Source of the DNA: Ignavibacteriales bacterium
GTDB lineage: Bacteria; Bacteroidota; Ignavibacteria; Ignavibacteriales; Melioribacteraceae
Assembly (NCBI GenBank): GCA_026390795.1
Contig: JAPLFG010000003.1
Span: 1,674,001 to 1,738,000 of the forward strand
Length of the DNA: 64,000 bases
Direction of reading: 5' to 3'
In this document: piece after piece, positions 1 through 64,000 of the stretch
How the letters are laid out: each line of letters opens with the position of its first letter
Position numbering within the stretch: the stretch's first letter is position 1
Made by a program: the position numbers and the translations under genes
The notes under the pieces: model-generated
The model's database searches: none
Seen by the model: the letters and a program-made list of their open reading frames with translations, nothing else
What the model was told of the DNA's origin: nothing

Positions 1-1
1 A

Positions 2-436
2 TCGTTTGAGGTTGTTGGTAAAGAGTGGATGGACGGATACGAGAAAAGAAAATTTGAATGCGGTCTTTATGATAGAGTTATTGATATTCTAAATAAAATC
101 AATCAGCTTGGCATCGGTCAATCAATACTTTCTGCATATTCACAACATACACTCGATGAGATGGTCGAGCATCATGGTTTAAAAAAATATTTTACGCATG
201 TTGTCGGTCTCGATAATATTTACGCAGCAAGTAAACTTCATCTGGGCAAAGATTTGATGAAAAGATTGGGTAACGGGAAGGGGGAGACTCTTCTAATTGG
301 CGATACTGAACATGATTATGAAGTGGCTATGGAGATCGGTGCCGACTGTGTTTTAATTGCGAACGGACACCAGAGTAAAGATAAATTAGAAAAACTTGGC
401 TGCGTTGTCCTCCCGAATTTAAATTTTCTTCTGTGA
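2..436 (+). CDS. HAD-superfamily phosphatase (5' end outside the window)
   Basis: This is the C-terminal part of a haloacid-dehalogenase-like hydrolase, probably of the phosphoglycolate-phosphatase type. The frame is open from base 2, before the first ATG at 29, so the gene starts upstream of the window. HAD motif II is the Ser in ILSAYSQ, motif III is a Lys in ASKLHLGKD, and motif IV is LIGDTEHDYEVA with the metal-binding Asp pair. Motif I (DxDxT, the nucleophile) and most of the cap are off the left edge, so activity cannot be judged. The 3' end overlaps the convergent M23 peptidase gene by 18 bases. The substrate is unknown; family assignment is fairly secure. Confidence 0.8.
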   Translation, partial: SFEVVGKEWMDGYEKRKFECGLYDRVIDILNKINQLGIGQSILSAYSQHTLDEMVEHHGLKKYFTHVVGLDNIYAASKLHLGKDLMKRLGNGKGETLLIGDTEHDYEVAMEIGADCVLIANGHQSKDKLEKLGCVVLPNLNFLL

Positions 437-1249
437 AGGTAGAACCAAATTAAACAAACTCATCGGATCGATTCTTTTTTTATACCATTGAACACCAAGG
501 TGTAGATGCGGTCCGGTTGCACGACCTGTTGAGCCCGCCAGACCAATAACTTCACCCTTTTTTATCTTCTGACTATTTTTCGCAAGAAGTTTACTCATGT
601 GAAGATAAACGCTTGTTAATCCTTGTCCGTGATCGAGAAGAATGAAATTGCCGTTATAGTAAAAATTGTCTCCGGCGATTCGTACAACACCATCGCTAAT
701 TGCCCTAATAGAATCTCCCACTTCAGCGGAAAAATCGAGACCGTTATGAATATTTGCCTTTTTGCCATTGAGAATTCTTTGACTTCCAAATACGCTTCTT
801 ATATCAACGCTGTCAACCGGATATGCAAAGCCGGACATGAACAACGCGTTTTTCACTTTGCCTACTTTCGCACGCGCAGCTTTCATTAATTTACTTTCGC
901 GTTGAATTTTTTTCAACTCTCTCTTGGGCGGGGTTACATATTTTTTCGCGATTGTTAAACTCTGTTCTTCATACTTACGCGGTTCAAGAGTATACTCCAA
1001 TGTTTTTACTTTTGTGTTTTTGAAGCGTATTTTTACTTTGAATAGACCTTTTGCGTCACGGTCAAATCCAAACACAAACGCACCGGATTTATCAATCTGT
1101 AAATTCACACCGTTCAACTGAGCGCTTGTAATATCTTTTCCGACACCTACAATAATTCCGCCCTGTTGAGCTTCTCCGTAAAAATTTATTTCTTGTGCCG
1201 TAAGCGTTGTCGAGAAAAATAAAACAATAAAAATGGAAATTGCTTTCAT
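419..1249 (-). CDS. Secreted M23 (LytM-type) metallopeptidase
   Basis: A periplasmic peptidoglycan endopeptidase candidate of 276 residues. Residues 1-19 form a signal peptide ending in TLTAQ. The M23 domain covers about 150-265 and keeps the zinc and catalytic residues: His168 and Asp172 (HNGLD), His217 (YLHMS) and the HLH pair His248/His250 (GPHLHLG). Active-site residues are therefore intact, unlike EnvC/NlpD-type activators that lack them. The N-terminal 130 residues look like a small beta-rich domain and then a basic helical linker. It lies 50 bases downstream of the TPR/barrel gene on the same strand and may be co-transcribed, perhaps for wall remodelling around an envelope export system. 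The peptide bond cleaved cannot be inferred. Confidence 0.88.
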   Translation of the reverse strand: MKAISIFIVLFFSTTLTAQEINFYGEAQQGGIIVGVGKDITSAQLNGVNLQIDKSGAFVFGFDRDAKGLFKVKIRFKNTKVKTLEYTLEPRKYEEQSLTIAKKYVTPPKRELKKIQRESKLMKAARAKVGKVKNALFMSGFAYPVDSVDIRSVFGSQRILNGKKANIHNGLDFSAEVGDSIRAISDGVVRIAGDNFYYNGNFILLDHGQGLTSVYLHMSKLLAKNSQKIKKGEVIGLAGSTGRATGPHLHLGVQWYKKRIDPMSLFNLVLPSQKKI

Positions 1250-1299
1250 TTAAACGTCTCCTACGAATAATTATCAAAATAAGGATTAATAATAAGTTG

Positions 1300-4224
1300 T
1301 TAAAGAATTGCCCAGTATGCTGAAAGTTGACCGGAGAAATATCGGTAGCTTGAATTATCACGTGATGCACTTCCAATACTAATTTTTCCCGAAAGAATTA
1401 ATTTTTTAGTCGGAGTGTATTGTGCATTTATATGACCTTCAAGAGCAATTAATGTACTTTGAGGAATCAAACCGATTTTTCCTCCAATAGAAACTTTTAA
1501 TTTTTCACTTTTATCGAGATCGTTATCTAACCAAATACTATGCGATTCAAAATTGTGAGGTGAGTAGTAGAAGTTGGATTTATATTTATAATTTGAATAA
1601 GCATATTCGTAGCCGATAGCTATATCAGGCCAAAAATATTTTCCAAGTCTAATGTTAAAATCATTTCCAGCGTTACCGTCATCAACGCCGATGTATTGAA
1701 AATAGCCGGAGATTTTTAATCCATCACGATTTCTGTAATAAGCATCAATCTTATAGAGTGAAGCATAGTAACGCAAATCTATTAGATAAGGAGAGTAGAG
1801 TATGCTGACTGCGTCGGAATTCTGATAAGTAAGGCCCACTCTAATTGAGTCTGGTTTTTCAAAAACGAAAAAGGCATCATGATCATCTCGTGTAAATTTA
1901 CCTAGCGAACCGCTGATTCCAATTCCGACTCCCATACTAATATTACTTCCCAATCTTAAAAGAACTAACCCTTTAAAAGTTGTAAATACTTGATTGCCCA
2001 CAAAAGGAGTCCCGAGGTCATCCATACTGCTTAAGGCGTCTTGATTAAGACTGGCTTGGCTGGCTTTTATAGAGCTTCGTACTAATGAAACTCCAAGTGT
2101 TAGAAAATTAGTAACACCGAGTTCGAGTCTTCCTCCGGCACTCAAAATTCTAAAACTTAGATTATCCGTGTAATAAGAGAGTGACGGACTAAATCCAATA
2201 CTGTTAGGAAAGGTTTCGAAAATAGCAACAATGCCGGTAACCGGAAGCCAACCCTTGCGTTGCTTTACCATACTTACTTGCGCAGAGTCGAGTTTCCAAT
2301 CAAGAAGATTATTATAAACTGTCCGGGCGGAATCATTTGCCGCCATCTTTGCGTAAGAATCGCCAAGGTATAAATTCGCTTCAAAATCGGATGAATCTTG
2401 TTTTACCAAATCTTTGTATTCGCGAAGTGCGCTGACCGAATCTCCGGTTGCAAAATAAAGTGCGGCTCGGGATTTCTGTGCGTCGTAATTTTCTCCGTAT
2501 GAGAGAACTTTGTTATAAGTATCTAAAGCATCAGGATATTTTTTTGCGCTGAAAAGAACGTCTCCATATTCTTTAAGAACTAAAGTTGATGGTTCGGCTT
2601 TTGACATATAATCTTGATAGAATGGAATAGCGGCATCGTAATCTTTATCTATTACTTTTTGTCTTCCTTGTTCCAGAATGGCGTAAAGTTTTTCTTCTTC
2701 GAACCGCATCTTCTGCCAATCAATATTAGACTGAAGTTTAATAACATCTTCATTTGCCGGTTCGAGAGCTTTTGCTTTGTCGGCATATTCTTGAGCAGCC
2801 GGAAAATCCAGTTCTATTAGTTTGATCGATCCCATTGAGATAAATGCCGGAACAGAATTCGGTCTTTCTTTCAAAACATTATCAAGATATTGTTTGGCAA
2901 GTTCAATGTCGCGGTTGATCCAGACAGAAACTTGCGCCCGGAAAAGTTGATAATCGAGATTATTGGGATAATCAAGTAAAAGTTTATCGGTGATGTCAAT
3001 TGCTTTATCGAATTCACGGTTCCATGCAGATACTCTTGCCCACCTGTATCTGAGTGCCGGATCTTTCTCATCGGGATACTTTTCAAAATATTTATCGAGT
3101 ATAACTTGGGCGCTGTCATATTCCTGTAAATTTTCATGATACTCTGCAATTAACTTCAACGCTTCTTTATCGTCGGGATTTAATGAAAGGCGCACTTTGG
3201 CGCTGTCTAATCTTTCCCGGTAAGTTGTAGTTCTGAGATTTATAACATAATCGGATTTTTCTTTATAACGCGAGTCATCCGGATTGGTCGTTCCGATGAT
3301 AAGCAACTGTTGATAAGCTTCTTCAATCCTATTTGCTTTGATCAACTCATCAACTAATTCGTATCTCGACTCGATATCACTTGGAGTTTTTTTTAAAATT
3401 CTATATAGCCGGTCAATGGTATATTCTTTTTCGAATGCACGCGGATTTTCTTGAGTTAAGTATGCCCTGTTGTTCACCAAATCCAACCCATCTTGGGCTT
3501 CTTTAAAAAACGGTTTGAAGCCGAGAGAGGTTTCAAATGCTTTTTTGGCTATTGCGTATTTACTAAGCCACATTGTGAAATAACCGTAGCGGCTCCACAA
3601 ACGCCAATCTTCCGGATAACGTTCAACATATTTTTTTAGAATCCGCTCACCTTTAACAATGCTTCCGGTATGTGTAAGAATTATTGTATACCGAATAATT
3701 TCGTCGGGTGAGGCATTATCATCTCTTGCCAAATATTGATCATACCATTCTTCTGCTTTATCCCAAATTTCCATCCATGCATATGATTTTCCAATTTCGA
3801 GATAATTGAACGGCTTGTTCGGATCAATTGCTATTTCGCGTAAATGACCTTCAATTTTTTTGTTGAGGAGCGGATACCAGATATCAATCAAACGTTGAAG
3901 ATTTCTTTCATACTCGGCTCTTTTTGTCGTGCTGATAGTTTCGAGCGCAATTGCGCGTCTGTAATCAAGACGTCCATTTTCATATTGCTGGCGTTTCTCA
4001 AAACAAAGACCGCGTAAATTATATCCGTCGGATTCCTGAGGATTGGCTGTAATATATTTGTTGAGCTGATCAATAGCTTCGCCGTATCTTCCGGCTTGCA
4101 TGTGTGATAGCGCGGTTCTTTTTAGTTCACTAACATCAACTCTCTGCGCTTCCAAAAATTGCGGAAGAATGAAAAGTAAAAGTAAAAAGTAAAATTTAAT
4201 TCGGGATAAAATCATAATCCTCAT
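1300..4224 (-). CDS. TPR protein with C-terminal outer-membrane beta-barrel (YaiO/BcsC/PgaA-like architecture)
   Basis: A large exported protein of about 974 residues. The start is set at the ATG at 4224 or the ATG at 4215, directly before a signal peptide (FYFLLLLFILPQFLEAQ). An upstream ATG at 4296 would add a long basic extension and is less likely. Residues to about 700 are tandem TPR units (AGRYGEAIDQLNKY, YPDALDTYNKVL). The last 260 or so residues show alternating hydrophobic/aromatic strands of an outer-membrane barrel ending in SAYWAIL. TPR scaffold plus barrel is the layout of exopolysaccharide exporters such as BcsC and PgaA, and of YaiO-family proteins. The neighbouring acylation operon supports a glycan role, but a strong hairpin separates them and no glycosyltransferase or synthase is present, so export is inference. 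Confidence 0.7.
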   Translation of the reverse strand: MRIMILSRIKFYFLLLLFILPQFLEAQRVDVSELKRTALSHMQAGRYGEAIDQLNKYITANPQESDGYNLRGLCFEKRQQYENGRLDYRRAIALETISTTKRAEYERNLQRLIDIWYPLLNKKIEGHLREIAIDPNKPFNYLEIGKSYAWMEIWDKAEEWYDQYLARDDNASPDEIIRYTIILTHTGSIVKGERILKKYVERYPEDWRLWSRYGYFTMWLSKYAIAKKAFETSLGFKPFFKEAQDGLDLVNNRAYLTQENPRAFEKEYTIDRLYRILKKTPSDIESRYELVDELIKANRIEEAYQQLLIIGTTNPDDSRYKEKSDYVINLRTTTYRERLDSAKVRLSLNPDDKEALKLIAEYHENLQEYDSAQVILDKYFEKYPDEKDPALRYRWARVSAWNREFDKAIDITDKLLLDYPNNLDYQLFRAQVSVWINRDIELAKQYLDNVLKERPNSVPAFISMGSIKLIELDFPAAQEYADKAKALEPANEDVIKLQSNIDWQKMRFEEEKLYAILEQGRQKVIDKDYDAAIPFYQDYMSKAEPSTLVLKEYGDVLFSAKKYPDALDTYNKVLSYGENYDAQKSRAALYFATGDSVSALREYKDLVKQDSSDFEANLYLGDSYAKMAANDSARTVYNNLLDWKLDSAQVSMVKQRKGWLPVTGIVAIFETFPNSIGFSPSLSYYTDNLSFRILSAGGRLELGVTNFLTLGVSLVRSSIKASQASLNQDALSSMDDLGTPFVGNQVFTTFKGLVLLRLGSNISMGVGIGISGSLGKFTRDDHDAFFVFEKPDSIRVGLTYQNSDAVSILYSPYLIDLRYYASLYKIDAYYRNRDGLKISGYFQYIGVDDGNAGNDFNIRLGKYFWPDIAIGYEYAYSNYKYKSNFYYSPHNFESHSIWLDNDLDKSEKLKVSIGGKIGLIPQSTLIALEGHINAQYTPTKKLILSGKISIGSASRDNSSYRYFSGQLSAYWAIL

Positions 4225-4395
4225 TAATATGCTCGTTAAAAGTAACAACGGTAAAAAACGGATTAAACCAACTCGCCGCTCTATTCTCACGTTCAATTTA
4301 TCAAAAATTATGCAAAAAGTAATGGAGTAATGATAAATAGGATTATAGCTTGTTTTGGGGCAATCGCTTAAAAGATGAGCCGGTCTTGATGGGAT

Positions 4396-4429
4396 AATAT
4401 GAGACGGTTTTACATTACCGTCTCATATT
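4396..4429 (-). terminator. Strong hairpin ending the acylation operon
   Basis: A perfect 13-bp inverted repeat, AATATGAGACGGT (4396-4408) with ACCGTCTCATATT (4417-4429), and an 8-base loop. It overlaps the stop codon of the MBOAT gene. No clean U-tract follows on the minus strand, so it could be an RNA-stabilising 3' hairpin as easily as an intrinsic terminator. It suggests the TPR/barrel gene is transcribed separately. Confidence 0.6.
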
Positions 4430-5933
4430 AAAATTGGAAATAGATAAACGGCTGAATGTCCGCGGTCTTGAATTGGGCTACAATCCAAATTGCAATTACG
4501 AAAATTAAAATCTTTAAAGGAAGCGGCATTGCGGTAATAATTTTTTGAAACCAAGTTCCAAGTTTGGATGGCAAAAAGTGAAATAAGTATCCAATCACAA
4601 TCAGCCCAAGAATCAACGGAAGTTTTTCGGCGAATTGTAAAAAAACTTCTCCATGGAAAAAATTAAAAATCTGATCGAGCATATCAACTACACTTTGGAA
4701 ATCTTTCGCGCGGAAAATTAAAAACGATAACGCAACAAGATGAAATGTAATTACAATCTGGAAGAATCTTAAAAATCTTGTGTTGTAAATGCGTAAAAAT
4801 TTATAAAGTCTTTCTTTTGGCTTCTTAAAGAATAATGAGATAGACATCAACGTACCGTGAAAAACTCCCCAAAGTATAAAATTCCATCCGGCGCCGTGCC
4901 ACAAACCGCAGACGAAGAATGTTACAACAAGAGCGATAACATTTCCAAATATTTTCAAGCTGCGCGAAGAAATTTGAATCGGTTTGAATAAATAATCGAG
5001 CAGCCATTTAGAAAGTGATATATGCCATCTCCGCCAGAAATCGGCGATGCTTGCTGCTTTAAATGGGTAGTTGAAATTATCCATTAATTTAAAACCAAGT
5101 AGAAGAGCAATCCCTATTGCCATATCGGAGTAGCCGGAAAAGTCGCAATAGATTTGAAGCACGTAACCGTAAATCGCTAATAAATTTTCAACTCCGGTAT
5201 AACGTAAAGGGAAATCGAAAATCCGGTCGACAAAATTCAGACTTATATAATCCGCTACAACAACTTTCTTAAACAAACCGAGCATAATTAAAAAGAGCGC
5301 CCGGCCAATATCTTCTTTTGAGATAAAAGGTTCGCGGTCAATCTGCGGAAGAAAATCCGCCGCACGGTCAATCGGTCCGAGTAAAATATTTGGGAAGAAG
5401 AAAACATATAGACTGAAATCGCGCAAACTGTTTGTCGGTTTGAGAGTGTCGTAGTAAATGTCAAAAACATAGTTGAGCGATTTAAACGTGTAAAATGAAA
5501 TTCCAATCGGAAGAAAGATTGCAAGCGGATCGATAGTATGTTTGCTTATATCGGCAATGATCTGCAGAATAAAATTTGTGTATTTGAAATAGCCGAGAAG
5601 TGCAATGTTAAGAATTAGCGCGAGGACAAGAAATAATCTTTTGATGGGGAACCGGTCCGTACCGGCAATCCATTTGCCCGCATAAAAATTAACAACAGCA
5701 GAAACTATTAGAATGACAAAGTAGAGCCCCGCAGCTTTATAATAGAAGTAGAGTGAAAATATTATCAGCAATACGATTCTTGCCGCTTTGTTCTTTCCCA
5801 GCAGATTATAAAAGATTAAGAATCCTAAGAAAAGAAAAAGAAATAAACTTGTGCTGAAGATAAGCGGATCGTTCGGATCGTATTTTAAGAGAGAAAAGAT
5901 TTTTTCAAGACTGATAGAAGAGAACATGGGCAA
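4428..5933 (-). CDS. MBOAT-family membrane O-acyltransferase (DltB/AlgI-like)
   Basis: A polytopic inner-membrane protein of 501 residues with about ten hydrophobic segments. It belongs to the membrane-bound O-acyltransferase family that passes acyl groups from a cytoplasmic donor to a periplasmic acceptor (AlgI for alginate, DltB for teichoic acids). Family signatures are visible: a WRRWHISLSKW block with His304 and the GLWHGAGWNFILWGVFHG block with the catalytic-type His346 and a second His359. Length matches the family. It is the last gene of a minus-strand run SGNH, SGNH, acyl-AMP ligase, ACP, MBOAT, although 146 bases holding inverted repeats separate it from the ACP gene. The dedicated ACP suggests a carrier-bound acyl donor, as in DltC-DltB, rather than free acetyl-CoA. 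Confidence 0.9.
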   Translation of the reverse strand: MPMFSSISLEKIFSLLKYDPNDPLIFSTSLFLFLFLGFLIFYNLLGKNKAARIVLLIIFSLYFYYKAAGLYFVILIVSAVVNFYAGKWIAGTDRFPIKRLFLVLALILNIALLGYFKYTNFILQIIADISKHTIDPLAIFLPIGISFYTFKSLNYVFDIYYDTLKPTNSLRDFSLYVFFFPNILLGPIDRAADFLPQIDREPFISKEDIGRALFLIMLGLFKKVVVADYISLNFVDRIFDFPLRYTGVENLLAIYGYVLQIYCDFSGYSDMAIGIALLLGFKLMDNFNYPFKAASIADFWRRWHISLSKWLLDYLFKPIQISSRSLKIFGNVIALVVTFFVCGLWHGAGWNFILWGVFHGTLMSISLFFKKPKERLYKFLRIYNTRFLRFFQIVITFHLVALSFLIFRAKDFQSVVDMLDQIFNFFHGEVFLQFAEKLPLILGLIVIGYLFHFLPSKLGTWFQKIITAMPLPLKILIFVIAIWIVAQFKTADIQPFIYFQF

Positions 5934-5996
5934 ATGAATTTAATTGTTTTGGAAAATAGTCCTAATGGAACGCCGATCTTTATGATGATTATGATT

Positions 5997-6057
5997 CGTT
6001 ATGATTGATAATAGAAAATCATAAACGATCATGATAACCTGCCTACCGGTAGGTAGG
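5997..6057. repeat. REP-like intergenic palindromes
   Basis: The gap between the ACP and MBOAT genes holds two inverted repeats. The first is CGTTATGATT paired with AATCATAAACG (5997-6027, one bulge). The second is a 20-base near-perfect palindrome CCTGCCTACC/GGTAGGTAGG (6038-6057) with one G-T pair. The second has the look of short repeated extragenic palindromes, and it is GC-rich against very AT-rich surroundings. It could be a REP element or an mRNA-processing hairpin that sets ACP:MBOAT stoichiometry. Confidence 0.5.
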
Positions 6058-6079
6058 TCAGCGCTTTATTAACTAAGAG

Positions 6080-6313
6080 TTATTTACCGGTTTTAATATC
6101 AACAAGCTTCTGAAGATCGCCAACATTTTTCAAGCGCAGCACCTCATAACTCTTGAACTTCACGTTGAAAGATTTTTCAACAGCCAAAATTATATTCACG
6201 TGATTCAATGAATCCCAGCCCGGAACTTCCGGCGCCATAGTCTCATCTTGAAGATCGAAATCATCTAGATTAAGTTCTGTTAGAATTACTTTTTTTAGTT
6301 CTTGTGAGATCAT
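6080..6313 (-). CDS. Acyl carrier protein (DltC/ACP-like)
   Basis: A 77-residue carrier protein. The phosphopantetheine attachment site is Ser35 in PGWDSLNHV, and the acidic helical pattern (LNLDDFDLQDET) is typical of ACPs. Its start codon overlaps the stop of the acyl-AMP ligase gene by one base (TAATG, shared A at 6313), so the two are translationally coupled and probably made together. A dedicated carrier next to an adenylating enzyme and an MBOAT transferase implies that an activated acyl group is held on this protein and handed to the membrane enzyme. It is not in a fatty-acid synthesis cluster, so it is unlikely to be the housekeeping AcpP. Confidence 0.92.
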   Translation of the reverse strand: MISQELKKVILTELNLDDFDLQDETMAPEVPGWDSLNHVNIILAVEKSFNVKFKSYEVLRLKNVGDLQKLVDIKTGK

Positions 6314-8073
6314 TATCTACTCCAAACTTGTTTGTCTTCGCGACTTAGAATTCTTTCTTTATTTGCGTTTCTGCTCGGTTTGCCGGCGGAACTTTTAATT
6401 AACCATCGTGGCGGTACAAGATAAACTTTGTGAATATTGACATCTATTGCCATTCCGGCTCTCAAAATATCCATACGGATTTTATTTTTTCCAATTTCGG
6501 TTTCATCTTTTGTCTCTGCTACAACCGCAATCTGCTCAGTTCCCATCTGTTCGTCTTCTTCACCGAAAGAAATTACGCGACCCGGAATTATTCCATCAAC
6601 TTGATTGAGCGCATCTTCTATGTCTTCCGGGTAAATATTTTTTCCGGCAACAATTATCAGATCTTTTTTTCTTCCGATGATAAACAATTCGTTTTGATAT
6701 CTGAATCCCCAATCGCCGCTAAAGTACCAGCCGTTTTCAACAACTTCTGCGGTCTTTTCCGGATAATTCCTGTAGCCATCAAACATGGAAACTGATTTAA
6801 CGGCTACTTCACCAACAATTCCATCTGCAACATCTTTCCGCTTTTCGTCAACAATCCGGGCGTCGCATCCGTCAATACATTTTCCGCAAGAAACAGAAAC
6901 TCGTTTAACGGAATTTTCATCTGCGAATTTCATTACGCCTCGAGATAATTCATTTCTATCTAAAATTAATTCTTTAATTGGTTTTCCCGGATCTGTTAAT
7001 GTTAGGCAAAGAGAAACTTCAGCCATCCCATATAATACAGTAAGAGCAAGAGGATTGAATCCATGCTTTACAAATTTTTCTGTAAATTTTATGTGGCTGT
7101 CATGCCTAACTGGTTCGGCGCCGTTGATAACCAATCGTAAACTCTCTAGGGAAATATCATTTAGTTCATCATCGTGAATTTTTTCTGATAAAACATTATA
7201 CGCGAAATTCGGAAGACAAGTCAATGTTCCTTTTTCTTTGGTAATTGCCTCAAGCAAAAGAATCGGTGCAAGTACCCATTCGAATGGATTGATTTGAATA
7301 GTTGTAATTCCATAAGCTAACGGAATTTGGAAACACGCAATCAAACCGAAATCATGATAAAGAGGAAGCCAGCTAACAATTTTATCTTTATCCGATAAAT
7401 TTAATGCATTACCAAGATTTTGTGCATGATTTAAAACTGCCCGGTGAGATAATATTACAGGTTTTTGTAATCCGGTTGTGCCGGATGAATGTTGTAATAA
7501 AATTGCGTCGTCTTCTTTAACTGATAAGGCAATTTGTTCTATCTCGGAATCCGCCTTTGGATCAATATCGGTTTCGATATTCCACTCGAGCGGGAAAAAA
7601 ACAGATTTAATTGTACTGGCGGGGTTTTCAATTAATGGATGAATTATAGGGTCAAGCTCACGTTCGGTTAAAATATAATCGAGACCGGAACGCTGAGCCA
7701 TTCCTTCAATACCTTGACGGAACTTATCGGGATGCAAGCGGGGATTAGGATAGGCAAGCACTGCAGGGAGCGCTCCCATGCGGGAAATTCCAAGATACAA
7801 AGGATAGAAATTAGGATTATGATGCATTACAATTGCACAGACGTCCCCTTTCTTGATGCCTGCTTCTCTAACTTTAACGGAATATTTTTTTGCTGTCTGA
7901 ATTAGGTTTTTATAAGTCCAACGGATCGGCTCTTCGCCTGCAACCCAGTGAACAATGGCTTCGCGATCCGGATTCTTTTCCGCATTGGCTTGCCATCTTT
8001 CCCAAAGAGTTTTTTCTAAACCAGACGAATCACTTGTTGGAATACCGGTAAAGTTATTATCGTTATTACTCAC
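6313..8073 (-). CDS. Fatty-acyl-AMP ligase-like adenylating enzyme
   Basis: A 586-residue ANL-superfamily enzyme that activates a carboxylic acid as acyl-AMP and should load it onto the adjacent ACP. The P-loop is SSGTTGLQK (about 196-204), followed by SWLPLYHDFGLIAC, a block typical of fatty-acyl-AMP ligases, and YGMAEVSL (adenine-binding region). The C-terminal subdomain begins near GRKKDLIIVAGKNIYPEDIE, and a catalytic Lys about 20 residues from the end lies in SSAGKPSR. These motifs favour a FAAL-type activator over a D-alanine ligase (DltA), although the operon layout is dlt-like. Acyl specificity cannot be read from the sequence. It lies 31 bases after the SGNH gene. Confidence 0.88.
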   Translation of the reverse strand: MSNNDNNFTGIPTSDSSGLEKTLWERWQANAEKNPDREAIVHWVAGEEPIRWTYKNLIQTAKKYSVKVREAGIKKGDVCAIVMHHNPNFYPLYLGISRMGALPAVLAYPNPRLHPDKFRQGIEGMAQRSGLDYILTERELDPIIHPLIENPASTIKSVFFPLEWNIETDIDPKADSEIEQIALSVKEDDAILLQHSSGTTGLQKPVILSHRAVLNHAQNLGNALNLSDKDKIVSWLPLYHDFGLIACFQIPLAYGITTIQINPFEWVLAPILLLEAITKEKGTLTCLPNFAYNVLSEKIHDDELNDISLESLRLVINGAEPVRHDSHIKFTEKFVKHGFNPLALTVLYGMAEVSLCLTLTDPGKPIKELILDRNELSRGVMKFADENSVKRVSVSCGKCIDGCDARIVDEKRKDVADGIVGEVAVKSVSMFDGYRNYPEKTAEVVENGWYFSGDWGFRYQNELFIIGRKKDLIIVAGKNIYPEDIEDALNQVDGIIPGRVISFGEEDEQMGTEQIAVVAETKDETEIGKNKIRMDILRAGMAIDVNIHKVYLVPPRWLIKSSAGKPSRNANKERILSREDKQVWSR

Positions 8074-8104
8074 GCCTACTCTTATTTATTCAGAGATTGA
8101 TTAT

Positions 8105-9508
8105 TTATTTATACAATTTTAATAATGCCTCGGTTAGTAAATCCGCTACTTTCTTTGCGCCTTGATCATTGAAATGAATAAAATCTTTGAATGCCAAAGG
8201 AGGATTTGCATTCACCCAATTAGGCATCGAATTTTCTCCGCCCATTGCTTCAAACAAATTCCATATTGCTACATCGGAAAGTTTCGCAATATTTTTTTGT
8301 GTTTCTAAGAGCCGCAAAATTCCCGGATCGGTTACAAAACTGGATCCTTTCTTCATAGACCGGTCGTGTATAGAGATCATCAAGAAACTTGATTTAGGAA
8401 AAACCGATTTCAAATGATTAATAACTTTCACCATTTCTTTTTCGTACCAACTGTAATCTGTATTACGCGACCCGGCGATATTTAAACCGAATTCAAGGAT
8501 GATTAATTTGTAATCAAAATATTTAGAGAATTCTTTTAGAATTCCTTCTTGAAGAGAGCCAAGATCAACACCGGTATTCCCGCGTAGAGGAAAATTATCC
8601 ACGTAAATGCCTGGTTCATTTTCCAAACTTACTCCATAAAAATAAGCTTGATCTGCCATTGGAAATTCAATCCGGATTGATTTTGCACGGGAATCCGGTT
8701 TCAAAACTAATTCTTGCAGAGCACTTCCTGTTTTAAGTGGAGTTGTTTTTTTTGCGCCGCCATCAAACGAGTAAGTAATATTTGAGCTCTTTGCGTTTGC
8801 GTAATAAAGACGAACTAAACTGAAATCTTTTAATGATCTTCTGATACGCGTTGTTTCATATTGAACCCATGCGCTCCCTTTTGGTACAAATGCTTCTCCG
8901 CTGATTCCTAGCGGAAGTCCTTTAGGATTGCTTGTATAGAGTGCGGCAGATTCCCAATTGTCGGAGAACGAATGTTTTGTTGTTTGCCTGAACATAATAT
9001 CTTGAGAAGTAATACCAAGCCAGCCAACACCGTTACCGCCAAATTTATCCTGAAGTGTCTGGCGAATATCAGATGTTATTAAATCGCCCTCAATTGCTGA
9101 ATCGCCAAAATGTGCAACACGTATAGTTTTTGATTTTGCGTTTTTTACCGCATCGAAGAAGTAGCTTAATTGTTTTATGTTGCCAGTGATTGGAGTGTTT
9201 TTATTCTGAAGAGCTAATTCATAGAGACTTCCGGATTTATCAGTAGCCGAACCAAAAAATGAAAACGCGGAAGAAAAAACATTCGAGAAATCAAGAGAAG
9301 CTTGGTTGACGCGTGCTCTTAAATTACTAACCGGTTGTATCGCATTTGCCGGTTCAACTTTTACATCGGAAAGAATATCAACGCTCTTCAAATTAAAGCT
9401 GAGAGCAGAAATCTGGTAATCTATTTTCACAAACGAAATCGCGTATAATATGATGATTGTAAGAACAACTATAATTAACGGTTCTCTGAATTTGTTTTCA
9501 CTCTGCAT
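8105..9508 (-). CDS. Membrane-anchored SGNH/GDSL hydrolase of the acylation operon
   Basis: A 467-residue protein with an uncleaved-looking N-terminal membrane anchor (about 10-27) and a periplasmic body. The SGNH blocks are visible: block I HFGDSAIEGD with nucleophile-type Ser137, a block III-like LEFGLNIA, and block V DFIHFNDQGAK with the Asp-His pair near the C-terminus. Between blocks I and III lies a roughly 150-residue beta-rich insertion (FSLVRLYYANA, SIRIEFPMADQ) that resembles a carbohydrate-binding module. Topology and context match DltD and AlgX/AlgJ-type partners of MBOAT transferases, so it may complete acyl transfer or deacylate the product. 117 bases separate it from the upstream SGNH gene. 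Confidence 0.82.
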   Translation of the reverse strand: MQSENKFREPLIIVVLTIIILYAISFVKIDYQISALSFNLKSVDILSDVKVEPANAIQPVSNLRARVNQASLDFSNVFSSAFSFFGSATDKSGSLYELALQNKNTPITGNIKQLSYFFDAVKNAKSKTIRVAHFGDSAIEGDLITSDIRQTLQDKFGGNGVGWLGITSQDIMFRQTTKHSFSDNWESAALYTSNPKGLPLGISGEAFVPKGSAWVQYETTRIRRSLKDFSLVRLYYANAKSSNITYSFDGGAKKTTPLKTGSALQELVLKPDSRAKSIRIEFPMADQAYFYGVSLENEPGIYVDNFPLRGNTGVDLGSLQEGILKEFSKYFDYKLIILEFGLNIAGSRNTDYSWYEKEMVKVINHLKSVFPKSSFLMISIHDRSMKKGSSFVTDPGILRLLETQKNIAKLSDVAIWNLFEAMGGENSMPNWVNANPPLAFKDFIHFNDQGAKKVADLLTEALLKLYK

Positions 9509-9625
9509 ATAAAACCCTTCTTAAAATTTACTATTGATATATTCTAATAAAATTTGACACTTAAAAAATTCAGTACTAGAGATTCATCATTCCGGTTTAT
9601 GTAAGTCAAGATGATGAAAGAAAAA

Positions 9626-10351
9626 TTACAGTTTATGCTTTACCAAAACTTTTTCAACTTCTTTTGCCCAGAGTTTATACGCATCTGCTTTAAAATGAAT
9701 TCCATCCCAGCTTAATTCGGGACGTAAGAATCCATCCTTACCCGCAGTCAACGAGTTCACATCAATGTAGTCGATGTTGTTCTTCTTCGCGTAATCCGAA
9801 AGGAGTTTGTTCAATTTATCTACTTCTCGGTTCCTCCCGAAATTTCCTTCCGGAGTTCCGCCCCAATCTTTTGCATAAGTTTTAGCGGAATAAGTTGTTG
9901 ATTGAATCACGGGAATTATATTTCTTGACCGGAGACCGGATATAATGCGAACATAAACAGCAAATATATCTTCAACCGGAGTCCAATTATAAATATCATT
10001 TAACCCGCCCATTATAAAAACAATTTTCGGATTCAGCTTGTAAATAGCGCTTATTCTCGATTCGTAACCATAAAGGACATCGCTTGTAATTCCGCGTTCA
10101 ATAACATTAGGACGACCTAACAATTCATTCCATGCGGCGCCGTGAGTTAAAGAATTTCCGAGCATAACAATATCTGCCTGGCGGGTTTTATAAATATCGA
10201 ACATTGATTGCTGAAGAGTGTAATTGGAATTAGTGCGATACCGTAGTGTATCTTTTACAATCGGTTTAGTTTGCGGGAATGATACAGCTGAAATTAAAAC
10301 GATATAGAAGCATGCCTGCGCTAATATATTTTTTGAAGATTTTGTTTTCAC
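9626..10351 (-). CDS. Secreted SGNH hydrolase with a GNS block I
   Basis: A 241-residue exported esterase-like protein, signal peptide about 1-27. SGNH blocks are present: MLGNSLTHG (Ser67), a block II Gly in ERGITSDVLYG, MGGLNDI (block III), and DGIHFKADAY (block V Asp/His). The usual Asp before the nucleophile is Asn66 (GNS instead of GDS), a variant seen in some glycan esterase and PAF-acetylhydrolase-like families; the catalytic Ser is kept. It is the first gene of the run leading into the acylation operon and probably acts in the periplasm or outside the cell as an O-acyl esterase. The substrate is unknown. Confidence 0.8.
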   Translation of the reverse strand: MKTKSSKNILAQACFYIVLISAVSFPQTKPIVKDTLRYRTNSNYTLQQSMFDIYKTRQADIVMLGNSLTHGAAWNELLGRPNVIERGITSDVLYGYESRISAIYKLNPKIVFIMGGLNDIYNWTPVEDIFAVYVRIISGLRSRNIIPVIQSTTYSAKTYAKDWGGTPEGNFGRNREVDKLNKLLSDYAKKNNIDYIDVNSLTAGKDGFLRPELSWDGIHFKADAYKLWAKEVEKVLVKHKL

Positions 10352-10439
10352 TAAAGGTCTTTCGAAAGTTTTTATGTTTACTTAAATACAAATTAATTTA
10401 TATCGGTAAAAAAACAAAGGCGTCGTAAATGACTAGTTA

Positions 10440-12101
10440 TTAGGATTTGTCCTTCCCTTCATCCATGTTCATCTTTTTTTCGCTTTCTAAAATTCGGAAT
10501 TTGAGATTTTTCTCCATAGCAATTAGTTCTGAAATCTTCGCAGTAAATTCTTCTTTTTTAATCTCTGTATTTGCGGTCTCTGTTTTAAGCAGACGTAATT
10601 CATTTCTTTGATTGGCGATTTGCTCCTTTAATTCTTCGAGTTCGCGAGTTGCTTGTGCCGTTTCTAATACCAGCTTTTGCTTGTTGTCGTTTAAGCTGGA
10701 ATAATTTTCACTGATTTGGATGAAGAGCTGTCTAATATCTTTCTCGAATGATTCTTTCTTTATTTCGAGAGAAGCTGTCTCGGACTTCAGCTGCTGAATA
10801 AAAAGCTTTTGCCTAGTTGCTTCATCCTTCAATGTTAGGACTAAATTACTTAACTCGGTTGATTCTTGTTTTAGATTTGAAAGTAACTGTTCTGTTGCAG
10901 CCCGCTCTTTCTGAAGTACTTTCGTTAAGCCGCCGTATTCGGCAACTTGAGTTGTCTTTTCAAGAAGAATTTTCTCTTTGTGGGATAGTTCCTTTTCCTT
11001 TTCTAAAATATCCTGACGGAGTGAGCTAAGTTTACTCTTCGATGAATTAAGTTCCTCGGTAAATTTTTGAAGAACTTGTGAAAAGTTGTTTTCAACTTTT
11101 AGATGCGATTCTTCAATCTCAAACTTACGTTTCTCAAGTTCTTCAATGGTTTTCTGTTTTTGATTCACAGATTCTGTCAAAGTCTCTTCATCGTTGCCTA
11201 GTTGAAGCAGCTTATCCTGCAGTTCATTTTTAACTGTTTCAAAGTTTCTTGTTTCATCGGATAGTTCATTGCGTTTATAGGTGAGATCTTTTATGTCTTC
11301 TTCAAGTTTTGATATTGTCTCTTTAGTAAAATTATATCTGGATTCAAATTCGTCAAATTCCTTCTGTCGTTCCCGAAGCTGATCACCTAATGAATCGCGT
11401 TCATTTATTAATTCACTTAATATATTTTCTTTCTCGGAGAGACGACCGATAATTGCCGATAATGATGATTCAAGATTGCTTTTGATTTCTTCGGCGAGAG
11501 AAATTTTTTCATCCAGTGTATTAATAGCGGCTGTTTTTTTACCTTCTTCCACCTTAAGCTGATTTATTCTGTCTGTAAGTTCGGATGTGTCCAAACCGGC
11601 AGCTGCCTGATCAAGTGAAGAGCGCAATTTCTCTTCTTCATTATGAAGATTCGCAATGCTAATGCGGAGAGAGTTTTCTTCGTTCGCAAGCTTTTCAATA
11701 GATGAGTGAAGATCGCCTAAATCTTCATTCAGCTTCTCAATTTCCAACTGTTTTTCTGAGAGAGCCCTCTCAACATTCTGCTGAGACTCGGTTTCAATTT
11801 CTCTAACTGTAGATTCGACGGAAGATTTTTTTTCGGCAAGCAAATTAATAGTTTCAGTTAGTTCACTCACTTCTTCTGTTTTGGAAGTAAAGTCAATCAC
11901 CAACGATTTCAGATTGTTTTTTAATTTTTCAGTTTCGGTAGTAATTTCTGTGAACTCTTTTCTGGCTTCGTTAAGCTTATTTTCAAGTTCAACAAGATTT
12001 TGATGTTTTTGGAGGACTTGATGCAGAGTGTTTTTTAATTCATCGTTCTCTTCTACGAGCTTTTCAATTTCACTTTTTGCCTTCGATGAAAAAAGACTCA
12101 T
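10440..12101 (-). CDS. Long cytoplasmic coiled-coil protein
   Basis: A 553-residue protein that is almost entirely heptad-repeat coiled coil rich in Glu, Lys, Leu, Asn and Ser, from about residue 8 to 545. It has no signal peptide, membrane segment, Walker motif or other enzymatic motif. It looks like the arm of an SMC protein without head domains, but no hinge or ATPase is present, so it is not a true SMC. Blocks recur internally (for example the SETASLEIKKESFEKDI and KTETANTEIKKEEFTAKI segments), pointing to internal duplication. It sits 88 bases upstream of the SGNH genes on the same strand. A structural or polar scaffold role is possible; no specific function can be assigned. Confidence 0.75.
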   Translation of the reverse strand: MSLFSSKAKSEIEKLVEENDELKNTLHQVLQKHQNLVELENKLNEARKEFTEITTETEKLKNNLKSLVIDFTSKTEEVSELTETINLLAEKKSSVESTVREIETESQQNVERALSEKQLEIEKLNEDLGDLHSSIEKLANEENSLRISIANLHNEEEKLRSSLDQAAAGLDTSELTDRINQLKVEEGKKTAAINTLDEKISLAEEIKSNLESSLSAIIGRLSEKENILSELINERDSLGDQLRERQKEFDEFESRYNFTKETISKLEEDIKDLTYKRNELSDETRNFETVKNELQDKLLQLGNDEETLTESVNQKQKTIEELEKRKFEIEESHLKVENNFSQVLQKFTEELNSSKSKLSSLRQDILEKEKELSHKEKILLEKTTQVAEYGGLTKVLQKERAATEQLLSNLKQESTELSNLVLTLKDEATRQKLFIQQLKSETASLEIKKESFEKDIRQLFIQISENYSSLNDNKQKLVLETAQATRELEELKEQIANQRNELRLLKTETANTEIKKEEFTAKISELIAMEKNLKFRILESEKKMNMDEGKDKS

Positions 12102-12208
12102 TCTTTATCTGCTCCTTATTTGGCTGGTATATAATGCTTAAAACAAAGATAATAAACTTTGTTAAATGTATCCTCTATTATAATAAGATTACAATCCCGG
12201 TTGCCCGG

Positions 12209-12571
12209 CTAAAAAGTTTCCGAGGAAACATTATCTCTAAGCGTTTTAAGCGATAGTATATAAATGGAAACCGAGACCGCGATAATTAATAAAAGTATTC
12301 TTACGATTAAATCTTCTGTAAAGAAAAGTGCAGAACAACTGATTGTAATTGCCATCATTGTAATAGAAATTATCTTTGCTCTAATGGGCATTCCTTTTTT
12401 CTCGCGGTAATCCCGGACAATCTTCCCGAAGATGGGATGATTGATCAGCCGGTTATAAAATTTTTCTGAACTTCTCGCAAAACACCACGCTGCTAAAATG
12501 AAAAATATTGTAGTCGGCATTAAGGGAAGAAATATTCCTATTGTTCCGAGTACAATGAATAACCATCCCAA
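12209..12571 (-). CDS. DUF454 (YbaN-family) small inner-membrane protein
   Basis: About 120 residues with the YbaN/DUF454 pattern: a first hydrophobic hairpin (FIVLGTIGIFLPLMPTT), the conserved AAWCFARSSEKFY, a central NHPIFGKIVRDYREKKGMP block, then two more membrane segments. The function of this family is not established. The start is odd. The first usual-type codon in frame is TTG at 12571, but the frame stays open upstream and encodes residues that extend the first membrane helix (KIVLIV directly before LGW). No ATG or GTG lies between that region and the preceding in-frame stop, so translation may use TTG or a rare ATT/ATA codon further upstream. Confidence 0.82.
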   Translation of the reverse strand: MGWLFIVLGTIGIFLPLMPTTIFFILAAWCFARSSEKFYNRLINHPIFGKIVRDYREKKGMPIRAKIISITMMAITISCSALFFTEDLIVRILLLIIAVSVSIYILSLKTLRDNVSSETF

Positions 12572-12641
12572 AACAATTAAAACTATTTTATAGATAAAAA
12601 TGTGTTTACCCGTTTGATGTAATGAATATTAAAAAGTGCGA

Positions 12642-13505
12642 TTACTCTTCTCGAATTTTATTAAGATAATCTTTATAAAGAGATTTTGGAATTCTTTCCA
12701 AAAGAGAATCAAACTGTTCTTTATCAATGAATCCTTTCTGATAGGCGATTTCTTCAATGCATGCAACTTTCAATCCCTGGCGGTCTTCAATAATTCCAAA
12801 GAAGTTTGATGCTTTCAGAAGCGCTTCCGGTGTTCCGGTATCAAGCCATGCAACGCCTCGTCCAATTTTTCCTACTTTTAACTCTCCTAGCTCTAGATAT
12901 TTCTTGTTAACATCAGTAATCTCAAGCTCACCTCTTTGGGATGGTTTCAATTTTTTGGAGATCTCAATTACTTTATTGTCATAAACGTATAGACCTGGAA
13001 CCGCAAAGTTGGATTTCGGTCTATCCGGTTTCTCTTCAATACTTATTGCTTTACCATCTTCTGCAAATTCAATAATACCATAACGTTCAGGATCGTTAAC
13101 TTGATAAGCAAATATTGTAGCGCCGGATTTTTTTTGTTCAACGGCTCTGTAGAAAAAATCCAAAGTACCGTAAAAAATATTATCGCCCAAAATTAATGTA
13201 ACGGAATCATTGCCAATAAATTTTTCGCCTAGAATAAATGATTGAGCAATTCCGTTCGGTGCCGGTTGTACTACATACTCAATTTTCATTCCGATGTGAG
13301 ATCCGTCATCAAATAATTTTTTGTAGAGAGGGATTGTTTCTTCGTTAGAGATGATAAGGATTTCGCGGATTCCGGCGAGCATTAATATTGAAAACGGATA
13401 ATAGATTAGCGGTTTATCATAGATTGTCACAAGTTGCTTGCTGTAAACTTTTGTCATAGGATACATTCTTGTGCCGGAGCCGCCCGCTAAAATTATTCCT
13501 TTCAT
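12642..13505 (-). CDS. rmlA: Glucose-1-phosphate thymidylyltransferase
   Basis: Makes dTDP-glucose from glucose-1-phosphate and dTTP, the first step to dTDP-L-rhamnose and other deoxysugars. The full-length 287-residue protein has the nucleotidyltransferase signature GGSGTRMYPMTK at its N-terminus, the KPLIYYPFSILMLAG block, the Asp of ILGDNIFYG, and the sugar-binding IEEKPDRPKSN and GLYVYD segments. rmlB, rmlC and rmlD are not in the window, so the rest of the pathway is encoded elsewhere. It follows the envelope block on the same strand and suits supply of sugar nucleotides for surface glycans. Confidence 0.93.
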   Translation of the reverse strand: MKGIILAGGSGTRMYPMTKVYSKQLVTIYDKPLIYYPFSILMLAGIREILIISNEETIPLYKKLFDDGSHIGMKIEYVVQPAPNGIAQSFILGEKFIGNDSVTLILGDNIFYGTLDFFYRAVEQKKSGATIFAYQVNDPERYGIIEFAEDGKAISIEEKPDRPKSNFAVPGLYVYDNKVIEISKKLKPSQRGELEITDVNKKYLELGELKVGKIGRGVAWLDTGTPEALLKASNFFGIIEDRQGLKVACIEEIAYQKGFIDKEQFDSLLERIPKSLYKDYLNKIREE

Positions 13506-13527
13506 AGAAATCCATTTTGTTGTTGAA

Positions 13528-14286
13528 TCAATTTGTTACTGAAATATAAGCCGTTTTAATTAATAATTCCTTTTCGTCATACAGGTAGATTTTATACTCT
13601 CCAGGCCTGGTAAATCTGTATCTGAAATAAGTATCATTCCATTCGTTTTCAATCTGAAATTTTTTTGAATCAACGAATTCGTCGTAATCAAGATTATTAT
13701 TTGGTTTGCGCCATGTATTGATGAGAATTTTTTCGGTTCCGAAAGGTTGAGTATTATTCAGACAAATGTAAATTGTTCCTCCATCAGCGCTGAGTGAAAT
13801 ACTTCGCTTTGTATTCACCGGTCTTCCAGATTGTATCTTGTCGCTTAGAATAACTTCAACACCGCTGTATTTTTGAACAAAGAGAGGTTCTAATTGTTTA
13901 GTTTCCTTTGGAGTGCCGATATAAACTGTTAAAGCGGAAAGACGGTTTTTATATTCATCGGTAAAATAGATTTCGAATTTTCCCTCTTTAACAAATTTGT
14001 AGAAAAGTGGAATCCAATTTTCCTTTTCCGGTTTAAAAATTTTGTTCAGTTGATTTTCCCTCCCGCCCCCGATGATTCTATCAATGAACAGATTGATTGT
14101 CTTTCCCGAGATCTTTTTTTTCTCGCCTGAAAATAAAACACATACCGATTGATTGAGAGTTAATGTAGATGAATAGATCAAATCAATCGGCTCACCGTGG
14201 TTTGTGTACGCTTTGCAAAGAATAATTCGCTGAGCCGGAATTACGACACCGTATAAAAATGTAACAATGAAGAAAAGCTTTTTCAA
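13528..14286 (-). CDS. Secreted protein of unknown function
   Basis: A 252-residue exported protein with an N-terminal signal peptide (about 1-18, ending IPAQ). The mature part looks all-beta and appears to have two related halves: ILCKAYTNHGEPIDL with later KISGKTINLFIDRIIGG, and an Ig-like C-terminal segment (FRYRFTRPGEYKIYLYDEKE). No catalytic motif or known family was recognised. It sits 22 bases upstream of rmlA in the transcription direction and is probably co-transcribed. The C-terminus resembles adhesive or carbohydrate-binding sandwich folds, but that is a weak impression. Confidence 0.65.
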   Translation of the reverse strand: MKKLFFIVTFLYGVVIPAQRIILCKAYTNHGEPIDLIYSSTLTLNQSVCVLFSGEKKKISGKTINLFIDRIIGGGRENQLNKIFKPEKENWIPLFYKFVKEGKFEIYFTDEYKNRLSALTVYIGTPKETKQLEPLFVQKYSGVEVILSDKIQSGRPVNTKRSISLSADGGTIYICLNNTQPFGTEKILINTWRKPNNNLDYDEFVDSKKFQIENEWNDTYFRYRFTRPGEYKIYLYDEKELLIKTAYISVTN

Positions 14287-14370
14287 TAAGAAGTTTATTA
14301 TTATTTCTTCATATAATTAATAAATTGAAACTCAAAATCCAACAAGTACAAAAAATGAAAAGACGCACCG

Positions 14371-14844
14371 TTACAATTTTGAGTGAAATGAAAATTTTAT
14401 CAACCGTGGTTTTACAAGCCGTCCATAATCTTTAAATGACATCTGCAAAAGTTCGACATGACTGCAAGCGTTGAAAGCAATCTCTTCGTCTTTTGCCAAA
14501 ATTTCTTCAACATAGACGTCCATGCCATAAAGGTTGCCGAATGGCGGCATAGCTCCAACATCACACTCGGGAAATTTATCTCTGAATTCTACTTCGTTTG
14601 CAATCCGGACATTCATTCCGCCAAGTGCTTCTTTTAAAAGATCAAAATCAATTTTATAAGAAGCAGGAAGAACACACATTGCCATTTTACCATCAATTTT
14701 GATTAGGACGGTTTTTGCCAATTCTTTCCCTTTGATATGTGCTGATGCAGCTATTTCTTGTGCGGTATATGCTACGGAATGTTTAACGGTTACATACCTA
14801 ACTTTGTTTTGATCCAAAAATTCTCTTAACATTTTAGTTGGCAT
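14371..14844 (-). CDS. YbaK/ProX-type aminoacyl-tRNA deacylase
   Basis: A 157-residue editing-domain protein of the YbaK/EbsC family, which hydrolyses mischarged tRNAs such as Cys-tRNA-Pro or Ala-tRNA-Pro. The start chosen is the ATG at 14844 (MPTKMLREF) because a strong Shine-Dalgarno, GGAGG, lies 6-7 bases before it; an ATG 30 bases further out lacks one. Conserved features are the HSVAYTAQEIA block, the substrate-pocket Lys in GKELAKTVLIK, the GAMPPFGNLYGMDVYV block with its GxxPPFG turn, and FNACSHVELLQMSFKDY near the end. It is free-standing rather than part of a prolyl-tRNA synthetase. The exact tRNA substrate is not predictable. Confidence 0.88.
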   Translation of the reverse strand: MPTKMLREFLDQNKVRYVTVKHSVAYTAQEIAASAHIKGKELAKTVLIKIDGKMAMCVLPASYKIDFDLLKEALGGMNVRIANEVEFRDKFPECDVGAMPPFGNLYGMDVYVEEILAKDEEIAFNACSHVELLQMSFKDYGRLVKPRLIKFSFHSKL

Positions 14845-14888
14845 AAATCCTCCTTTAATATTTGAGAAGATCAAAAAAAATTTATGAA

Positions 14889-15324
14889 TTATTGTTTTGT
14901 GAACTCCAAATTAGCAGGTGTATTTTCTCCGAATGGTGTTGAAATAGTTTCACTTACTACAAGTTTATTCCCGGTAATTGTATAATCAAGAGTTGTGGTT
15001 GTTCCGTCTTGTAATTTAAAAGTAACTTTTTTCCCGTCGGTACTCCATGTACCGCTTTCTGTAGTCACAACACCTTGCTGAGTTACTGTTCCGGTATAAG
15101 TGCCGTCGGCCTCTAGCAATAATTGTTGATTCGATTTGAGCCTGAGCTGGAGTCATTACAAAGCTGGATGACCCGCTTATAATAGTGATTTTTGTAAGAA
15201 CCCATGTCCCGACAAGTGAAGCAGATGAAGATTCGGTGGGGCTGTCGTCCTTTTTGCAGCTTTCAGCCAATACCAAAAAAGAAATTCCGACAACAACAAA
15301 TAATAATTTTTTCATGCTAAACAT
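14889..15324 (-). pseudogene. Frameshifted lipocalin-like lipoprotein gene
   Basis: Two overlapping frames together encode one lipoprotein. The first part (from 15324, or the ATG at 15315) gives a signal peptide with lipobox LAESC and then SLVGTWVLTKITI, the start of a small lipocalin-like beta-barrel. The second, in the next frame to 14889, gives LEADGTYTGTVTQ, GTWSTDGKKVTF and LDYTITGNKLVVSETI, the usual continuation of such domains. The switch falls at about 15115-15125; removing one base from the ACAATTATTGCTAGAG run would join them as STILLEADGTY. It may be a true inactivating mutation, phase variation or a sequencing error. The intact product would be about 142-145 residues. Confidence 0.75.
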
Positions 15325-15533
15325 TTTTTCCGCTTTTGTTTTTTTAAAATATTTCCTAGATGTTCTATTATCGAAAGAATTTAATAATATATTATCATCG
15401 TCACACTATAATTTAACTTTCTTCACAAATTAATCAAACAGAAATCTGCAAAAGTAAACGCAGTACACTGAGAAACAACTTTTGAATTGAACTCAATTTG
15501 CATATTTTAGCTTCCAATTATGTGAAAAATGAA

Positions 15534-16454
15534 ATGAGTTTCTCCATAGGAATTGACGGCGGCGGATCCAAAACCAAATGTGTCTTGGTTGATGATAAAC
15601 TGAATATTTTGTCGAGAATCGAGGGAGGTCCTTCAAATCCATTGATTGTCGGAATAGAACAATCTGCAGTTTTGCTTGCAGGTCTAATTAAAGAAGTATC
15701 TCTAAATTTTAATCCGCTTTTAATTGATTCGGCGGTCATTGGTCTCGCCGGTGCAGGAAGAATAAGAGAATCCGAAGGAGTAAAAAACGCAATTATTGAA
15801 TTACTCAACCTCAAAAAATTTACTTTGAAAAATTTAGAAATTGTCAGTGATGCGGAAATTGCAATTGAAGGTGCTTTTTCCGGAAAGCCAGGAGCAATTT
15901 TAATTGCGGGTACCGGTTCGATTATTTTTGGGAAGGATCGAACGGGGAAATTTAAACGCTGCGGGGGAAACGGAAGAATTTTAGGTGACGAAGGAAGCGG
16001 TTATTCAATTGGAAGAAAAGGTTTATCTGCTGTTGCAAAACAATTTGACGGTCGCGGAAAAACAACTCTTCTTGCAAAAATTCTTGACAATGAATATGGA
16101 ATAAAAAACCGGGATGATTTGATTGCGAAAGTATATAACGAAAAATTTGATGTTGCAAATGTTGCAAAGAATGTAATTGCTGCTGCTGAGATGCATGATT
16201 TGATTTGTATAAAAATTCTTAATGAAGAAATCAAAGAACTTATTGTTCATATCAGCTCATTGAAAAAAAAACTTGCAGAAAAAAAAATAAAACTCTGCCT
16301 TGGCGGTGGACTCCTTTCATCAAAGAATTATTATTCAGTTGAACTGAAGAAAAAAATTGCAAATTCATTCAGTGATATAAAATTAACTAAAGCAGATTTC
16401 ACGCCCGAAATTGGAGCGGGTCTTCTTGCAATTAAAAAATCGGCTATTCAATAA
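15534..16454 (+). CDS. BadF/BadG-family sugar kinase, N-acetylglucosamine kinase-like
   Basis: A 306-residue ASKHA-fold protein of the BadF/BadG/BcrA/BcrD ATPase family, which includes N-acetylglucosamine kinases. The ATG at 15534 is preferred because SIGIDGGGSKTKCVLVD, the phosphate-1 motif, follows at once; an upstream TTG at 15498 adds 12 residues. The phosphate-2 region is LIAGTGSIIFGKDRTG, then GGNGRILGDEGSGYSIG, typical of N-acetylglucosamine kinases, and CLGGGLLSSK is the adenosine motif. The iron-sulfur Cys of the dehydratase activators is absent, which favours the sugar-kinase role. Sixteen bases separate it from an AmpG-like permease gene, so the two probably recycle amino sugars from peptidoglycan. 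Confidence 0.82.
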   Translation: MSFSIGIDGGGSKTKCVLVDDKLNILSRIEGGPSNPLIVGIEQSAVLLAGLIKEVSLNFNPLLIDSAVIGLAGAGRIRESEGVKNAIIELLNLKKFTLKNLEIVSDAEIAIEGAFSGKPGAILIAGTGSIIFGKDRTGKFKRCGGNGRILGDEGSGYSIGRKGLSAVAKQFDGRGKTTLLAKILDNEYGIKNRDDLIAKVYNEKFDVANVAKNVIAAAEMHDLICIKILNEEIKELIVHISSLKKKLAEKKIKLCLGGGLLSSKNYYSVELKKKIANSFSDIKLTKADFTPEIGAGLLAIKKSAIQ

Positions 16455-16470
16455 TTATCAAAAAAATAAT

Positions 16471-18270
16471 ATGATTATAAAAAAATCGATAGAAAATTCA
16501 GATTCAAAAAAACAAAATCCGTGGACTTGGATACCGACTTTGTATTTCGCAGAAGGTCTTCCGTATGTAATTGTAATTACGGTCTCGGTAATAATGTATA
16601 AGCGGCTTGGGATTTCTAATGCAGATATAGCTCTTTACACAAGTTGGCTATACCTGCCATGGGTTATTAAACCGCTCTGGAGTCCAATTGTTGATCTCCT
16701 TAAGACAAAACGGGCTTGGATTACAACAATGCAACTGCTTATTGGAGCCGGAATGGCAGGTGTTGCTTTTACTATTCCAATGCCGGATTTTTTTCAATTT
16801 ACGCTTGCATTTTTTTGGCTGATCGCCTTCAGTTCGGCAACACACGATATATCAGCCGATGGATTCTACATGCTCGGTTTAAGCGAAAGTCAACAATCAT
16901 TTTTTGTCGGAATACGGGGAACGTTTTATCGTGTTTCAATGATAGTTGGACAGGGATTGCTTATAGTACTTGCCGGGTATCTTGAAGGAGCTCTTGGTGT
17001 GCATCCCGCTGAATTCAAAGTGGTCTCTAATCCAAATAAATTTTTTCAAGAAACAATTAAAGTTGATTCTATAAAAGCAAAACCGATGGAAGGAAGTTTG
17101 CGTGTAATTGCAACTCCTTCTTATGTCGAAATCAGTACCCGTCCCAAAACCCGGGAAGAAATTGCATCGTATATAAATTTTGCTCGCGATTTTAATATTA
17201 TGAATGGATATTCGATAGAAAAATTTGCCCTTCCCGATACATCGGTCAGCCAGGACCTTGTTGGAAATGTTGGAATTGTAAAATTTATTCTTTCCAAGCC
17301 GCCGGATAAAGGGAGTGAATACATAGTTGATGTCAATCATATAAGCGGAGATGCTGGAATTAGAGTTGTAGAAGGAAAGACATTAAAATTCACTTCGATG
17401 AATTGGAATAAACCTGCATTTGCAGTAATTCAACTCGATCCTGTAATTTCAAAAAAATCTGAAGCGAATTTTATGGTACAAATAAATAAAGTTCCGCTTG
17501 CATGGGTATTTACCTTTTCAGTTGTGGCGGGATTGTTCTTTCTCTTTTTTGTTTATCATAAATTTATTTTACCGAAACCTATAACGGACAAGTCTGTTGG
17601 AAGCAACCGGCAGAGTTCACCGTTTAAGGAATTTTTTAGAACATTCTTCAGATTCTTTGAGAAGAAACAGGTGATACTTATAGTTGGCTTCCTTTTATTA
17701 TACCGCTTAGGAGAGGCACAACTTGTTAAAATGGCATCACCATTCATGCTGGATCCAAGAGAAATTGGCGGTCTCGGTTTAACTACTTCGGATGTAGGAT
17801 TTATTTATGGGACGGTTGGAATAATAGCACTTATTCTTGGTGGAATTCTTGGAGGATTTGCAGTTGCACAAAAAGGATTGAAATACTGGATTTGGCCTAT
17901 GCTGCTTGCAATAAATCTTCCCGATCTGCTTTATGTTTACATGGCTTATGCACAACCAACTGCAATCTGGATTATTTATGCTTGCGTCGCTATTGAACAA
18001 TTCGGTTATGGTTTTGGATTCACGGCTTATATGATGTATATGATTTACATATCAGATGGAGATTACAAAACTTCTCATTACGCAATTGCTACAGGCTTTA
18101 TGGCACTGGGTATGATGGTACCCGGCATGTTCAGCGGAATGATTCAAGAAGCAATTGGATATAAATTTTTCTTCATATGGGTGGTTCTTGTTACAATACC
18201 ATCTTTCATAATTATAAAATTTATTCCGCTCGAATACCAATTCGGAAAAAAGAAAATAAATGAATCATAA
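16471..18270 (+). CDS. AmpG-like MFS permease with a large periplasmic insertion
   Basis: A 599-residue major-facilitator transporter of the AmpG (muropeptide permease) type. The start is the ATG at 16471, outside the upstream kinase gene; an ATG at 16411 would overlap it by 44 bases. AmpG-type features are WIPTLYFAEGLPYVIV in TM1, WLYLPWVIKPLWSPIVD across TM2-TM3, and SSATHDISADGFYM. Between TM5 and TM6 (about 178-342) lies a roughly 165-residue hydrophilic domain, predicted periplasmic by standard MFS topology, which AmpG itself lacks. With the adjacent N-acetylglucosamine-kinase-like gene it suggests uptake and phosphorylation of wall-derived sugars. The insertion could be a substrate-capturing domain. 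Confidence 0.82.
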   Translation: MIIKKSIENSDSKKQNPWTWIPTLYFAEGLPYVIVITVSVIMYKRLGISNADIALYTSWLYLPWVIKPLWSPIVDLLKTKRAWITTMQLLIGAGMAGVAFTIPMPDFFQFTLAFFWLIAFSSATHDISADGFYMLGLSESQQSFFVGIRGTFYRVSMIVGQGLLIVLAGYLEGALGVHPAEFKVVSNPNKFFQETIKVDSIKAKPMEGSLRVIATPSYVEISTRPKTREEIASYINFARDFNIMNGYSIEKFALPDTSVSQDLVGNVGIVKFILSKPPDKGSEYIVDVNHISGDAGIRVVEGKTLKFTSMNWNKPAFAVIQLDPVISKKSEANFMVQINKVPLAWVFTFSVVAGLFFLFFVYHKFILPKPITDKSVGSNRQSSPFKEFFRTFFRFFEKKQVILIVGFLLLYRLGEAQLVKMASPFMLDPREIGGLGLTTSDVGFIYGTVGIIALILGGILGGFAVAQKGLKYWIWPMLLAINLPDLLYVYMAYAQPTAIWIIYACVAIEQFGYGFGFTAYMMYMIYISDGDYKTSHYAIATGFMALGMMVPGMFSGMIQEAIGYKFFFIWVVLVTIPSFIIIKFIPLEYQFGKKKINES

Positions 18271-18280
18271 TTTTTTGAAC

Positions 18281-18311
18281 GGGTGAGAAATGTAACAATT
18301 GTTCTCATCCC
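18281..18311 (+). terminator. Imperfect hairpin between the permease and ABC genes
   Basis: GGGTGAGAA (18281-18289) can pair with TTCTCATCCC (18302-18311), with one bulged base, just after the permease stop. No strong U-tract follows, so termination is only a possibility. It marks a likely boundary before the ABC exporter operon. Confidence 0.35.
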
Positions 18312-18343
18312 TTCGTCTTAATTCTCACACAGATGGAGGTTAG

Positions 18344-19267
18344 TTGAATTCCGAACAAGTAATTGAAGTTCGCGGACTTACAAAAAAATTTGGGAATCTA
18401 ATAGCGGTAAACAATCTTGATTTGAATGTTTACCGCGGCGATGTATTCGGATTTCTCGGTCCTAACGGCGCCGGAAAAAGCACTACAATTAGAATGCTTC
18501 TCTCGCTCATCAAACCTACAAGCGGCGAGATGAAAATTTTTGGCAAGTCGATTTCTAAAGATAGAAAAGAGATATTTTCGAAAATTGGAGCCATTGTTGA
18601 AAAACCGGATTTCTATCTTTATCTCTCCGCGTACAAGAATTTAGAAATTCTTGGAAAACTTTCAGGAACGGATGTTTCAAAGAAGAAATTGATGAGCATG
18701 CTTGAACTCGTTGGTCTTGAAAAACGGTATAAAAGCAAAGTGAAAACTTTTTCTCACGGTATGAAACAACGGCTCGGTATTGCGCAGGCTCTTCTTCACG
18801 ATCCGGAATTGATCATTCTTGACGAACCAACTACAGGCCTTGATCCGCAAGGGATGAAAGAAATTAGGGATTTGATAATCTATCTCAGCAGGGAAAAGGG
18901 AAAAACAATTTTTCTATCGTCGCATATACTTCATGAAGTTGAACTAATCTCAACGAGAATGATAATTATTAACAGAGGAACAACTCAAGTTGAAGGAACC
19001 GTTGAGGAACTACTTAAGACAGATAAAATTAAAGTGACATTCGAAGTCGATAAAATTGAAGATGCACTCCGGCTTGTGAATGAATCCTCATGGCAGAATG
19101 GTTTTAAATCAACTTCCAAAAGTGAGATAAATTTCGAACTCACAAAAAATGAAATTGCAGAACTCAATAAATATTTGATAGATAAAGGAATTGCAGTCAG
19201 CGCAATAATTCCGGTTCGCTCTCTCGAAGATTTCTTCTTAAAAATTACCGAGGGAGGTTTAAAATGA
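18344..19267 (+). CDS. ABC-2-type exporter ATPase subunit
   Basis: A 307-residue ATP-binding subunit. It has Walker A GPNGAGKST, the Q-loop region, signature FSHGMKQRLG, Walker B LIILDEP and the switch His in FLSSHILHEVE, followed by a roughly 80-residue C-terminal domain common in CcmA/NatA/drug-export ATPases. The start is TTG at 18344, supported by GGAGG four to five bases upstream and by alignment of the N-terminus with the family (VIEVRGLTKKFG). The 3' end overlaps the permease gene by four bases (ATGA), so the two are coupled. The substrate is unknown; this subfamily includes bacitracin-type, sodium and GldA-like exporters. Confidence 0.9.
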   Translation: MNSEQVIEVRGLTKKFGNLIAVNNLDLNVYRGDVFGFLGPNGAGKSTTIRMLLSLIKPTSGEMKIFGKSISKDRKEIFSKIGAIVEKPDFYLYLSAYKNLEILGKLSGTDVSKKKLMSMLELVGLEKRYKSKVKTFSHGMKQRLGIAQALLHDPELIILDEPTTGLDPQGMKEIRDLIIYLSREKGKTIFLSSHILHEVELISTRMIIINRGTTQVEGTVEELLKTDKIKVTFEVDKIEDALRLVNESSWQNGFKSTSKSEINFELTKNEIAELNKYLIDKGIAVSAIIPVRSLEDFFLKITEGGLK

Positions 19268-20100
19268 TCACATTAGTCTTAATAGAACTTCAGAAAATGT
19301 TTAAGAAGTGGAGAACTTATATCGGCATTATTGCCATCGGTCTTCTTACAATTATTGTGCAACTTGTCCTTTACTTCACCGGTAAAAATTTTGTTGATGC
19401 TCAAATGCGGGGTATGGAACAATCTTTTGTAATTGTTGGAAATTTATTGAATGGATATTTTATCGCCCGGCTTATTCTTACTTTGTTGATTATACACGTT
19501 CCGTTCCTTATTGTACTTGTTGGCGGTGATCTTCTAGCCGGAGAAGCAACTGCCGGTACTTACAGAATGATTTTAACAAGACCCGTTTCAAGGCTCCAAG
19601 TCATTACTTCAAAATTTATTGCGGGAATGCTCTACGTAATTATTTTATTGACGTGGTTGGCTTTTCTTAGTCTCGGAGTCAGCTTGCTAATTTTTGGCTC
19701 CGGTCCACTTTTATCTATGGGGAGCGGAATAGTAATTTTTGCGGAGAATGATATATTCTGGCGATTTCTCGGTGCTTATGCTTTTGCTACTCTTGGTATG
19801 ACTACAGTTATGTTTATATCGATTGTCTTTTCGTCGCTGGTACAGAATGCAATCGGACCAATCGTTTCAACAATGGCAATCATTATTATCTTTCTTATTA
19901 TCTCCGCCATTCCGGTTGACTTTCTACAAAGTATAAAACCGTATTTATTTACAACACATTTATCTCAATGGAATAATTTCTTCAGCGATGAAGTTAACTA
20001 TTCGGAAATTTTTAATTCAACATGGATTCTTCTGGCGCATATTGCCGGTTTGTACTTAATCACAACCTATATTTTTATCAAAAAAGACATTCTAAGTTAA
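19264..20100 (+). CDS. ABC-2-type exporter permease subunit
   Basis: A 278-residue membrane protein with about six transmembrane segments, a long first extracytoplasmic loop after TM1 (YFTGKNFVDAQ), and the ABC-2 pattern LLAGEATAGTYRMILTRPVSRLQVITSKF, the coupling-helix region. It overlaps the ATPase gene by four bases and forms the membrane half of the exporter. The LolA-like gene follows within 10 bases, so the transporter may work with an envelope lipid or lipoprotein carrier, though a specific link is not shown. Confidence 0.87.
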   Translation: MITLVLIELQKMFKKWRTYIGIIAIGLLTIIVQLVLYFTGKNFVDAQMRGMEQSFVIVGNLLNGYFIARLILTLLIIHVPFLIVLVGGDLLAGEATAGTYRMILTRPVSRLQVITSKFIAGMLYVIILLTWLAFLSLGVSLLIFGSGPLLSMGSGIVIFAENDIFWRFLGAYAFATLGMTTVMFISIVFSSLVQNAIGPIVSTMAIIIIFLIISAIPVDFLQSIKPYLFTTHLSQWNNFFSDEVNYSEIFNSTWILLAHIAGLYLITTYIFIKKDILS

Positions 20101-20109
20101 GAGGCAAAA

Positions 20110-20847
20110 ATGAAAAGGTCTTTGATAACATTTTTCTTGATTACTGCAGCTGTTTCTTTTGCTCAAATAAAAGATCCAAATAATTTGATTGATGCCGTAC
20201 GCAAAAAATTTAATAAAGTGAATGATTATAAAGTAGACGCTTCCGTTAAACTAGATATGAGCTTTATAAAAGTACCGGAAATGAAAGCGAAAGTTTATTT
20301 CAAAAAACCCGATAAAATAAAAGTTGAAGCAAAGGGATTTGCAATGCTGCCGAAACAAGGATTAAAATTTTCTCCCGCGGAATTATTACATGGCGATTTT
20401 ACGGCTTTATATGTCCGCTCTGAGACTATTGACAACCGCAAACTTGATGTAGTAAAAGCTATTCCAAATAGTGATTCAACAGATGTAGTCCTTTCAACAT
20501 TATGGATTGATGCAGCCGAATCGGTCATTCGCAAATTTGAAACCACAAGCAAAAAAGGCGGCACAACTCAGATTGAATTATATTATGACAAATATGAATT
20601 TGGGCTGCCGTCTCAAATCAAAATATCGTTCAGCCTAGGTAATGTTAATTTGCCAACAGATCCTTCCAACCAACAAAATGAAAATAATAATGCTGAAAAA
20701 AAAATGAAGAACAGAAGAGGATTACCGGCTGGCGCCTCTCTTAAAGGAAGTGTCACTATGACTTATAAGAATTATCAAATCAACAGAGGAATTCAGGATA
20801 GTTTTTTTGCTGAAAAAGAAAAAGAGAATAAAGCAAAAATTAATTGA
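20110..20847 (+). CDS. LolA-like periplasmic carrier protein
   Basis: A 245-residue exported protein, signal peptide about 1-18 (AAVSFAQ). The body has the half-barrel pattern of LolA/LolB-fold outer-membrane lipoprotein carriers: VRKKFNKVNDYKVDASVKLDM, then VYFKKPDKIKVEAKGFAMLPKQG and LWIDAAESVIRKFET. It follows the ABC exporter genes within 10 bases, probably as part of one transcript. It differs from classical LolA by a C-terminal extension rich in Asn, Gln and Lys and a final MTYKNYQINRGI strand. It may carry a lipid or lipoprotein extracted by the exporter; alternatively it is one of the many LolA-fold proteins of unknown ligand in this phylum. Confidence 0.7.
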   Translation: MKRSLITFFLITAAVSFAQIKDPNNLIDAVRKKFNKVNDYKVDASVKLDMSFIKVPEMKAKVYFKKPDKIKVEAKGFAMLPKQGLKFSPAELLHGDFTALYVRSETIDNRKLDVVKAIPNSDSTDVVLSTLWIDAAESVIRKFETTSKKGGTTQIELYYDKYEFGLPSQIKISFSLGNVNLPTDPSNQQNENNNAEKKMKNRRGLPAGASLKGSVTMTYKNYQINRGIQDSFFAEKEKENKAKIN

Positions 20848-20855
20848 ACTTCATT

Positions 20856-20880
20856 GGAGACAGATCTGCAATTTGTCTCC
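20856..20880 (+). terminator. Hairpin after the exporter/LolA-like operon
   Basis: GGAGACA (20856-20862) pairs with TGTCTCC (20874-20880) across an 11-base loop, nine bases after the LolA-like stop codon. There is no U-tract, so efficiency is uncertain. Confidence 0.4.
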
Positions 20881-21047
20881 GCAAAATTTGTGTAATTTAA
20901 ATTCACTTGTTAATTACTTCTCAGTTGTTTACGTTCTTTTCGGAAATAAAACACAAAGTGGGAAACCATATCGAAAATTGACAAACCGTTTTTAAGATTT
21001 CAACTTTCAACAGAAATCTTTCATTTATTAAACAAACGGAGTGTCAA

Positions 21048-21635
21048 ATGAAACCGAAAATCATCTTAAGTGTTGCTGTCTTCTGTTGTTTTGCCCCAAC
21101 CATTTTTTCTCAAAGTAGTTCTTCACTTTCCGCCGGATTTGGAATTATTCAATCTTACGGTACGGCGTTGGGTTTTGAGATCGGATTCAAGAGAGCTATT
21201 AATGAAAATCTGAGATTTCAATTAACCACTGGATATTTTCATTGGGGCGAAAAGCACGATCTAAATAACGGTTATAGTTATAGTAATTATTATTACCATG
21301 TTATTAGAGAAATGGGATTACTAGTTCCTCTTCGAGTCGGGATTAGCTATAAATTTGGTAATGCTGATTCACATCCATATTTATCAATCGAATGGGCAGC
21401 AAATTATGTAACGAATGATTATTACACTAATGTTTTCGCTGCAGATGCAGCCACTTCATTCGATGGATCATACAAAAAATATACAAAGAATACAGTCTTC
21501 GTTTCTATTGGATTTAGTATGGGCTACTCTTTTTGTATATCGGATAATTTCAATCTTGTCTCGGGTGTAAACTGGCAGACAGGAGATTTTACTCAATTAG
21601 TCGGTTTTGTAAGCGGGATAGAATACAAGCTTTGA
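21048..21635 (+). CDS. Outer-membrane beta-barrel protein of about 195 residues
   Basis: A small exported protein with signal peptide 1-22 (PTIFSQ). The rest is alternating polar/hydrophobic strands: SLSAGFGIIQSYGTALGFEIGF, LRFQLTTGYFHWG and a last strand QLVGFVSGIEYKL. About eight strands can be counted, as in OmpA/OmpX-like or OmpW-like barrels. It is monocistronic, followed by a strong terminator. No specific function is visible. Confidence 0.72.
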   Translation: MKPKIILSVAVFCCFAPTIFSQSSSSLSAGFGIIQSYGTALGFEIGFKRAINENLRFQLTTGYFHWGEKHDLNNGYSYSNYYYHVIREMGLLVPLRVGISYKFGNADSHPYLSIEWAANYVTNDYYTNVFAADAATSFDGSYKKYTKNTVFVSIGFSMGYSFCISDNFNLVSGVNWQTGDFTQLVGFVSGIEYKL

Positions 21636-21652
21636 ATGAAGAATAAAAGTTA

Positions 21653-21681
21653 AAACCCAACTTCGTCTTGAAGTTGGGTTT
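21653..21681 (+). terminator. Intrinsic terminator after the barrel gene
   Basis: A perfect 12-bp stem, AAACCCAACTTC (21653-21664) with GAAGTTGGGTTT (21670-21681), loop GTCTT. The A-rich left arm and T-ending right arm make it usable in both directions. Confidence 0.8.
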
Positions 21682-21878
21682 AATTATTCATCACCATAAC
21701 CAAATAATTTTTCCGCAAATTATTGTTCATCTTATTTTGATCTCTCATAAAACGCTAATGTTAAAATTTTAATGAGAGCGTATGCATTTTCATCGCTTTG
21801 ATTCTTACTTCTAAATGAATTAATTTTTCACCACGTTAATAAACAACAACACAGAAGACACTAATTAATAGGGAAATC

Positions 21879-23105
21879 ATGAAAATACACGAGTTTCAAG
21901 CTAAAGAGACTTTAAAAAAATACGGTGTACCGGTTCAGGATGGCATTGCTATTAAAACTTTATCGGAATTTGACGGCGCTATAGTTCAACTAAAAGAACG
22001 CGGAATTAATCAATATGTAGTTAAATCGCAGATTCACGCGGGCGGCAGAGGTAAAGGCAAACTTTTTAATCCTAATAATAGAGAAGAGTTGGTCCAGGAA
22101 GGCGGAGTAAAATTTACAACATCGGTTGAAAAAGCAAGAGAATACGCTTCTAAAATGCTTGGCAATCTGTTGGTAACACATCAAACCGGTGCTGAAGGTA
22201 AAATTGTAAAAACACTTTTTATTGCCGAAGGACTCGATTACAAAAAAGAATTGTATTTAGGAATTCTTCTCGATCGCGGTGTTTCAAAAAATGTTATTAT
22301 GGCATCTACAGAAGGCGGGGTTGAAATTGAAAAAGTAGCCGAAGAAACTCCGGAAAAAATTATTAAAGAATGGATCGAGCCGTCAGTTGGTTTTCAATCA
22401 TATCAAGCTCGCAAAATTGCATTTGGTCTTGGACTTGAAGGGGCGGCATTCAAAAGTTTTATTCCATTTATGATGAAACTTTACAAAGCGTATGAAGAAA
22501 CGGATGCATCGATGCTCGAAATTAATCCGCTGATTATTACAAACGATGATAAAATTGTAGCACTCGATGCAAAAATGAATTTTGACGATAACGCTCTTTA
22601 CCGTCATCAAGAAATCTCTGCATACCGGGACCTTGATGAAGAAGATCCGCTTGAAATCGAAGCTTCAAAATACAATCTCAATTATATAAAGCTTGACGGA
22701 AATGTAGGGTGTATGGTCAACGGCGCGGGACTCGCAATGGCAACTATGGATATAATTAAACTTGCAGGCGGGGAACCGGCAAATTTTTTGGATGTCGGCG
22801 GCGGAGCAAATAAAGAAACAGTAGCAAACGGATTTAAAATTATTTTGTCTGATCCAAACGTAAAAGCAATTTTAATAAATATTTTCGGTGGGATTGTTAG
22901 ATGTGACCGTGTAGCTCAAGGTGTTATTGATGCTGTAAAAGAGGTTTCTGTTACTGTTCCAGTTGTCGTTCGTCTCGAGGGAACTAACGCAATTGAAGCA
23001 AAAGAACTTTTAGAAAACTCCGGATTAAATTTCGAAGTTGCTTCAACATTGCATGATGCGGCGAAAAAAGTTACATCGGTTCTTTCACAGAAAACGGTGA
23101 TCTAA
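21879..23105 (+). CDS. sucC: Succinyl-CoA ligase, beta subunit
   Basis: The nucleotide-binding (ATP-grasp) subunit of succinyl-CoA synthetase, converting succinyl-CoA plus ADP or GDP and phosphate to succinate and NTP in the TCA cycle, or the reverse in a reductive cycle. At 408 residues it is slightly longer than the E. coli protein. The N-terminus is MKIHEFQAKETLKKYGVPV; also present are VVKSQIHAGGRGKGK (ATP-grasp), EINPLIITNDDKIVALDAKM (metal site) and the ligase domain FLDVGGGANKE and NIFGGIVRCDRVAQGV. The partner alpha subunit (sucD) is not adjacent: the next gene is an orphan after a hairpin, so the subunits are encoded apart. Confidence 0.95.
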   Translation: MKIHEFQAKETLKKYGVPVQDGIAIKTLSEFDGAIVQLKERGINQYVVKSQIHAGGRGKGKLFNPNNREELVQEGGVKFTTSVEKAREYASKMLGNLLVTHQTGAEGKIVKTLFIAEGLDYKKELYLGILLDRGVSKNVIMASTEGGVEIEKVAEETPEKIIKEWIEPSVGFQSYQARKIAFGLGLEGAAFKSFIPFMMKLYKAYEETDASMLEINPLIITNDDKIVALDAKMNFDDNALYRHQEISAYRDLDEEDPLEIEASKYNLNYIKLDGNVGCMVNGAGLAMATMDIIKLAGGEPANFLDVGGGANKETVANGFKIILSDPNVKAILINIFGGIVRCDRVAQGVIDAVKEVSVTVPVVVRLEGTNAIEAKELLENSGLNFEVASTLHDAAKKVTSVLSQKTVI

Positions 23106-23138
23106 TTATTTGTACTTTAGGATAAAATGAATTATAAT

Positions 23139-23166
23139 AAACCCGATTTCTAAACAAATCGGGTTT
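23139..23166 (+). terminator. Hairpin after sucC
   Basis: AAACCCGATTT (23139-23149) pairs perfectly with AAATCGGGTTT (23156-23166), loop CTAAAC. It has the same design as the terminator at 21653 and separates sucC from the orphan at 23181. Confidence 0.75.
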
Positions 23167-23180
23167 ATGGTTAGGCAAAG

Positions 23181-23552
23181 ATGATAGAAATAAAAATAAC
23201 AATAGATTCCGCGTTAACACTCCTTCTCGAACGAATGAATGTTGAACTTAAAATTCGTCAACGAGATATGATAATTCCCAAAGGATTGCGGATTGAGAAC
23301 TTGCCGTATAAACAACTCTTGCCAATTGTAGAAGCTTCTATTTTTGATACTGTGTTTCTATTGCCGGTTGAATTAGTTGCACAGGAAACCAATCTAATTA
23401 ATATAATCACCGGAACAGTAAGGGCATTATCACGCATTCTTCATCAGGAAGAATTTAAATTATTCTCCTCTCAACAGGCTTTTAGATTAATACAACCGAT
23501 TGTTAATCATTTACAGCTACTTAAAGAGAATAAGGATTTTCAGAATAACTGA
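23181..23552 (+). CDS. Small protein of unknown function
   Basis: A 123-residue cytoplasmic protein with no signal peptide or membrane segment. The N-terminal 45 residues look mixed alpha/beta (IEIKITIDSALTLLLERM, MIIPKGLRIENLPYKQL). The C-terminal half looks helical and hydrophobic (FDTVFLLPVELVAQETNLINIITGTVRALSRIL). The gene starts 14 bases after the sucC hairpin. Nothing was recognised. Confidence 0.55.
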   Translation: MIEIKITIDSALTLLLERMNVELKIRQRDMIIPKGLRIENLPYKQLLPIVEASIFDTVFLLPVELVAQETNLINIITGTVRALSRILHQEEFKLFSSQQAFRLIQPIVNHLQLLKENKDFQNN

Positions 23553-23601
23553 TTGTTTTTACCTTGTTAACCCCCATCTTATTGATAATGCTTTCAAGTA
23601 A

Positions 23602-23875
23602 ACTAACCTCCGCAAAATAGAGATTACTGTAAAACGAAATCAAAATGATAAATTGCTTTTTGAGGCAATAGGTACAGGAATTGAATTAGCAAAGAAATTT
23701 ATTCCGGAACTTTTTTACGTTGCTTGCTAAAGACAAAATAAACACACGCAAATATGACGGCAATGGAAAAAAATTCATACTCGTAAAAAGAGATTACGAA
23801 ATGAACAAAACTGAAATAGAACTTGAAAGAACTAAAGGAATCAGTTCGACGCCCAGAGTTATCTTTAATATATAA
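23602..23875 (+). pseudogene. Remnant of a small gene with a homopolymer frameshift
   Basis: Between the orphan at 23181 and the galactokinase-like gene a coding-looking stretch is broken. The first frame reads KIEITVKRNQNDKLLFEAIG and GIELAKKFIPELF to a stop at 23730. The next frame continues without stops as LLAKDKINTRKYDGNGKKF and ILVKRDYEMNKTEIELERTK to a stop at 23875. Deleting one T from the six-T run at about 23711-23716 joins them into one frame of some 85-90 residues. No start codon or ribosome-binding site is visible in the first frame. No family was recognised. Confidence 0.5.
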
Positions 23876-24090
23876 TTACGATCTCAACTAGCTGTAAACT
23901 TCCATAATATTGCATTATCTCAAAAGAGTGGCTGTCAAAATCGATTTTGGCTTTTTTACCAACTTTGTACAAAACAGAAATCTTTTTAGGCAAAATTGAA
24001 GAAATTGCTTAATTTTAATAAGACAATTTCATTCTTTGCTCTTTATTAAGGGCTCGAATGAATCATTTTTTACATTAATTCATAACTTCT

Positions 24091-25305
24091 ATGAAAATGA
24101 ATCTTGATGGAAATGAAAATCAAAATATTGCCTTAACCACACAATTATTTACAAGTCTTTTTGGCGATACCTCCAACACTGTTCTAAAAGTTTGTCCTGC
24201 CAGCATGATACTTCTCGGCGACCATACACATTACAACGATGGTGTTATTCTTTCCGTTTGCATCGATATGTATTGGACTTTTATGGTTAGGAAAAGAAAA
24301 GACAGCGAAATTAATATTGCCTCGACAGAATATAATTACATCACAAACATCAATTTAAACGAGCTTGACCAAGAAGCTAAATATCCGTATAAACTAATTA
24401 AAGGATTGGTGAAAATTTTAAAAGAAGAAAATCTTATTAGATCCGGATTCGATTGCGTTGTGTCATCAACAGTTCCAGACTGTATAGGACTTGGTTCTTC
24501 GGCAGCGCATCAAATAGGTTTTATGAACAGCATTAGAAAATTATTTGCATTAAAGATTGATGACGAAAAACTGTTAAGCATAGTTAGAAAGAATGAACTC
24601 AATATCATTGGTAAAATCTCCAACATTGCACACCATTACACTGTTCAATTCGGTAAAGTGAACAAGCTGTTTTTCATGGATTTACGAACTAAAGAGTATA
24701 AGACCGTTAGCTGGGGCAGCGGAGAGCAGTCATTAGTAATTTGCGATTCGGGTGAAAGAATAATTGAGCCTCAAATTACATGTAATGAAAGAATTGACGA
24801 ATGTGAAGTTGGTGTGAAAGCGTTACGTTTATATTTATGGGGAATTAGAAATCTTCGTGATATAAAGATAGATTTTTTATACAAGCATTATCACATGCTT
24901 CCCAAAAGAATCTTTGACCGTGTTTTATATAATGTAAAGGAAAGGATAAGGGTTCAAGAGGCAATTAAGCACCTAAGAAAAAAATCTCTCAAAAATTTTG
25001 GCAATACTATTATAGATTCTCATATTAATTTAGCCGAAGATTACAATCTAAGTAATGAACATTGCGATTTCCTTTTTAGAGAATCTCAGCAAATAGAAGG
25101 TGTGCACTCCTCAAAAATAATATGTTGTTCTCCTGTAAGAAGCACATTCCACATTATTGATGATGATAAATTAGAGAATTTTATTTTCTCAATTAGAAAA
25201 TCATATAGAAATCATTATAACAATGAACTTAAGATATATACCATAAAGTTAAGTGGAAGTATAAAACAAAGTTCTTCAAAAAAATTGGAATTCAGCTTGC
25301 AATAA
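24091..25305 (+). CDS. Galactokinase-like GHMP-fold protein, probably catalytically dead
   Basis: A 404-residue relative of galactokinase. The N-terminus keeps the galactokinase signature region (PASMILLGDHTHYNDGVIL), and the GHMP phosphate loop is intact (CIGLGSSAAH, about 130-139). Key residues differ: the Arg of the PGRVNLIGEHTDYN motif is Ser38, the sugar-binding Asp is His47 and the Glu is Asp44. The segment aligning with the catalytic GIMDQ reads NIAHHYTV, so the base Asp is His. The C-terminal Gly-rich motif 3 is replaced by KIICCSPVRSTFHI. It is therefore more likely a regulatory or binding protein than a sugar kinase. It is followed by a TPR gene on the same strand, 109 bases away. 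Confidence 0.72.
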   Translation: MKMNLDGNENQNIALTTQLFTSLFGDTSNTVLKVCPASMILLGDHTHYNDGVILSVCIDMYWTFMVRKRKDSEINIASTEYNYITNINLNELDQEAKYPYKLIKGLVKILKEENLIRSGFDCVVSSTVPDCIGLGSSAAHQIGFMNSIRKLFALKIDDEKLLSIVRKNELNIIGKISNIAHHYTVQFGKVNKLFFMDLRTKEYKTVSWGSGEQSLVICDSGERIIEPQITCNERIDECEVGVKALRLYLWGIRNLRDIKIDFLYKHYHMLPKRIFDRVLYNVKERIRVQEAIKHLRKKSLKNFGNTIIDSHINLAEDYNLSNEHCDFLFRESQQIEGVHSSKIICCSPVRSTFHIIDDDKLENFIFSIRKSYRNHYNNELKIYTIKLSGSIKQSSSKKLEFSLQ

Positions 25306-25414
25306 AACAGCCCAATTCAATTCTAAAGCTATACCCGAAATATCCAAACTAATTTCAACTTGATTTTCACTTTTGTTAGCTATACATTTTCTTCCGAATT
25401 AAGAAGGAGTATTA

Positions 25415-26839
25415 ATGAGTTTTTCTGAGGATTATCTCAACGACAATTATGAATCAGAATTTAATGATGAAGAAGTAAAATTAAAAATAAATACATGCAG
25501 AGAACATATAGACAATGGCTCTACTTTTGTACACCTGGATTTTATAGAAGAAGTAATTCAACTTTGCCTTGAATATGATTATGTCGAAGACGGTTTATAC
25601 TTAGCCGAAGCATTATTAAACGCAGTTCCATATAATTCCGAAGCCTGGCAATACAAAGGAATTCTTCTCAATAATACGTTTAGTTTTGAACAAGCAGACA
25701 AGTGTTTTGCAAAAGCTCTTTCATTGAATCCCAACGACGTTGAAACCTTTATCAATAAATCAATTGCTGAAGATAATTTAGGTTTATTTGACGATGCGGT
25801 TGCATCGTTGACGCGGGCTTTGGAAATTGAACCGAATAACGAAGAAACGCTTTTCAATCTTGGAATTTTATTTGAGAAAAAAGAAAAGTACGAAGAAGCA
25901 ATTTGTTATTTCGACAGTTCTATTGCAGCCGACCCGGAGTATATAGAAGCATGGTATGAATTGGGTTATTGTTACGAGAATATGAACCAATTAGACAAAG
26001 CCCTTGTTGCTTACGATAAATATTTGGAATTGGATCCAAACAGTTTTACCGGATGGTATAATAAAGGAATAGTCCTGGTTCGCCTTGAACATTTTGAAAA
26101 AGCAATTAATTGTTTCGAGCTTTCTATTGCGTTGAAAGATGATTTTTCAAGCTCATGGTTTAATTGCGGGTATTCTTATGCGCGAATTGGACGAGTTAAT
26201 GATGCGCTGAAGTCCTATAAGAGGGCGAACGAGCTTGACCCGTTTGATGAAACAATTTTATTTAATATGGGACAGACTTACGAAGAACTGGGATCGTTTC
26301 ATCAAGCGATAAAATATTATTCCGAATCAATTAAACTTGATGCCGAATATTATGAAGCGTTTCTCGCCCGTGGTTACTGCTATGACTCTGTTGGAAAATA
26401 CCAGCTTGCATTAAAGGATTTCAACAAGGCTATTTCATTGACCAGCAGTCCAGAAGATGCATGGTTCGCGATTGCAGACTTGGAATATTCTCTTGGTAAT
26501 TTGCATGAATCAATTAACAATTATTTAAAAGCCGTTGAACATAACAAGAATAATTTTAATGCTTGGCTTAAACTTGCCGAAACATACATCGAAATAGGCA
26601 TGTGGCTGGAAAGTCTAAAAGCATTTGACGAATGCATTAGAATTGAACCAAAGAATGCAAATTCGTTTTACGGCAAGTCAAAAATAAACTTTCTTCTGGG
26701 CCATACTCAGGAAGCAATTGAGAGTTTGAAAATTGCATTCGAACTTGATCCGAATATCAGAAATGAATTCACAAAAGATTATCCGGATGTAAAAACATCA
26801 AAACTGTTTACAAAATTAATAGACGAAAATAAATCATAG
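25415..26839 (+). CDS. TPR-repeat protein (about 12 repeats)
   Basis: A 474-residue cytoplasmic protein with an acidic N-terminus (about 1-65), then TPR units in unbroken succession: AWQYKGILLNNTFSFEQADKC, LFNLGILFEKKEKYEEAICYF, AWYELGYCYENMNQLDKALVA, AWFAIADLEYSLGNLHESIN and so on to about 460. It is a protein-protein interaction scaffold; no enzymatic domain is attached. A good Shine-Dalgarno (AAGGAG) precedes the ATG. Three bases separate its stop from aroE, so they share a transcript, but the pairing with shikimate dehydrogenase gives no obvious functional hint. Confidence 0.88.
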   Translation: MSFSEDYLNDNYESEFNDEEVKLKINTCREHIDNGSTFVHLDFIEEVIQLCLEYDYVEDGLYLAEALLNAVPYNSEAWQYKGILLNNTFSFEQADKCFAKALSLNPNDVETFINKSIAEDNLGLFDDAVASLTRALEIEPNNEETLFNLGILFEKKEKYEEAICYFDSSIAADPEYIEAWYELGYCYENMNQLDKALVAYDKYLELDPNSFTGWYNKGIVLVRLEHFEKAINCFELSIALKDDFSSSWFNCGYSYARIGRVNDALKSYKRANELDPFDETILFNMGQTYEELGSFHQAIKYYSESIKLDAEYYEAFLARGYCYDSVGKYQLALKDFNKAISLTSSPEDAWFAIADLEYSLGNLHESINNYLKAVEHNKNNFNAWLKLAETYIEIGMWLESLKAFDECIRIEPKNANSFYGKSKINFLLGHTQEAIESLKIAFELDPNIRNEFTKDYPDVKTSKLFTKLIDENKS

Positions 26840-26842
26840 CTT

Positions 26843-27724
26843 ATGATACAATCTCAAAACAAGTTCAATCATAATACAAAAATTGTTGGTGTAATCGGGC
26901 ATCCGATAAAGCAATCGTTTTCACCGTTAATGCATAATATTGCTTTCGAAATTTCTGGATTAAATTGTATCTACCTCCCATTCGATATACCTTCAAATTC
27001 TTTGAAAGATACAATGAAAGGAATGGTTGCTCTTGGAATAAAAGGTTTTAATGTTACTATTCCATTAAAAGAAAAAATTCTTCCGTTACTAAAAGATGTT
27101 TCGGAGGAAGCAAATATTATTGGAGCTGTAAATACAGTTGTAAACGACGACGGAATTTTACGTGGTTACAATACAGACGTTAACGGTGTTGTTGAATCGT
27201 TGAATCCATACAAAGATGAAATTGCAGGCGCAAAAATTTCAGTGATTGGAACCGGCGGCGCGGCACGTAGCGTTATTTATGCGCTGATTAGAACATTTAA
27301 GGTCGGTCAAATTAATATAATCAACCGGACTGAGCAGACGGCAGAATCTCTGAAAGAATATTTTTCCGCAAAAATGATACATGACGACTTTAAAGCGCAT
27401 GCTCTTGTTCCGCCGGATTTGGTAGAAACTTTCCGAAATTCAAAACTTATTATTAATACTACACCAATGGGAATGTTTCCTGAGATTGATGATTCTGCTA
27501 CAACAATCAAAGAATCATTTATGAGCGGGCAGATTGTTTTTGATGTAGTTTATAATCCAGTAAAAACAAAATTGCTTAGACTCGCCGAATCACAAGGCGC
27601 CACAATAATTACCGGATTGAAAATGTTTGTAGAACAAGGCGCGAAAGCTTTTGAACTTTGGACAGGCGAGCAGATGGAAAAAGAAAAAGTTTACCGCGCA
27701 ATTGAATCTTACCTTATCAGCTAA
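26843..27724 (+). CDS. aroE: Shikimate dehydrogenase
   Basis: Reduces 3-dehydroshikimate to shikimate with NADPH in aromatic amino acid synthesis. The 293-residue protein shows the substrate-binding block SFSPLMHN, the catalytic Lys in FNVTIPLKEKI, AVNTVVNDDGILRGYNTDVNG with the Asn/Asp pair, the NADP Gly-rich loop GTGGAARSV followed by INRTEQTAE, and TTPMGMFP and the C-terminal GLKMFVEQGAKAFELWTG. Length and motifs are normal. It is the last gene of the plus-strand run and converges on an aminotransferase gene 72 bases away. Confidence 0.95.
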   Translation: MIQSQNKFNHNTKIVGVIGHPIKQSFSPLMHNIAFEISGLNCIYLPFDIPSNSLKDTMKGMVALGIKGFNVTIPLKEKILPLLKDVSEEANIIGAVNTVVNDDGILRGYNTDVNGVVESLNPYKDEIAGAKISVIGTGGAARSVIYALIRTFKVGQINIINRTEQTAESLKEYFSAKMIHDDFKAHALVPPDLVETFRNSKLIINTTPMGMFPEIDDSATTIKESFMSGQIVFDVVYNPVKTKLLRLAESQGATIITGLKMFVEQGAKAFELWTGEQMEKEKVYRAIESYLIS

Positions 27725-27796
27725 TTTTAGTTGTTGTTCTTCAGAGTTCAATTGATTCTAATCTTATCGGCAATTGTTAAAAATGAATAAGATTAT

Positions 27797-28990
27797 TCAA
27801 GAGAGTTTAGAAAGTGCCTCCTTTATTCTATCAGAACCTTCTTTCAAATTTGCCATTGAAGTAGAATAAGAAAGCCGCAAATAACCTTCAGCTCCAAACG
27901 CACTTCCCGGTACAGTAGCAACCTTTGCTTCGTAGAGAAGGTACATAGCAAGATCGAATGAACGTTCTATTCTAAATAAAGGAGTGGATTTATGAAAGTA
28001 TTTAGAAAAATTTGGAAAAAGATAGAATGCCCCTTCGGGTTTGTAACAGCTTACATCACTAATTGAAACGAGAGCGTTGTGCAAGAAATTTCTTCTTTGT
28101 TCATATTCCTTTCTCATCATTTCAACATAATCCTGAGGACCGGTTAACGCTTCTAAAGAAGCAGCTTGAGAAATTGATGACGCATTTGAAGTGCTGTGAC
28201 TTTGAATTTTATTCATTGCTTTAATTATTTCTTCCGGTCCGGCAGCATATCCCATTCTCCACCCAGTCATGGCATACGACTTTGAAAATCCGTTAATAGT
28301 AATTGTTCTGTTCTTGATTTTCTTTCTTAAAGATGCAAAACTGACGAATTCAAAATTATCATAAATTATCTTTTCATAAATCTCATCGCTTATAACATAA
28401 AGATTATTCTGTTCTACTATCTCAGCAATTTCCTCCAATTCATTGAGTGTGTAACAAGCGCCGGTGGGATTAGACGGATTACAAAGTATCAAAACTTTTG
28501 ATCTGGTTGTTATAACATTTTGCAACATTGACGGAGTAATCTTGAAACCGCTCTCTTCTGTTGTAGGAATAATCACTGACTGTCCGTGTGCTAAGGAAAC
28601 CATCTCCGGGTAAGAAACGTAGTAGGGCGAAGAAAAAATTACTTCATCGTTATCATGAACAAGCGACTGAACCGCATTGTATATAGATTGTTTTGCTCCT
28701 GTAGAGACAATAATATCATTAGGCAGATATTCTAAACCGTTCTCTTTTATAAATTTATTTGAAATAGCCGTGCGAAGTTCAATTGTACCTTGGTTAAAAG
28801 TGTAACGTGTTTGATTTTCGTCTATAGCACGTTTAGCTGCTTGCTTTACATTGGGCGGCGTTGGAAAATCCGGTTCGCCCACAGAAAGATCAATAACATT
28901 TTCGCCTCTTGCCTGCATTTCTTTTGCTTCGGCTGCGATCTTCATTGTTGGTGAGACACCAATTTTATTTACTCGTTTAGAGATTGGCAA
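27797..28990 (-). CDS. PLP-dependent class I aminotransferase, aspartate-type
   Basis: A 397-residue fold-type I aminotransferase of the Ib (Thermus-type) aspartate aminotransferase group: N-terminal RVNKIGVSPTMKIAAEA, VGEPDFPTPPNV, NPSNPTGACYT, SDEIYEKIIYDN (PLP-contacting Asp and Tyr) and NGFSKSYAMTGWRMGYAAG with the PLP Lys. It transfers amino groups between aspartate and 2-oxoglutarate or relatives; related enzymes accept prephenate or aromatic substrates. A second paralogue lies at 31253-32470. It is transcribed alone, away from the lipoprotein gene. Confidence 0.9.
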   Translation of the reverse strand: MPISKRVNKIGVSPTMKIAAEAKEMQARGENVIDLSVGEPDFPTPPNVKQAAKRAIDENQTRYTFNQGTIELRTAISNKFIKENGLEYLPNDIIVSTGAKQSIYNAVQSLVHDNDEVIFSSPYYVSYPEMVSLAHGQSVIIPTTEESGFKITPSMLQNVITTRSKVLILCNPSNPTGACYTLNELEEIAEIVEQNNLYVISDEIYEKIIYDNFEFVSFASLRKKIKNRTITINGFSKSYAMTGWRMGYAAGPEEIIKAMNKIQSHSTSNASSISQAASLEALTGPQDYVEMMRKEYEQRRNFLHNALVSISDVSCYKPEGAFYLFPNFSKYFHKSTPLFRIERSFDLAMYLLYEAKVATVPGSAFGAEGYLRLSYSTSMANLKEGSDRIKEALSKLS

Positions 28991-29118
28991 AAATTCTCCG
29001 ATCTTATTGTAATTAGTTTAGGAGATTGAATAAACGGGAAATGTAATTTCCTCAAAAACTTTGTCTAATATAATGTTTGATAACTATATTGAAAAGGGGA
29101 GGGCACTAAAAGTAAAAT

Positions 29119-29547
29119 TTATTTACCTGAAAGTGCACAACTGAAATTTGCAGTAAGAGTATTGAATATTAATTTAACCTTGGTTGGCTTTTCATCGAAT
29201 ATGATTGATTGTGCATAAGATGTATTCTGATTGAAGTCCGCATTGTAGAGCATCTGTTTGGAATCGTTATAAATCTGAATTGACACATCTCCGCCTGTCC
29301 GACCACCAATGGAAAGAGCTAAGTCCGCATTAAGTTTATCAAAATTAATTGTGTATTCCAGTGCATAATTATACTTATTGGCTACGACAGTAATTGTTAA
29401 TGAATTTAATGCATTGGCTACAGAAGGATTATTTTCGCTGAAGTCATTTATCCCGGGAATTTTAGTGATCACCGGGTTCTCGGTATTACATGAAGAAAAT
29501 AAAACAACTCCTATCACTAGCATCAAAATCGGTTTGTAATTTTTCAT
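29119..29547 (-). CDS. Small lipoprotein of unknown function
   Basis: About 142 residues. The start is MKNYKPIL at 29547, or the preceding ATG at 29550, because the signal peptide with lipobox VLFSSC follows and GGAG sits 2-5 bases upstream. The mature part has beta-strand character (SLTITVVANKYNYALEYTINF, VSIQIYNDSKQMLY). No family was recognised. Its ribosome-binding site is buried in an inverted repeat shared with the pckA 3' region. It is on the same strand as pckA. Confidence 0.75.
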   Translation of the reverse strand: MKNYKPILMLVIGVVLFSSCNTENPVITKIPGINDFSENNPSVANALNSLTITVVANKYNYALEYTINFDKLNADLALSIGGRTGGDVSIQIYNDSKQMLYNADFNQNTSYAQSIIFDEKPTKVKLIFNTLTANFSCALSGK

Positions 29548-29552
29548 CATTA

Positions 29553-29590
29553 CTCCGGAAATGTTCCGGAGCTTCAAAAGAAGCTCCGGA
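29553..29590 (-). promoter_or_regulatory. Mutually exclusive hairpins over the lipoprotein ribosome-binding site
   Basis: Read on the minus strand after the pckA stop there are three arms. Arm 1 (29590-29580) is TCCGGAGCTTC, arm 2 (29575-29564) is GAAGCTCCGGAA and arm 3 (29560-29553) is TTCCGGAG. Arm 2 can pair with arm 1 (11 bp, TTTT loop) or with arm 3 (8 bp, CAT loop), not both. Arm 3 contains the GGAG Shine-Dalgarno two to five bases before the lipoprotein ATGs. Formation of the first hairpin would free the site. It may instead act simply as a 3' stabilising hairpin or terminator for pckA. Confidence 0.55.
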
Positions 29591-29597
29591 TGTAATA

Positions 29598-31256
29598 CTA
29601 TTTAAGTTGCGATAGACGTTTTGGACCGGCATCAATTACATTTTGCGAACAACCTTTTTCGAACAATTTGAAATTCTCACCGAAACGTGCGGCAAGGGCA
29701 TCATATTTTTTCCAATATTCGTCTTTACTACCCCAAGAATTTTCCGGGTACAAAACATCTTCCGGTACCTCGGGGCAAGTCATCGGTACTTCATAACCAA
29801 ACAATTTATCTTTACGGTATTTCACATTATCAAGTTTTCCCTCTAGAGCAGCATTTAAAAGATTTCTTGTGTGGCGAATACTGATACGTTTGCCGACGCC
29901 GAATCTTCCGCCTACCCAGCCGGTATTAACAAGCCAAACATTTGCGCCATGTTTAAGCATTCTTTGTTTTAACATCTCCGCATATTCAAAAGGATGACGA
30001 ACCATAAAAGGTCCGCCGAAACATGCAGAAAAAGTTATCTGCGGTTCAATGCCTAAACCAATCTCCGTTCCGGCGATTTTAGAAGTATATCCGCTGATAA
30101 AATGATATTGAGCTTGTTCTGCGTTTAATTTTGCAATTGGCGGCATAACACCGGATGCGTCGCAAGTTAGGAAAATAATATTTTTAGGATGAGTACGGAC
30201 ATATCCGTCACTAATTACATTAGGAATAAAATTAATCGGGTATGATGCGCGCGTATTTTCTGTAATTGAATCATCATCCAGATCAATCATCCGGGACGTG
30301 GGATCAAAGACAACATTTTCCAATATCGTTCCGAAGCGGTGTGTGGTTTCATAAATCTGCGGTTCATGTTCTGCTGAAAGACGAATCACTTTTGCGTAAC
30401 ATCCGGCTTCAAAATTAAACACTCCTTGACTACTCCAGCCATGCTCATCATCGCCAATGAGTTTCCTTTTTGGATCGGCGGATAAAGTTGTTTTACCGGT
30501 TCCGCTCAAACCAAAGAATAATGCAACATCACCGTCATCGCCGACGTTTGCTGAACAATGCATCGGAAGAACATCTTGATAAGTAAGTAGAAAATTCAAA
30601 ACAGTAAAAACAGACTTCTTGATCTCACCGGCATAAAGTGTGTTTGCAATGACGGCAGTTCGTTGGTCAAAATTAAGAATGATGCCTGTATCCGAACGCG
30701 TACCATCTGCAATCGGGTCGAGTTTAAATCCTGGAACTGCAATTATTGTGAAATCGGGAACAAAATTTTTCAATTCATCTCTATTGTTTGTTGTTAAGAA
30801 CATATTGCGGGCAAACAAACTATGCCATGCTTTTTCCGTAATAATACGAACGGGTAATTTATAATCCGGATCGGCTCCGGCATAACAATCCTGAACAAAC
30901 AACTCTTCTCCTTGAGCCCAGGCTTGAAATCTACCCATTAACTGTGACCATAATGGATGCGCATAAGGACGGTTGTAAGTTCCCCACCAAATATCCTTCA
31001 TCGTAGATTCTTCACGAACAATAAATTTATCAGACGCAGCGCGTGCCGTATGTTTACCCGTATTTACAATTAGAGCTCCATCTTTAGCAAGCCTGCCTTC
31101 ATTTCTGAAAATAATTTCTTCATAAAGAGCTTCGTGTGGAAGATTCCAATAAACGCGGTCAAGATTTGTAATACCTTGATTCTTTAATCGGAAATCCGAT
31201 GCAAGCTCAAGCGCTTGTTTAAGTGCCGGTGTGTTGAATTCTAAATATTTGCTCAT
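29598..31256 (-). CDS. pckA: Phosphoenolpyruvate carboxykinase (ATP)
   Basis: Interconverts oxaloacetate plus ATP with PEP, CO2 and ADP. The 552-residue protein uses the ATG at 31256, whose ATGA overlaps the stop of the upstream aminotransferase gene, so the two are translationally coupled; an upstream TTG is less likely. Motifs are the kinase P-loop GLSGTGKTTLSADP, the second metal site LIGDDEHGWSSQGVFNFEAGCYAK, the adenine-binding segment near ITENTRASYPINF, and LVNTGWVGGRFGVGKRISI. It provides the gluconeogenic exit from the TCA cycle, fed here by aspartate-derived oxaloacetate. Confidence 0.97.
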   Translation of the reverse strand: MSKYLEFNTPALKQALELASDFRLKNQGITNLDRVYWNLPHEALYEEIIFRNEGRLAKDGALIVNTGKHTARAASDKFIVREESTMKDIWWGTYNRPYAHPLWSQLMGRFQAWAQGEELFVQDCYAGADPDYKLPVRIITEKAWHSLFARNMFLTTNNRDELKNFVPDFTIIAVPGFKLDPIADGTRSDTGIILNFDQRTAVIANTLYAGEIKKSVFTVLNFLLTYQDVLPMHCSANVGDDGDVALFFGLSGTGKTTLSADPKRKLIGDDEHGWSSQGVFNFEAGCYAKVIRLSAEHEPQIYETTHRFGTILENVVFDPTSRMIDLDDDSITENTRASYPINFIPNVISDGYVRTHPKNIIFLTCDASGVMPPIAKLNAEQAQYHFISGYTSKIAGTEIGLGIEPQITFSACFGGPFMVRHPFEYAEMLKQRMLKHGANVWLVNTGWVGGRFGVGKRISIRHTRNLLNAALEGKLDNVKYRKDKLFGYEVPMTCPEVPEDVLYPENSWGSKDEYWKKYDALAARFGENFKLFEKGCSQNVIDAGPKRLSQLK

Positions 31257-32470
31257 GACCAATCCCTCACTAATTTGCGGTCGCCAATATACAGTTCATT
31301 CGGCGCGTTAGGATCGAGCGCCCACTTCATTCTTTCTATTCCATCGGTAATATCTTTGATCGTTCCGCAATAACTGATTCGTAAAAATCCGTCGAGACCA
31401 AATTCTTTGCCTGGAACGGTTAGAACCATCACTTTATCAATTAAGAACTGAGAAAGTTTTTGTGAATCTTTATCATATGCAGAAAAATCTGCAAAGCAAT
31501 AAAAAGTTCCGTCCGGTACATAAACTTTTACGCCGCTAAAAGAACGTAGTTGATCTATTAGAACATTGCGGTTGTTCTCTAGAGTAACACGTAAGCTTTC
31601 AACTCCGGATTGAATTCCGTTAAGTGCGCCGGCGGCGGCTTTTTGCAATAGAACAGATGGACCGGAAGTTTGATGACCTTGAATGTTGGACATAGCCGCA
31701 ATTAATTTTTTGTTTCCAACAGCCCAGCCGATTCTAAAGCCTGTCATTGCATATTGTTTAGAAACACCGTTAACAATTAGAAGTTTTGATTCTTCAACAG
31801 ATTTTTTTGTGTAATCATATGCGCTAAATGGTTTCTTACCGTCAAAAATAAGGCGATGATAAATATCATCCATAATTAAATAAATTCCTTTCTTCTCACA
31901 AAAATCAACTATATCTGCAATGAAATCTTCTGAATACATTGCGCCGCTGGGATTATTTGGGCTGTTTATAATAATTGCACGCGTATAAGAACCAACACGC
32001 ATTTCAATATCTTTTAACCGTGGATAGAATGTTCCGTCTTCCGGCAATGCAGCTACGCCAATGGCGCCGCAAAGTTTTGCCATATCCGGATAACTAACCC
32101 AATAAGGTGCTGGATAAATTACTTCTTCTTGCGGATTTAAAATTGCCTGGAGAGCCACCATAAGAGATTGTTTAGCACCGCTTGAAGCAATTACATTTTC
32201 CGGATTTACTTTCCGATGATAATATTCATCCGTATAGCGGATAATTGATTTTTTTAATTCGGGAGTTCCATCTGCCGGTGCATAACGAATTTCGCCCGAG
32301 TTTAGAGAATTTACAGCAGCAAGCAATGCATCCATAGGAGCTCTGCTTTTGGGTTCACCGCCGCCAAGATGAATTACCGGGTCTCCTTTTTCTCTTAGGA
32401 TTGCCGCTTTTTCATTTAATGCTAATGTCGGAGAAGCTTTGATTGATCTTGCAATTTGACTGAGACTCAT
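31253..32470 (-). CDS. Aspartate-type aminotransferase, coupled to pckA
   Basis: A 405-residue class I aminotransferase: LGGGEPKSRAPMD, YAPADGTPELKKSI, SSGAKQSLMVALQAIL, NSPNNPSGAMYS, MDDIYHRLIFDG and NGVSKQYAMTGFRIGWAVG with the PLP Lys. It is a paralogue of the 27797-28990 enzyme but diverged at the N-terminus (GGGEPKSRAP in place of VGEPDFPTP). The four-base overlap with pckA suggests a matched pair: aspartate to oxaloacetate to PEP during growth on amino acids, or the reverse for anaplerosis. Substrate specificity beyond that is inferred. Confidence 0.9.
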   Translation of the reverse strand: MSLSQIARSIKASPTLALNEKAAILREKGDPVIHLGGGEPKSRAPMDALLAAVNSLNSGEIRYAPADGTPELKKSIIRYTDEYYHRKVNPENVIASSGAKQSLMVALQAILNPQEEVIYPAPYWVSYPDMAKLCGAIGVAALPEDGTFYPRLKDIEMRVGSYTRAIIINSPNNPSGAMYSEDFIADIVDFCEKKGIYLIMDDIYHRLIFDGKKPFSAYDYTKKSVEESKLLIVNGVSKQYAMTGFRIGWAVGNKKLIAAMSNIQGHQTSGPSVLLQKAAAGALNGIQSGVESLRVTLENNRNVLIDQLRSFSGVKVYVPDGTFYCFADFSAYDKDSQKLSQFLIDKVMVLTVPGKEFGLDGFLRISYCGTIKDITDGIERMKWALDPNAPNELYIGDRKLVRDWS

Positions 32471-32702
32471 GTTAGAACCTTAAATAGATTATTCAAATAG
32501 AATGTTTATATCCGAAACTTATTGGCTATTGATTAGATTAGCAAGTGGATTTTATATTGAACGAGTCACTTTTGAATGAATTATATATCAGAAAAACGGT
32601 TTATGACGAATCTGTAAGTTGTTACATTTAGGATAATACTTAGTAATTTGCGTAACCAATCGTACAATCGAACCCAATTAAGTATGTAAATGAATTTTGC
32701 TC

Positions 32703-35700
32703 TTATTCCAAATTTAAGATGCCCATAACAAGTTTTATTAATTCTCTTTTATCAAATGGTTTTGCTAAATAGTGAGTAAACCCATGAGCTAGAAATTCTT
32801 TTTTGTTAGTATCCGACGCATAACCTGTTAAAGCAATTATCGGTTTGCCGTCATACTTGCCAAGTTTTTTGATCTCATGCAAAACTTGAACTCCGTCAAT
32901 TCCTTGTCCAAGATTAATGTCGATCATAACCAGACTATAATCATGTTCATCCGCCATTTTAATTGCCGCCAAACCTTCCCTCGCAAAAGAAACTGTACAT
33001 ATCTTAGAAAGAAATTTTTGAACCACTTCTATGTTAAGAGGATTATCCTCGATGAGCAATACATTAGCCAATTCATTTTCTGTTGGAGGTTTTGTTATAG
33101 GTGACATTTCTTTTTCCATAAAAATTTGTTTTGATTGAACACTGTCGATTTTTTGGGGAGTTTCTACCGGAATCATTAGTGTAAATTTTGATCCCTTACC
33201 AAGCTCACTTTGTAAAGTGATGGTACCGCCGATCAAATTCATAATCTTATTTGCAATTGTTAACCCAAGTCCTAACCCTTCAAAATCTCTTCTGAATCCT
33301 TCACTTAACTGTTTGAACTCCCTAAAAATCAAACTCTGATCTTCGGTTCTAATACCAATACCGGTATCAATAATATTAATTACAGCGAGTCTCTTCCCGT
33401 TATTTTGATAAATGCTTGTAAGTTCAATCTTGATTCCACCGGCATGAGTGTATTTGATGGCATTTTCAATAAAGCTTGAAATGACCCGTGTTAGTAAATT
33501 TTCATCAGAAAAAATTGAAAAATTTTCTTCTTTGAGATCAAGTATAAATTCGAGATTTTTGTTCTGCGCCGGTTTTACAAAAAACATTTTTAACTGCTGG
33601 CAAAGGACGACTAAATCAATTTCCGATTTATTGATAAGATAATTGTTGTTCTCAAGTTCGGTGAGCATAAGTACGGAATTGAGAGTGTTCATCAACCTTC
33701 TTCCGGATTGAATAATCTTATCTACCATATCGAGCTGACTTGAATCCGCTACTTCTTCTTTCAAAAGTTGTGCAAAGCCTAGAACTCCGTTTAGCGGAGT
33801 GCGGAATTCATGAGACATGTTTGCTAGCAATGAGGATTTTAATTTGCTCGCTTCGACAGCTTCTTCTTTGGATCTAATAAGTTCTTCTTGGACATTTTTC
33901 CACTCTGTAATGTCTTCCTTTACCGATAAATAATGCGTGATTTTACCGGCTTCGTTCTTTATTGGTGAAATTGATGCGTGTTCCCAAAAGAGCTGGCCGG
34001 ATTTTTTTCTATTATGGAACTCACCCTGCCATTCACGTCCGGAACTAATTGTATTCCACATATTTTCATAAAACTCTTGTGTCTGTTTGCCGGATTTAAG
34101 TACTCTTGGGTTTTTACCGAGTGCTTCGTCAGAAGTAAATCCGGTAACTTGAGTGAATTTCGGATTAACATATTCAATAGAACCTTTTAGATCGGTTATA
34201 ATTATAGATGAGGAACTTTGTTCTACCGCACTTGAAATTTTTCTTAGATTTTCATTGGCTTTCACTCTATCCGTAATATCTTGAATTAAACCGACTACAT
34301 AAAGTGGATTTCCTTTATCATCTTTGATTACAGTACCCGAAGCTATTCCCCAAACCAACTTTCCATTCTTACTATAATATCGCTTTTCAAGGTAGTTGAC
34401 CTTTTCTGATTTATGAACTAGGCCTCCTAATTTTGAATATGAATCGGACCGGTCTTCTTCATAAGTCAAATCTAAAATGCTTTTACCAAGAACTTCTTCT
34501 TGAGTATAACCAAGCATTTTAGAGAAAGTGTGATTGGCCTGTAAGATTTTGTGGTCAAGTCCTAGAATTAAAATTGCAACTGAAGCGGATTCAAATATTG
34601 ATCTGAATTTTCCTTCGCTTTGAATTAATTCGGCATGAGTTTGAACACGCTCTGTTATATCTCGTTCTACACTTAAAACATATTTTTCATTATCTATAAT
34701 TATTAACTGCGCATTAACCTCAGCGGGGAAAGTAGATTTGTCTTTTCTGGAGTGAGTTACTTCGAAGGCACCAAATCCTTTTTCATAAATATCTCTTAGT
34801 CTTACATGTGTAAAATCTGAATTCTCGTTGACATCGAGATCTTGAATCCTCATCACCAATATTTCTTCATCTGTGTAACCATGTTGTTGAAGAGCCGCCT
34901 TATTTGCATAAACTATATATCCGTTCTTATCAATAAGGAAGATAGAATCGTTAGCAGAATTTAGAAGTTCAGCTTGAAGACGAATCTGCTTCTCGGCTTT
35001 CATTTTTTCAGTAATATCACGCACCACAACTTGTGCCGCAATCTCACCATCGTATGAAAATGAAATTGTAGAAACTTCCACATCTATTACAGCGTCATCC
35101 AGCCGGATAAATTTTTTCCTTACCACTTGAAGTTTGTCCGTGCCATTCTGAAGCGAGACAATTCTTTCTCTTGCGGAAGAACGAAAATCCGGATGAACAA
35201 ATTCAAGTATATTTTTACCGATAATTTGTTCTTCGCGTTTTGCAGCAAACAATTTTAAACCGGCACTGTTTATAAAAAGTATTATCCCGTCTTTGTGAAC
35301 AAAAATAGGATCGGGCGAGAAGTCAAATAATTTACGGTATCTTTCTTCGCTTTCCCTAAGTCTTAGTTCAGAACGTTTCCTCTCTGAAATATCCCGGGCT
35401 ACACCAACAACTCCAATTACATCATTCGTGTTTCCGAAGATGGGAGTAAGCGAACTTTCAAAATTAAAATTATCGTCATTTCTTTTTAATGACCATTCAA
35501 ATTTAACCGCTTCGCCGTTCAACGCTCTTAATGTCGCAATTTCATTTATTGTAGTTTCTGGATGGGATAAAAACATGGTTAATTTCTTGCCGAGAAATTC
35601 TTCTTCGGTAAAGCCATACATTTCCGACCACATTCCGTACAAGCCGGTTATCTTTTGATTCCTATCGAGCGTATAAACCAAATCTTGTATAGAATTAATT

Positions 35701-36287
35701 ACTCCCTTAAAACGTGATTCGCTTAATTTCAAGGCGTCTTCAGTGCGTATTTTTTCGGTTAGATCGTGCGCAATAACCAGTTCTGCATCTTTGTTATTAA
35801 AAGTAAGGGTATGGGATATTATCTCTACGTCTATAATGGTTCCATCTTTTTTCCGGTGGTGCCATAAACCGGCTTTGTCAATTCCAGCATCTTTCTTCGG
35901 AATACTTTTTAAAAGTTTGGGAATATCTTCTTTTGGTCTGATGTCTGCAATAGTCATATTCAAAAACTCTTCTTTTGAATATTGATACTTTTCTACTGCT
36001 GCATCATTTACAGCTAAAAACGAGAGAGTAGAAAGTTCATAAACCCACATGGGATGCGGGTTGCTTTCAAATAATTCCCGGTAGCGTTCCTCGCTTTCTC
36101 TCAACTGTTCTTCTACAATTTTTCTATTCTCAATTTCCGTCCGGAGACCGTCGATGGTATTTGCTTCTTCAATCATTTGAGAAGCAGACAAATATTTTTT
36201 ATTGGCTTGTTTAAGCCGTTTGTTCTCAGCTTTCAGTTTTTCGAATTCGTCTAGTAAGAATTTTTTTGTAATAGAACCATTTTTCAT
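32703..36287 (-). CDS. Hybrid sensor histidine kinase with six PAS domains and a receiver
   Basis: About 1194 residues, soluble (no membrane segment). The ATG at 36287 is preferred: GAGGGG lies nine bases upstream, whereas the longer frame would run into the upstream gene. Order: a short coiled coil (EFEKLKAENKRLKQANK), six PAS domains each opening with a helix such as SEERYRELFESNPHPMW, HisKA with NMSHEFRTPLNGVLGF (phospho-His), HATPase with NAIKYTHAGG, DTGIGI and GLGLGLTIA, and a C-terminal receiver NVLLIEDNPLNIEV with phospho-acceptor Asp in MIDINLG and Lys in LAKPFD. No output domain is fused. It is last in a five-gene signalling array, 16 bases after the previous kinase. Confidence 0.93.
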   Translation of the reverse strand: MKNGSITKKFLLDEFEKLKAENKRLKQANKKYLSASQMIEEANTIDGLRTEIENRKIVEEQLRESEERYRELFESNPHPMWVYELSTLSFLAVNDAAVEKYQYSKEEFLNMTIADIRPKEDIPKLLKSIPKKDAGIDKAGLWHHRKKDGTIIDVEIISHTLTFNNKDAELVIAHDLTEKIRTEDALKLSESRFKGVINSIQDLVYTLDRNQKITGLYGMWSEMYGFTEEEFLGKKLTMFLSHPETTINEIATLRALNGEAVKFEWSLKRNDDNFNFESSLTPIFGNTNDVIGVVGVARDISERKRSELRLRESEERYRKLFDFSPDPIFVHKDGIILFINSAGLKLFAAKREEQIIGKNILEFVHPDFRSSARERIVSLQNGTDKLQVVRKKFIRLDDAVIDVEVSTISFSYDGEIAAQVVVRDITEKMKAEKQIRLQAELLNSANDSIFLIDKNGYIVYANKAALQQHGYTDEEILVMRIQDLDVNENSDFTHVRLRDIYEKGFGAFEVTHSRKDKSTFPAEVNAQLIIIDNEKYVLSVERDITERVQTHAELIQSEGKFRSIFESASVAILILGLDHKILQANHTFSKMLGYTQEEVLGKSILDLTYEEDRSDSYSKLGGLVHKSEKVNYLEKRYYSKNGKLVWGIASGTVIKDDKGNPLYVVGLIQDITDRVKANENLRKISSAVEQSSSSIIITDLKGSIEYVNPKFTQVTGFTSDEALGKNPRVLKSGKQTQEFYENMWNTISSGREWQGEFHNRKKSGQLFWEHASISPIKNEAGKITHYLSVKEDITEWKNVQEELIRSKEEAVEASKLKSSLLANMSHEFRTPLNGVLGFAQLLKEEVADSSQLDMVDKIIQSGRRLMNTLNSVLMLTELENNNYLINKSEIDLVVLCQQLKMFFVKPAQNKNLEFILDLKEENFSIFSDENLLTRVISSFIENAIKYTHAGGIKIELTSIYQNNGKRLAVINIIDTGIGIRTEDQSLIFREFKQLSEGFRRDFEGLGLGLTIANKIMNLIGGTITLQSELGKGSKFTLMIPVETPQKIDSVQSKQIFMEKEMSPITKPPTENELANVLLIEDNPLNIEVVQKFLSKICTVSFAREGLAAIKMADEHDYSLVMIDINLGQGIDGVQVLHEIKKLGKYDGKPIIALTGYASDTNKKEFLAHGFTHYLAKPFDKRELIKLVMGILNLE

Positions 36288-36303
36288 TAAAAAAAGCCCC
36301 TCA

Positions 36304-38217
36304 TTAATCCTTCGGTATACTAAAGCTAAATGAACTACCTTTTCCAAGTTCACTTTCAACCCAAATTTTTCCGTTATGTTTTTCTACAAAATCGAAGCAG
36401 ATAATCAATCCTAACCCGCTTCCACTTTCCTCCTCTGTACCCTTGGTGGAAAAGTGGGTGTCTATTCTAAAAAGTTTCTCCTGATTTATTTTGTCTATAC
36501 CAATCCCGGTATCTTTAACGGAAAAAATAATAGAGCCATCTTTTTCAAACACCGAAATTGAAATTTCGCCGCCTTTGTTTGTAAACTTGATTGCATTGGA
36601 GATTAGATTCCGGATAACTGTTGCGAGAATGTTTCTATCAAAAACAGCAAATATATTTTCGTTCAAGTTGTTACTGATTTTCAAATCTTTTTTTATGATA
36701 CTGTCATTCAAGAGCGACAAAGTTTCTTGAATTATAGAAGAAATATCGTTTGATTCAGGGTGGAACTCTATTGCGCCTCTTTGCGAACGGTTCCAAGTAA
36801 GGAGATTATCAATAAAATTAAATTGAGTTCTCAGCCCGTCGTGCAATTTCTGCATAAATGTTTTTCTCTCCACATCAGTTAGTTCGTCATCTTCCAACAG
36901 AATGTTAGACATTCCGAGCAAGCCTTGAAACGGACTTCTAAGATCGTGAGCAATGACTGAGAAAAATTTATCTTTCATCGTGTTTAAATTTCTTAATTCA
37001 TTCTCGGAACGCAGTAAAGCCTCTTCGGCTTCTTTGCGCGAGGTGATGTCAAAAAGGTATGCGTGATAATCTGTAACTTCTCCATCGGAATTTCTTACGA
37101 CATGAGTGAAATCGGAATACCAACAATATTTTCCATTTTTATTCTTTAATCTATATTCCTGTTCAAAATTAAAAATGCCGGCCTCAATGTATGCTTTAAC
37201 TTCGTTGGAAACACGCTCTCTATCATCTGGATGCATTACCGAGCTAGAAATTGCCGGATTGAAAAGAATTTCTTCCGGATCATAACCTAATGTTGTTTTA
37301 ATATTTTGAGAAACATAAGTAGCTGGGTTGCCGGAAGTTGCTTTTTTGTTGATGATAAAAACAGGTCCGCTCATAAATAATTCCCGTTCTTTTCGCAGTT
37401 CTTCCTCAGCAATTATTTTTTCAGTAATATCCTCCACAGTTCCTTCGTAGAATAAAATATTCCCATTTTCATCTTTAACCGCTCTTGAATTCTCTCTTAC
37501 AAAAACAGTTGTGTCGTCTTTTCTCAACCACGCTGTCTCAAACCCGATGACTTCGCCATCTTTTTCAATCTTTTCAATAAAAGATTTTCTATAATTTTTT
37601 TTAAAATAAGATGTTTTCTTAAGGTCGATTTCCTGTAATTCTTCGAATGATGGATATCGCAACATCCTTAATAAAGAAGCATTTGCAAGGAGAATTTTAC
37701 CTTGCGGGGTTGATCTGTAAATACCGATTGGTGAATTCTGATAAAGGTTTCGATACTGTTCTTCGCTCTTTCTCAGAGCTTCTTGAATAACGATTCGGTC
37801 GGTTATATCTCTACCGATTGCTATTATAACTTCTTGACCAAAGTGAGTTCCTTTATTCAGAAGTACTTCTGTCGGAAATACAACGCCATTCTTTTTCAGT
37901 CCCCAGAATTCGAAAGTTGTTGGTTCTCCGGTAGTAAAAGTTTTTTGAATGAAAGCCGCAATTTCTTTCATATTGTTTTTTCGGGGTGCTGAAAGGAATT
38001 CGGGTGTGCGACCAATAAACTCTTCCAGTTTATAACCGTATAAAATTTCAGCGCTTTTGTTTACATCTAAAAATATTCCATCTTTATCCAGAATGTAAAT
38101 CGCATCGCTGATGGCGTTGAACAAATCGCGAAAACTATCTTCGCTTTGTTTTAATAATTCTTCGGACTTCTTCGATCTGCCCGATATATTCTTCCCGGCA
38201 GGTGCTTTCTTTTTCAT
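36304..38217 (-). CDS. PAS-domain histidine kinase (637 residues)
   Basis: A soluble sensor kinase: basic N-terminus, three PAS domains (FRDLFNAISDAIYILDKDG; YRNLYQNSPIGIYRST; FMSGPVFIINKKAT, the last with a PAC-like tail), then HisKA with VIAHDLRSPFQGLLGM and HATPase with NAIKFTNKGG, VKDTGIGID and GSGLGLIICFDFVEKH. Its start is immediately next to the stop of the REC-REC gene (no spacer), so the two are co-expressed and a natural phosphotransfer pair. It is a close relative of the kinase at 39888-41402. The ligands of the PAS domains are unknown. Confidence 0.92.
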   Translation of the reverse strand: MKKKAPAGKNISGRSKKSEELLKQSEDSFRDLFNAISDAIYILDKDGIFLDVNKSAEILYGYKLEEFIGRTPEFLSAPRKNNMKEIAAFIQKTFTTGEPTTFEFWGLKKNGVVFPTEVLLNKGTHFGQEVIIAIGRDITDRIVIQEALRKSEEQYRNLYQNSPIGIYRSTPQGKILLANASLLRMLRYPSFEELQEIDLKKTSYFKKNYRKSFIEKIEKDGEVIGFETAWLRKDDTTVFVRENSRAVKDENGNILFYEGTVEDITEKIIAEEELRKERELFMSGPVFIINKKATSGNPATYVSQNIKTTLGYDPEEILFNPAISSSVMHPDDRERVSNEVKAYIEAGIFNFEQEYRLKNKNGKYCWYSDFTHVVRNSDGEVTDYHAYLFDITSRKEAEEALLRSENELRNLNTMKDKFFSVIAHDLRSPFQGLLGMSNILLEDDELTDVERKTFMQKLHDGLRTQFNFIDNLLTWNRSQRGAIEFHPESNDISSIIQETLSLLNDSIIKKDLKISNNLNENIFAVFDRNILATVIRNLISNAIKFTNKGGEISISVFEKDGSIIFSVKDTGIGIDKINQEKLFRIDTHFSTKGTEEESGSGLGLIICFDFVEKHNGKIWVESELGKGSSFSFSIPKD

Positions 38218-39027
38218 TTAGATTCTTGTCCTTTTCGTTTCGAATATTTCTTCATTCAAGAAATAAATATCCTTTAGAAACAATTCTTTATCTGTTGTTT
38301 TCCTAATAACTCCATTATAGCTGTGTATTTTAGATGGTAATAGTTTCATATTGTCAATTAAAAGATAAATCTCAACCTCTTTATCGGAGGATATTTCTCT
38401 AATTTTTTGTGAAAGAATTATTTTATCTAACAAACTAAGATTATTACTCATAAAAATAAATTTTGGCTGGTGATCAGAAAAAACAGTAAAACCTTCGTTT
38501 ACGTTAGATGCTTGATGAATAATAAAGCGCTCATTTAAAAGATCATTGAAGAAGTTCTTAAATTCCGCATCATTATCAACGATTAATATTTGATTCGCCT
38601 TTTCTTTGCTGTTGACGCGTCCGGTTTTACCGACTGGTTCAATTTTTTTAGATTCACCCAAGCGGTTGATCATTCTCTGAATTCGTTCCACAGTTTCATT
38701 TACATCAATTGGTTTCAAGAGATAATCAGTAATATTTTTTTCGCATAGGTTTCTTATCACTTCTCTATCTCCAACAGCTGTAATCACAAAAACGGGAATT
38801 GTTTTAAAAGCCGGATTTGCTCTTATTGAATCCAAAGTTTCAATTCCATCCATTACAGGCATCATTAAATCAAGAAGAATAATATCAGGCAAATTCTTTT
38901 GTAAAGCACTCAAACCGTTAACTCCATTATCGGCTTCAAATACTTCGCAGACAAATTTTTTCTTCAAAATTGTTCTAAAAAGAGTTCTAATTGATTCGTC
39001 ATCATCTATAATTAAAAAACTTACCAA
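38218..39027 (-). CDS. Double-receiver (REC-REC) response regulator, second receiver degenerate
   Basis: A 269-residue protein of two receiver domains without output. The first is canonical: FLIIDDDESIRT, phospho-acceptor Asp in IILLDLMMPVMDG, Thr in FVITAVGD and Lys in YLLKPID. The second (about 145-265) starts ILIVDNDAEFKN, but the acceptor position reads FIFMSNNLSLLD, so the Asp is lost; the switch Lys survives in VIRKTTDK. The second domain is a pseudo-receiver. Start is TTG at 39027 with AGGGA upstream. A paralogue lies just upstream at 39064, pointing to tandem duplication. It could act as a phosphate sink or a phosphorylation-gated docking protein. Confidence 0.88.
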   Translation of the reverse strand: MVSFLIIDDDESIRTLFRTILKKKFVCEVFEADNGVNGLSALQKNLPDIILLDLMMPVMDGIETLDSIRANPAFKTIPVFVITAVGDREVIRNLCEKNITDYLLKPIDVNETVERIQRMINRLGESKKIEPVGKTGRVNSKEKANQILIVDNDAEFKNFFNDLLNERFIIHQASNVNEGFTVFSDHQPKFIFMSNNLSLLDKIILSQKIREISSDKEVEIYLLIDNMKLLPSKIHSYNGVIRKTTDKELFLKDIYFLNEEIFETKRTRI

Positions 39028-39063
39028 TGTTATTCCCTGCTAAATGCATTTAGCTATTCTTTG

Positions 39064-39894
39064 CTATTGTGAAATTGAATATTGTACCTCGCTCTTCTTC
39101 ACTTTCAATCCAAACCTTTCCATTACAGAGTAAATATCCTTCAGAAACATTTTTTTATCCATCGTTTTTTTAACAATACCGTCATAACTAAAAACTCTTG
39201 TTGTCAAAAGTTTCGTATTATCCGTCAAAAGGTAGATCGAAACTTCTTTATCGGAAACGGTTTCCCTAATTTTTTGGGTAAGTAGAGTTTTATCCAACAG
39301 ACCTAAGCTATTACTCATAAAAATATATTTTGGCTTATAATTTGCAAAAATAGAAAGTCCTTCAGTTACATTGGACGCTAGATAAATCGTGAAATTCTCG
39401 TTTAAAATAGAATAGAAAAAGGCTTTAAATTCCGTATCAGTGTCTACAATTAAAATTGGCATTAAGCCAACTTTACTGTTCAACTCTTCTTTCTTATCTA
39501 ATAAATCATTTGTTTTAGTTTCATTTAGCCGGTTGATCATTTTCTGGATTCGATCTACGGTATTACTTACATCAATTGGTTTCAAGATATAATCGGTAAT
39601 TTTTTTTTCACTAAGGTTTCTTATAATTTCTCTATCACCAACTGCAGTAATAACTATTACGGGAATATTCTTATAAGCAGAATTGGCTCTTATTGCATCT
39701 AAAGTCTCAACTCCATCCATTACAGGCATCATTAGATCAAGAAGAATTATATCCGGCATGTTTTTTTCTATTACTTCCAAACCGGTCCTTCCATTATTGG
39801 CTTCAAATACCTCGCAGTCAAATTTTTTCTTCAAAATTGACTTTACCATGGCTCTGATTATTTCATCATCGTCTACAACTAAAAATTTTAACAA
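39064..39894 (-). CDS. Double-receiver (REC-REC) response regulator paralogue
   Basis: A 276-residue protein built like its neighbour: receiver 1 intact (FLVVDDDEIIRAM, IILLDLMMPVMDGVETLD, VIVITAVGD, YILKPIDVS), receiver 2 with the acceptor Asp replaced in KYIFMSNSLGLLDKT but Lys kept in GIVKKTMDK. Residue-by-residue similarity with the 38218-39027 protein is high along the whole length, so the gene pair arose by duplication. Start is TTG at 39894, seven bases inside the upstream kinase gene, with GAGGGG as ribosome-binding site. Both copies keep the degenerate second domain, suggesting selection for that state. Confidence 0.88.
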   Translation of the reverse strand: MLKFLVVDDDEIIRAMVKSILKKKFDCEVFEANNGRTGLEVIEKNMPDIILLDLMMPVMDGVETLDAIRANSAYKNIPVIVITAVGDREIIRNLSEKKITDYILKPIDVSNTVDRIQKMINRLNETKTNDLLDKKEELNSKVGLMPILIVDTDTEFKAFFYSILNENFTIYLASNVTEGLSIFANYKPKYIFMSNSLGLLDKTLLTQKIRETVSDKEVSIYLLTDNTKLLTTRVFSYDGIVKKTMDKKMFLKDIYSVMERFGLKVKKSEVQYSISQ

Positions 39895-41402
39895 TGCCCC
39901 TCTCCGCTTAATGATTCTAATTTAATTTTTGCTATTGTGAAATTGAATGTTGTACCGTGTCCTTCTTCGCTTTCGATCCAAATTTTACCGGAATGTTTCT
40001 CTATAAATTCTTTGCAGAGTAATAATCCTAAACCGGTTCCTTTCTCTTTTGCGGTGCCGTTGGAGGAAAATATAATATCTGAGTTAAGAAGCTTTTCAAT
40101 ATTTGTTTTAGAAATCCCAATTCCGTTATCGGTCACAGTAAAATGAAAATGATTCTCATTTTCCTCACATGCAAGCTGTACATATCCGCCGTTGTTTGTA
40201 AACTTAATTGCATTTCCGGTCAAGTTTATTAAAATGGAGTGAATCATGTTTTCATCGGCGTAAATAAAAGTTTCTTTTTTGATTGTATTAATAAGCGATA
40301 TATTCTTATTCGACGCCGAAGGACTGAGAAGATTAAAAATTCTATCCGAGCTTTTCCAAATGTTTATCATTTCCGGCTGGAAAGAAATTCTGCCCGATTG
40401 AACACGCGACCAATCAAGAATATTTGTTAACAAAGAATTTGTAGTCTTTGAAATTTCTACGATGTTCATTGCAAACTCGCGAATCTCATCCTTGTCAAGA
40501 CTATCAAGTTCATTCGCCAAAATTTCTGCGTAACCTAGTAGACCGTTTATTGGAGATCTTAAATCATGACTAATGATGGAAAAGAACTTGTCTTTTGTTG
40601 TGTTTAGGTGTTTCAGTTCCTCGGTAAATTTTTGTATTTGAATTTCCGAAAGCTTCTGAATAGTAATATCACGTAAAATCATAAGCACTTTTTCATATTC
40701 ACTAATCACAAACCGCGCTTCAAAAAACTTTAATTCATCGGGATTACCGTTTCCAAGTTCGAATTCAAATGTTTCCACTTCTCCCGTTTGGAGTGCCTTT
40801 AATATAGTATTGAGAATTTTATCAGCAATCTCTTTGGAAAAGACTGCGTAAACAGAATGCCCGTTAAATTGATCTGTATCGGGAAAAAGATTTTGGTATT
40901 TGCCATTCTTGCATTCGAGAAATACACCATTACATGAAAGAACAAATATCAAGTCGGGTAGAGCTTTCAGAATTGAGTAATCAGTAATATGAATAGAATG
41001 AATTAATTTTTCAATGATGGCAAGATCGGTAACATTTTCAACCATGCAGTCATAGTACAATACATTGTTATTACTGTCCATTACAGCATTGATATGTTCT
41101 TTAAGAAGAATTGACTGGCCATTTTTTTTGATCCACCGGTTCTCTACCGATTCAGTTAATTTATTATTCTTAATATGTTTTGAAAACTTTTCCAATGAAA
41201 AACATTTTCTCAAATCATCGTTCGTTCCCAAACCGGCAATCAAATCATCCGGTGAAGAGAATCCAATCATTTGGATAAATGAATTGTTCGCAAATGTAAG
41301 TCTCCCCTCGGCTGTAATTCTGAATATACCGAGCGAAAAGTTTTCCATGAGATCTTCGGTAAAAATAGAGCCGACTATTCCGTTGTTTTTCTCTTTCATC
41401 AA
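39888..41402 (-). CDS. PAS-domain histidine kinase (504 residues)
   Basis: The first gene of the signalling array. Soluble, with two PAS-like domains (LGIFRITAEGRLTFANNSF; ILKALPDLIFVLSCNGVF), HisKA with IISHDLRSPINGLLGYAEI and HATPase with NAIKFTNNGG, VTDNGIGI and GTGLGLLLCKEFIEKH. The start may be either of two adjacent Met codons at 41402/41399. It overlaps the first REC-REC gene by seven bases, so the kinase and regulator are coupled. The 657-base divergent spacer to cheW precedes it and must carry the array promoter. Confidence 0.9.
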   Translation of the reverse strand: MMKEKNNGIVGSIFTEDLMENFSLGIFRITAEGRLTFANNSFIQMIGFSSPDDLIAGLGTNDDLRKCFSLEKFSKHIKNNKLTESVENRWIKKNGQSILLKEHINAVMDSNNNVLYYDCMVENVTDLAIIEKLIHSIHITDYSILKALPDLIFVLSCNGVFLECKNGKYQNLFPDTDQFNGHSVYAVFSKEIADKILNTILKALQTGEVETFEFELGNGNPDELKFFEARFVISEYEKVLMILRDITIQKLSEIQIQKFTEELKHLNTTKDKFFSIISHDLRSPINGLLGYAEILANELDSLDKDEIREFAMNIVEISKTTNSLLTNILDWSRVQSGRISFQPEMINIWKSSDRIFNLLSPSASNKNISLINTIKKETFIYADENMIHSILINLTGNAIKFTNNGGYVQLACEENENHFHFTVTDNGIGISKTNIEKLLNSDIIFSSNGTAKEKGTGLGLLLCKEFIEKHSGKIWIESEEGHGTTFNFTIAKIKLESLSGEGHC

Positions 41403-42059
41403 AAAATCACATAGTTTGTTTTATATTTATACCGCTGAAAAAATTTTCTCTATCAGAAAATTTCCTAATCATCCAAAAAATAATTCCGGAAACCTGCTTT
41501 TTTGCTAAAAACATTTCATAATACCCCTAATTGTGAAGACAAATTACTCGTAATACATCCTGAATAACGTACAATTCAAATGCCATACTGTACATAGTAT
41601 GTAAATCCACTATACAATTATCGAATATTTACGCTACTTATTGAGGGTGAATTGCAGTTGATTCATTCCACAACAAACAGATAGAATTATATTAAATGAG
41701 CGTTATCAATCATGTGAATAATATTAGCCAATAAAAACGAGCTGCTTTTCCAGAACTTTATCGGAATGGGTGGAATTTATTTTCTAGAATAATACTTCAC
41801 AATCATGATAAATTTGAAATTACTGGTCTCGGATTTATATAAAAAGGTGAGCCGAATGGTTCTCAAAAATTTCAAAATGCATTCCATCCGAATCCATGTC
41901 ATTCTATAGAAAGAATTCATTTATTATTGATTAAACTTTTGGGTTAATATTTAGATAATAAAGAGCAGAATTTTAATTAGTTCTCGTTTAGATATCTTTT
42001 TGAAATCATATTTATAATGACGGAAATAAATTTAATAAAAACATAAAGGGAGATTTTTT
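41403..42059. other. 657-base divergent intergenic region (kinase array / cheW)
   Basis: An AT-rich spacer between the minus-strand kinase array and plus-strand cheW. It must contain promoters for both, but no sigma-54 (TGGCAC-N5-TTGC) or clear -10/-35 match was found by eye, nor a coding frame longer than about 25 codons with a ribosome-binding site. GGGAG precedes the cheW ATG by about eight bases. Confidence 0.5.
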
Positions 42060-42545
42060 ATGAACACCAATCCTGAAGCCAAGAATGAATCCACGGAACT
42101 CCTACAATTAGTAAGTTTTAAAATTGCCAATGAAGAATTCGGTATAGATATTTTGAACGTCCAAGAGATTAACAAAATGACACAGGTAACAAAAGTGCCG
42201 AACTCTCCGGAGTTTGTAGAGGGAGTTATCAATCTCCGCGGTAGAGTTATACCGGTTGTTAATTTGCGAGTGAAAATGGATTTGCCGAATAGAGAATATG
42301 ATAAAGATACAAGGATAATTGTAGTAGATCTAACCGGCAAAACAGTTGGATTTTTAGTCGATTCGGTAAGCGAAGTATTAAGAATACCAAGAAATATTAT
42401 GGAACCGCCGCCATCGATAGTTGCAGGTATCAATTCTAATTATATAACGGCTGTTGGAAAATTAGAAGATAGGCTCCTCATACTTTTAGATCTGGACAAA
42501 ATATTACACCAGGAAGAAAAAGAAGTTCTAGAGACTGTGAACTGA
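42060..42545 (+). CDS. cheW: Chemotaxis coupling protein CheW
   Basis: A 161-residue adaptor that joins chemoreceptors to the CheA kinase. Core motifs are LVSFKIANEEFGIDILNVQEI, VPNSPEFVEGVINLRGRVIPVVNLR (the conserved NLRG-IPV block) and TVGFLVDSVSEVLRI, ending with LLILLDLDKILHQEE. Length is normal with a short extension at each end. It is separated by about 400 bases from the chemoreceptor gene and is some 13 kb from cheA, so it may be expressed separately from the main chemotaxis operon. Confidence 0.95.
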   Translation: MNTNPEAKNESTELLQLVSFKIANEEFGIDILNVQEINKMTQVTKVPNSPEFVEGVINLRGRVIPVVNLRVKMDLPNREYDKDTRIIVVDLTGKTVGFLVDSVSEVLRIPRNIMEPPPSIVAGINSNYITAVGKLEDRLLILLDLDKILHQEEKEVLETVN

Positions 42546-42947
42546 TTGAGAAAATAAAATTCTACATTCTTTCTTTGTATGAGAGGATTCCATTCATTTG
42601 GTATGATTTAGTGTTATATATAATAGGTGGTCAAACGCTGCATATTCGAATGTTTAGATAATTTATGAATGTGAAAATAAGTTAAAGAAAGCAGCCTAAT
42701 TAATATTAAATATCATTCATCGTTTTTCAGTTTTTCAAAACGGAATAAGAATTAAACTAACTATGTATTAAGACATGCTCATTTTTAGCGACACATCATC
42801 ATTAATTCATTTAAAGTAAATTCAATATACCTAGGCAAGTTAGTCCATTAACACTATAAAAAACGCATCCGCAACTTTTTATTTAAGTTTTTGAAATTTT
42901 GTCCGAAAATAATAATTAAATATTCTCGGTAATGCGATAAAAGGAGG
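42546..42947. other. 402-base intergenic region after cheW
   Basis: AT-rich sequence with no recognisable gene, repeat or strong hairpin. Its right end holds AAAGGAGG (about 42940-42947), a strong ribosome-binding sequence abutting the small reading frame at 42948. Any promoter for the chemoreceptor transcript must lie here. Confidence 0.45.
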
Positions 42948-43055
42948 ATGAATATCTTAACTGATAAAGAATCCGCAAAGCTTCTTCACCTTGCTACAAA
43001 GTCGTTAATACGAGGAATTCTAAATCTTATGTTTATTAATTTATTGAAGGGATAA
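42948..43055 (+). CDS. Possible small gene or gene remnant before the haem chemoreceptor
   Basis: A 35-codon frame whose TAA stop directly abuts the chemoreceptor ATG (TAAATG). It begins MNILTDKESAKLLHLATKSL. The block LTDKESAKLLHLATKSL resembles the N-terminal helix of AMMECR1-like proteins (LTxEExxxLLxLAR), so it may be a truncated remnant. A strong AAGGAGG touches the ATG, closer than normal spacing, which counts against efficient initiation. Alternatively it is a leader peptide coupling translation of the receptor. Weak call. Confidence 0.3.
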   Translation: MNILTDKESAKLLHLATKSLIRGILNLMFINLLKG

Positions 43056-45104
43056 ATGAAATACTCAATTTCTAAAAAAGTGGGGTTAATAGTTTCAATA
43101 AGTCTGTTCTTAACATTGAGCGTATTGATAATTGTTTTATTAGTGCTAGAAAGCAATTCGAAAATAAATTCTATGCGTCAAGAAGTTCACAATGCAAGCC
43201 AATTAATGATAAAGTCGATTTCTTTTGCTATGTCTCAAGGTTCCTCCGATGTTGGGCCATACATACAAAAAGTGAAAGACACAGAAAATCTTGTTGAACT
43301 TAGGGTAACTCCTTCAGATAAAGTTAAAAGCGGTTCTGAAGAAAAAATGGACCAAGATGAACGGGCAGCTCTAAAATCGAAACAGCCAAAAGCTCTTTCA
43401 GAAACATTTAAAGACAAGGATGTTTTTAGAAACATTGAATTGATCCTATCTGATAAAGCATGCAATGATTGTCATGGATCTAAAGATGGTGAACCACTTG
43501 CAGTTGTAAGTGTAAGATATTCTCTTGCCGGAATGAAATCCGACATGGCAACACAAAGATTAGCAGCAATTCTTCTAGCAGCTTTTGCAATCGTTTTTAC
43601 ATTTGTCATGTCCATGTTTTTTATTAAAAAGAAAATTGTTGCGGATTTGGAAGTATCTGTAAGTAATATTCAAAAACTTTCCTATGGAGAGATCGTAGAT
43701 GTAAGCGTATCCGAAAGAAGCGATGAAATAGGGAAGCTGAATACGGCTCTGAAAAAATTGCAGACGAGTATGACGGAGAGGTCTATTTTAGGGACAGAAT
43801 TCGCCGACGGAAATTTTGGAAAAGAAGTTTTACTCTTATCAGATAAGGATTTGTTGGGAAAAGCATTTCAAACTATTAAATATAGTTTGAAGAGTCTTGT
43901 TGAAGATTCAATGGCACTCTCAAAAGCCGCAGTAGAGGGTAGGCTTGAATATAGAGCAGATAGTAATATGCATAAAGGAGAATTTAAGGAAATAATTAAT
44001 GGTGTAAATGCTACTCTTGATGCGGTTGTACACCCGATTAATGAGTCGAGTCATGTTTTGGAAAAGATGGCGCTTGGAGACTTAACAACCAGAATGACGG
44101 GTGACTACAAAGGTGACTATGCATTAATAAAAGAAAATATAAATGGTCTGGCCGAATCATTCAGTCACGCTTTATCGGAAGTTACTGAAGCTGTTCAGGC
44201 TGCAGCAAGTGCAAGCAGTCAAATTTCATCAAGCAGCGAAGAAATGGCTGCAGGAGCACAGGAACAAAGTTCTCAAACCACAGAAGTTGCAGGTGCGATG
44301 GAAGAAATGACCAAAACAATAATGGACACGACTAGAAATTCTTCAAACGCAGCCGAAGCAGCAAAAAATTCGGGCGAAGTTGCAAAAGAAGGCGGAAGAG
44401 TTGTAGAAGAAACGATTAAAGGAATGAATCGAGTCTCTCTCGTTGTGAAAAAATCGGCTGAGTTAGTTCAAACATTAGGTAAAAGTAGTAATGAAATCGG
44501 AGAGATAATTCAAGTCATTGATGATATAGCAGATCAAACAAACTTACTTGCATTGAATGCAGCCATAGAAGCGGCACGTGCAGGTGAACAAGGGAGAGGT
44601 TTTGCAGTTGTTGCCGATGAAGTGAGAAAATTGGCAGAGAGAACAACAAAGGCTACAAAAGAAATTGCAATAATGATTAAACAGATTCAAAAAGATACTG
44701 CAGAAGCAGTTATCTCGATGAAAGAAGGAACCAAAGAAGTTGAAAAAGGAAAACAGTTAGCCGATTTAGCTGGACAATCATTAAAAGAAATAATATCAGG
44801 ATCGGATGAAGTAGTAGATATAGTAACACAAGTAGCAGCAGCGAGCGAAGAACAAAGCGCAACGGCAGAAGAAATAAGTAAAAATATAGAGGCAATAAGT
44901 AATGTAACGCAAGAGAGCGCATCAGGTGTCCAGCAGATTGCGCGTGCAGCAGAAGACTTGAACAGATTAACTCTTGATCTGCAAGAACTCATTTCTAAAT
45001 TCAAAATTGAAGATCATTCAACAAGTGCAATACATGCCAATAAAAATACGTTTGCTAAAAGTAGTCTTTCGGTCAGATCAAACGGAGTAATCATTAAATC
45101 GTAA
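43056..45104 (+). CDS. Methyl-accepting chemotaxis protein with periplasmic c-type haem motif
   Basis: A 682-residue chemoreceptor. TM1 is about 10-31 and TM2 about 169-190. The roughly 137-residue periplasmic domain holds Cys136-Asn-Asp-Cys139-His140 (CNDCH), a c-type haem attachment motif, close to TM2. HAMP and HAMP-like segments follow (190-370; [16 protein letters not shown]), then the signalling domain with the hairpin tip [20 protein letters not shown] and [20 protein letters not shown]. The protein ends in [12 protein letters not shown], a tail nearly shared with the second receptor and unlike the NWETF pentapeptide. A haem sensor would report redox potential, NO, CO or O2. Which one cannot be told. 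Confidence 0.92.
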
Positions 45105-45113
45105 TTTCATTTT

Positions 45114-45138
45114 GGAGGAGATCCTAACAATCTCCTCC
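45114..45138 (+). terminator. Intrinsic terminator after the haem chemoreceptor
   Basis: A 9-bp perfect stem, GGAGGAGAT (45114-45122) with ATCTCCTCC (45130-45138), loop CCTAACA, followed by TTTTTTA. This is a textbook rho-independent terminator and ends the receptor transcript. Confidence 0.9.
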
Positions 45139-45467
45139 TTTTTTATTCTCGTTATCATTTAATAAATCTAAAACTTACCTCGTTGTCGTTAAATTAAGCT
45201 GGCAAGTGTTTCTTAAAATATTAATCTTTTTTGCGATTATGTAATCAGAATTAATTATGGAGATAAAGAGAATTGTAACTCAAAAACAAAATAAGCAAGA
45301 CATCTTCATATAATCGAAATGATTTCATGAGGAATCATCAGAAGAGCAATTCGAATTTAAACTCACAGTGTTGATTAGTCATTAATTCTTTTTAATAGTT
45401 ACGTAAGAAATTGAAGTCAAAAAAAACGGATCTATAAATAATTCAAATAACTTGAAAGGATAAATAA
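45139..45467. other. 329-base intergenic region before the porin gene
   Basis: AT-rich sequence without a recognisable gene or repeat. It should hold the porin promoter. AAAGGATAAATAAATG at its end gives a ribosome-binding site AAAGGA for the porin start. Confidence 0.45.
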
Positions 45468-46523
45468 ATGAGAAGATACTTTACTTCATCTATTGTACTA
45501 GGATTGTGTTTGTTCGTAAGTAAATCTGTTTTAGCTCAAACACAAAGTTCACTTCCTATTAATTTCAGTGCATCTTTCTTCGGGAATTATTCTTATACAG
45601 TCCAGGGAATAGATGGGCGTGATTTTAACAAATTTGACATTGAACGAATGTACTTTACAGCAAAATCTCAAGTCTCTGAAAATTGGAAATTCCAAATGAC
45701 AACGGATGTATATAGAAATTCTACTTCAGGCACATATTATTCCGGTCTCGCAGTAAGAATGAAATTTGCGTTCGTTGATTTCAGTCCATTATCGTCTCTC
45801 TCTATTAAGGCCGGTATGATTCCGGGTCCATGGAACGGTGCAGTCGAAGTTTTTTGGAAATACCGCGGAGTTGCACAAACTGCGAACGACAAATACGGAT
45901 ATATACAAACAGCCGATCTCGGTTTATCAGTAACATATTTACTGCCGGATAAATATGGTGAATTAGCTGGATACGTTTTTAATGGTGAAACATACAGCGC
46001 ACCGGAATCAAGTAAATACAAAGACATAGTATTGCGAGTATCGTTAGTCCCTTTACCAAATTCGGAAGAGTTTAAAACACTTACTTTAGGCGGATACACT
46101 TATTTAGGAAAAAATGGTGCTGCCGGATTAAAGAAACAAAGATTTGGTGGACTCCTAGGCTATTCTTACGATGTGGTCTTAGTCGGAGCTGAGTATGATT
46201 CAAGAACGGATGGTGCGGTAAATGCTGCTGATGTTTCCGGTAATGTCTTCTCATTATTCACAGAAATTAAACTACCTGTTGGAGATTTGCAGCCTAAACT
46301 TTCATTACTCTTCAGGTACGATTCTTGCGATCTTGATACTAATAAAGATAATGACAAGATCAATTTCCTTATTGCAGGCCTAGCCTGGAAACCGAACGAC
46401 AAAATAGAGATAGTATTAAACAGACAGATTATGACAACCGATGCCAGGACGATGAAAAGCACAGCCGGAACTTTTTTAGACAAAGACGAGAAATGGCTTG
46501 TGAATACAATCGTAACATTTTAG
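45468..46523 (+). CDS. Outer-membrane porin-like protein
   Basis: A 351-residue exported barrel with signal peptide 1-23 (KSVLAQ) and strands typical of 16-stranded porins: FSASFFGNYSYTVQ, FNKFDIERMYFTAKSQVSENWKFQMTTDV, FAFVDFSPLSSLSIKAGMIPGPW, and a C-terminal DEKWLVNTIVTF with terminal Phe, the outer-membrane assembly signal. The MIPGPWNGAVE block after the KAGM strand recalls phosphate-selective porin O/P relatives. It lies between two chemoreceptor genes but has its own upstream region. The solute is unknown. Confidence 0.75.
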   Translation: MRRYFTSSIVLGLCLFVSKSVLAQTQSSLPINFSASFFGNYSYTVQGIDGRDFNKFDIERMYFTAKSQVSENWKFQMTTDVYRNSTSGTYYSGLAVRMKFAFVDFSPLSSLSIKAGMIPGPWNGAVEVFWKYRGVAQTANDKYGYIQTADLGLSVTYLLPDKYGELAGYVFNGETYSAPESSKYKDIVLRVSLVPLPNSEEFKTLTLGGYTYLGKNGAAGLKKQRFGGLLGYSYDVVLVGAEYDSRTDGAVNAADVSGNVFSLFTEIKLPVGDLQPKLSLLFRYDSCDLDTNKDNDKINFLIAGLAWKPNDKIEIVLNRQIMTTDARTMKSTAGTFLDKDEKWLVNTIVTF

Positions 46524-46764
46524 CAAACCCAGATAATTCGGTATCTGCCTCATATAATAAATCGTGTGCTTCGAAAAAGAATTTTTAAGGTTTACACATG
46601 GGGGATTTTTTAAATAAAAATAATGGGTTAGGGTGCACGCACAAATCTAGTTGCTTCCGACTTGTTTAGTTTTTATTTGTACTACTAAAGTGAAAATAAA
46701 ATTAAACTCTTGTGCAAACTAAACGAATATAAGAACAGATTGTAAACATTTAAGGAGATCAATC

Positions 46765-47175
46765 ATGAAAATCATAATGAATTACAATAAAATATTCTTT
46801 TCATTTTTCTTTTTTACGCTATTTCTTTCAACAACAAATAGAGCAGAAATAAAAAATACATTCTCCGGCGAAGATGATTATCTATTATCTGCCGAAAAAA
46901 TGCCAACACCTGTCGGCGGTTTTGAAGGCATAATGAAAAAAATTAGCTATCCGGAAATGGCGCAAAGAACCAAAACCGAAGGAAAAGTATATGTGCTTAT
47001 ATATGTTAATGAAAAAGGTGATGTAGATGATGTAAAAATTGTGAAAGGTATTGGATACGGATGCGATGAGGAAGCAGTGAAAGCAATTAAGAAAACCAAA
47101 TTTACACCGGGAGTAGATAAAGGTGTTTCCGTAAAAGCAAAATTTTCATTAGCCCTTACCTTTAAGCTGTCTTAA
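46765..47175 (+). CDS. Secreted TonB C-terminal-domain protein
   Basis: A 136-residue protein: N-terminal signal (about 8-27, FFFTLFLSTTNRAE), short linker, then a TonB_C fold (about 60-135): ISYPEMAQRTKTEGKVYVLIYV, EKGDVDDVKIVKGIGYGCDEEAVKAIKKTKFTPG and VKAKFSLALTFKLS. Unlike TonB it lacks the SHLS-type anchor helix and Pro-rich spacer that couple to ExbB/ExbD, and none of those genes is nearby. Sixteen bases separate it from the second chemoreceptor, so they are probably co-transcribed; it may be a periplasmic partner of that receptor. Confidence 0.85.
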   Translation: MKIIMNYNKIFFSFFFFTLFLSTTNRAEIKNTFSGEDDYLLSAEKMPTPVGGFEGIMKKISYPEMAQRTKTEGKVYVLIYVNEKGDVDDVKIVKGIGYGCDEEAVKAIKKTKFTPGVDKGVSVKAKFSLALTFKLS

Positions 47176-47191
47176 AATCTAGGAGAATAAA

Positions 47192-49264
47192 ATGTTCACG
47201 CTCAAAAACGTAAAGGTAATTCGTAAAATCCAAATAGGTTTTTTTATTATTGCTGCAGTTTCAACAATAATTGCTATTAATTCATTTTATCAAATGAATA
47301 AGGCAAAGCAAGAAAAGGAATCTCTCTTTACGGAATTTCTTCAGCCACAGAATAAAATCCACGAGCTTGATAACAAATTCAAGACAATACAATTTACTTT
47401 AATGAAATTTTCGGTAGCAGCCTTTCAAAGTGAGTTTGCATCAGATATTAAATTTATAAGTAAAGAAAAAATTTCCGCAGACAGTATTTTTAAATATCTC
47501 GCAGCAAAAGAATTTGATCCAAAGGTAAAAAATGATATTGCCGAAATTCAAAAGACTTGGGTTAATTATAAAACTGTAGTCATAGATGCTATTCTAAGTG
47601 CAGGGCTGATGCATGATTATGAAATGGCAAGTGTTGTTGCAACCACTTCGGGAGAAGAAGTCTCGGCTCAAATGAAAAATAAATTTAAGGTTGTTGAAGA
47701 CTATTTGGATGAACGGGGAACTGTTTTGAGTGAGGGAATTACTGAAAGACTTTATAGCGGTAAAATTTTAATTATAGTCGGAATGGTAATGGGAACAATT
47801 GTGTTCGGGCTTGCGCTTTTTATTATTGCACCCGCAATTACAAACCCAATAAATGATTTTAAATTAGCAATGACTGATTTTTCCAAAGGAAATTTTAATA
47901 TTGATCTGAAAGTTGATTCTAAAGATGAATTTGGCGAAATGAAAGAGATGCTTATACAATTCCGCGATGCACAAAAAGAAAAAATTAAAGCTGCAGAGAA
48001 AATTTCTGCTGGAATATTTGAAAAAGTAACTCCTGCTTCTTCGGAAGACGAACTTGCAATTTGTTTTAATAAAGAAATTGATACTCTTGAAGAATTAAAA
48101 AATGAGATCAGTCATTTGACTGAGGCGGCTTCAAACGGTAATCTCACAGTTCGCGGTGATGCTGAAAGATTTGATGGCGGATTTAAGGAAATAGTTCTGG
48201 GAATGAATAAAACTCTTGATACAATTCTTTTCCCAATTAAAGAAGGGACTAAAGTATTGGCTGTTATGGCGACCGGTGATTTAACCACAAGAGTTGAAGG
48301 TGATTATAAAGGTGATCATCAATTAATTAAGAACAGTATAAATGCGGTTTCTGAATCTTTAAATAAAACTCTATTGGAAGTAACAGAGTCGGTTTCGGCG
48401 ACGGCAAGTGCGGCAAACCAAATCTCTTCAAGTTCAGAAGAGATGGCTGCAGGTGCTCAAGAACAAAGTGTTCAGACAAACGAAATTGCAGCCGCCATTG
48501 AACAGATGACAAAATCAATTTTGGATAATACTAAAAATACATCCTTTGCGGCGGCTACATCTAAAAATGCCGGCGAGCAGGCCAAAAAAGGCGGCATGGT
48601 TGTTCATCAAACTATCGAAGGTATGAACCGCATTAGTAAAGTTGTTGAAAAATCCGCCGAAATGGTTTTTGCGCTTGGAAAAAGCAGCGATAAGATTGGC
48701 GAGATAATACAAGTTATTGATGATATCGCAGATCAGACAAATCTATTAGCTCTGAATGCTGCAATAGAAGCCGCACGCGCCGGAGAGCAAGGAAGAGGAT
48801 TTGCCGTTGTTGCCGATGAAGTTAGAAAGTTAGCCGAACGGACAACCAAAGCAACTAAAGAAATCGCAAGCATGATTAAAACTATTCAAAATGATACGAG
48901 TGAAGCCGTTCATTCTATGGAACAAGGAACACAAGAAGTTGAAAACGGAAAAAAACTGGCTAACGAAGCAGAAAATGTTTTAAGAGATATTATTGATGTT
49001 GCGCAAAGAGTTTCCGATACAGTTATTCAAGTGGCAGCAGCCAGCGAAGAACAGTCTAATTCTTCTGAACAGATCAGCCGAAATATAGAAGGCATTAATA
49101 ACGTTACAAGAGAAACTTCTCAGGGTATTTCACAGATAGCAAGAGCATCTGAAGACTTGAGTAAACTCACAATCAATCTGCAAGAGCTGACTGCAAAGTT
49201 TATAATCTCTAAAGAAACGAAAAGATTAAGTGTCCGAAGTAATGGAAAGCTAATACATTCTTAA
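47192..49264 (+). CDS. Methyl-accepting chemotaxis protein with helical periplasmic domain
   Basis: A 690-residue chemoreceptor. TM1 is about 11-29; the periplasmic domain to about 188 looks like a four-helix bundle (4HB_MCP type; [42 protein letters not shown]), and TM2 is about 190-212. HAMP ([19 protein letters not shown]) and HAMP-like repeats follow ([21 protein letters not shown]), then a signalling domain almost identical to the other receptor around [20 protein letters not shown]. The C-terminus is [12 protein letters not shown], matching the tail of the first receptor. No haem motif is present. Expected to methylate through CheR and couple through CheW. Confidence 0.93.
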
Positions 49265-49309
49265 AAGGTCGGTTTGTAAAAAATCAGTTTCATACTGGTC
49301 CTAATAAAT

Positions 49310-49357
49310 AAGGTGGTTTATCTGCATAAAACGAACTTCATAAAGGTAAACCACCTT
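49310..49357 (+). terminator. Long-loop hairpin after the second chemoreceptor
   Basis: AAGGTGGTTTA (49310-49320) pairs with TAAACCACCTT (49347-49357) across a 26-base loop, followed by TAGTTTTAATTT. Probably a terminator, though the loop is long. Confidence 0.5.
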
Positions 49358-49495
49358 TAGTTTTAATTTCCGGTCTTTCCACCACTTCTCCAATTCTAAA
49401 TATTAAAAGAAATTTATATTCATACTTCGGTCAAATTTATTTATTTTTGTTTCAGTAATGACTTCGTTCCATTCAAGTAGTGTCGGAAACAGCCT

Positions 49496-50194
49496 ATGAA
49501 AGATTTTGTACAAGAGAATAAGTTAATCTTGCTGGGAAAGTTAACGGCCGGGTTAGTACATGAAATCAGAAACCCTCTTTCCGCCATCAAACTAAATCTT
49601 GATTATATGAAAATGGCACAAGATGATTTACCAACCGATATTAAAGAGATTGTCTGCGATACCCTGGATGCTTTTGAACAGGTGAATTTTTTAATTGAAG
49701 ATGTTCTTGATTTTACACGTAAGCCCACGGAAAAATCGCACCAAGTATCTATATCTTCATTAACCGATAAATGTTTAAAAATAATTTCAACTACCGCACG
49801 CAGTAAAAGAGTTACAATAAAAAAGGAATTTGAAGATGATCTACCTCTGCTAAATGTGAATAAAAATAAACTAATGCAGATCTTCCTTAATCTTATAAAC
49901 AACGCAATTGAAGCATCAGAAGAAAAAGGTAATATTATAATCCGGAGTTCAAAGAAAAAATTGAAAAATACTTCTTATGTAATCTGGGAAACACAAGATT
50001 TTGGTATTGGTGTTAAACCAGAAGACAGAGAGAAAATCTTATCCGGATTTTTTACTACAAAAAGTAATGGACATGGCATTGGACTCGGGGTTTGTAAAAT
50101 GCTCTCGGAAGAAATTAACGCAGAAATGATTTTTGAATCAGAATATGGAAAAGGCACAACATTTTCGATTAAATTTGCCATGCATGATAATTAA
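49496..50194 (+). CDS. Soluble NtrB/FlgS-like histidine kinase
   Basis: A 232-residue kinase made only of HisKA (GKLTAGLVHEIRNPLSAIKL, phospho-His22) and HATPase (LINNAIEASEEKGN, TQDFGIGVKPED, GHGIGLGVCKML). It has no sensor, PAS or membrane segment, so any signal must come from a partner protein. Twenty bases separate it from an NtrC-type regulator gene, its likely partner. Such sensorless kinases next to sigma-54 activators in motility loci include FlgS of epsilonproteobacteria, which senses the flagellar export apparatus. The analogy is inferred from position. Confidence 0.9.
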   Translation: MKDFVQENKLILLGKLTAGLVHEIRNPLSAIKLNLDYMKMAQDDLPTDIKEIVCDTLDAFEQVNFLIEDVLDFTRKPTEKSHQVSISSLTDKCLKIISTTARSKRVTIKKEFEDDLPLLNVNKNKLMQIFLNLINNAIEASEEKGNIIIRSSKKKLKNTSYVIWETQDFGIGVKPEDREKILSGFFTTKSNGHGIGLGVCKMLSEEINAEMIFESEYGKGTTFSIKFAMHDN

Positions 50195-50214
50195 TAGATA
50201 CTTTCACAGAGAAG

Positions 50215-51615
50215 ATGAAAATTATGACAGCAAAAATTTTGATAGTTGACGACGATGATCTGGTCTCAGCCTCATTAAAAAAAGTTTTGATAAAAATTGG
50301 TTACGATGTTTCCACCTGTTTGAATGCCGGAGAAGTTGAACAATTTATTGAACAATTTCAACCCGATATAATTCTTCTTGATATCTATCTTACAACCCAT
50401 AATGGTATTGATGTCCTTCGTTTACTGAAGAAAAAACATTCTGCAATTCCTGTAATTATGATAACCGGCTATGCAGATGTAAAGATGGCGGTTACGGCTA
50501 TCAAAGCCGGTGCTTTTGATTTTCTTCTTAAACCGATTGATCTTGAACAACTCAAATTTGTCTTGGAAAAAGCGGTCGAGAATCTTAGTCTCAAAATGCA
50601 GGTTGATAAACTTCATACTTTGTTGGAAGAGAATGTACTTACAAAAGAATTTTTCGGTAAAAGCATAAAAATTCAACGCATCGTGTCCTCGGTAGAAAAA
50701 CTTGCTAAAAACACAGATACAACCATACTTCTTGAGGGTGAAAGCGGTACCGGTAAAGAAGTATTTGCAAAGTTTATTCATCAGCAAAGTCCCCGCTGCA
50801 ATGCTACTTTTATTACAATTAACTGCGCAACCATTCCTAAAGACCTTGCGGAAAGCGAATTGTTCGGTCATGAAAAGGGCGCATTTACAGGCGCATCAAC
50901 AAAAACAAAGCTTGGTAAATTTGAACTTGCCGACGGAGGCACAATCTTATTGGATGAAATCGGTGAACTCACTTTGGATCTTCAGGTAAAACTTTTACGC
51001 GTTCTTCAAGAAAGAAAATTTTACCGCCTTGGAGGAGAAAAAGAAGTCTCGGTAAATGTCAGAGTTCTTGCCGCAACCAATAAAAATTTGGAAGAAGAAG
51101 TTGGTAAAGGAATGTTCCGTGAGGATTTGTACTACCGTCTAAATGTAGCTAAGATAAATATTCCTCCATTGCGGGAGAGAAAAGAGGATATAATTTACAT
51201 TGCTTACTCTTTCTTGAATGAATTCGCAAAAAAATTTGGTAAAAATATTTCGGGAATCGATGCTGCCGGGCTTGGTCTTCTACGAGCGTATATATGGAAG
51301 GGTAATATAAGAGAGCTTCGGAACGTGATAGAAAGAGTTGTTCTACTTGCCGAAGAGGAAGAATTAAGTGATCATCATTTTTCATTTTTAATTGAAGGGA
51401 AGGATGCCCATGGAAATGATGATGAAAAATTTATTCTTCAAGTCCCGCCAAAAGGAGTAAAAATTGACCTGGTCTTAAGAACGCTGATCCAGAAAACATT
51501 AAAGATAACAAACGGTAATCAAGTAAAAGCCGCAAAGGTACTTGGTCTTTCAAGGTCGAAACTGCGCTATAGAATGGAACAACTGGGTATCGAAGTAACC
51601 AAGAATATTAACTAA
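50215..51615 (+). CDS. Sigma-54-dependent response regulator (NtrC family)
   Basis: A 466-residue activator with receiver (ILIVDDDDLVS, phospho-Asp56 in LLDIYL, Lys in LLKPID), AAA+ domain (Walker A GESGTGKE at about 175-182, the sigma-54-contacting GAFTGA at 222-227, Walker B GGTILLDEIGEL) and a C-terminal Fis-type helix-turn-helix (NQVKAAKVLGLSRSKLRYRMEQL). All elements for sigma-54 activation are intact. A second in-frame ATG nine bases in could also start. Paired with the kinase just upstream, it is a candidate master regulator of the flagellar operon at 59 kb, where a weak -24/-12-like site occurs. Confidence 0.95.
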   Translation: MKIMTAKILIVDDDDLVSASLKKVLIKIGYDVSTCLNAGEVEQFIEQFQPDIILLDIYLTTHNGIDVLRLLKKKHSAIPVIMITGYADVKMAVTAIKAGAFDFLLKPIDLEQLKFVLEKAVENLSLKMQVDKLHTLLEENVLTKEFFGKSIKIQRIVSSVEKLAKNTDTTILLEGESGTGKEVFAKFIHQQSPRCNATFITINCATIPKDLAESELFGHEKGAFTGASTKTKLGKFELADGGTILLDEIGELTLDLQVKLLRVLQERKFYRLGGEKEVSVNVRVLAATNKNLEEEVGKGMFREDLYYRLNVAKINIPPLRERKEDIIYIAYSFLNEFAKKFGKNISGIDAAGLGLLRAYIWKGNIRELRNVIERVVLLAEEEELSDHHFSFLIEGKDAHGNDDEKFILQVPPKGVKIDLVLRTLIQKTLKITNGNQVKAAKVLGLSRSKLRYRMEQLGIEVTKNIN

Positions 51616-51967
51616 TAACTAAGTATTTCGATTTTTGTAATTATATAAACTTCTCCAATCTTCTAATCTTTCTTTTCTCAAATTAGATTTTCGCATTTCC
51701 AGCTCTAAAATGATTAAATATTTCAAAAACCATCCGATAATAGATTGAAGCATTTTGCAATTATTCAAAGAATTGAGCGTAACCTTACAGATGAATGTTC
51801 ATCCACTTACAGTTGGCTAATATTCAACACACGACAGCAGCAAAGCAAACGAATTTATTAAACAAAATGAAAATTTTTGAGGCACATTAATTGTCTTTAT
51901 AAGTAACTAATAAAAGAATTTTAGCAAGAAATTAATTTATAATCAGTTCACCATTTAAAAATGCGAC
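51616..51967. other. 352-base intergenic region before the main chemotaxis operon
   Basis: AT-rich spacer. No terminator with a clear stem and U-tract and no sigma-54 site were seen. It separates the sigma-54 activator from the HEAT-cheR-cheB run and should contain that operon's promoter. Confidence 0.45.
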
Positions 51968-53368
51968 ATGAAAATGTACGACGAATCAACAACGATTAAT
52001 CTGTTAAGAACCAGCGAAGCGGAAAGAAAAATCGAAATTTTAAACAATCTTGACCAGCAAGAATTATCTGGTCCATTATGCGAGTCGGTTTCAAATTTGC
52101 TGACAGACGAAGATAAAGGCGTTCGTAATGCCGCAACAATGCTAATTATAAACAACCGAAATCCAAAATTCCCGAGTATGGTAGCACAATTTGTAACATC
52201 GAATAACATTTCAGTTCGGAATTTAGCTGGTGAAATATTAATTAAACTTGGTTCGCTTTCGGTAGAACCACTCATAAATTTCAATCACGAGAATGATAAC
52301 AACACACTCATATTTATAATTGATGTGCTTGGACTTGTAGGAGATGAACGGGCTGCATTTTTTATAATGGAAGTTATAAGCGCAACAGAAAATGATAATG
52401 TTGTTCTTGCATGTCTGGAAGCATTGGGTAATATCCGTTTTGAAGGGGCGGTTGAAGTAATGATTCTGTTCTATGATAGGAACGAATTATATAAACCCAC
52501 ATTGGTAGAAGCGCTAGGTAAAATAGGGTCTAAATCCGCACTCGACTTTTTGGTAAACTGTTTTAAAGACGAAGATGAATTAACAAAATATTCCATTTTG
52601 GAAAGCCTTGGAAAGCTTGGAGATATAAATACATTTTTCTTTTTACTTGAACAGATGATGGAGATAAGCGGAACCCTTGTGCTTCCGTTAATAACTTCGA
52701 TTTTTACACTCAAACAAAAATTTAATCTCGATATTCCTTTTGATAATAGAATGAAAAACCTTCTGCTTTACACAATTGCCGAAGGAAGACCGGAACATAA
52801 AAAAATTGCGTTCACTCTTGTTGATTCTTTTGATGATAAAGATATTCTAAGCGCAAGCCTTAGTCTCTTAGGTGATGACTATGAACTTGACGAAATGATA
52901 AGTTCGAAAATTTATAGAAATTCAGATTTCATCTACCATGAAATAACAAGATTGATAAATCAAAACCCGCACAACTTGAGAAATATTCTTAGCTTATTTC
53001 TTGCAACAATAAATTATGGAAAAGCTTACTCGCTAAATCTAAATGTTACACAGATGGATATCAGAAATATTATACATGGTGTAAGCGGATTGTTAAATCA
53101 TCATGATGAAGAAGTCAGACGCTTGTCTATGGAAATCTTATTTGAACTCGACCGTGAAAGCGCACTTCTATTTGTTGATGTTATGGCCGCTGATGAAAAT
53201 AATTGGAACCGTTTACGCCTTCTTGAAATTATAGAAAACATCCCCGGAGATGCCTTTAATTCGGTTATTCAAAAGCTGGCTGTTGATGAAGATGAAATGA
53301 TACGAGAAAGAGCCGCTTATACAGCCGGTATTAAAAACATTTCTCCACAATCCATAAATGCGAACTGA
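51968..53368 (+). CDS. HEAT-repeat protein heading the chemotaxis operon
   Basis: A 466-residue cytoplasmic protein with HEAT-type helical pairs through most of its length: GVRNAATMLIINNRNPKFPSM, SVRNLAGEILIKLGS, LIFIIDVLGLVGDERAAFFIM, LACLEALGNIRFEGAVEVMI and LVEALGKIGSKSALDFLV. Only the final roughly 100 residues are less regular (EEVRRLSMEILFELD). It overlaps the cheR start by 11 bases, so it is almost certainly produced with the chemotaxis proteins. HEAT proteins are interaction platforms; a role in receptor-array or methyltransferase organisation is possible but not demonstrated. Confidence 0.85.
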   Translation: MKMYDESTTINLLRTSEAERKIEILNNLDQQELSGPLCESVSNLLTDEDKGVRNAATMLIINNRNPKFPSMVAQFVTSNNISVRNLAGEILIKLGSLSVEPLINFNHENDNNTLIFIIDVLGLVGDERAAFFIMEVISATENDNVVLACLEALGNIRFEGAVEVMILFYDRNELYKPTLVEALGKIGSKSALDFLVNCFKDEDELTKYSILESLGKLGDINTFFFLLEQMMEISGTLVLPLITSIFTLKQKFNLDIPFDNRMKNLLLYTIAEGRPEHKKIAFTLVDSFDDKDILSASLSLLGDDYELDEMISSKIYRNSDFIYHEITRLINQNPHNLRNILSLFLATINYGKAYSLNLNVTQMDIRNIIHGVSGLLNHHDEEVRRLSMEILFELDRESALLFVDVMAADENNWNRLRLLEIIENIPGDAFNSVIQKLAVDEDEMIRERAAYTAGIKNISPQSINAN

Positions 53369-54269
53369 AACTATGAATCCAACACTTAATCCTTCGGGAG
53401 TCGCAAAACAATTTTCGTCTTTCTCGGAAAAATCGGCATTAATGACTACGGCATTGTTTGAGACTATCCGCAAATACATTTATGAAAATTCAGGTATTTA
53501 TTTTCAGGATAACAAAAAATATTTTTTAGAAAGCCGTTTACAACGCAGAATGAATTTTCTCGGACTAAAAAGATTCGAAGAATATTATGATATGATTAAG
53601 TTCGGAACCGGCGGGGTTGCAGAAAGAAAATATTTTTTTGAGGCAATAACAATTAATGAAACATTTTTCTTCAGGAATCAACCGCAATTAGATGTACTTG
53701 CTTCACAAATCTTTCCGGAAGTTATTGCTTCTAAAACAGCATTGGGCAAAAACAAAGTTAGAATATGGAGTGCTGCGAGTTCATCCGGTGAAGAAGCCTA
53801 TTCAATTGCAATGATATTTCAAGACCTTATTAAACCTCGTTACCCGAACGTAGAATTAGAAGTTGTGGGAACTGATATAAACAATGCTGTAATTGATACC
53901 GCATTAAGCGGAATTTACAGGGATTATTCCGTACGAAACACACCTCCATACTATCTAAAAAAATATTTTAAACAAACCACCGGTGCATTTGAAGTTAATC
54001 CCGAAATAAAGAAGATGGCAACTTTCAAATTGATGAATCTTTACGATGACTCGTTGATGAAAACTATGTTCAATTTTGATGTAATTTTTTGTGCGAACGT
54101 ACTGATTTATTTCGACCAGGCTTCTAAGACAAAAGTTATTGCCAATTTATATAACTCCTTAAACAAAGGCGGGCATCTATTTATTGGCTATTCGGAAACA
54201 CTTCACGGAATTTCAAAAGCATTTAAATTGCTCAGTTATCCAAACACCGTCGGCTACAAAAAGGAGTAG
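53358..54269 (+). CDS. cheR: Chemoreceptor methyltransferase CheR
   Basis: Methylates receptor glutamates with S-adenosylmethionine for adaptation. The 303-residue protein has an N-terminal helical subdomain (LFETIRKYIYENSGIYFQDNK), NETFFFRNQPQLDVL, the SAM-binding loop VRIWSAASSSGEEAYSIAM, DINNAVIDTALSGIYRDYSVR and FDVIFCANVLIYFDQ. The ATG at 53358 overlaps the HEAT gene; an in-frame ATG at 53373 is equally possible because the first 30 or so residues are variable. It fits the two chemoreceptors, which lack the NWETF tail, so this CheR may bind them differently. Confidence 0.95.
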   Translation: MRTETMNPTLNPSGVAKQFSSFSEKSALMTTALFETIRKYIYENSGIYFQDNKKYFLESRLQRRMNFLGLKRFEEYYDMIKFGTGGVAERKYFFEAITINETFFFRNQPQLDVLASQIFPEVIASKTALGKNKVRIWSAASSSGEEAYSIAMIFQDLIKPRYPNVELEVVGTDINNAVIDTALSGIYRDYSVRNTPPYYLKKYFKQTTGAFEVNPEIKKMATFKLMNLYDDSLMKTMFNFDVIFCANVLIYFDQASKTKVIANLYNSLNKGGHLFIGYSETLHGISKAFKLLSYPNTVGYKKE

Positions 54270-54275
54270 GGGATT

Positions 54276-54641
54276 ATGAAAAAAGTAATATTAGTTGCGG
54301 ATGATTCTCCGACTTTAAGAAAATTTGTTTCAGTTGCTCTTTCTGTAAAGGGTTTTGAAATAATCAGTTGTTCGGACGGCATGGAAGCAATTGAAATTCT
54401 TCCCAATCAAAAAGTTGATTTGGTTATTACGGATCTGAATATGCCAAATGTTGATGGCTATGAACTGATAACCTCAATTAGAAAAAACGGTGAGTACTGT
54501 GATCTACCAATTATCGTTCTTTCTTCATTAGGTAATACAGAGGACATTCAGAAAGGATTGGAATGCGGAGCTAATTCGTATCTCGTTAAACCGTTTGATC
54601 CTAAACGGGTTGTTTATGAAGTTTCTAAATATCTAAACTAA
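54276..54641 (+). CDS. CheY-like single-domain response regulator 1
   Basis: A 121-residue receiver: ILVADDSPTLRKFVSVAL, phospho-Asp in VITDLNMPNVDG, Ser in IIVLSSLGN, and Lys in YLVKPFDP. All phosphorylation residues are present. It is the first of two CheY-like proteins after cheR. Its alpha4-beta5 face (SYLVKPFDPKRVVYEVSKYL) differs from the second, so one may signal to the motor and the other act as phosphate sink or serve other targets. Which one is the motor CheY cannot be decided from sequence alone. Confidence 0.88.
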   Translation: MKKVILVADDSPTLRKFVSVALSVKGFEIISCSDGMEAIEILPNQKVDLVITDLNMPNVDGYELITSIRKNGEYCDLPIIVLSSLGNTEDIQKGLECGANSYLVKPFDPKRVVYEVSKYLN

Positions 54642-54651
54642 AGGAATAATT

Positions 54652-55032
54652 ATGGCACTTAAATTTTTAGTCGTTGATGATTCGGTAACAATGAGAAGGA
54701 TTGTTGCTAACTCTTTAAAGACTATTGGTCACGATCTTTTTGTTGAAGCTGGAGACGGCAGAGAAGCCCTGGCTAAATTATCAGCGGACGACTCAATAAA
54801 TTTTGTAATTACAGACTGGAATATGCCGGACGTTTCCGGCCTTGAACTTGTTAAAGCAATTCGCTCAAACGATAAATTCGGTACAATACCAATCCTTATG
54901 GTTACAACTCGCGGTTTAAAGGAAGATATTGTTGAAGCGCTTCAGGCAAAAGTAAATAACTATGTAGTCAAACCATTCACTCCGCAGATACTAAAAGAAA
55001 AAATTGAACAAATAGTTAGTTCAGCGGTTTAA
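54652..55032 (+). CDS. cheY: CheY response regulator 2
   Basis: A 126-residue receiver closer to classical CheY: FLVVDDSVTMRRIVANSLKTIG, ALAKLSADDSINFVITDWNMPDVSGLELV (phospho-Asp; the DWNMP box is typical of CheY), ILMVTTRGLKEDIVEALQ with the switch Thr, and YVVKPFTPQ with Lys. It follows the first CheY by 10 bases and precedes cheZ by 10. Probably the diffusible motor switch signal that binds the FliM/FliG-containing switch and is dephosphorylated by CheZ. Confidence 0.9.
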   Translation: MALKFLVVDDSVTMRRIVANSLKTIGHDLFVEAGDGREALAKLSADDSINFVITDWNMPDVSGLELVKAIRSNDKFGTIPILMVTTRGLKEDIVEALQAKVNNYVVKPFTPQILKEKIEQIVSSAV

Positions 55033-55042
55033 GGGGATTATT

Positions 55043-55714
55043 ATGGATCAAAAAATTAGCATGGAAAATATATTCCAAAAATTAGGTGACTTAAAATCAT
55101 TCTTTGTCTATGGACAAAAGCTAATCCCTATTCTTCAAAAGATTTTAGATTTTATGCAGGATACAGTTCCCCTTTTAGAAAATGTGAACCGCTCTATTCA
55201 CGAAAGCACAAGCAAAATGCCAAAGGCGGCATTGCAGATTAACAGTGTTACAAGCGCAACCGAAGTCGCAACAACCGAAATTCTTGATATAGTTGACGGA
55301 ATGGCACTTGATGTAAAAGGAATGGAATCGAAATTAGAATCTCTCAAGAAAAAAATCGGAGATGACGATGACATCGAATCGCTTCTAGGACTTGTTGCAA
55401 AAATTAAAGAAAGAATGATGAACATTACAATTTCACTGCAAGTTCAGGACATAACCGCCCAGCAGCTCTCTTCGGTAAATCATTTGATCCAATCAATTCA
55501 AGAAAAACTTGGCGGACTTTTAACCGAATTAGATGATAAAGAGAATAATGGATTAATTATTGATGAACATCAGTATCCAAGAGATGCATCATTCAACGCG
55601 GATGCCAGATATGATAAAAATACTGGTTCCCAAGAATTAGTAGATTCATTAGTAGCCGATAATTTAACTAAAGCATCACAAGCAGAAATTGATAAACTCT
55701 TTGCAAAACAATGA
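55043..55714 (+). CDS. cheZ: CheY-P phosphatase CheZ
   Basis: A 223-residue largely helical protein. The phosphatase motif is QVQDITAQQ: Asp136 and Gln140 have the same spacing as E. coli Asp143 and Gln147. A long helical hairpin precedes it (FMQDTVPLLENVNRSI, TEILDIVDGMALDVKGM). A flexible acidic linker leads to a C-terminal peptide ASQAEIDKLFAKQ in the place of CheZ's CheY-binding tail; it looks like the CheY-binding N-terminus of FliM (SQxEIDxLL). No cheC, cheX or cheD is seen, so CheZ is probably the only phosphatase of this operon. The 3' end overlaps cheA by four bases. Confidence 0.87.
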   Translation: MDQKISMENIFQKLGDLKSFFVYGQKLIPILQKILDFMQDTVPLLENVNRSIHESTSKMPKAALQINSVTSATEVATTEILDIVDGMALDVKGMESKLESLKKKIGDDDDIESLLGLVAKIKERMMNITISLQVQDITAQQLSSVNHLIQSIQEKLGGLLTELDDKENNGLIIDEHQYPRDASFNADARYDKNTGSQELVDSLVADNLTKASQAEIDKLFAKQ

Positions 55715-57498
55715 ATGAAAATATACCAAATCCGACGCTGATCGATCTCGACATGAAGGAGATTGTTGAAAGCTTTTTAATTGAGACCAAGGAAATTTTA
55801 GAAAAATTGGATTTCGATCTTCTTGAACTTGAAAAAAGACCGGAAGACTCCGATCTGCTCAATCAAATCTTTAGATCATTTCACACAATCAAAGGAACTT
55901 CAGGATTTCTTGGTCTGGAGAAACTTCCTAATGTTACACATAAAGCAGAAGATATTCTGAACAAACTCCGGAAAGGTGAAGTTAGTTTAAGTACTCATTT
56001 AATGGATGGAATCATACTAGGTTACGATACAATTAAAGGTCTTCTAAAAAAAATCGAAATTGATAAGAATGAAGACTTCAATACCGACGAAGCTAATGCG
56101 GCATTGGAACATTTGATAAACGAAATTGAAAGCACGGGAACCGCAGTTGAAATGGCGGGAGTAAAGAATTTGATTGATGAACTCGATCAAAAATCCAAAG
56201 ATATTCTTGCCGCAGATATGCAGATGTTCGAACCAAAGCAAAACCAGAATGACCAAATCAAACATCATTTAAAGAAAACAACTCAAACAGCCTCGATTCA
56301 AGAAAACACAATACGTGTAGATGTTGATAGACTTGATGATTTACTTGATATTGTTTCGGAAATAGTTCTCGGAAGAAACCGGCTCTCTCAAGTAAATTCT
56401 AAATTCGCAATTGAAAATGAAGGCACAACATTTTCTAAAGACTTTGGAGAGGTTACAAAACAAATTGATTTGATGACAACAGAGCTTCAACTAGTTGTAA
56501 TGAAACTCCGCATGATTAAAATTGGAAAAATATTTAATCGTTATCCACGCCTTGTCCGTGATCTGTGCCGTGATCTTGGAAAAGAAGTTGAACTTGTAAT
56601 TAAAGGTGAGGATACCGAGGTTGATAAAAATCTTATTGAAGAGATAAACGATCCGCTTGTTCATCTTATTCGCAATTCAGTTGACCATGGAGTTGAAAAT
56701 CCAGAAACCCGTACCAAAGCCGGAAAAAATCCAAAAGGAACCGTTATACTATCTGCTGAACATGTAGGCAATAACGTTGTCATTACAATTGACGATGATG
56801 GAAAAGGAATAGACCCCAATGTAATCCGCGAGAAGGCAATTGAAAAAGGATTGGTAACCCGCGAACGTGCCAAAGAATTTTCCCGGCAGGAAATGATGCA
56901 TCTAATCTTTCTCCCGGGTTTTTCTACCGCGGATAAAGTATCAAATATTTCTGGACGCGGTGTAGGTATGGATGTAGTTAAAACAAATGTTGCAAAGTTA
57001 CGCGGTATAATTAACATTGAATCTGAGACCGGAAAAGGAACAAAAATTATTATCAAGCTTCCTCTTACACTGGCAATTATTTCCGGTATGATTGTTAAAG
57101 CACTCGGTGATTATCTGGTTATTCCTCTTGGATCTGTAATTGAAGTTCTAAGAGTTGATAAAAATCAAATTCACTCAATCAAAGGAAAAGAAGTAATACA
57201 ATTACGTGATTCGGTACTTCCGCTTGTCACGTTAGATTATCTTCTTGCTGGTAAATCCAACGGAAAGAAAAAAGTTGAACAAGAATGGCAATATGTAGTT
57301 GAAGTAGGGATTGCCGAAAAACGTTACGGAATAAAAGTAGATGAATTAATCGGTCAACAGGAAGTTGTGATTAAATCACTTGGATCTTACCTTGGAAAAA
57401 TTGACGGAGTTGCCGGTTCTACAATTATGGGAGACGGTACTGTTGTAATGATTCTCGATATTATTGAGCTATTTAATAGATTGGAAAGGAATTCTTGA
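55711..57498 (+). CDS. cheA: Chemotaxis histidine kinase CheA
   Basis: The 595-residue central kinase. P1 (HPt) has phospho-His58 in IFRSFHTIKGTSGFLGL. The linker (about 115-195) is short and has no clear P2 CheY/CheB-binding domain. P3 starts near RVDVDRLDDLLDIVSEIVLGRN; P4 holds LIRNSVDHGVENPETR (N box), DDDGKGIDP (G1), GFSTADKVSNISGRGVGMDVV (F/G2); P5 is the CheW-like domain (LVIPLGSVIEVLRVDKNQIH). Its ATG overlaps the cheZ stop (ATGA) and its own stop overlaps cheB, so cheZ-cheA-cheB are translationally chained. Absence of P2 would slow transfer to CheY. Confidence 0.95.
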   Translation: MNENIPNPTLIDLDMKEIVESFLIETKEILEKLDFDLLELEKRPEDSDLLNQIFRSFHTIKGTSGFLGLEKLPNVTHKAEDILNKLRKGEVSLSTHLMDGIILGYDTIKGLLKKIEIDKNEDFNTDEANAALEHLINEIESTGTAVEMAGVKNLIDELDQKSKDILAADMQMFEPKQNQNDQIKHHLKKTTQTASIQENTIRVDVDRLDDLLDIVSEIVLGRNRLSQVNSKFAIENEGTTFSKDFGEVTKQIDLMTTELQLVVMKLRMIKIGKIFNRYPRLVRDLCRDLGKEVELVIKGEDTEVDKNLIEEINDPLVHLIRNSVDHGVENPETRTKAGKNPKGTVILSAEHVGNNVVITIDDDGKGIDPNVIREKAIEKGLVTRERAKEFSRQEMMHLIFLPGFSTADKVSNISGRGVGMDVVKTNVAKLRGIINIESETGKGTKIIIKLPLTLAIISGMIVKALGDYLVIPLGSVIEVLRVDKNQIHSIKGKEVIQLRDSVLPLVTLDYLLAGKSNGKKKVEQEWQYVVEVGIAEKRYGIKVDELIGQQEVVIKSLGSYLGKIDGVAGSTIMGDGTVVMILDIIELFNRLERNS

Positions 57499-58565
57499 AA
57501 GAAAATATTTCTGTGCTGATTGTTGATGATTCGGCTTTCATGAGAAAATCATTATCTATAATGATCGGAAGCGATCCCGAAATTACTGTGGTAGGCACTG
57601 CCCGTAACGGTCAAGAAGGTTTTGATCTGGCTAAAAGTTTGAAGCCCGATATAATAACTCTTGATATTGAAATGCCTGTAATGGATGGTTTGACCGCACT
57701 CAAAAAAATAATGACCGAATGCCCGACTTCCGTAATTATGGTAAGTTCAATTACAACAGAAGGAGCTCAGGCTACAATCAAAGCAATGGAACTTGGCGCG
57801 GTTGATTTTATTCCTAAAGAACTTTCTTATGTAAGTGTGAATATTGCTGCAATTAAAGAAGATCTAATTCAAAAAATTAAAGAGATTGTACGGCAAAAAT
57901 CTTTGAAAGACCGGTTGAAGCGAATCAGAAGTTCTGCGGCACCGGGTTCGCTTCCTAAACGACCAACAAATGTAATCCGTGAAATTCCACGTATCGGTTA
58001 CAAAGCAATTGCAATTGGAATTTCAACCGGAGGTCCGTTCACTCTTCAAAAAGTTTTACCGGTGATTTCAGAGAAAGTAAATGTTCCAATTTTTATTGTA
58101 CAGCATATGCCGCCTAAATTTACTAAATCACTTGCAGAAAGATTAAACGGAATGTGCCGGCTTGAAGTGAAAGAAGCCGAAGATAATGAACGTGTGAAGC
58201 CGAATGTAATTTATATAGCTCCCGGCGGATATCACATGAAAGTTAGAAGTAATGGAATGAGCGGAATTAACATCAATATTACAAGTGAACCGAGCGACAC
58301 ACTTCACCGTCCGGCAGTAGATGTAATGATGAATTCGGTGCTGGACGTCTATGGCAAGCTCACACTTGGTATTATAATGACTGGAATGGGAAAGGATGGT
58401 TTTGAAGCCGTAAAAAATCTAAAGAAACTCGGTGGTTACTCAATTGCTCAAGATGAAGAAAGTTGTGTTGTATACGGAATGCCCAAAGCAATTGTTGACG
58501 GCGGTATTGCGGACGTGGTTTTACCGGCAGAGAAAATCCCGGAAATGATAAACAAAGTAGTTTAA
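57495..58565 (+). CDS. cheB: Receptor methylesterase/deamidase CheB
   Basis: A 356-residue protein with receiver (VLIVDDSAFMRKSL, Asp57 in TLDIEMPVMDG) and methylesterase domain. The catalytic triad is visible: Ser177 in IGISTGGPF, His204 in VQHMPPKFT and Asp301 in GMGKDGFE, spaced as in E. coli CheB. Start is TTG at 57495, sharing TTGA with the cheA stop. CheB demethylates or deamidates receptors and, with CheR, provides adaptation. No CheD homologue is seen nearby. Confidence 0.95.
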   Translation: MKENISVLIVDDSAFMRKSLSIMIGSDPEITVVGTARNGQEGFDLAKSLKPDIITLDIEMPVMDGLTALKKIMTECPTSVIMVSSITTEGAQATIKAMELGAVDFIPKELSYVSVNIAAIKEDLIQKIKEIVRQKSLKDRLKRIRSSAAPGSLPKRPTNVIREIPRIGYKAIAIGISTGGPFTLQKVLPVISEKVNVPIFIVQHMPPKFTKSLAERLNGMCRLEVKEAEDNERVKPNVIYIAPGGYHMKVRSNGMSGININITSEPSDTLHRPAVDVMMNSVLDVYGKLTLGIIMTGMGKDGFEAVKNLKKLGGYSIAQDEESCVVYGMPKAIVDGGIADVVLPAEKIPEMINKVV

Positions 58566-58645
58566 TGCAACATGGTGTTATTTCTCGCTCAGTGAGAAAT
58601 ATGCAGACAGACTAAGCACATAAATTGAAATAAGGAGAATTAATT

Positions 58646-58891
58646 ATGCCACAGCGTTTCGAAGACACATTGTTCAAAGATATTTTTTCAAAGAATAAAT
58701 CTTGCACCGGTAATCTCTTAAAGAGCGCAGAAGTTGAAATTAAGGGGATGGCAAAAATTGCTGTTGAAGATGATGAAGTTGACGGTATACGCATCATATT
58801 GAAAAAAGACGCCAATGATTCTATCAAGGAAATAAAATTTGTTTGCTCATGCGGTCAGACTAAATCAATAATATTAGATTATACTGAATAA
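58646..58891 (+). CDS. Small orphan between cheB and flgB
   Basis: An 81-residue protein with a good ribosome-binding site (AAGGAG, about nine bases upstream). Composition is mixed: an N-terminal FEDTLFKDIFSKNKSCTGNLL segment, a beta-rich middle (VEIKGMAKIAVEDDEVDGIRIILKK) and a C-terminal CxC pair in FVCSCGQTKSIIL. A third Cys lies at SCTG. The Cys arrangement could bind a metal, but with three Cys that is only a possibility. Not a recognised family. Placement between chemotaxis and flagellar genes suggests a motility role. Confidence 0.65.
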   Translation: MPQRFEDTLFKDIFSKNKSCTGNLLKSAEVEIKGMAKIAVEDDEVDGIRIILKKDANDSIKEIKFVCSCGQTKSIILDYTE

Positions 58892-58968
58892 TAAATTACA
58901 CTTGTAGAATATTAGCCATAACCGACTTTCCTCAGCAACGCATTTCATAGATTTCAAAACAATTTGTC

Positions 58969-58983
58969 TGGCATTTGATTTGG
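58969..58983 (+). promoter_or_regulatory. Candidate sigma-54-like (-24/-12) promoter for the flagellar operon
   Basis: TGGCATTTGATTTGG has the GG and the correct 10-base spacing of a sigma-54 promoter (TGGCAY-N5-TTGCW), but the -12 dinucleotide is GG instead of the near-invariant GC. It lies about 30 bases before flgB. Its position and the sigma-54 activator at 50.2 kb make it worth testing, but the -12 mismatch weakens it. Confidence 0.3.
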
Positions 58984-59014
58984 GTGTATATGTTCTAAAA
59001 CTCAAAGGCAAAAA

Positions 59015-59410
59015 ATGCCGTCATCAATAAAGTTACTTCAAAATCTTCTCGACTATTGTTCAGTAAAGAATAATGTAATTGCGAAAAATATTTCCAACAT
59101 TGGTACGGAAAACTATAAAAGAGAAGATGTTGTCTTCAAAGATATCCTGAATGAAAATGTAAGTTCATTTCTAAAGACTACCGATGCGAAGCATATCAGC
59201 GCACTTCAGATAAATAATACAGACGATTCCAAGTTTGAGCATGTCTTCGATAACAGCACTGAAATGGATTCCGGTGTTAACAATGTAAACATAGAACGTG
59301 AAATGACAGAATTGGCGGAGAACACTCTCCGTTTCAAATTCGCTTCAAGAAAAGTAGGAGATTATTTCAGAGATATTCAAAGCGTAATTAAAGGAGGAGG
59401 TGCGGTTTGA
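59015..59410 (+). CDS. flgB: Flagellar proximal rod protein FlgB
   Basis: A 131-residue rod subunit. The N-terminal rod signature is NNVIAKNISNIGTENYKRED, and the C-terminal coiled-coil half is VNIEREMTELAENTLRFKFASRKV. Both terminal helical segments needed for rod assembly are present. It starts the flagellar operon and overlaps flgC by four bases (TTGA), with a strong AGGAGGAGG before the flgC start. Confidence 0.95.
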   Translation: MPSSIKLLQNLLDYCSVKNNVIAKNISNIGTENYKREDVVFKDILNENVSSFLKTTDAKHISALQINNTDDSKFEHVFDNSTEMDSGVNNVNIEREMTELAENTLRFKFASRKVGDYFRDIQSVIKGGGAV

Positions 59411-59910
59411 AAATACTTGGAAGCATATTCGGCCTGAATTTTAGCGCAAAAGGAATGAGCATTCAAAGAAAAAAAATGGATCTGATTTCTCAGAATATTG
59501 CAAATGCCGATACGGTACGAACTGAAAACGGCGAACCTTACAAAAGAAAATATATTAAAGTTGAAGCCGATCAAAATTCGTTTCTGAAAAATTTGTCCTC
59601 CGAAGGACAGCTTCTGAAACTAAACACAACAAACGGAAATCATTTTGCTGTTGCAAACAATTCAAAAGACTTTTCTTTTTCTACCGACATTGGTAAAATG
59701 AAGATGGATGAATTGGAAGATCAGAAGCCCGGTGATCTTGTCTACATGCCGGAAAATCCTAATGCAAACGAAAAGGGATACATTCAAATGTCTAATGTTA
59801 ATGTGATAAACGAAATGGTTGATATGATTGCAGCCACTCGTAGCTACGAAGCAAATCTGCAAGCACTTAACTCAACAAAACAAATGGTCAAAGATACTTT
59901 GGAGATATAA
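59407..59910 (+). CDS. flgC: Flagellar proximal rod protein FlgC
   Basis: A 167-residue rod protein: FSAKGMSIQRKKMDLISQNIANADTV at the N-terminus, YMPENPNANEKGYIQMSNVNVINEMVDMIAATRSYEANLQAL at the C-terminus (the conserved flagellar basal-body block). The start is TTG at 59407, inside the flgB stop, supported by the purine-rich ribosome-binding sequence. Length is slightly above the usual 130-150. Confidence 0.95.
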   Translation: MKILGSIFGLNFSAKGMSIQRKKMDLISQNIANADTVRTENGEPYKRKYIKVEADQNSFLKNLSSEGQLLKLNTTNGNHFAVANNSKDFSFSTDIGKMKMDELEDQKPGDLVYMPENPNANEKGYIQMSNVNVINEMVDMIAATRSYEANLQALNSTKQMVKDTLEI

Positions 59911-60150
59911 ATGAAAGTTTCTACAAACAGCATTGGAAATTATCACCCGACATACATGAAAGCTGCCGCAGCGAACAAATCTGGAGCGGTTCAGAAATTT
60001 AATGGCGAAATAATCTCTCAGGAAGAGAAAAAATATTTTGCACAACTTTATCCCACCAAGCAAGATGAGATAATGGATTATCAATTATACAACTCGAAAG
60101 GGAAAGTATCGGGTGTGCATGTCGGTTCACTATTTGACAGGAGAGGATAA
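59911..60150 (+). CDS. Orphan flagellar-operon protein between flgC and fliE
   Basis: A 79-residue soluble protein whose ATG directly follows the flgC stop, with GGAG eight bases upstream. The middle and C-terminus look conserved in style: ISQEEKKYFAQLYPTKQDEI, then a Tyr pair and GKVSGVHVGSLFDRRG at the very end. No signal peptide. It occupies a place where proteobacterial operons have no gene. A small export chaperone or rod-assembly factor is possible. Not recognised as a named family. Confidence 0.72.
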   Translation: MKVSTNSIGNYHPTYMKAAAANKSGAVQKFNGEIISQEEKKYFAQLYPTKQDEIMDYQLYNSKGKVSGVHVGSLFDRRG

Positions 60151-60151
60151 A

Positions 60152-60439
60152 ATGAAAATTGAAGGATTTGGGAATTTACTGCCGAACGATATCCAGATTG
60201 GAAAAGTTAAACAAACCGGCTCGGGAAATTTAAACGCTTTTTCAGATATGCTAAAAGATGTAAATCAAGATCAAGTAAATTCTCAGAATGCAATAGAAAA
60301 ATTTGTTTCGGGTGACGGCGTTGAACTTCAGGATGTTATGATTGCAGGAGAAAAAGCTAAAACAAGCCTCCAACTTTTGATGGAGATCAGAAACAAAACA
60401 GTTGACATGTTTAAAGAACTAACCAGGATGCCAATTTAA
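60152..60439 (+). CDS. fliE: Flagellar hook-basal body complex protein FliE
   Basis: A 95-residue MS-ring/rod adaptor. The ATG at 60152 is used because AGGAGAGG lies seven bases upstream and the resulting N-terminus (MKIEGFGNLL) matches family length; a longer reading from 60113 runs into the preceding gene. The C-terminal helix has the FliE signature LQDVMIAGEKAKTSLQLLMEIRNKTVDMFKELTRMPI. Two bases separate it from fliF. Confidence 0.93.
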   Translation: MKIEGFGNLLPNDIQIGKVKQTGSGNLNAFSDMLKDVNQDQVNSQNAIEKFVSGDGVELQDVMIAGEKAKTSLQLLMEIRNKTVDMFKELTRMPI

Positions 60440-60441
60440 TT

Positions 60442-62046
60442 ATGAACTCAAATCCTCTTCAAGCTCTTTTCGGTATTCTAAATAAATTGAACCCCAAGCA
60501 AAAATTTATGCTTGGCGGTGGAGTTGTTTTAACGCTGGGTTTGCTCTCAATTCTGCTTTTCTTTTTAAACGAACCGAATTATACATCACTTTATTCCGGG
60601 CTGTCTCAAGAAGATGCTTCAAAAGTTGTTGAGTATTTATCCGGTCAAAAAGTGCTTTATAAAATAGACGATAACGGACAAACAATAAAAGTTCCGCGCG
60701 AAAAAGTTTACGAGCTCCGGCTTGCGCTTGCAGGAAAAGGAATTCCAAGTTCCGGAATAATCGGTTATGAAATATTTGATAAGACAACTATGGGAATGAG
60801 CGAGTTTCTTCAACAGCTGAATTATAAACGGGCGCTTGAAGGAGAACTTTCGAGAACAATCCAGCAGCAGGACGGAGTTGTTGGTGCACGTGTCCACATT
60901 GTCATTCCTCAAAAAACAATATTTAAAGAAGAAGAAAAATTACCATCTGCCTCTGTTGTGTTAAAACTTAAAGGCAACTCGGCGCCATCAAAAGAAAATA
61001 TTCAGGCAATAATTAATTTATTATGCGGAAGTATAGAAGGGTTACAGCAGTCAAAAGTTTCGATTATTGATACGAGGGGACAAATCCTCAATACCGATAA
61101 TGAGGAAGGATCGCTTGCCGTTGCTTCATCTAAACAGTACGAAATTAAAAAAAATGTTGAGAATTATTTAGCTCAAAAAGCTCAGTCAATGTTGGACAAT
61201 GTACTTGGCTATGGCAATTCTATGGTTCAGGTAAATGCAGATTTGAATTTCGATCAAGTTGAAAAGACGATGGAGAATTACGATCCCGATTCTCAAGTGG
61301 CTATAAGTGAACAAATAATGAAAGCAAATAATTCTGGTAGAGCTCAAAACGACTCGACTGCACAAACGAATGATAATACACTCACTAATTATGAAGTAAA
61401 TAAGTCAATCGAAAAAGTTGTTTCCGGAAGCGGCAACATAAAACGTTTAAGTGTTGCTGCCGTTATCAATGATATTCCAAAAGAAGTGAAGAAAGGAAAT
61501 AAAACAGAAATTGTCTTCGATCCGCGGCCGCAGGACCAAATAAATAAATTAGAACAGATAATTAAAAATGCTGTAGGTCTGGATGTTCAAAGGAATGATC
61601 AGTTCTCAATCACCAATATACCATTCGAAACAAAACAAGTCGAAACCATTAGCGAAGATGCAGGCAAATCTTCAATACCGGATGCCAACGAATGGATAAA
61701 CTTAACCTTTATTGTTGTTGCTATTGTTTCGTCAATATTTGTTCTCAAAAATTTGATGAAACGTTTGAAGAATGAAAGAATTGTTATTGGAACGGTGAAT
61801 CCCGGTCAATTTGAAATGGGCGGCGAATCCTTAGCAGTTCAGTTGCCGGCGCAGACAAGTCAAGTCCATCAATTAATTGCAAAGAAGAAAAGAGGGATGC
61901 TGCCGATGGGTGATATAGAAGATGAAATTTCTGATGATGCATTGCAGAAAAAAAATCAGCAGGAAAGAATTGTGAATTATGTTACAAAAAATCCAATGGA
62001 TGCAGCAAAATTAATTAACGCATGGATGCATGAAGATGAAATCTAA
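60442..62046 (+). CDS. fliF: Flagellar MS-ring protein FliF
   Basis: The 534-residue membrane ring protein. TM1 is about 23-43, then the ring-building motifs YTSLYSGLSQEDASKVVEYL and LALAGKGIPSSGIIGYEIFDKTTMGMSEF with VVGARVHIVIPQ; the long collar/ring region ends before TM2 at about 412-432 (WINLTFIVVAIVSSIFVLK). The C-terminal tail (residues 490-534) binds FliG and overlaps the fliG gene by 17 bases. Length and order are normal. Confidence 0.96.
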   Translation: MNSNPLQALFGILNKLNPKQKFMLGGGVVLTLGLLSILLFFLNEPNYTSLYSGLSQEDASKVVEYLSGQKVLYKIDDNGQTIKVPREKVYELRLALAGKGIPSSGIIGYEIFDKTTMGMSEFLQQLNYKRALEGELSRTIQQQDGVVGARVHIVIPQKTIFKEEEKLPSASVVLKLKGNSAPSKENIQAIINLLCGSIEGLQQSKVSIIDTRGQILNTDNEEGSLAVASSKQYEIKKNVENYLAQKAQSMLDNVLGYGNSMVQVNADLNFDQVEKTMENYDPDSQVAISEQIMKANNSGRAQNDSTAQTNDNTLTNYEVNKSIEKVVSGSGNIKRLSVAAVINDIPKEVKKGNKTEIVFDPRPQDQINKLEQIIKNAVGLDVQRNDQFSITNIPFETKQVETISEDAGKSSIPDANEWINLTFIVVAIVSSIFVLKNLMKRLKNERIVIGTVNPGQFEMGGESLAVQLPAQTSQVHQLIAKKKRGMLPMGDIEDEISDDALQKKNQQERIVNYVTKNPMDAAKLINAWMHEDEI

Positions 62047-63076
62047 CGATAAACTCCAAATCAAAGATTTGCGGGAAGAAATAACCGGTGTTCAAAAAGC
62101 AGCAATGCTGATGGTTGCAATGAACGTAGAAGCTGCGGCTGCCGTTCTAAAACATCTTGATCCGAATGATGTTGAATATCTCTCGGCGGAAATTTCCAAA
62201 GTAAAAAATATTTCTTCCAAGACTGCGGATACCGTTATAGAAGAATTCTACAACATGGTTACCGCACGCGAGTATGTTCTGGAAGGTGGACTCGATTTTG
62301 CGCAAGCAGTATTGGAAAAAAGTTACGGATCTCCAAAAGCATTGGAAATTATAGATAAAATAAAACGTTTGACAACATTAAGAGGTTTTGACGTTCTAAA
62401 AAAAGCTGAACCGGCACAACTAATTAATTTCTTGAACAAGGAACATCCTCAAACAATGGCTTTGATCCTCTCGCAATTAAGTCCGGACCAAACTGCCAAT
62501 GCAATGAAAGAACTCTCGGAAGATTTGAGATTGGACATTGCTCATAGAATAGCTACACTTGGTAAAATTGCACCGCAGACATTAAAACAGATTGAACACG
62601 TTGTAGATGAAATTGCCGGCGCTTCAATGAGCCAGTCCGTTGGAAAACTCGGCGGGGCAAAATGTCTTGCCGCAATTCTTAACCGAACCAATGTATCTAT
62701 GGTTAAAGAAATTTTAGAGAAACTGGAAAATCTAGACCCGGAAACAACATACGAAGTAAAAAGATTGATGTTCATCTTTGATGAAATTATCAATATAAGT
62801 GATAAAGATATTCAGAAGATCATGCGCGAGATAGATAGAAAAGATCTTGCGCTTGCTTTAAAAATTTCAGACGAGAGATTAAAAGAAAAGATATTCAAAA
62901 ATATGAGTGAACGCGCCGCCGATCTTCTGAAAGAAGAACTTCAGTACATGGGAATGGTAAAGCTAAAAGAAGTAGAAGCCGCACAAGCACGTATAATTGA
63001 TTCTATTAAAGCGTTAGAAGAACAGGGAGAAATTTCTCTCAATCTGCGCGGCGGACCGGAAGAAGTATATGTCTAA
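62030..63076 (+). CDS. fliG: Flagellar motor switch protein FliG
   Basis: A 348-residue torque-generating switch protein. N-terminal domain: VQKAAMLMVAMNVEAAAAVLKHL; middle domain with the EHPQ motif (LNKEHPQTMALILSQLSPDQ); C-terminal torque helix MFIFDEIINISDKDIQKIMREIDRKDLALALK with the charged residues that contact the stator. Either ATG (62030 or 62036) could start it. Together with FliF it forms the first part of the switch; fliM and fliN are outside the window. Confidence 0.97.
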   Translation: MKMKSNDKLQIKDLREEITGVQKAAMLMVAMNVEAAAAVLKHLDPNDVEYLSAEISKVKNISSKTADTVIEEFYNMVTAREYVLEGGLDFAQAVLEKSYGSPKALEIIDKIKRLTTLRGFDVLKKAEPAQLINFLNKEHPQTMALILSQLSPDQTANAMKELSEDLRLDIAHRIATLGKIAPQTLKQIEHVVDEIAGASMSQSVGKLGGAKCLAAILNRTNVSMVKEILEKLENLDPETTYEVKRLMFIFDEIINISDKDIQKIMREIDRKDLALALKISDERLKEKIFKNMSERAADLLKEELQYMGMVKLKEVEAAQARIIDSIKALEEQGEISLNLRGGPEEVYV

Positions 63077-63689
63077 TGTAATTAAACTGAACTCTCGATC
63101 AACAAAAACGAATGTAAAAGTTTCTGGATATGGAACGGTAATTGAAAGCCAAAGTGAATCCGATCTCTTAAAAAAGCAGCTCGAAGATTATTATTCACTT
63201 GGATACCGTGAAGCTCAAGAAAAAACACGAAGAGATGTTGAACGTGAATACACAGACAAACTATTTCGCAAATATGAAGAAGTTTATAAAATTCTTCAGC
63301 AGTTCGATGAAAGCTTTGCCGAATACGAAAAGTCATTTGAAAAATTGGTGATTGAAACTGCGTTCGAGGTTGCGAAAAAAGTAGTGCAACGAGAAGTAAG
63401 TGAGAATACTATTATAAATGAAAATGTACGTTTTGCAATAAATAAAATAATGGGCGCAAACGAAATTCGATTAAAATTAAATCCAGCGGATGTTGAAGAA
63501 TTAAACGAGGCTACAAAAAAATTAATTCATGGAGGTTCGTTCAATAAAATTAAAATTGAACCCGACGAACGAATTGAATTAGGTGGATGCTTGATTGAAA
63601 CGGAGATTGGAAATGTTGACTCTAGGATATCAACACAATTAAGCGAAATGCAGAGGCAGCTTGAAGACAGTCTTATAAAGAAAAACTAA
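63069..63689 (+). CDS. fliH: Flagellar export apparatus protein FliH
   Basis: A 206-residue stator-like regulator of the FliI ATPase. A short N-terminal region (KLNSRSTKTNVKVSGYGTV) is followed by a charged helical stretch (REAQEKTRRDVEREYTDKLFRKYEEV) and the FliH/YscL globular domain (VIETAFEVAKKVVQREV, LKLNPADVEELNEATKKLIHGG, GGCLIETEIGNVDSRISTQLSEM). It overlaps fliG by eight bases. The usual next gene, fliI, is absent: a lipoprotein gene follows after a 118-base gap. Confidence 0.92.
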   Translation: MSNVIKLNSRSTKTNVKVSGYGTVIESQSESDLLKKQLEDYYSLGYREAQEKTRRDVEREYTDKLFRKYEEVYKILQQFDESFAEYEKSFEKLVIETAFEVAKKVVQREVSENTIINENVRFAINKIMGANEIRLKLNPADVEELNEATKKLIHGGSFNKIKIEPDERIELGGCLIETEIGNVDSRISTQLSEMQRQLEDSLIKKN

Positions 63690-63807
63690 TAGAAAACTAA
63701 TTAATGGATAATTAAATGTTGCTAAAATAATTCAGAGTAACTCCGATAATATAGCCAGAGATTCACTGATAACAATGAAAAGGATTAAAGATCTGGCTGG
63801 AGTTGAA

Positions 63808-64000
63808 ATGAAAACTAAAATAGGCAACAAATTTCATATTGGAGTAATTGTCTTAACAATGATTCTAATGGCATCAATAACTGGTTGTAATTCAGACCCA
63901 ATAACACCTGTTGAAGAACAGTTTACGATTGACGGCGTATGGCAATCATATAAATTCGACGAAGGCTATGCATATCGTCACGTTCTTCTTCATTTGGTTC
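63808..64000 (+). CDS. Lipoprotein, N-terminal part (runs off the right edge)
   Basis: The ATG at 63808 has GGAG six bases upstream. The first 31 residues form a signal peptide with a lipobox-type Cys (ITGC) followed by Asn, Ser, Asp and Pro. The visible mature part, PVEEQFTIDGVWQSYKFDEG, resembles lipocalin-like or DUF5004-type lipoproteins (xGxW-S motif). The remainder is outside the window, and the frame is open to the last base. Confidence 0.72.
   Translation, partial: MKTKIGNKFHIGVIVLTMILMASITGCNSDPITPVEEQFTIDGVWQSYKFDEGYAYRHVLLHLV

Follow-up and report, generated by a model that had tools for sequence, protein, structure and literature searches.

Five minus-strand genes of the window, a stretch of 64,000 nucleotides from an Ignavibacteriota genome near Melioribacter, are likely to encode an acylation machine in which a carrier protein feeds an MBOAT and its SGNH partners. 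All five are open frames, in the order SGNH2-SGNH1-FAAL-ACP-MBOAT. The initial annotation had described two SGNH proteins (Ser137 and Ser67), a ligase with the P-loop SSGTTGLQK, a 77-residue ACP with Ser35 and an MBOAT with GLWHGAGWNF, ligase and ACP being coupled by TAATG. The frames contained every one of these elements, and TAATG is the overlap of the FAAL and ACP frames. The features of the operon and its neighbours are given here with their evidence.

9626 to 10351, minus strand: SGNH2, protein of the GDSL/SGNH kind, GNS variant (Ser67, Asn118, Asp216, His219), with a start resembling a signal peptide; Pfam, profile, alignment
8105 to 9508, minus strand: SGNH1, membrane-anchored, Ape1-type (Ser137, Asn343, Asp442, His445); AF2, fold comparison, conservation
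9353 to 9508, minus strand: SGNH1 anchor, residues 1-52; AF2 transmembrane helix 8-25 and motif [V/I]D..[S/M]D[I/V][K/R]
6313 to 8073, minus strand: FAAL-like ligase with an insertion of FAAL length; NCBIfam PRK09192, PDB matches, insertion length
6080 to 6313, minus strand: ACP, 77 residues, Ser35 in GWDSLNH; match to PDB 2lml, Ser35 conservation
4428 to 5933, minus strand: MBOAT (His304, His346), DltB core plus C-terminal extension; Pfam, NCBIfam, AF2, Foldseek
4953 to 4997, minus strand: MBOAT residues 313-327 (DYLFKPIQISSRSLK), carrier-type segment; by alignment the counterpart of DltB helix HC, the docking place of DltC
4431 to 4448, minus strand: FIYFQF at the MBOAT C-terminus, FXYXXF acyl-shuttle motif (Tyr498); motif in PMC12148441
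1300 to 4296, minus strand: TPR protein with a putative outer-membrane-barrel-like C-terminal stretch; Pfam TPR
419 to 1249, minus strand: M23 peptidase (Pgp3-like), neighbour; Pfam M23 2.6e-29, NCBIfam Pgp3 169 bits at a cut-off of 300
15498 to 16454, plus strand: BadF/NagK-like amino-sugar kinase, neighbour; PF01869 1e-36, NF046058 NagK 116 bits at a cut-off of 370
16411 to 18270, plus strand: AmpG-like permease, neighbour; TIGR00901 168 bits at a cut-off of 350

By profile and insertion the ligase is classed as FAAL-like. It reached 311 bits with PRK09192 (NCBIfam), below the model cut-off of 600, and its FAAL matches in the PDB were 3kxw (3e-57) and 3pbk (1e-52). The spacing from YGMAE to SCGK was 44 residues, compared with 18-20 in the three ligases of the same genome that were measured; the FAAL insertion is described in parts of PMC8460268 and PMC11837247. 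DltA was rejected as an identity for the ligase, which scored 35.8 bits with TIGR01734 at a cut-off of 560 and had FAALs as its best matches; as the initial annotation had expected, it did not cluster with true DltA. The genome held no DltA above this cut-off, its best TIGR01734 score being 85 bits. Going by the ligase family alone, the acyl group is probably a fatty acid.

Ser35 of the ACP was invariant in 24/24 aligned ACPs. Six generic ACP models matched the protein and no DltC model did at E 0.001, in keeping with the earlier view that it is not DltC. The closest solved ACP by sequence was GmACP3 of Geobacter metallireducens (PDB 2lml; 6e-12 with the sequence alone, 4e-17 as a profile). 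GmACP3 shares the W-D-S-L-x-H motif with the ACP and has an LPS-linked gene context.

The MBOAT matched its Pfam family with 7e-25. DltB (TIGR04091) was its sole NCBIfam match, and with 193 bits at a cut-off of 375 the protein was not accepted as a DltB equivalog. The AF2 model (pLDDT 89) had DltB 8jem as its best Foldseek match (1e-15); the MBOAT fold was thus confirmed, and the catalytic His346 was invariant in 32 aligned MBOATs. The C-terminal extension ends in FIYFQF, which by its fit to the FXYXXF motif described in PMC12148441 is the putative "acyl shuttle" of PatA-type MBOAT-SGNH enzymes; residues 493-501 have a pLDDT below 50 in the model. FXYXXF was present in 53/61 MBOATs of at least 440 amino acids; of the remaining eight, two are cut at contig ends and six retain the Tyr.

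The donor side of the MBOAT was compared through its segment 313-327, which aligns with M302/V305/I306/M309/K312 of DltB, where the DltC contacts are known (PMC11035591). At this position, the DltC docking site on DltB by alignment, an L[GR]G[NS] loop occurred in none of 77 MBOATs with an ACP or FAAL nearby but in 28/36 without. In rows beyond those that first suggested the pattern the counts were 0/15 and 22/29, not counting L146, which sits at the edge of a contig; of 14 scored rows first viewed after the pattern was fixed, ten have the loop. DltB, which is carrier-fed, lacks it, and so do eight carrier-less MBOATs. A second mark, GPID, was found in 61/62 near carrier-type MBOATs and, being absent from all 15 distant ones, is not a general mark. 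The segment that aligns with the DltC-docking helix of DltB is of a different kind in MBOATs that have a carrier nearby and in those that have none.

The operon also supplies a Ser-Asp-His SGNH partner for the MBOAT. SGNH2 matched Lipase_GDSL_2 (Pfam, 8e-20), and by profile its nearest relative was the Bacteroides sialate O-acetylesterase 7pzg/6njc (E about 2e-39); Asn66, Ser67, Asp216 and His219 were conserved in 21/21 SGNH2 proteins. SGNH1, with Ser137 within GDS, is in its AF2 model (pLDDT 83) a two-domain (SGNH plus beta domain) protein with the fold of the peptidoglycan O-acetylesterase Ape1. Neisseria Ape1 4k3u aligned over 340 residues with a VIA Z of 38.3, followed by Campylobacter Ape1 with 34.7, the next match with 18.6 and PatB with about 16; DltD was not among the 50 matches listed. 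Ser137 and His445 occurred in 41/41 SGNH1 proteins and Asp442 in at least 90%. Gly310 is invariant and aligned with a Gly of Ape1, its identity as the block II Gly being our reading of the alignment; by the PatB rule, block II has Ser or Asn in place of Gly. Because SGNH1 is nearest to an esterase and keeps the apparent block II Gly missing in PatB, its role may be to take acyl groups off and not to put them on.

Nine loci encode the SGNH1 anchor by itself, as a membrane microprotein of 51-87 residues; FXYXXF was present in 0/9. In all four such "fission" genomes tested, a secreted SGNH1 domain is encoded elsewhere, beside a TPR gene. The TPR gene is linked to SGNH1, as it adjoins the unlinked SGNH1 in each of these genomes. 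The earlier reading had been made without this gene link, the Ape1 fold of SGNH1 or the shuttle motif of the MBOAT.

The carrier-fed machine would operate in four steps. The FAAL would activate its substrate, probably a free fatty acid, as an acyl-AMP and load the acyl group onto the phosphopantetheine on Ser35 of the operon's own ACP, as expected of its family. The acyl-ACP would then take the place of acyl-CoA by docking on the cytoplasmic MBOAT segment 313-327 as DltC does on DltB, a step that the sequence contrast at this segment supports. To judge by the shared motif, the acyl group would pass via His346 to Tyr498 of the FIYFQF shuttle at the outer face. From there an anchored SGNH protein, either SGNH1 or else SGNH2 together with the anchor microprotein, would take it over on its Ser and esterify a glycan. 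The overall reading of the initial annotation was supported; the acyl group and the acceptor are what we infer.

For the acceptor, an exported amino-sugar beta-glycan comes close to an even chance. It would be the product of a PgaC-like synthase, which accompanies TPR and SGNH1 in relatives, and would exit through the TPR outer-membrane protein. Relatives of the TPR gene were present in 19/78 loci; TPR-SGNH1-GT2 occurred in L178-L180, and as a single continuous locus in L184. Peptidoglycan is a less likely acceptor. The same machine would then be a fatty-acyl PatA-PatB-Ape1 system, in which SGNH1 or SGNH2 acylates MurNAc/GlcNAc and perhaps ties the sacculus to a membrane. The Ape1 fold of SGNH1 (Z 38 compared with 19 for the next family) argues for it, as do the recycling-type genes nearby: AmpG- and NagK-like genes adjoin the operon in L069, L079 and L106, both are no more than several kb away in L046-L048 and L054, and the kinase adjoins it in L070 and L081, so that it is a neighbour in other genera too. 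AmpG also lies within about 10 kb of the FAAL in six genomes, all of the window's genus (G000, G003, G005, G006, G007, G010), M23 adjoins TPR, and NlpC/P60 and epimerase genes directly follow the MBOAT in L086, L095 and L119 (NlpC also in L116). Against it, AmpG is farther away or on another contig in other FAAL genomes, including G016, G018, G022 and G026, and NlpC and epimerase are part of a larger GH9-KaiC-TPR-GT2 cluster, which is also found away from FAAL. SGNH1 remains beside TPR in the four fission genomes, and a peptidoglycan acceptor would not need an outer-membrane TPR protein.

Conservation of the operon bears on whether its genes act together. Among 78 loci in genome contigs, which come mostly from metagenome assemblies where named and are related to one another, the ACP lay downstream of the FAAL in 67/72 where 350 bp were available, and an MBOAT was within 3.5 kb in 35/40 with 3 kb on both sides; clustering is therefore not due to chance. 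Relatives retain the genes as a group, as the initial annotation had anticipated, and FAAL-ACP with MBOAT is present in other phyla too. Coupling of the MBOAT looks looser in the window, where its gap to the ACP is 146 bp with a palindromic repeat, than in several relatives with 0-30 bp. In an improbable alternative the FAAL and ACP supply a different pathway, one that acylates lipids or proteins, and the target of the MBOAT is a lipid or lipoprotein, with no part played by the SGNH proteins. It would fit G030, where FAAL-ACP-MBOAT is apart from SGNH2-SGNH1-TPR. Among loci with room, however, SGNH1 was kept in the operon in 26/30 and SGNH2 in 25/30 (four lacked full SGNH1, five SGNH2), and the shuttle motif is of the type that hands acyl groups to SGNH partners.

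Sister operons provide a natural experiment on the donor. SGNH1-ACP-MBOAT occurs without an adjacent FAAL in L135-L139 and L147, and SGNH1-MBOAT without FAAL and ACP in L140-L143 and L145. Each group is a single clade (99/97 and 100/100, respectively); in G052 and G055, genomes with FAAL-less operons, a FAAL is located elsewhere. L145 has the gene order of the window, RmlA-CC-SGNH2-SGNH1-MBOAT-TPR-M23, minus FAAL-ACP. The MBOAT differs according to the loss of FAAL or of FAAL and ACP. FAAL-ACP is probably an exchangeable donor module, and the sister operons without it presumably use acyl-CoA. That such operons exist is also what speaks for an MBOAT using acetyl-CoA like PatA/AlgI, with FAAL-ACP as an unrelated passenger; we hold this to be very improbable, because across several phyla no scored MBOAT beside an ACP or FAAL has the docking-site loop that most others have. 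True D-alanylation in a Gram-negative is largely refuted and keeps hardly any probability, since the same four protein types and the DltB match of the MBOAT are set against the genome's low DltA scores, a FAAL-like ligase, the missing DltC match and a shuttle carried by the MBOAT rather than by DltX.

"Dlt-like" therefore holds for the way the MBOAT is fed and fails for membership in Dlt. Like DltA-DltC-DltB-DltX-DltD, the operon has a ligase, a carrier, an MBOAT and an SGNH-type protein, with an MBOAT core nearest to DltB and a donor segment at the DltC site; unlike Dlt, it combines a FAAL, a different ACP, an MBOAT-borne shuttle and an Ape1-type SGNH in a Gram-negative type envelope. According to a 2025 paper, MBOAT-SGNH pathways except Dlt have no carrier, and its scheme sets Dlt (carrier, separate DltX shuttle, D-Ala) in one box and acyl-CoA systems, which lack a carrier and have the shuttle fused, in another. 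With PatA/PatB/Ape1, AlgI/AlgJ and WssH/WssI the operon shares SGNH partners, an Ape1 fold in SGNH1 and an MBOAT with a fused C-terminal FXYXXF. It differs from them in a dedicated ACP and FAAL that would feed the MBOAT, from most carrier-less MBOATs in the replaced LGG loop, and from PatA/PatB/Ape1-type systems in an anchor that may be encoded on its own as a microprotein. Assignment to the PatA/PatB class, with no carrier and an acyl-CoA donor, was rejected on gene content and sequence, as the predicted ACP and FAAL are present and the LGG loop is not. In FAAL-ACP starter modules of lipopeptide and polyketide pathways a FAAL likewise loads a carrier ACP, an analogy that may extend to the operon; here no PKS/NRPS is encoded in the operon and the recipient of the acyl-ACP would be an acyltransferase in the membrane. 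The words MBOAT, polysaccharide and peptidoglycan were searched for in the main text of a 2025 FAAL review and did not occur there.

We tentatively propose, at somewhat less than even probability, a new class of surface lipidation. The FAAL would take fatty acids from the free pool and load a private ACP, and MBOAT-SGNH would esterify an exported glycan or peptidoglycan; FAAL-ACP would be removable and swapped together with a rebuilt MBOAT donor helix, and a split-off anchor microprotein would hold the extracytoplasmic enzyme on the MBOAT. The operon mixes parts of Dlt and of the acyl-CoA MBOAT-SGNH systems, and the docking segment offers a mark by which the donor type, carrier or CoA, can be read from the sequence. 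If true, MBOAT-SGNH chemistry extends to fatty or other acids, and the finding suggests that a glycan decorated with lipid occurs in phyla whose envelopes have seen hardly any biochemistry.

The five genes SGNH2, SGNH1, FAAL, ACP and MBOAT were all present on the minus strand of the window, at the positions and with the residues that the initial annotation had assigned to them. The source assembly comprises 4.08 Mb in five contigs. Among named relatives, the nearest carry the labels Bacteroidetes bacterium or Melioribacter sp.; in the tree the assembly stands next to Ignavibacteriota. The gap between the ACP and MBOAT genes holds a palindromic CCTACCGGTAGG repeat (6038-6057), with two overlapping matches in the window and none in shuffled sequences.

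Conservation was assessed in 34 stretches from relatives and in a named collection, where 543 of 552 pattern matches encoded a relative and the best 80 of these, representing 78 loci, were kept. A FAAL match at 1e-40 was found in 36 of 57 relative genomes, two of which (G027 and G029) had only distant matches of 30-33% identity. In the 78 loci from the best 80 of 543 matches an ACP directly followed the FAAL in 67 of 72 loci with room, as counted by a six-frame search because antisense frames hide ACPs from an open-frame count. An MBOAT lay within 3.5 kb of the FAAL in 35 of 40 of these loci with room. The FAAL-ACP pair and the MBOAT are conserved together in relatives. Tandem pairs of FAAL genes or gene fragments occurred in nine of the same 78 loci, not counting L065, a single gene split by frame. 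Several loci (L012, L049 and others) encode a protein of 95-97 residues between SGNH2 and SGNH1; the copy in L049 belongs to the Cdd1 family (PF11731). Loci labelled Elusimicrobia, Verrucomicrobia, Acidobacteria, Omnitrophota, Zixibacteria, Lindowbacteria and Myxococcota had a FAAL near a more distant MBOAT. Of the loci tested in these phyla, five (L104, L107, L111, L113 and L117) had an SGNH-like neighbour, recognised by weak matches to Pfam GDSL that fell short of the cut-off. Glycosyltransferases surround L111 and L113. The neighbour in L097 matched no family, and L092 was outside this comparison.

The structure nearest to the ACP was 2lml, which we take to be GmACP3 of Geobacter with its WDSLxH motif. 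The view of the ligase as FAAL-like was upheld. It scored best with fatty acyl-AMP ligase models and structures, i.e. PRK09192 with 311 bits (the model cut-off of 600 was not reached), 3kxw and 3pbk. Membership in DltA was rejected, and none of the seven AMP-binding proteins of the genome scored above the DltA cut-off. Counted by pattern, YGMAE and SCGK are 44 residues apart in the window FAAL. Among 26 FAAL rows, two of them without a pattern match, the spacing was measured in 24; it was 44 in 20, 45 in one and 46 in one, and the values 174 and 210 were pattern misses. The genome encodes six further AMP-binding proteins; in the three measurable ones the corresponding spacing was 18, 18 and 20 residues. 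The difference fits the FAAL-specific insertion described in the available text of PMC8460268 and PMC11837247.

The core of the MBOAT is DltB-like. The alignment with DltB stops at residue 408, and further helices follow up to a terminal FIYFQF. According to the available text of PMC12148441, the tyrosine of the C-terminal FXYXXF motif of PatA is auto-acetylated, the acetylated peptide can be used by PatB as a donor, and in the Dlt pathway the motif is carried by DltX. In contrast to Dlt, the window MBOAT has the motif fused, and it combines this fused shuttle motif with a carrier encoded in the operon. Among the 61 MBOATs in the 78 loci (best 80 of 543) that are 440 amino acids or longer, 53 carried FXYXXF. 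Two of the remaining eight were cut at contig ends; six kept the tyrosine with the first phenylalanine changed, and two of these had the last phenylalanine changed as well.

A search with the MBOAT yielded operons of the same kind lacking the FAAL. The order SGNH1-ACP-MBOAT occurred in six loci (L135 with two tandem copies, L136-L139 and L147). A FAAL was present on another contig in G052 and G055; the other four genomes had no FAAL match at 1e-40. In six loci (L140-L145) the MBOAT was accompanied by neither FAAL nor ACP; the gene order of L145 was that of the window minus FAAL-ACP, and SGNH1 was not seen on the short contig of L144. In the MBOAT tree, from which L147 was left out because of a contig end, each FAAL-less group formed a single clade (99/97 and 100/100), placed among the carrier-type rows, with a weak root that does not fix the direction of gain or loss. 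In L136, from a genome without a FAAL beside the MBOAT, a LuxC-LuxE-AMP ligase-SDR-ACP cluster (10655-15404) is convergent with SGNH1-ACP-MBOAT; L138 has LuxC and a ligase in a like place (15468-19989; Pfam test of LuxC only).

Comparison of 58 carrier-type MBOATs with the six carrier-less ones revealed fixed differences: GPID versus GPIV and DYLFxPxQ...R versus DYLYxxLGGN. L066 and L071 had been removed beforehand; L071 reads GPID, and the contig of L066 also holds L017, with GPIE. The pattern L[GR]G[NS] at most 34 residues from RWH was fixed after distant and plasmid-borne MBOATs had been inspected. The comparison set consisted of 12 of 136 plasmid records and 18 of the weaker matches from the MBOAT search, with G053:C267 and G053:C325 left out. 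None of 77 MBOATs with an ACP within 2.5 kb or a FAAL within 3.5 kb had the pattern versus 28 of 36 without such a neighbour; four further MBOATs without an RWH match were unscored. Since the rows are related to one another, no probability is attached to these counts. Without the rows of the 58-versus-6 comparison and the contig-edge L146, the counts were 0 of 15 carrier-linked versus 22 of 29. Among the 14 scored rows unseen before the pattern was fixed, none of which has a carrier, 10 had it. Eight MBOATs had neither the loop nor a carrier in sight (L089, the first copy in L109, L146, L159, L160, L161, L174 and L176); in L089 a FAAL-ACP pair lies about 5 kb from the MBOAT. L160 and L161 (genomes G050 and G043) represent an MBOAT type with FLSENxFNPL replacing the loop and SGNH1-like pieces nearby; no recognised ACP was found there. 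All near carrier-type rows but L017 had GPID (61 of 62), and none of 15 distant carrier-linked MBOATs did; it was dropped as a general second donor mark.

By alignment and numbering the marked segment corresponds to helix HC of DltB. There, Met36 and Val39 of DltC contact Met302, Val305, Ile306 and Met309 of DltB, and Glu40 of DltC lies against Lys312 and Arg317 (PMC11035591, available text). On this alignment, the part of the MBOAT that varies with the carrier coincides with the known carrier dock.

Besides a transmembrane helix and a disordered linker, the AF2 model of SGNH1 (pLDDT 83) showed a two-domain fold. This fold matched that of Ape1 (Z 38.3, 340 residues aligned); the next family reached 18.6. 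PatB ranked far below at about 16 and was rejected as the nearest fold. AlgJ, AlgX and DltD were not among the fold matches listed, which excludes nothing. By our reading SGNH1 appears to keep the block II glycine that is absent from PatB. The nearest relatives of SGNH2 were sialate O-acetylesterases. Either of the two may be the transferring partner, and the other may hydrolyse.

At nine loci a single-TM protein of 51-87 residues that matches the SGNH1 anchor only replaces full SGNH1 in the same slot (L075-L077, L083-L085, L087 and L106, eight of the 78 loci from the best 80 of 543, plus L018; L055 was left out because of a contig end). All four such genomes tested had an unlinked SGNH1, which by eye starts like a signal peptide and lacks the anchor motif; in each of them its gene directly follows the TPR gene. 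The next gene was a GT2 in three; the fourth stops at a contig end. In G030, SGNH2-SGNH1-TPR is separate from FAAL-ACP-MBOAT. Therefore SGNH1 travels with the anchor or with TPR.

None of the titles and abstract beginnings listed combined an MBOAT-SGNH pair with a FAAL or ACP, in a search that left out most subscription papers and so does not prove absence. A word search of the available main text of the FAAL review PMC11837247 gave no MBOAT, polysaccharide or peptidoglycan. In Parabacteroides distasonis (L148, 3189-7470) an Ape1-like gene, a GDSL gene and a CoA-type MBOAT (48% to that of the window) lie in one run. Their annotations read hypothetical, GDSL-type and MBOAT, and they may represent an undescribed Bacteroidota O-acylation system.

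A gene cluster with the order GH9-KaiC-like ATPase-TPR-GT2-x632-fn3, in many cases accompanied by NlpC and an epimerase, was found repeatedly (L178 and L183-L185) and looks like an unstudied exopolysaccharide locus. NlpC/epimerase, AmpG and the fold that SGNH1 shares with Ape1 had at first led us to commit to peptidoglycan as the acceptor. AmpG-like and NagK-like genes adjoin the operon in several genera, in six genomes from the same genus as the window AmpG is at most 10 kb away, M23 is a neighbour, and NlpC/P60 lies within 10 kb of the FAAL in 7 of 14 family-2 and family-3 genomes with a FAAL. However, NlpC is also found at a distance from the FAAL, as part of the TPR-GT2 cluster. Peptidoglycan was moved to second place because NlpC and the epimerase belong to the GH9-KaiC-TPR-GT2 cluster and the split-off SGNH1 stays with TPR (and with GT2 in 3 of 4 genomes), and we now consider it rather unlikely. 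We tentatively favor an exported glycan as the acceptor. This is suggested by a TPR relative in 19 of the 78 loci (best 80 of 543), often just after the MBOAT, by TPR-SGNH1-GT2 in the genomes with split-off SGNH1 and by L184 (G048), a continuous locus from SGNH2 to TPR with GT2 just beyond. In the window genome a GT2 cluster of its own, together with a further TPR protein, is situated on a contig other than that of the operon (L183), and the link to the operon is there by paralogy only. Where tested, GT2 was PgaC-like (L178, 215 bits, cut-off 422). If the acceptor were an amino-sugar beta-glycan, the Ape1 fold and a PgaC-like synthase would both make sense.
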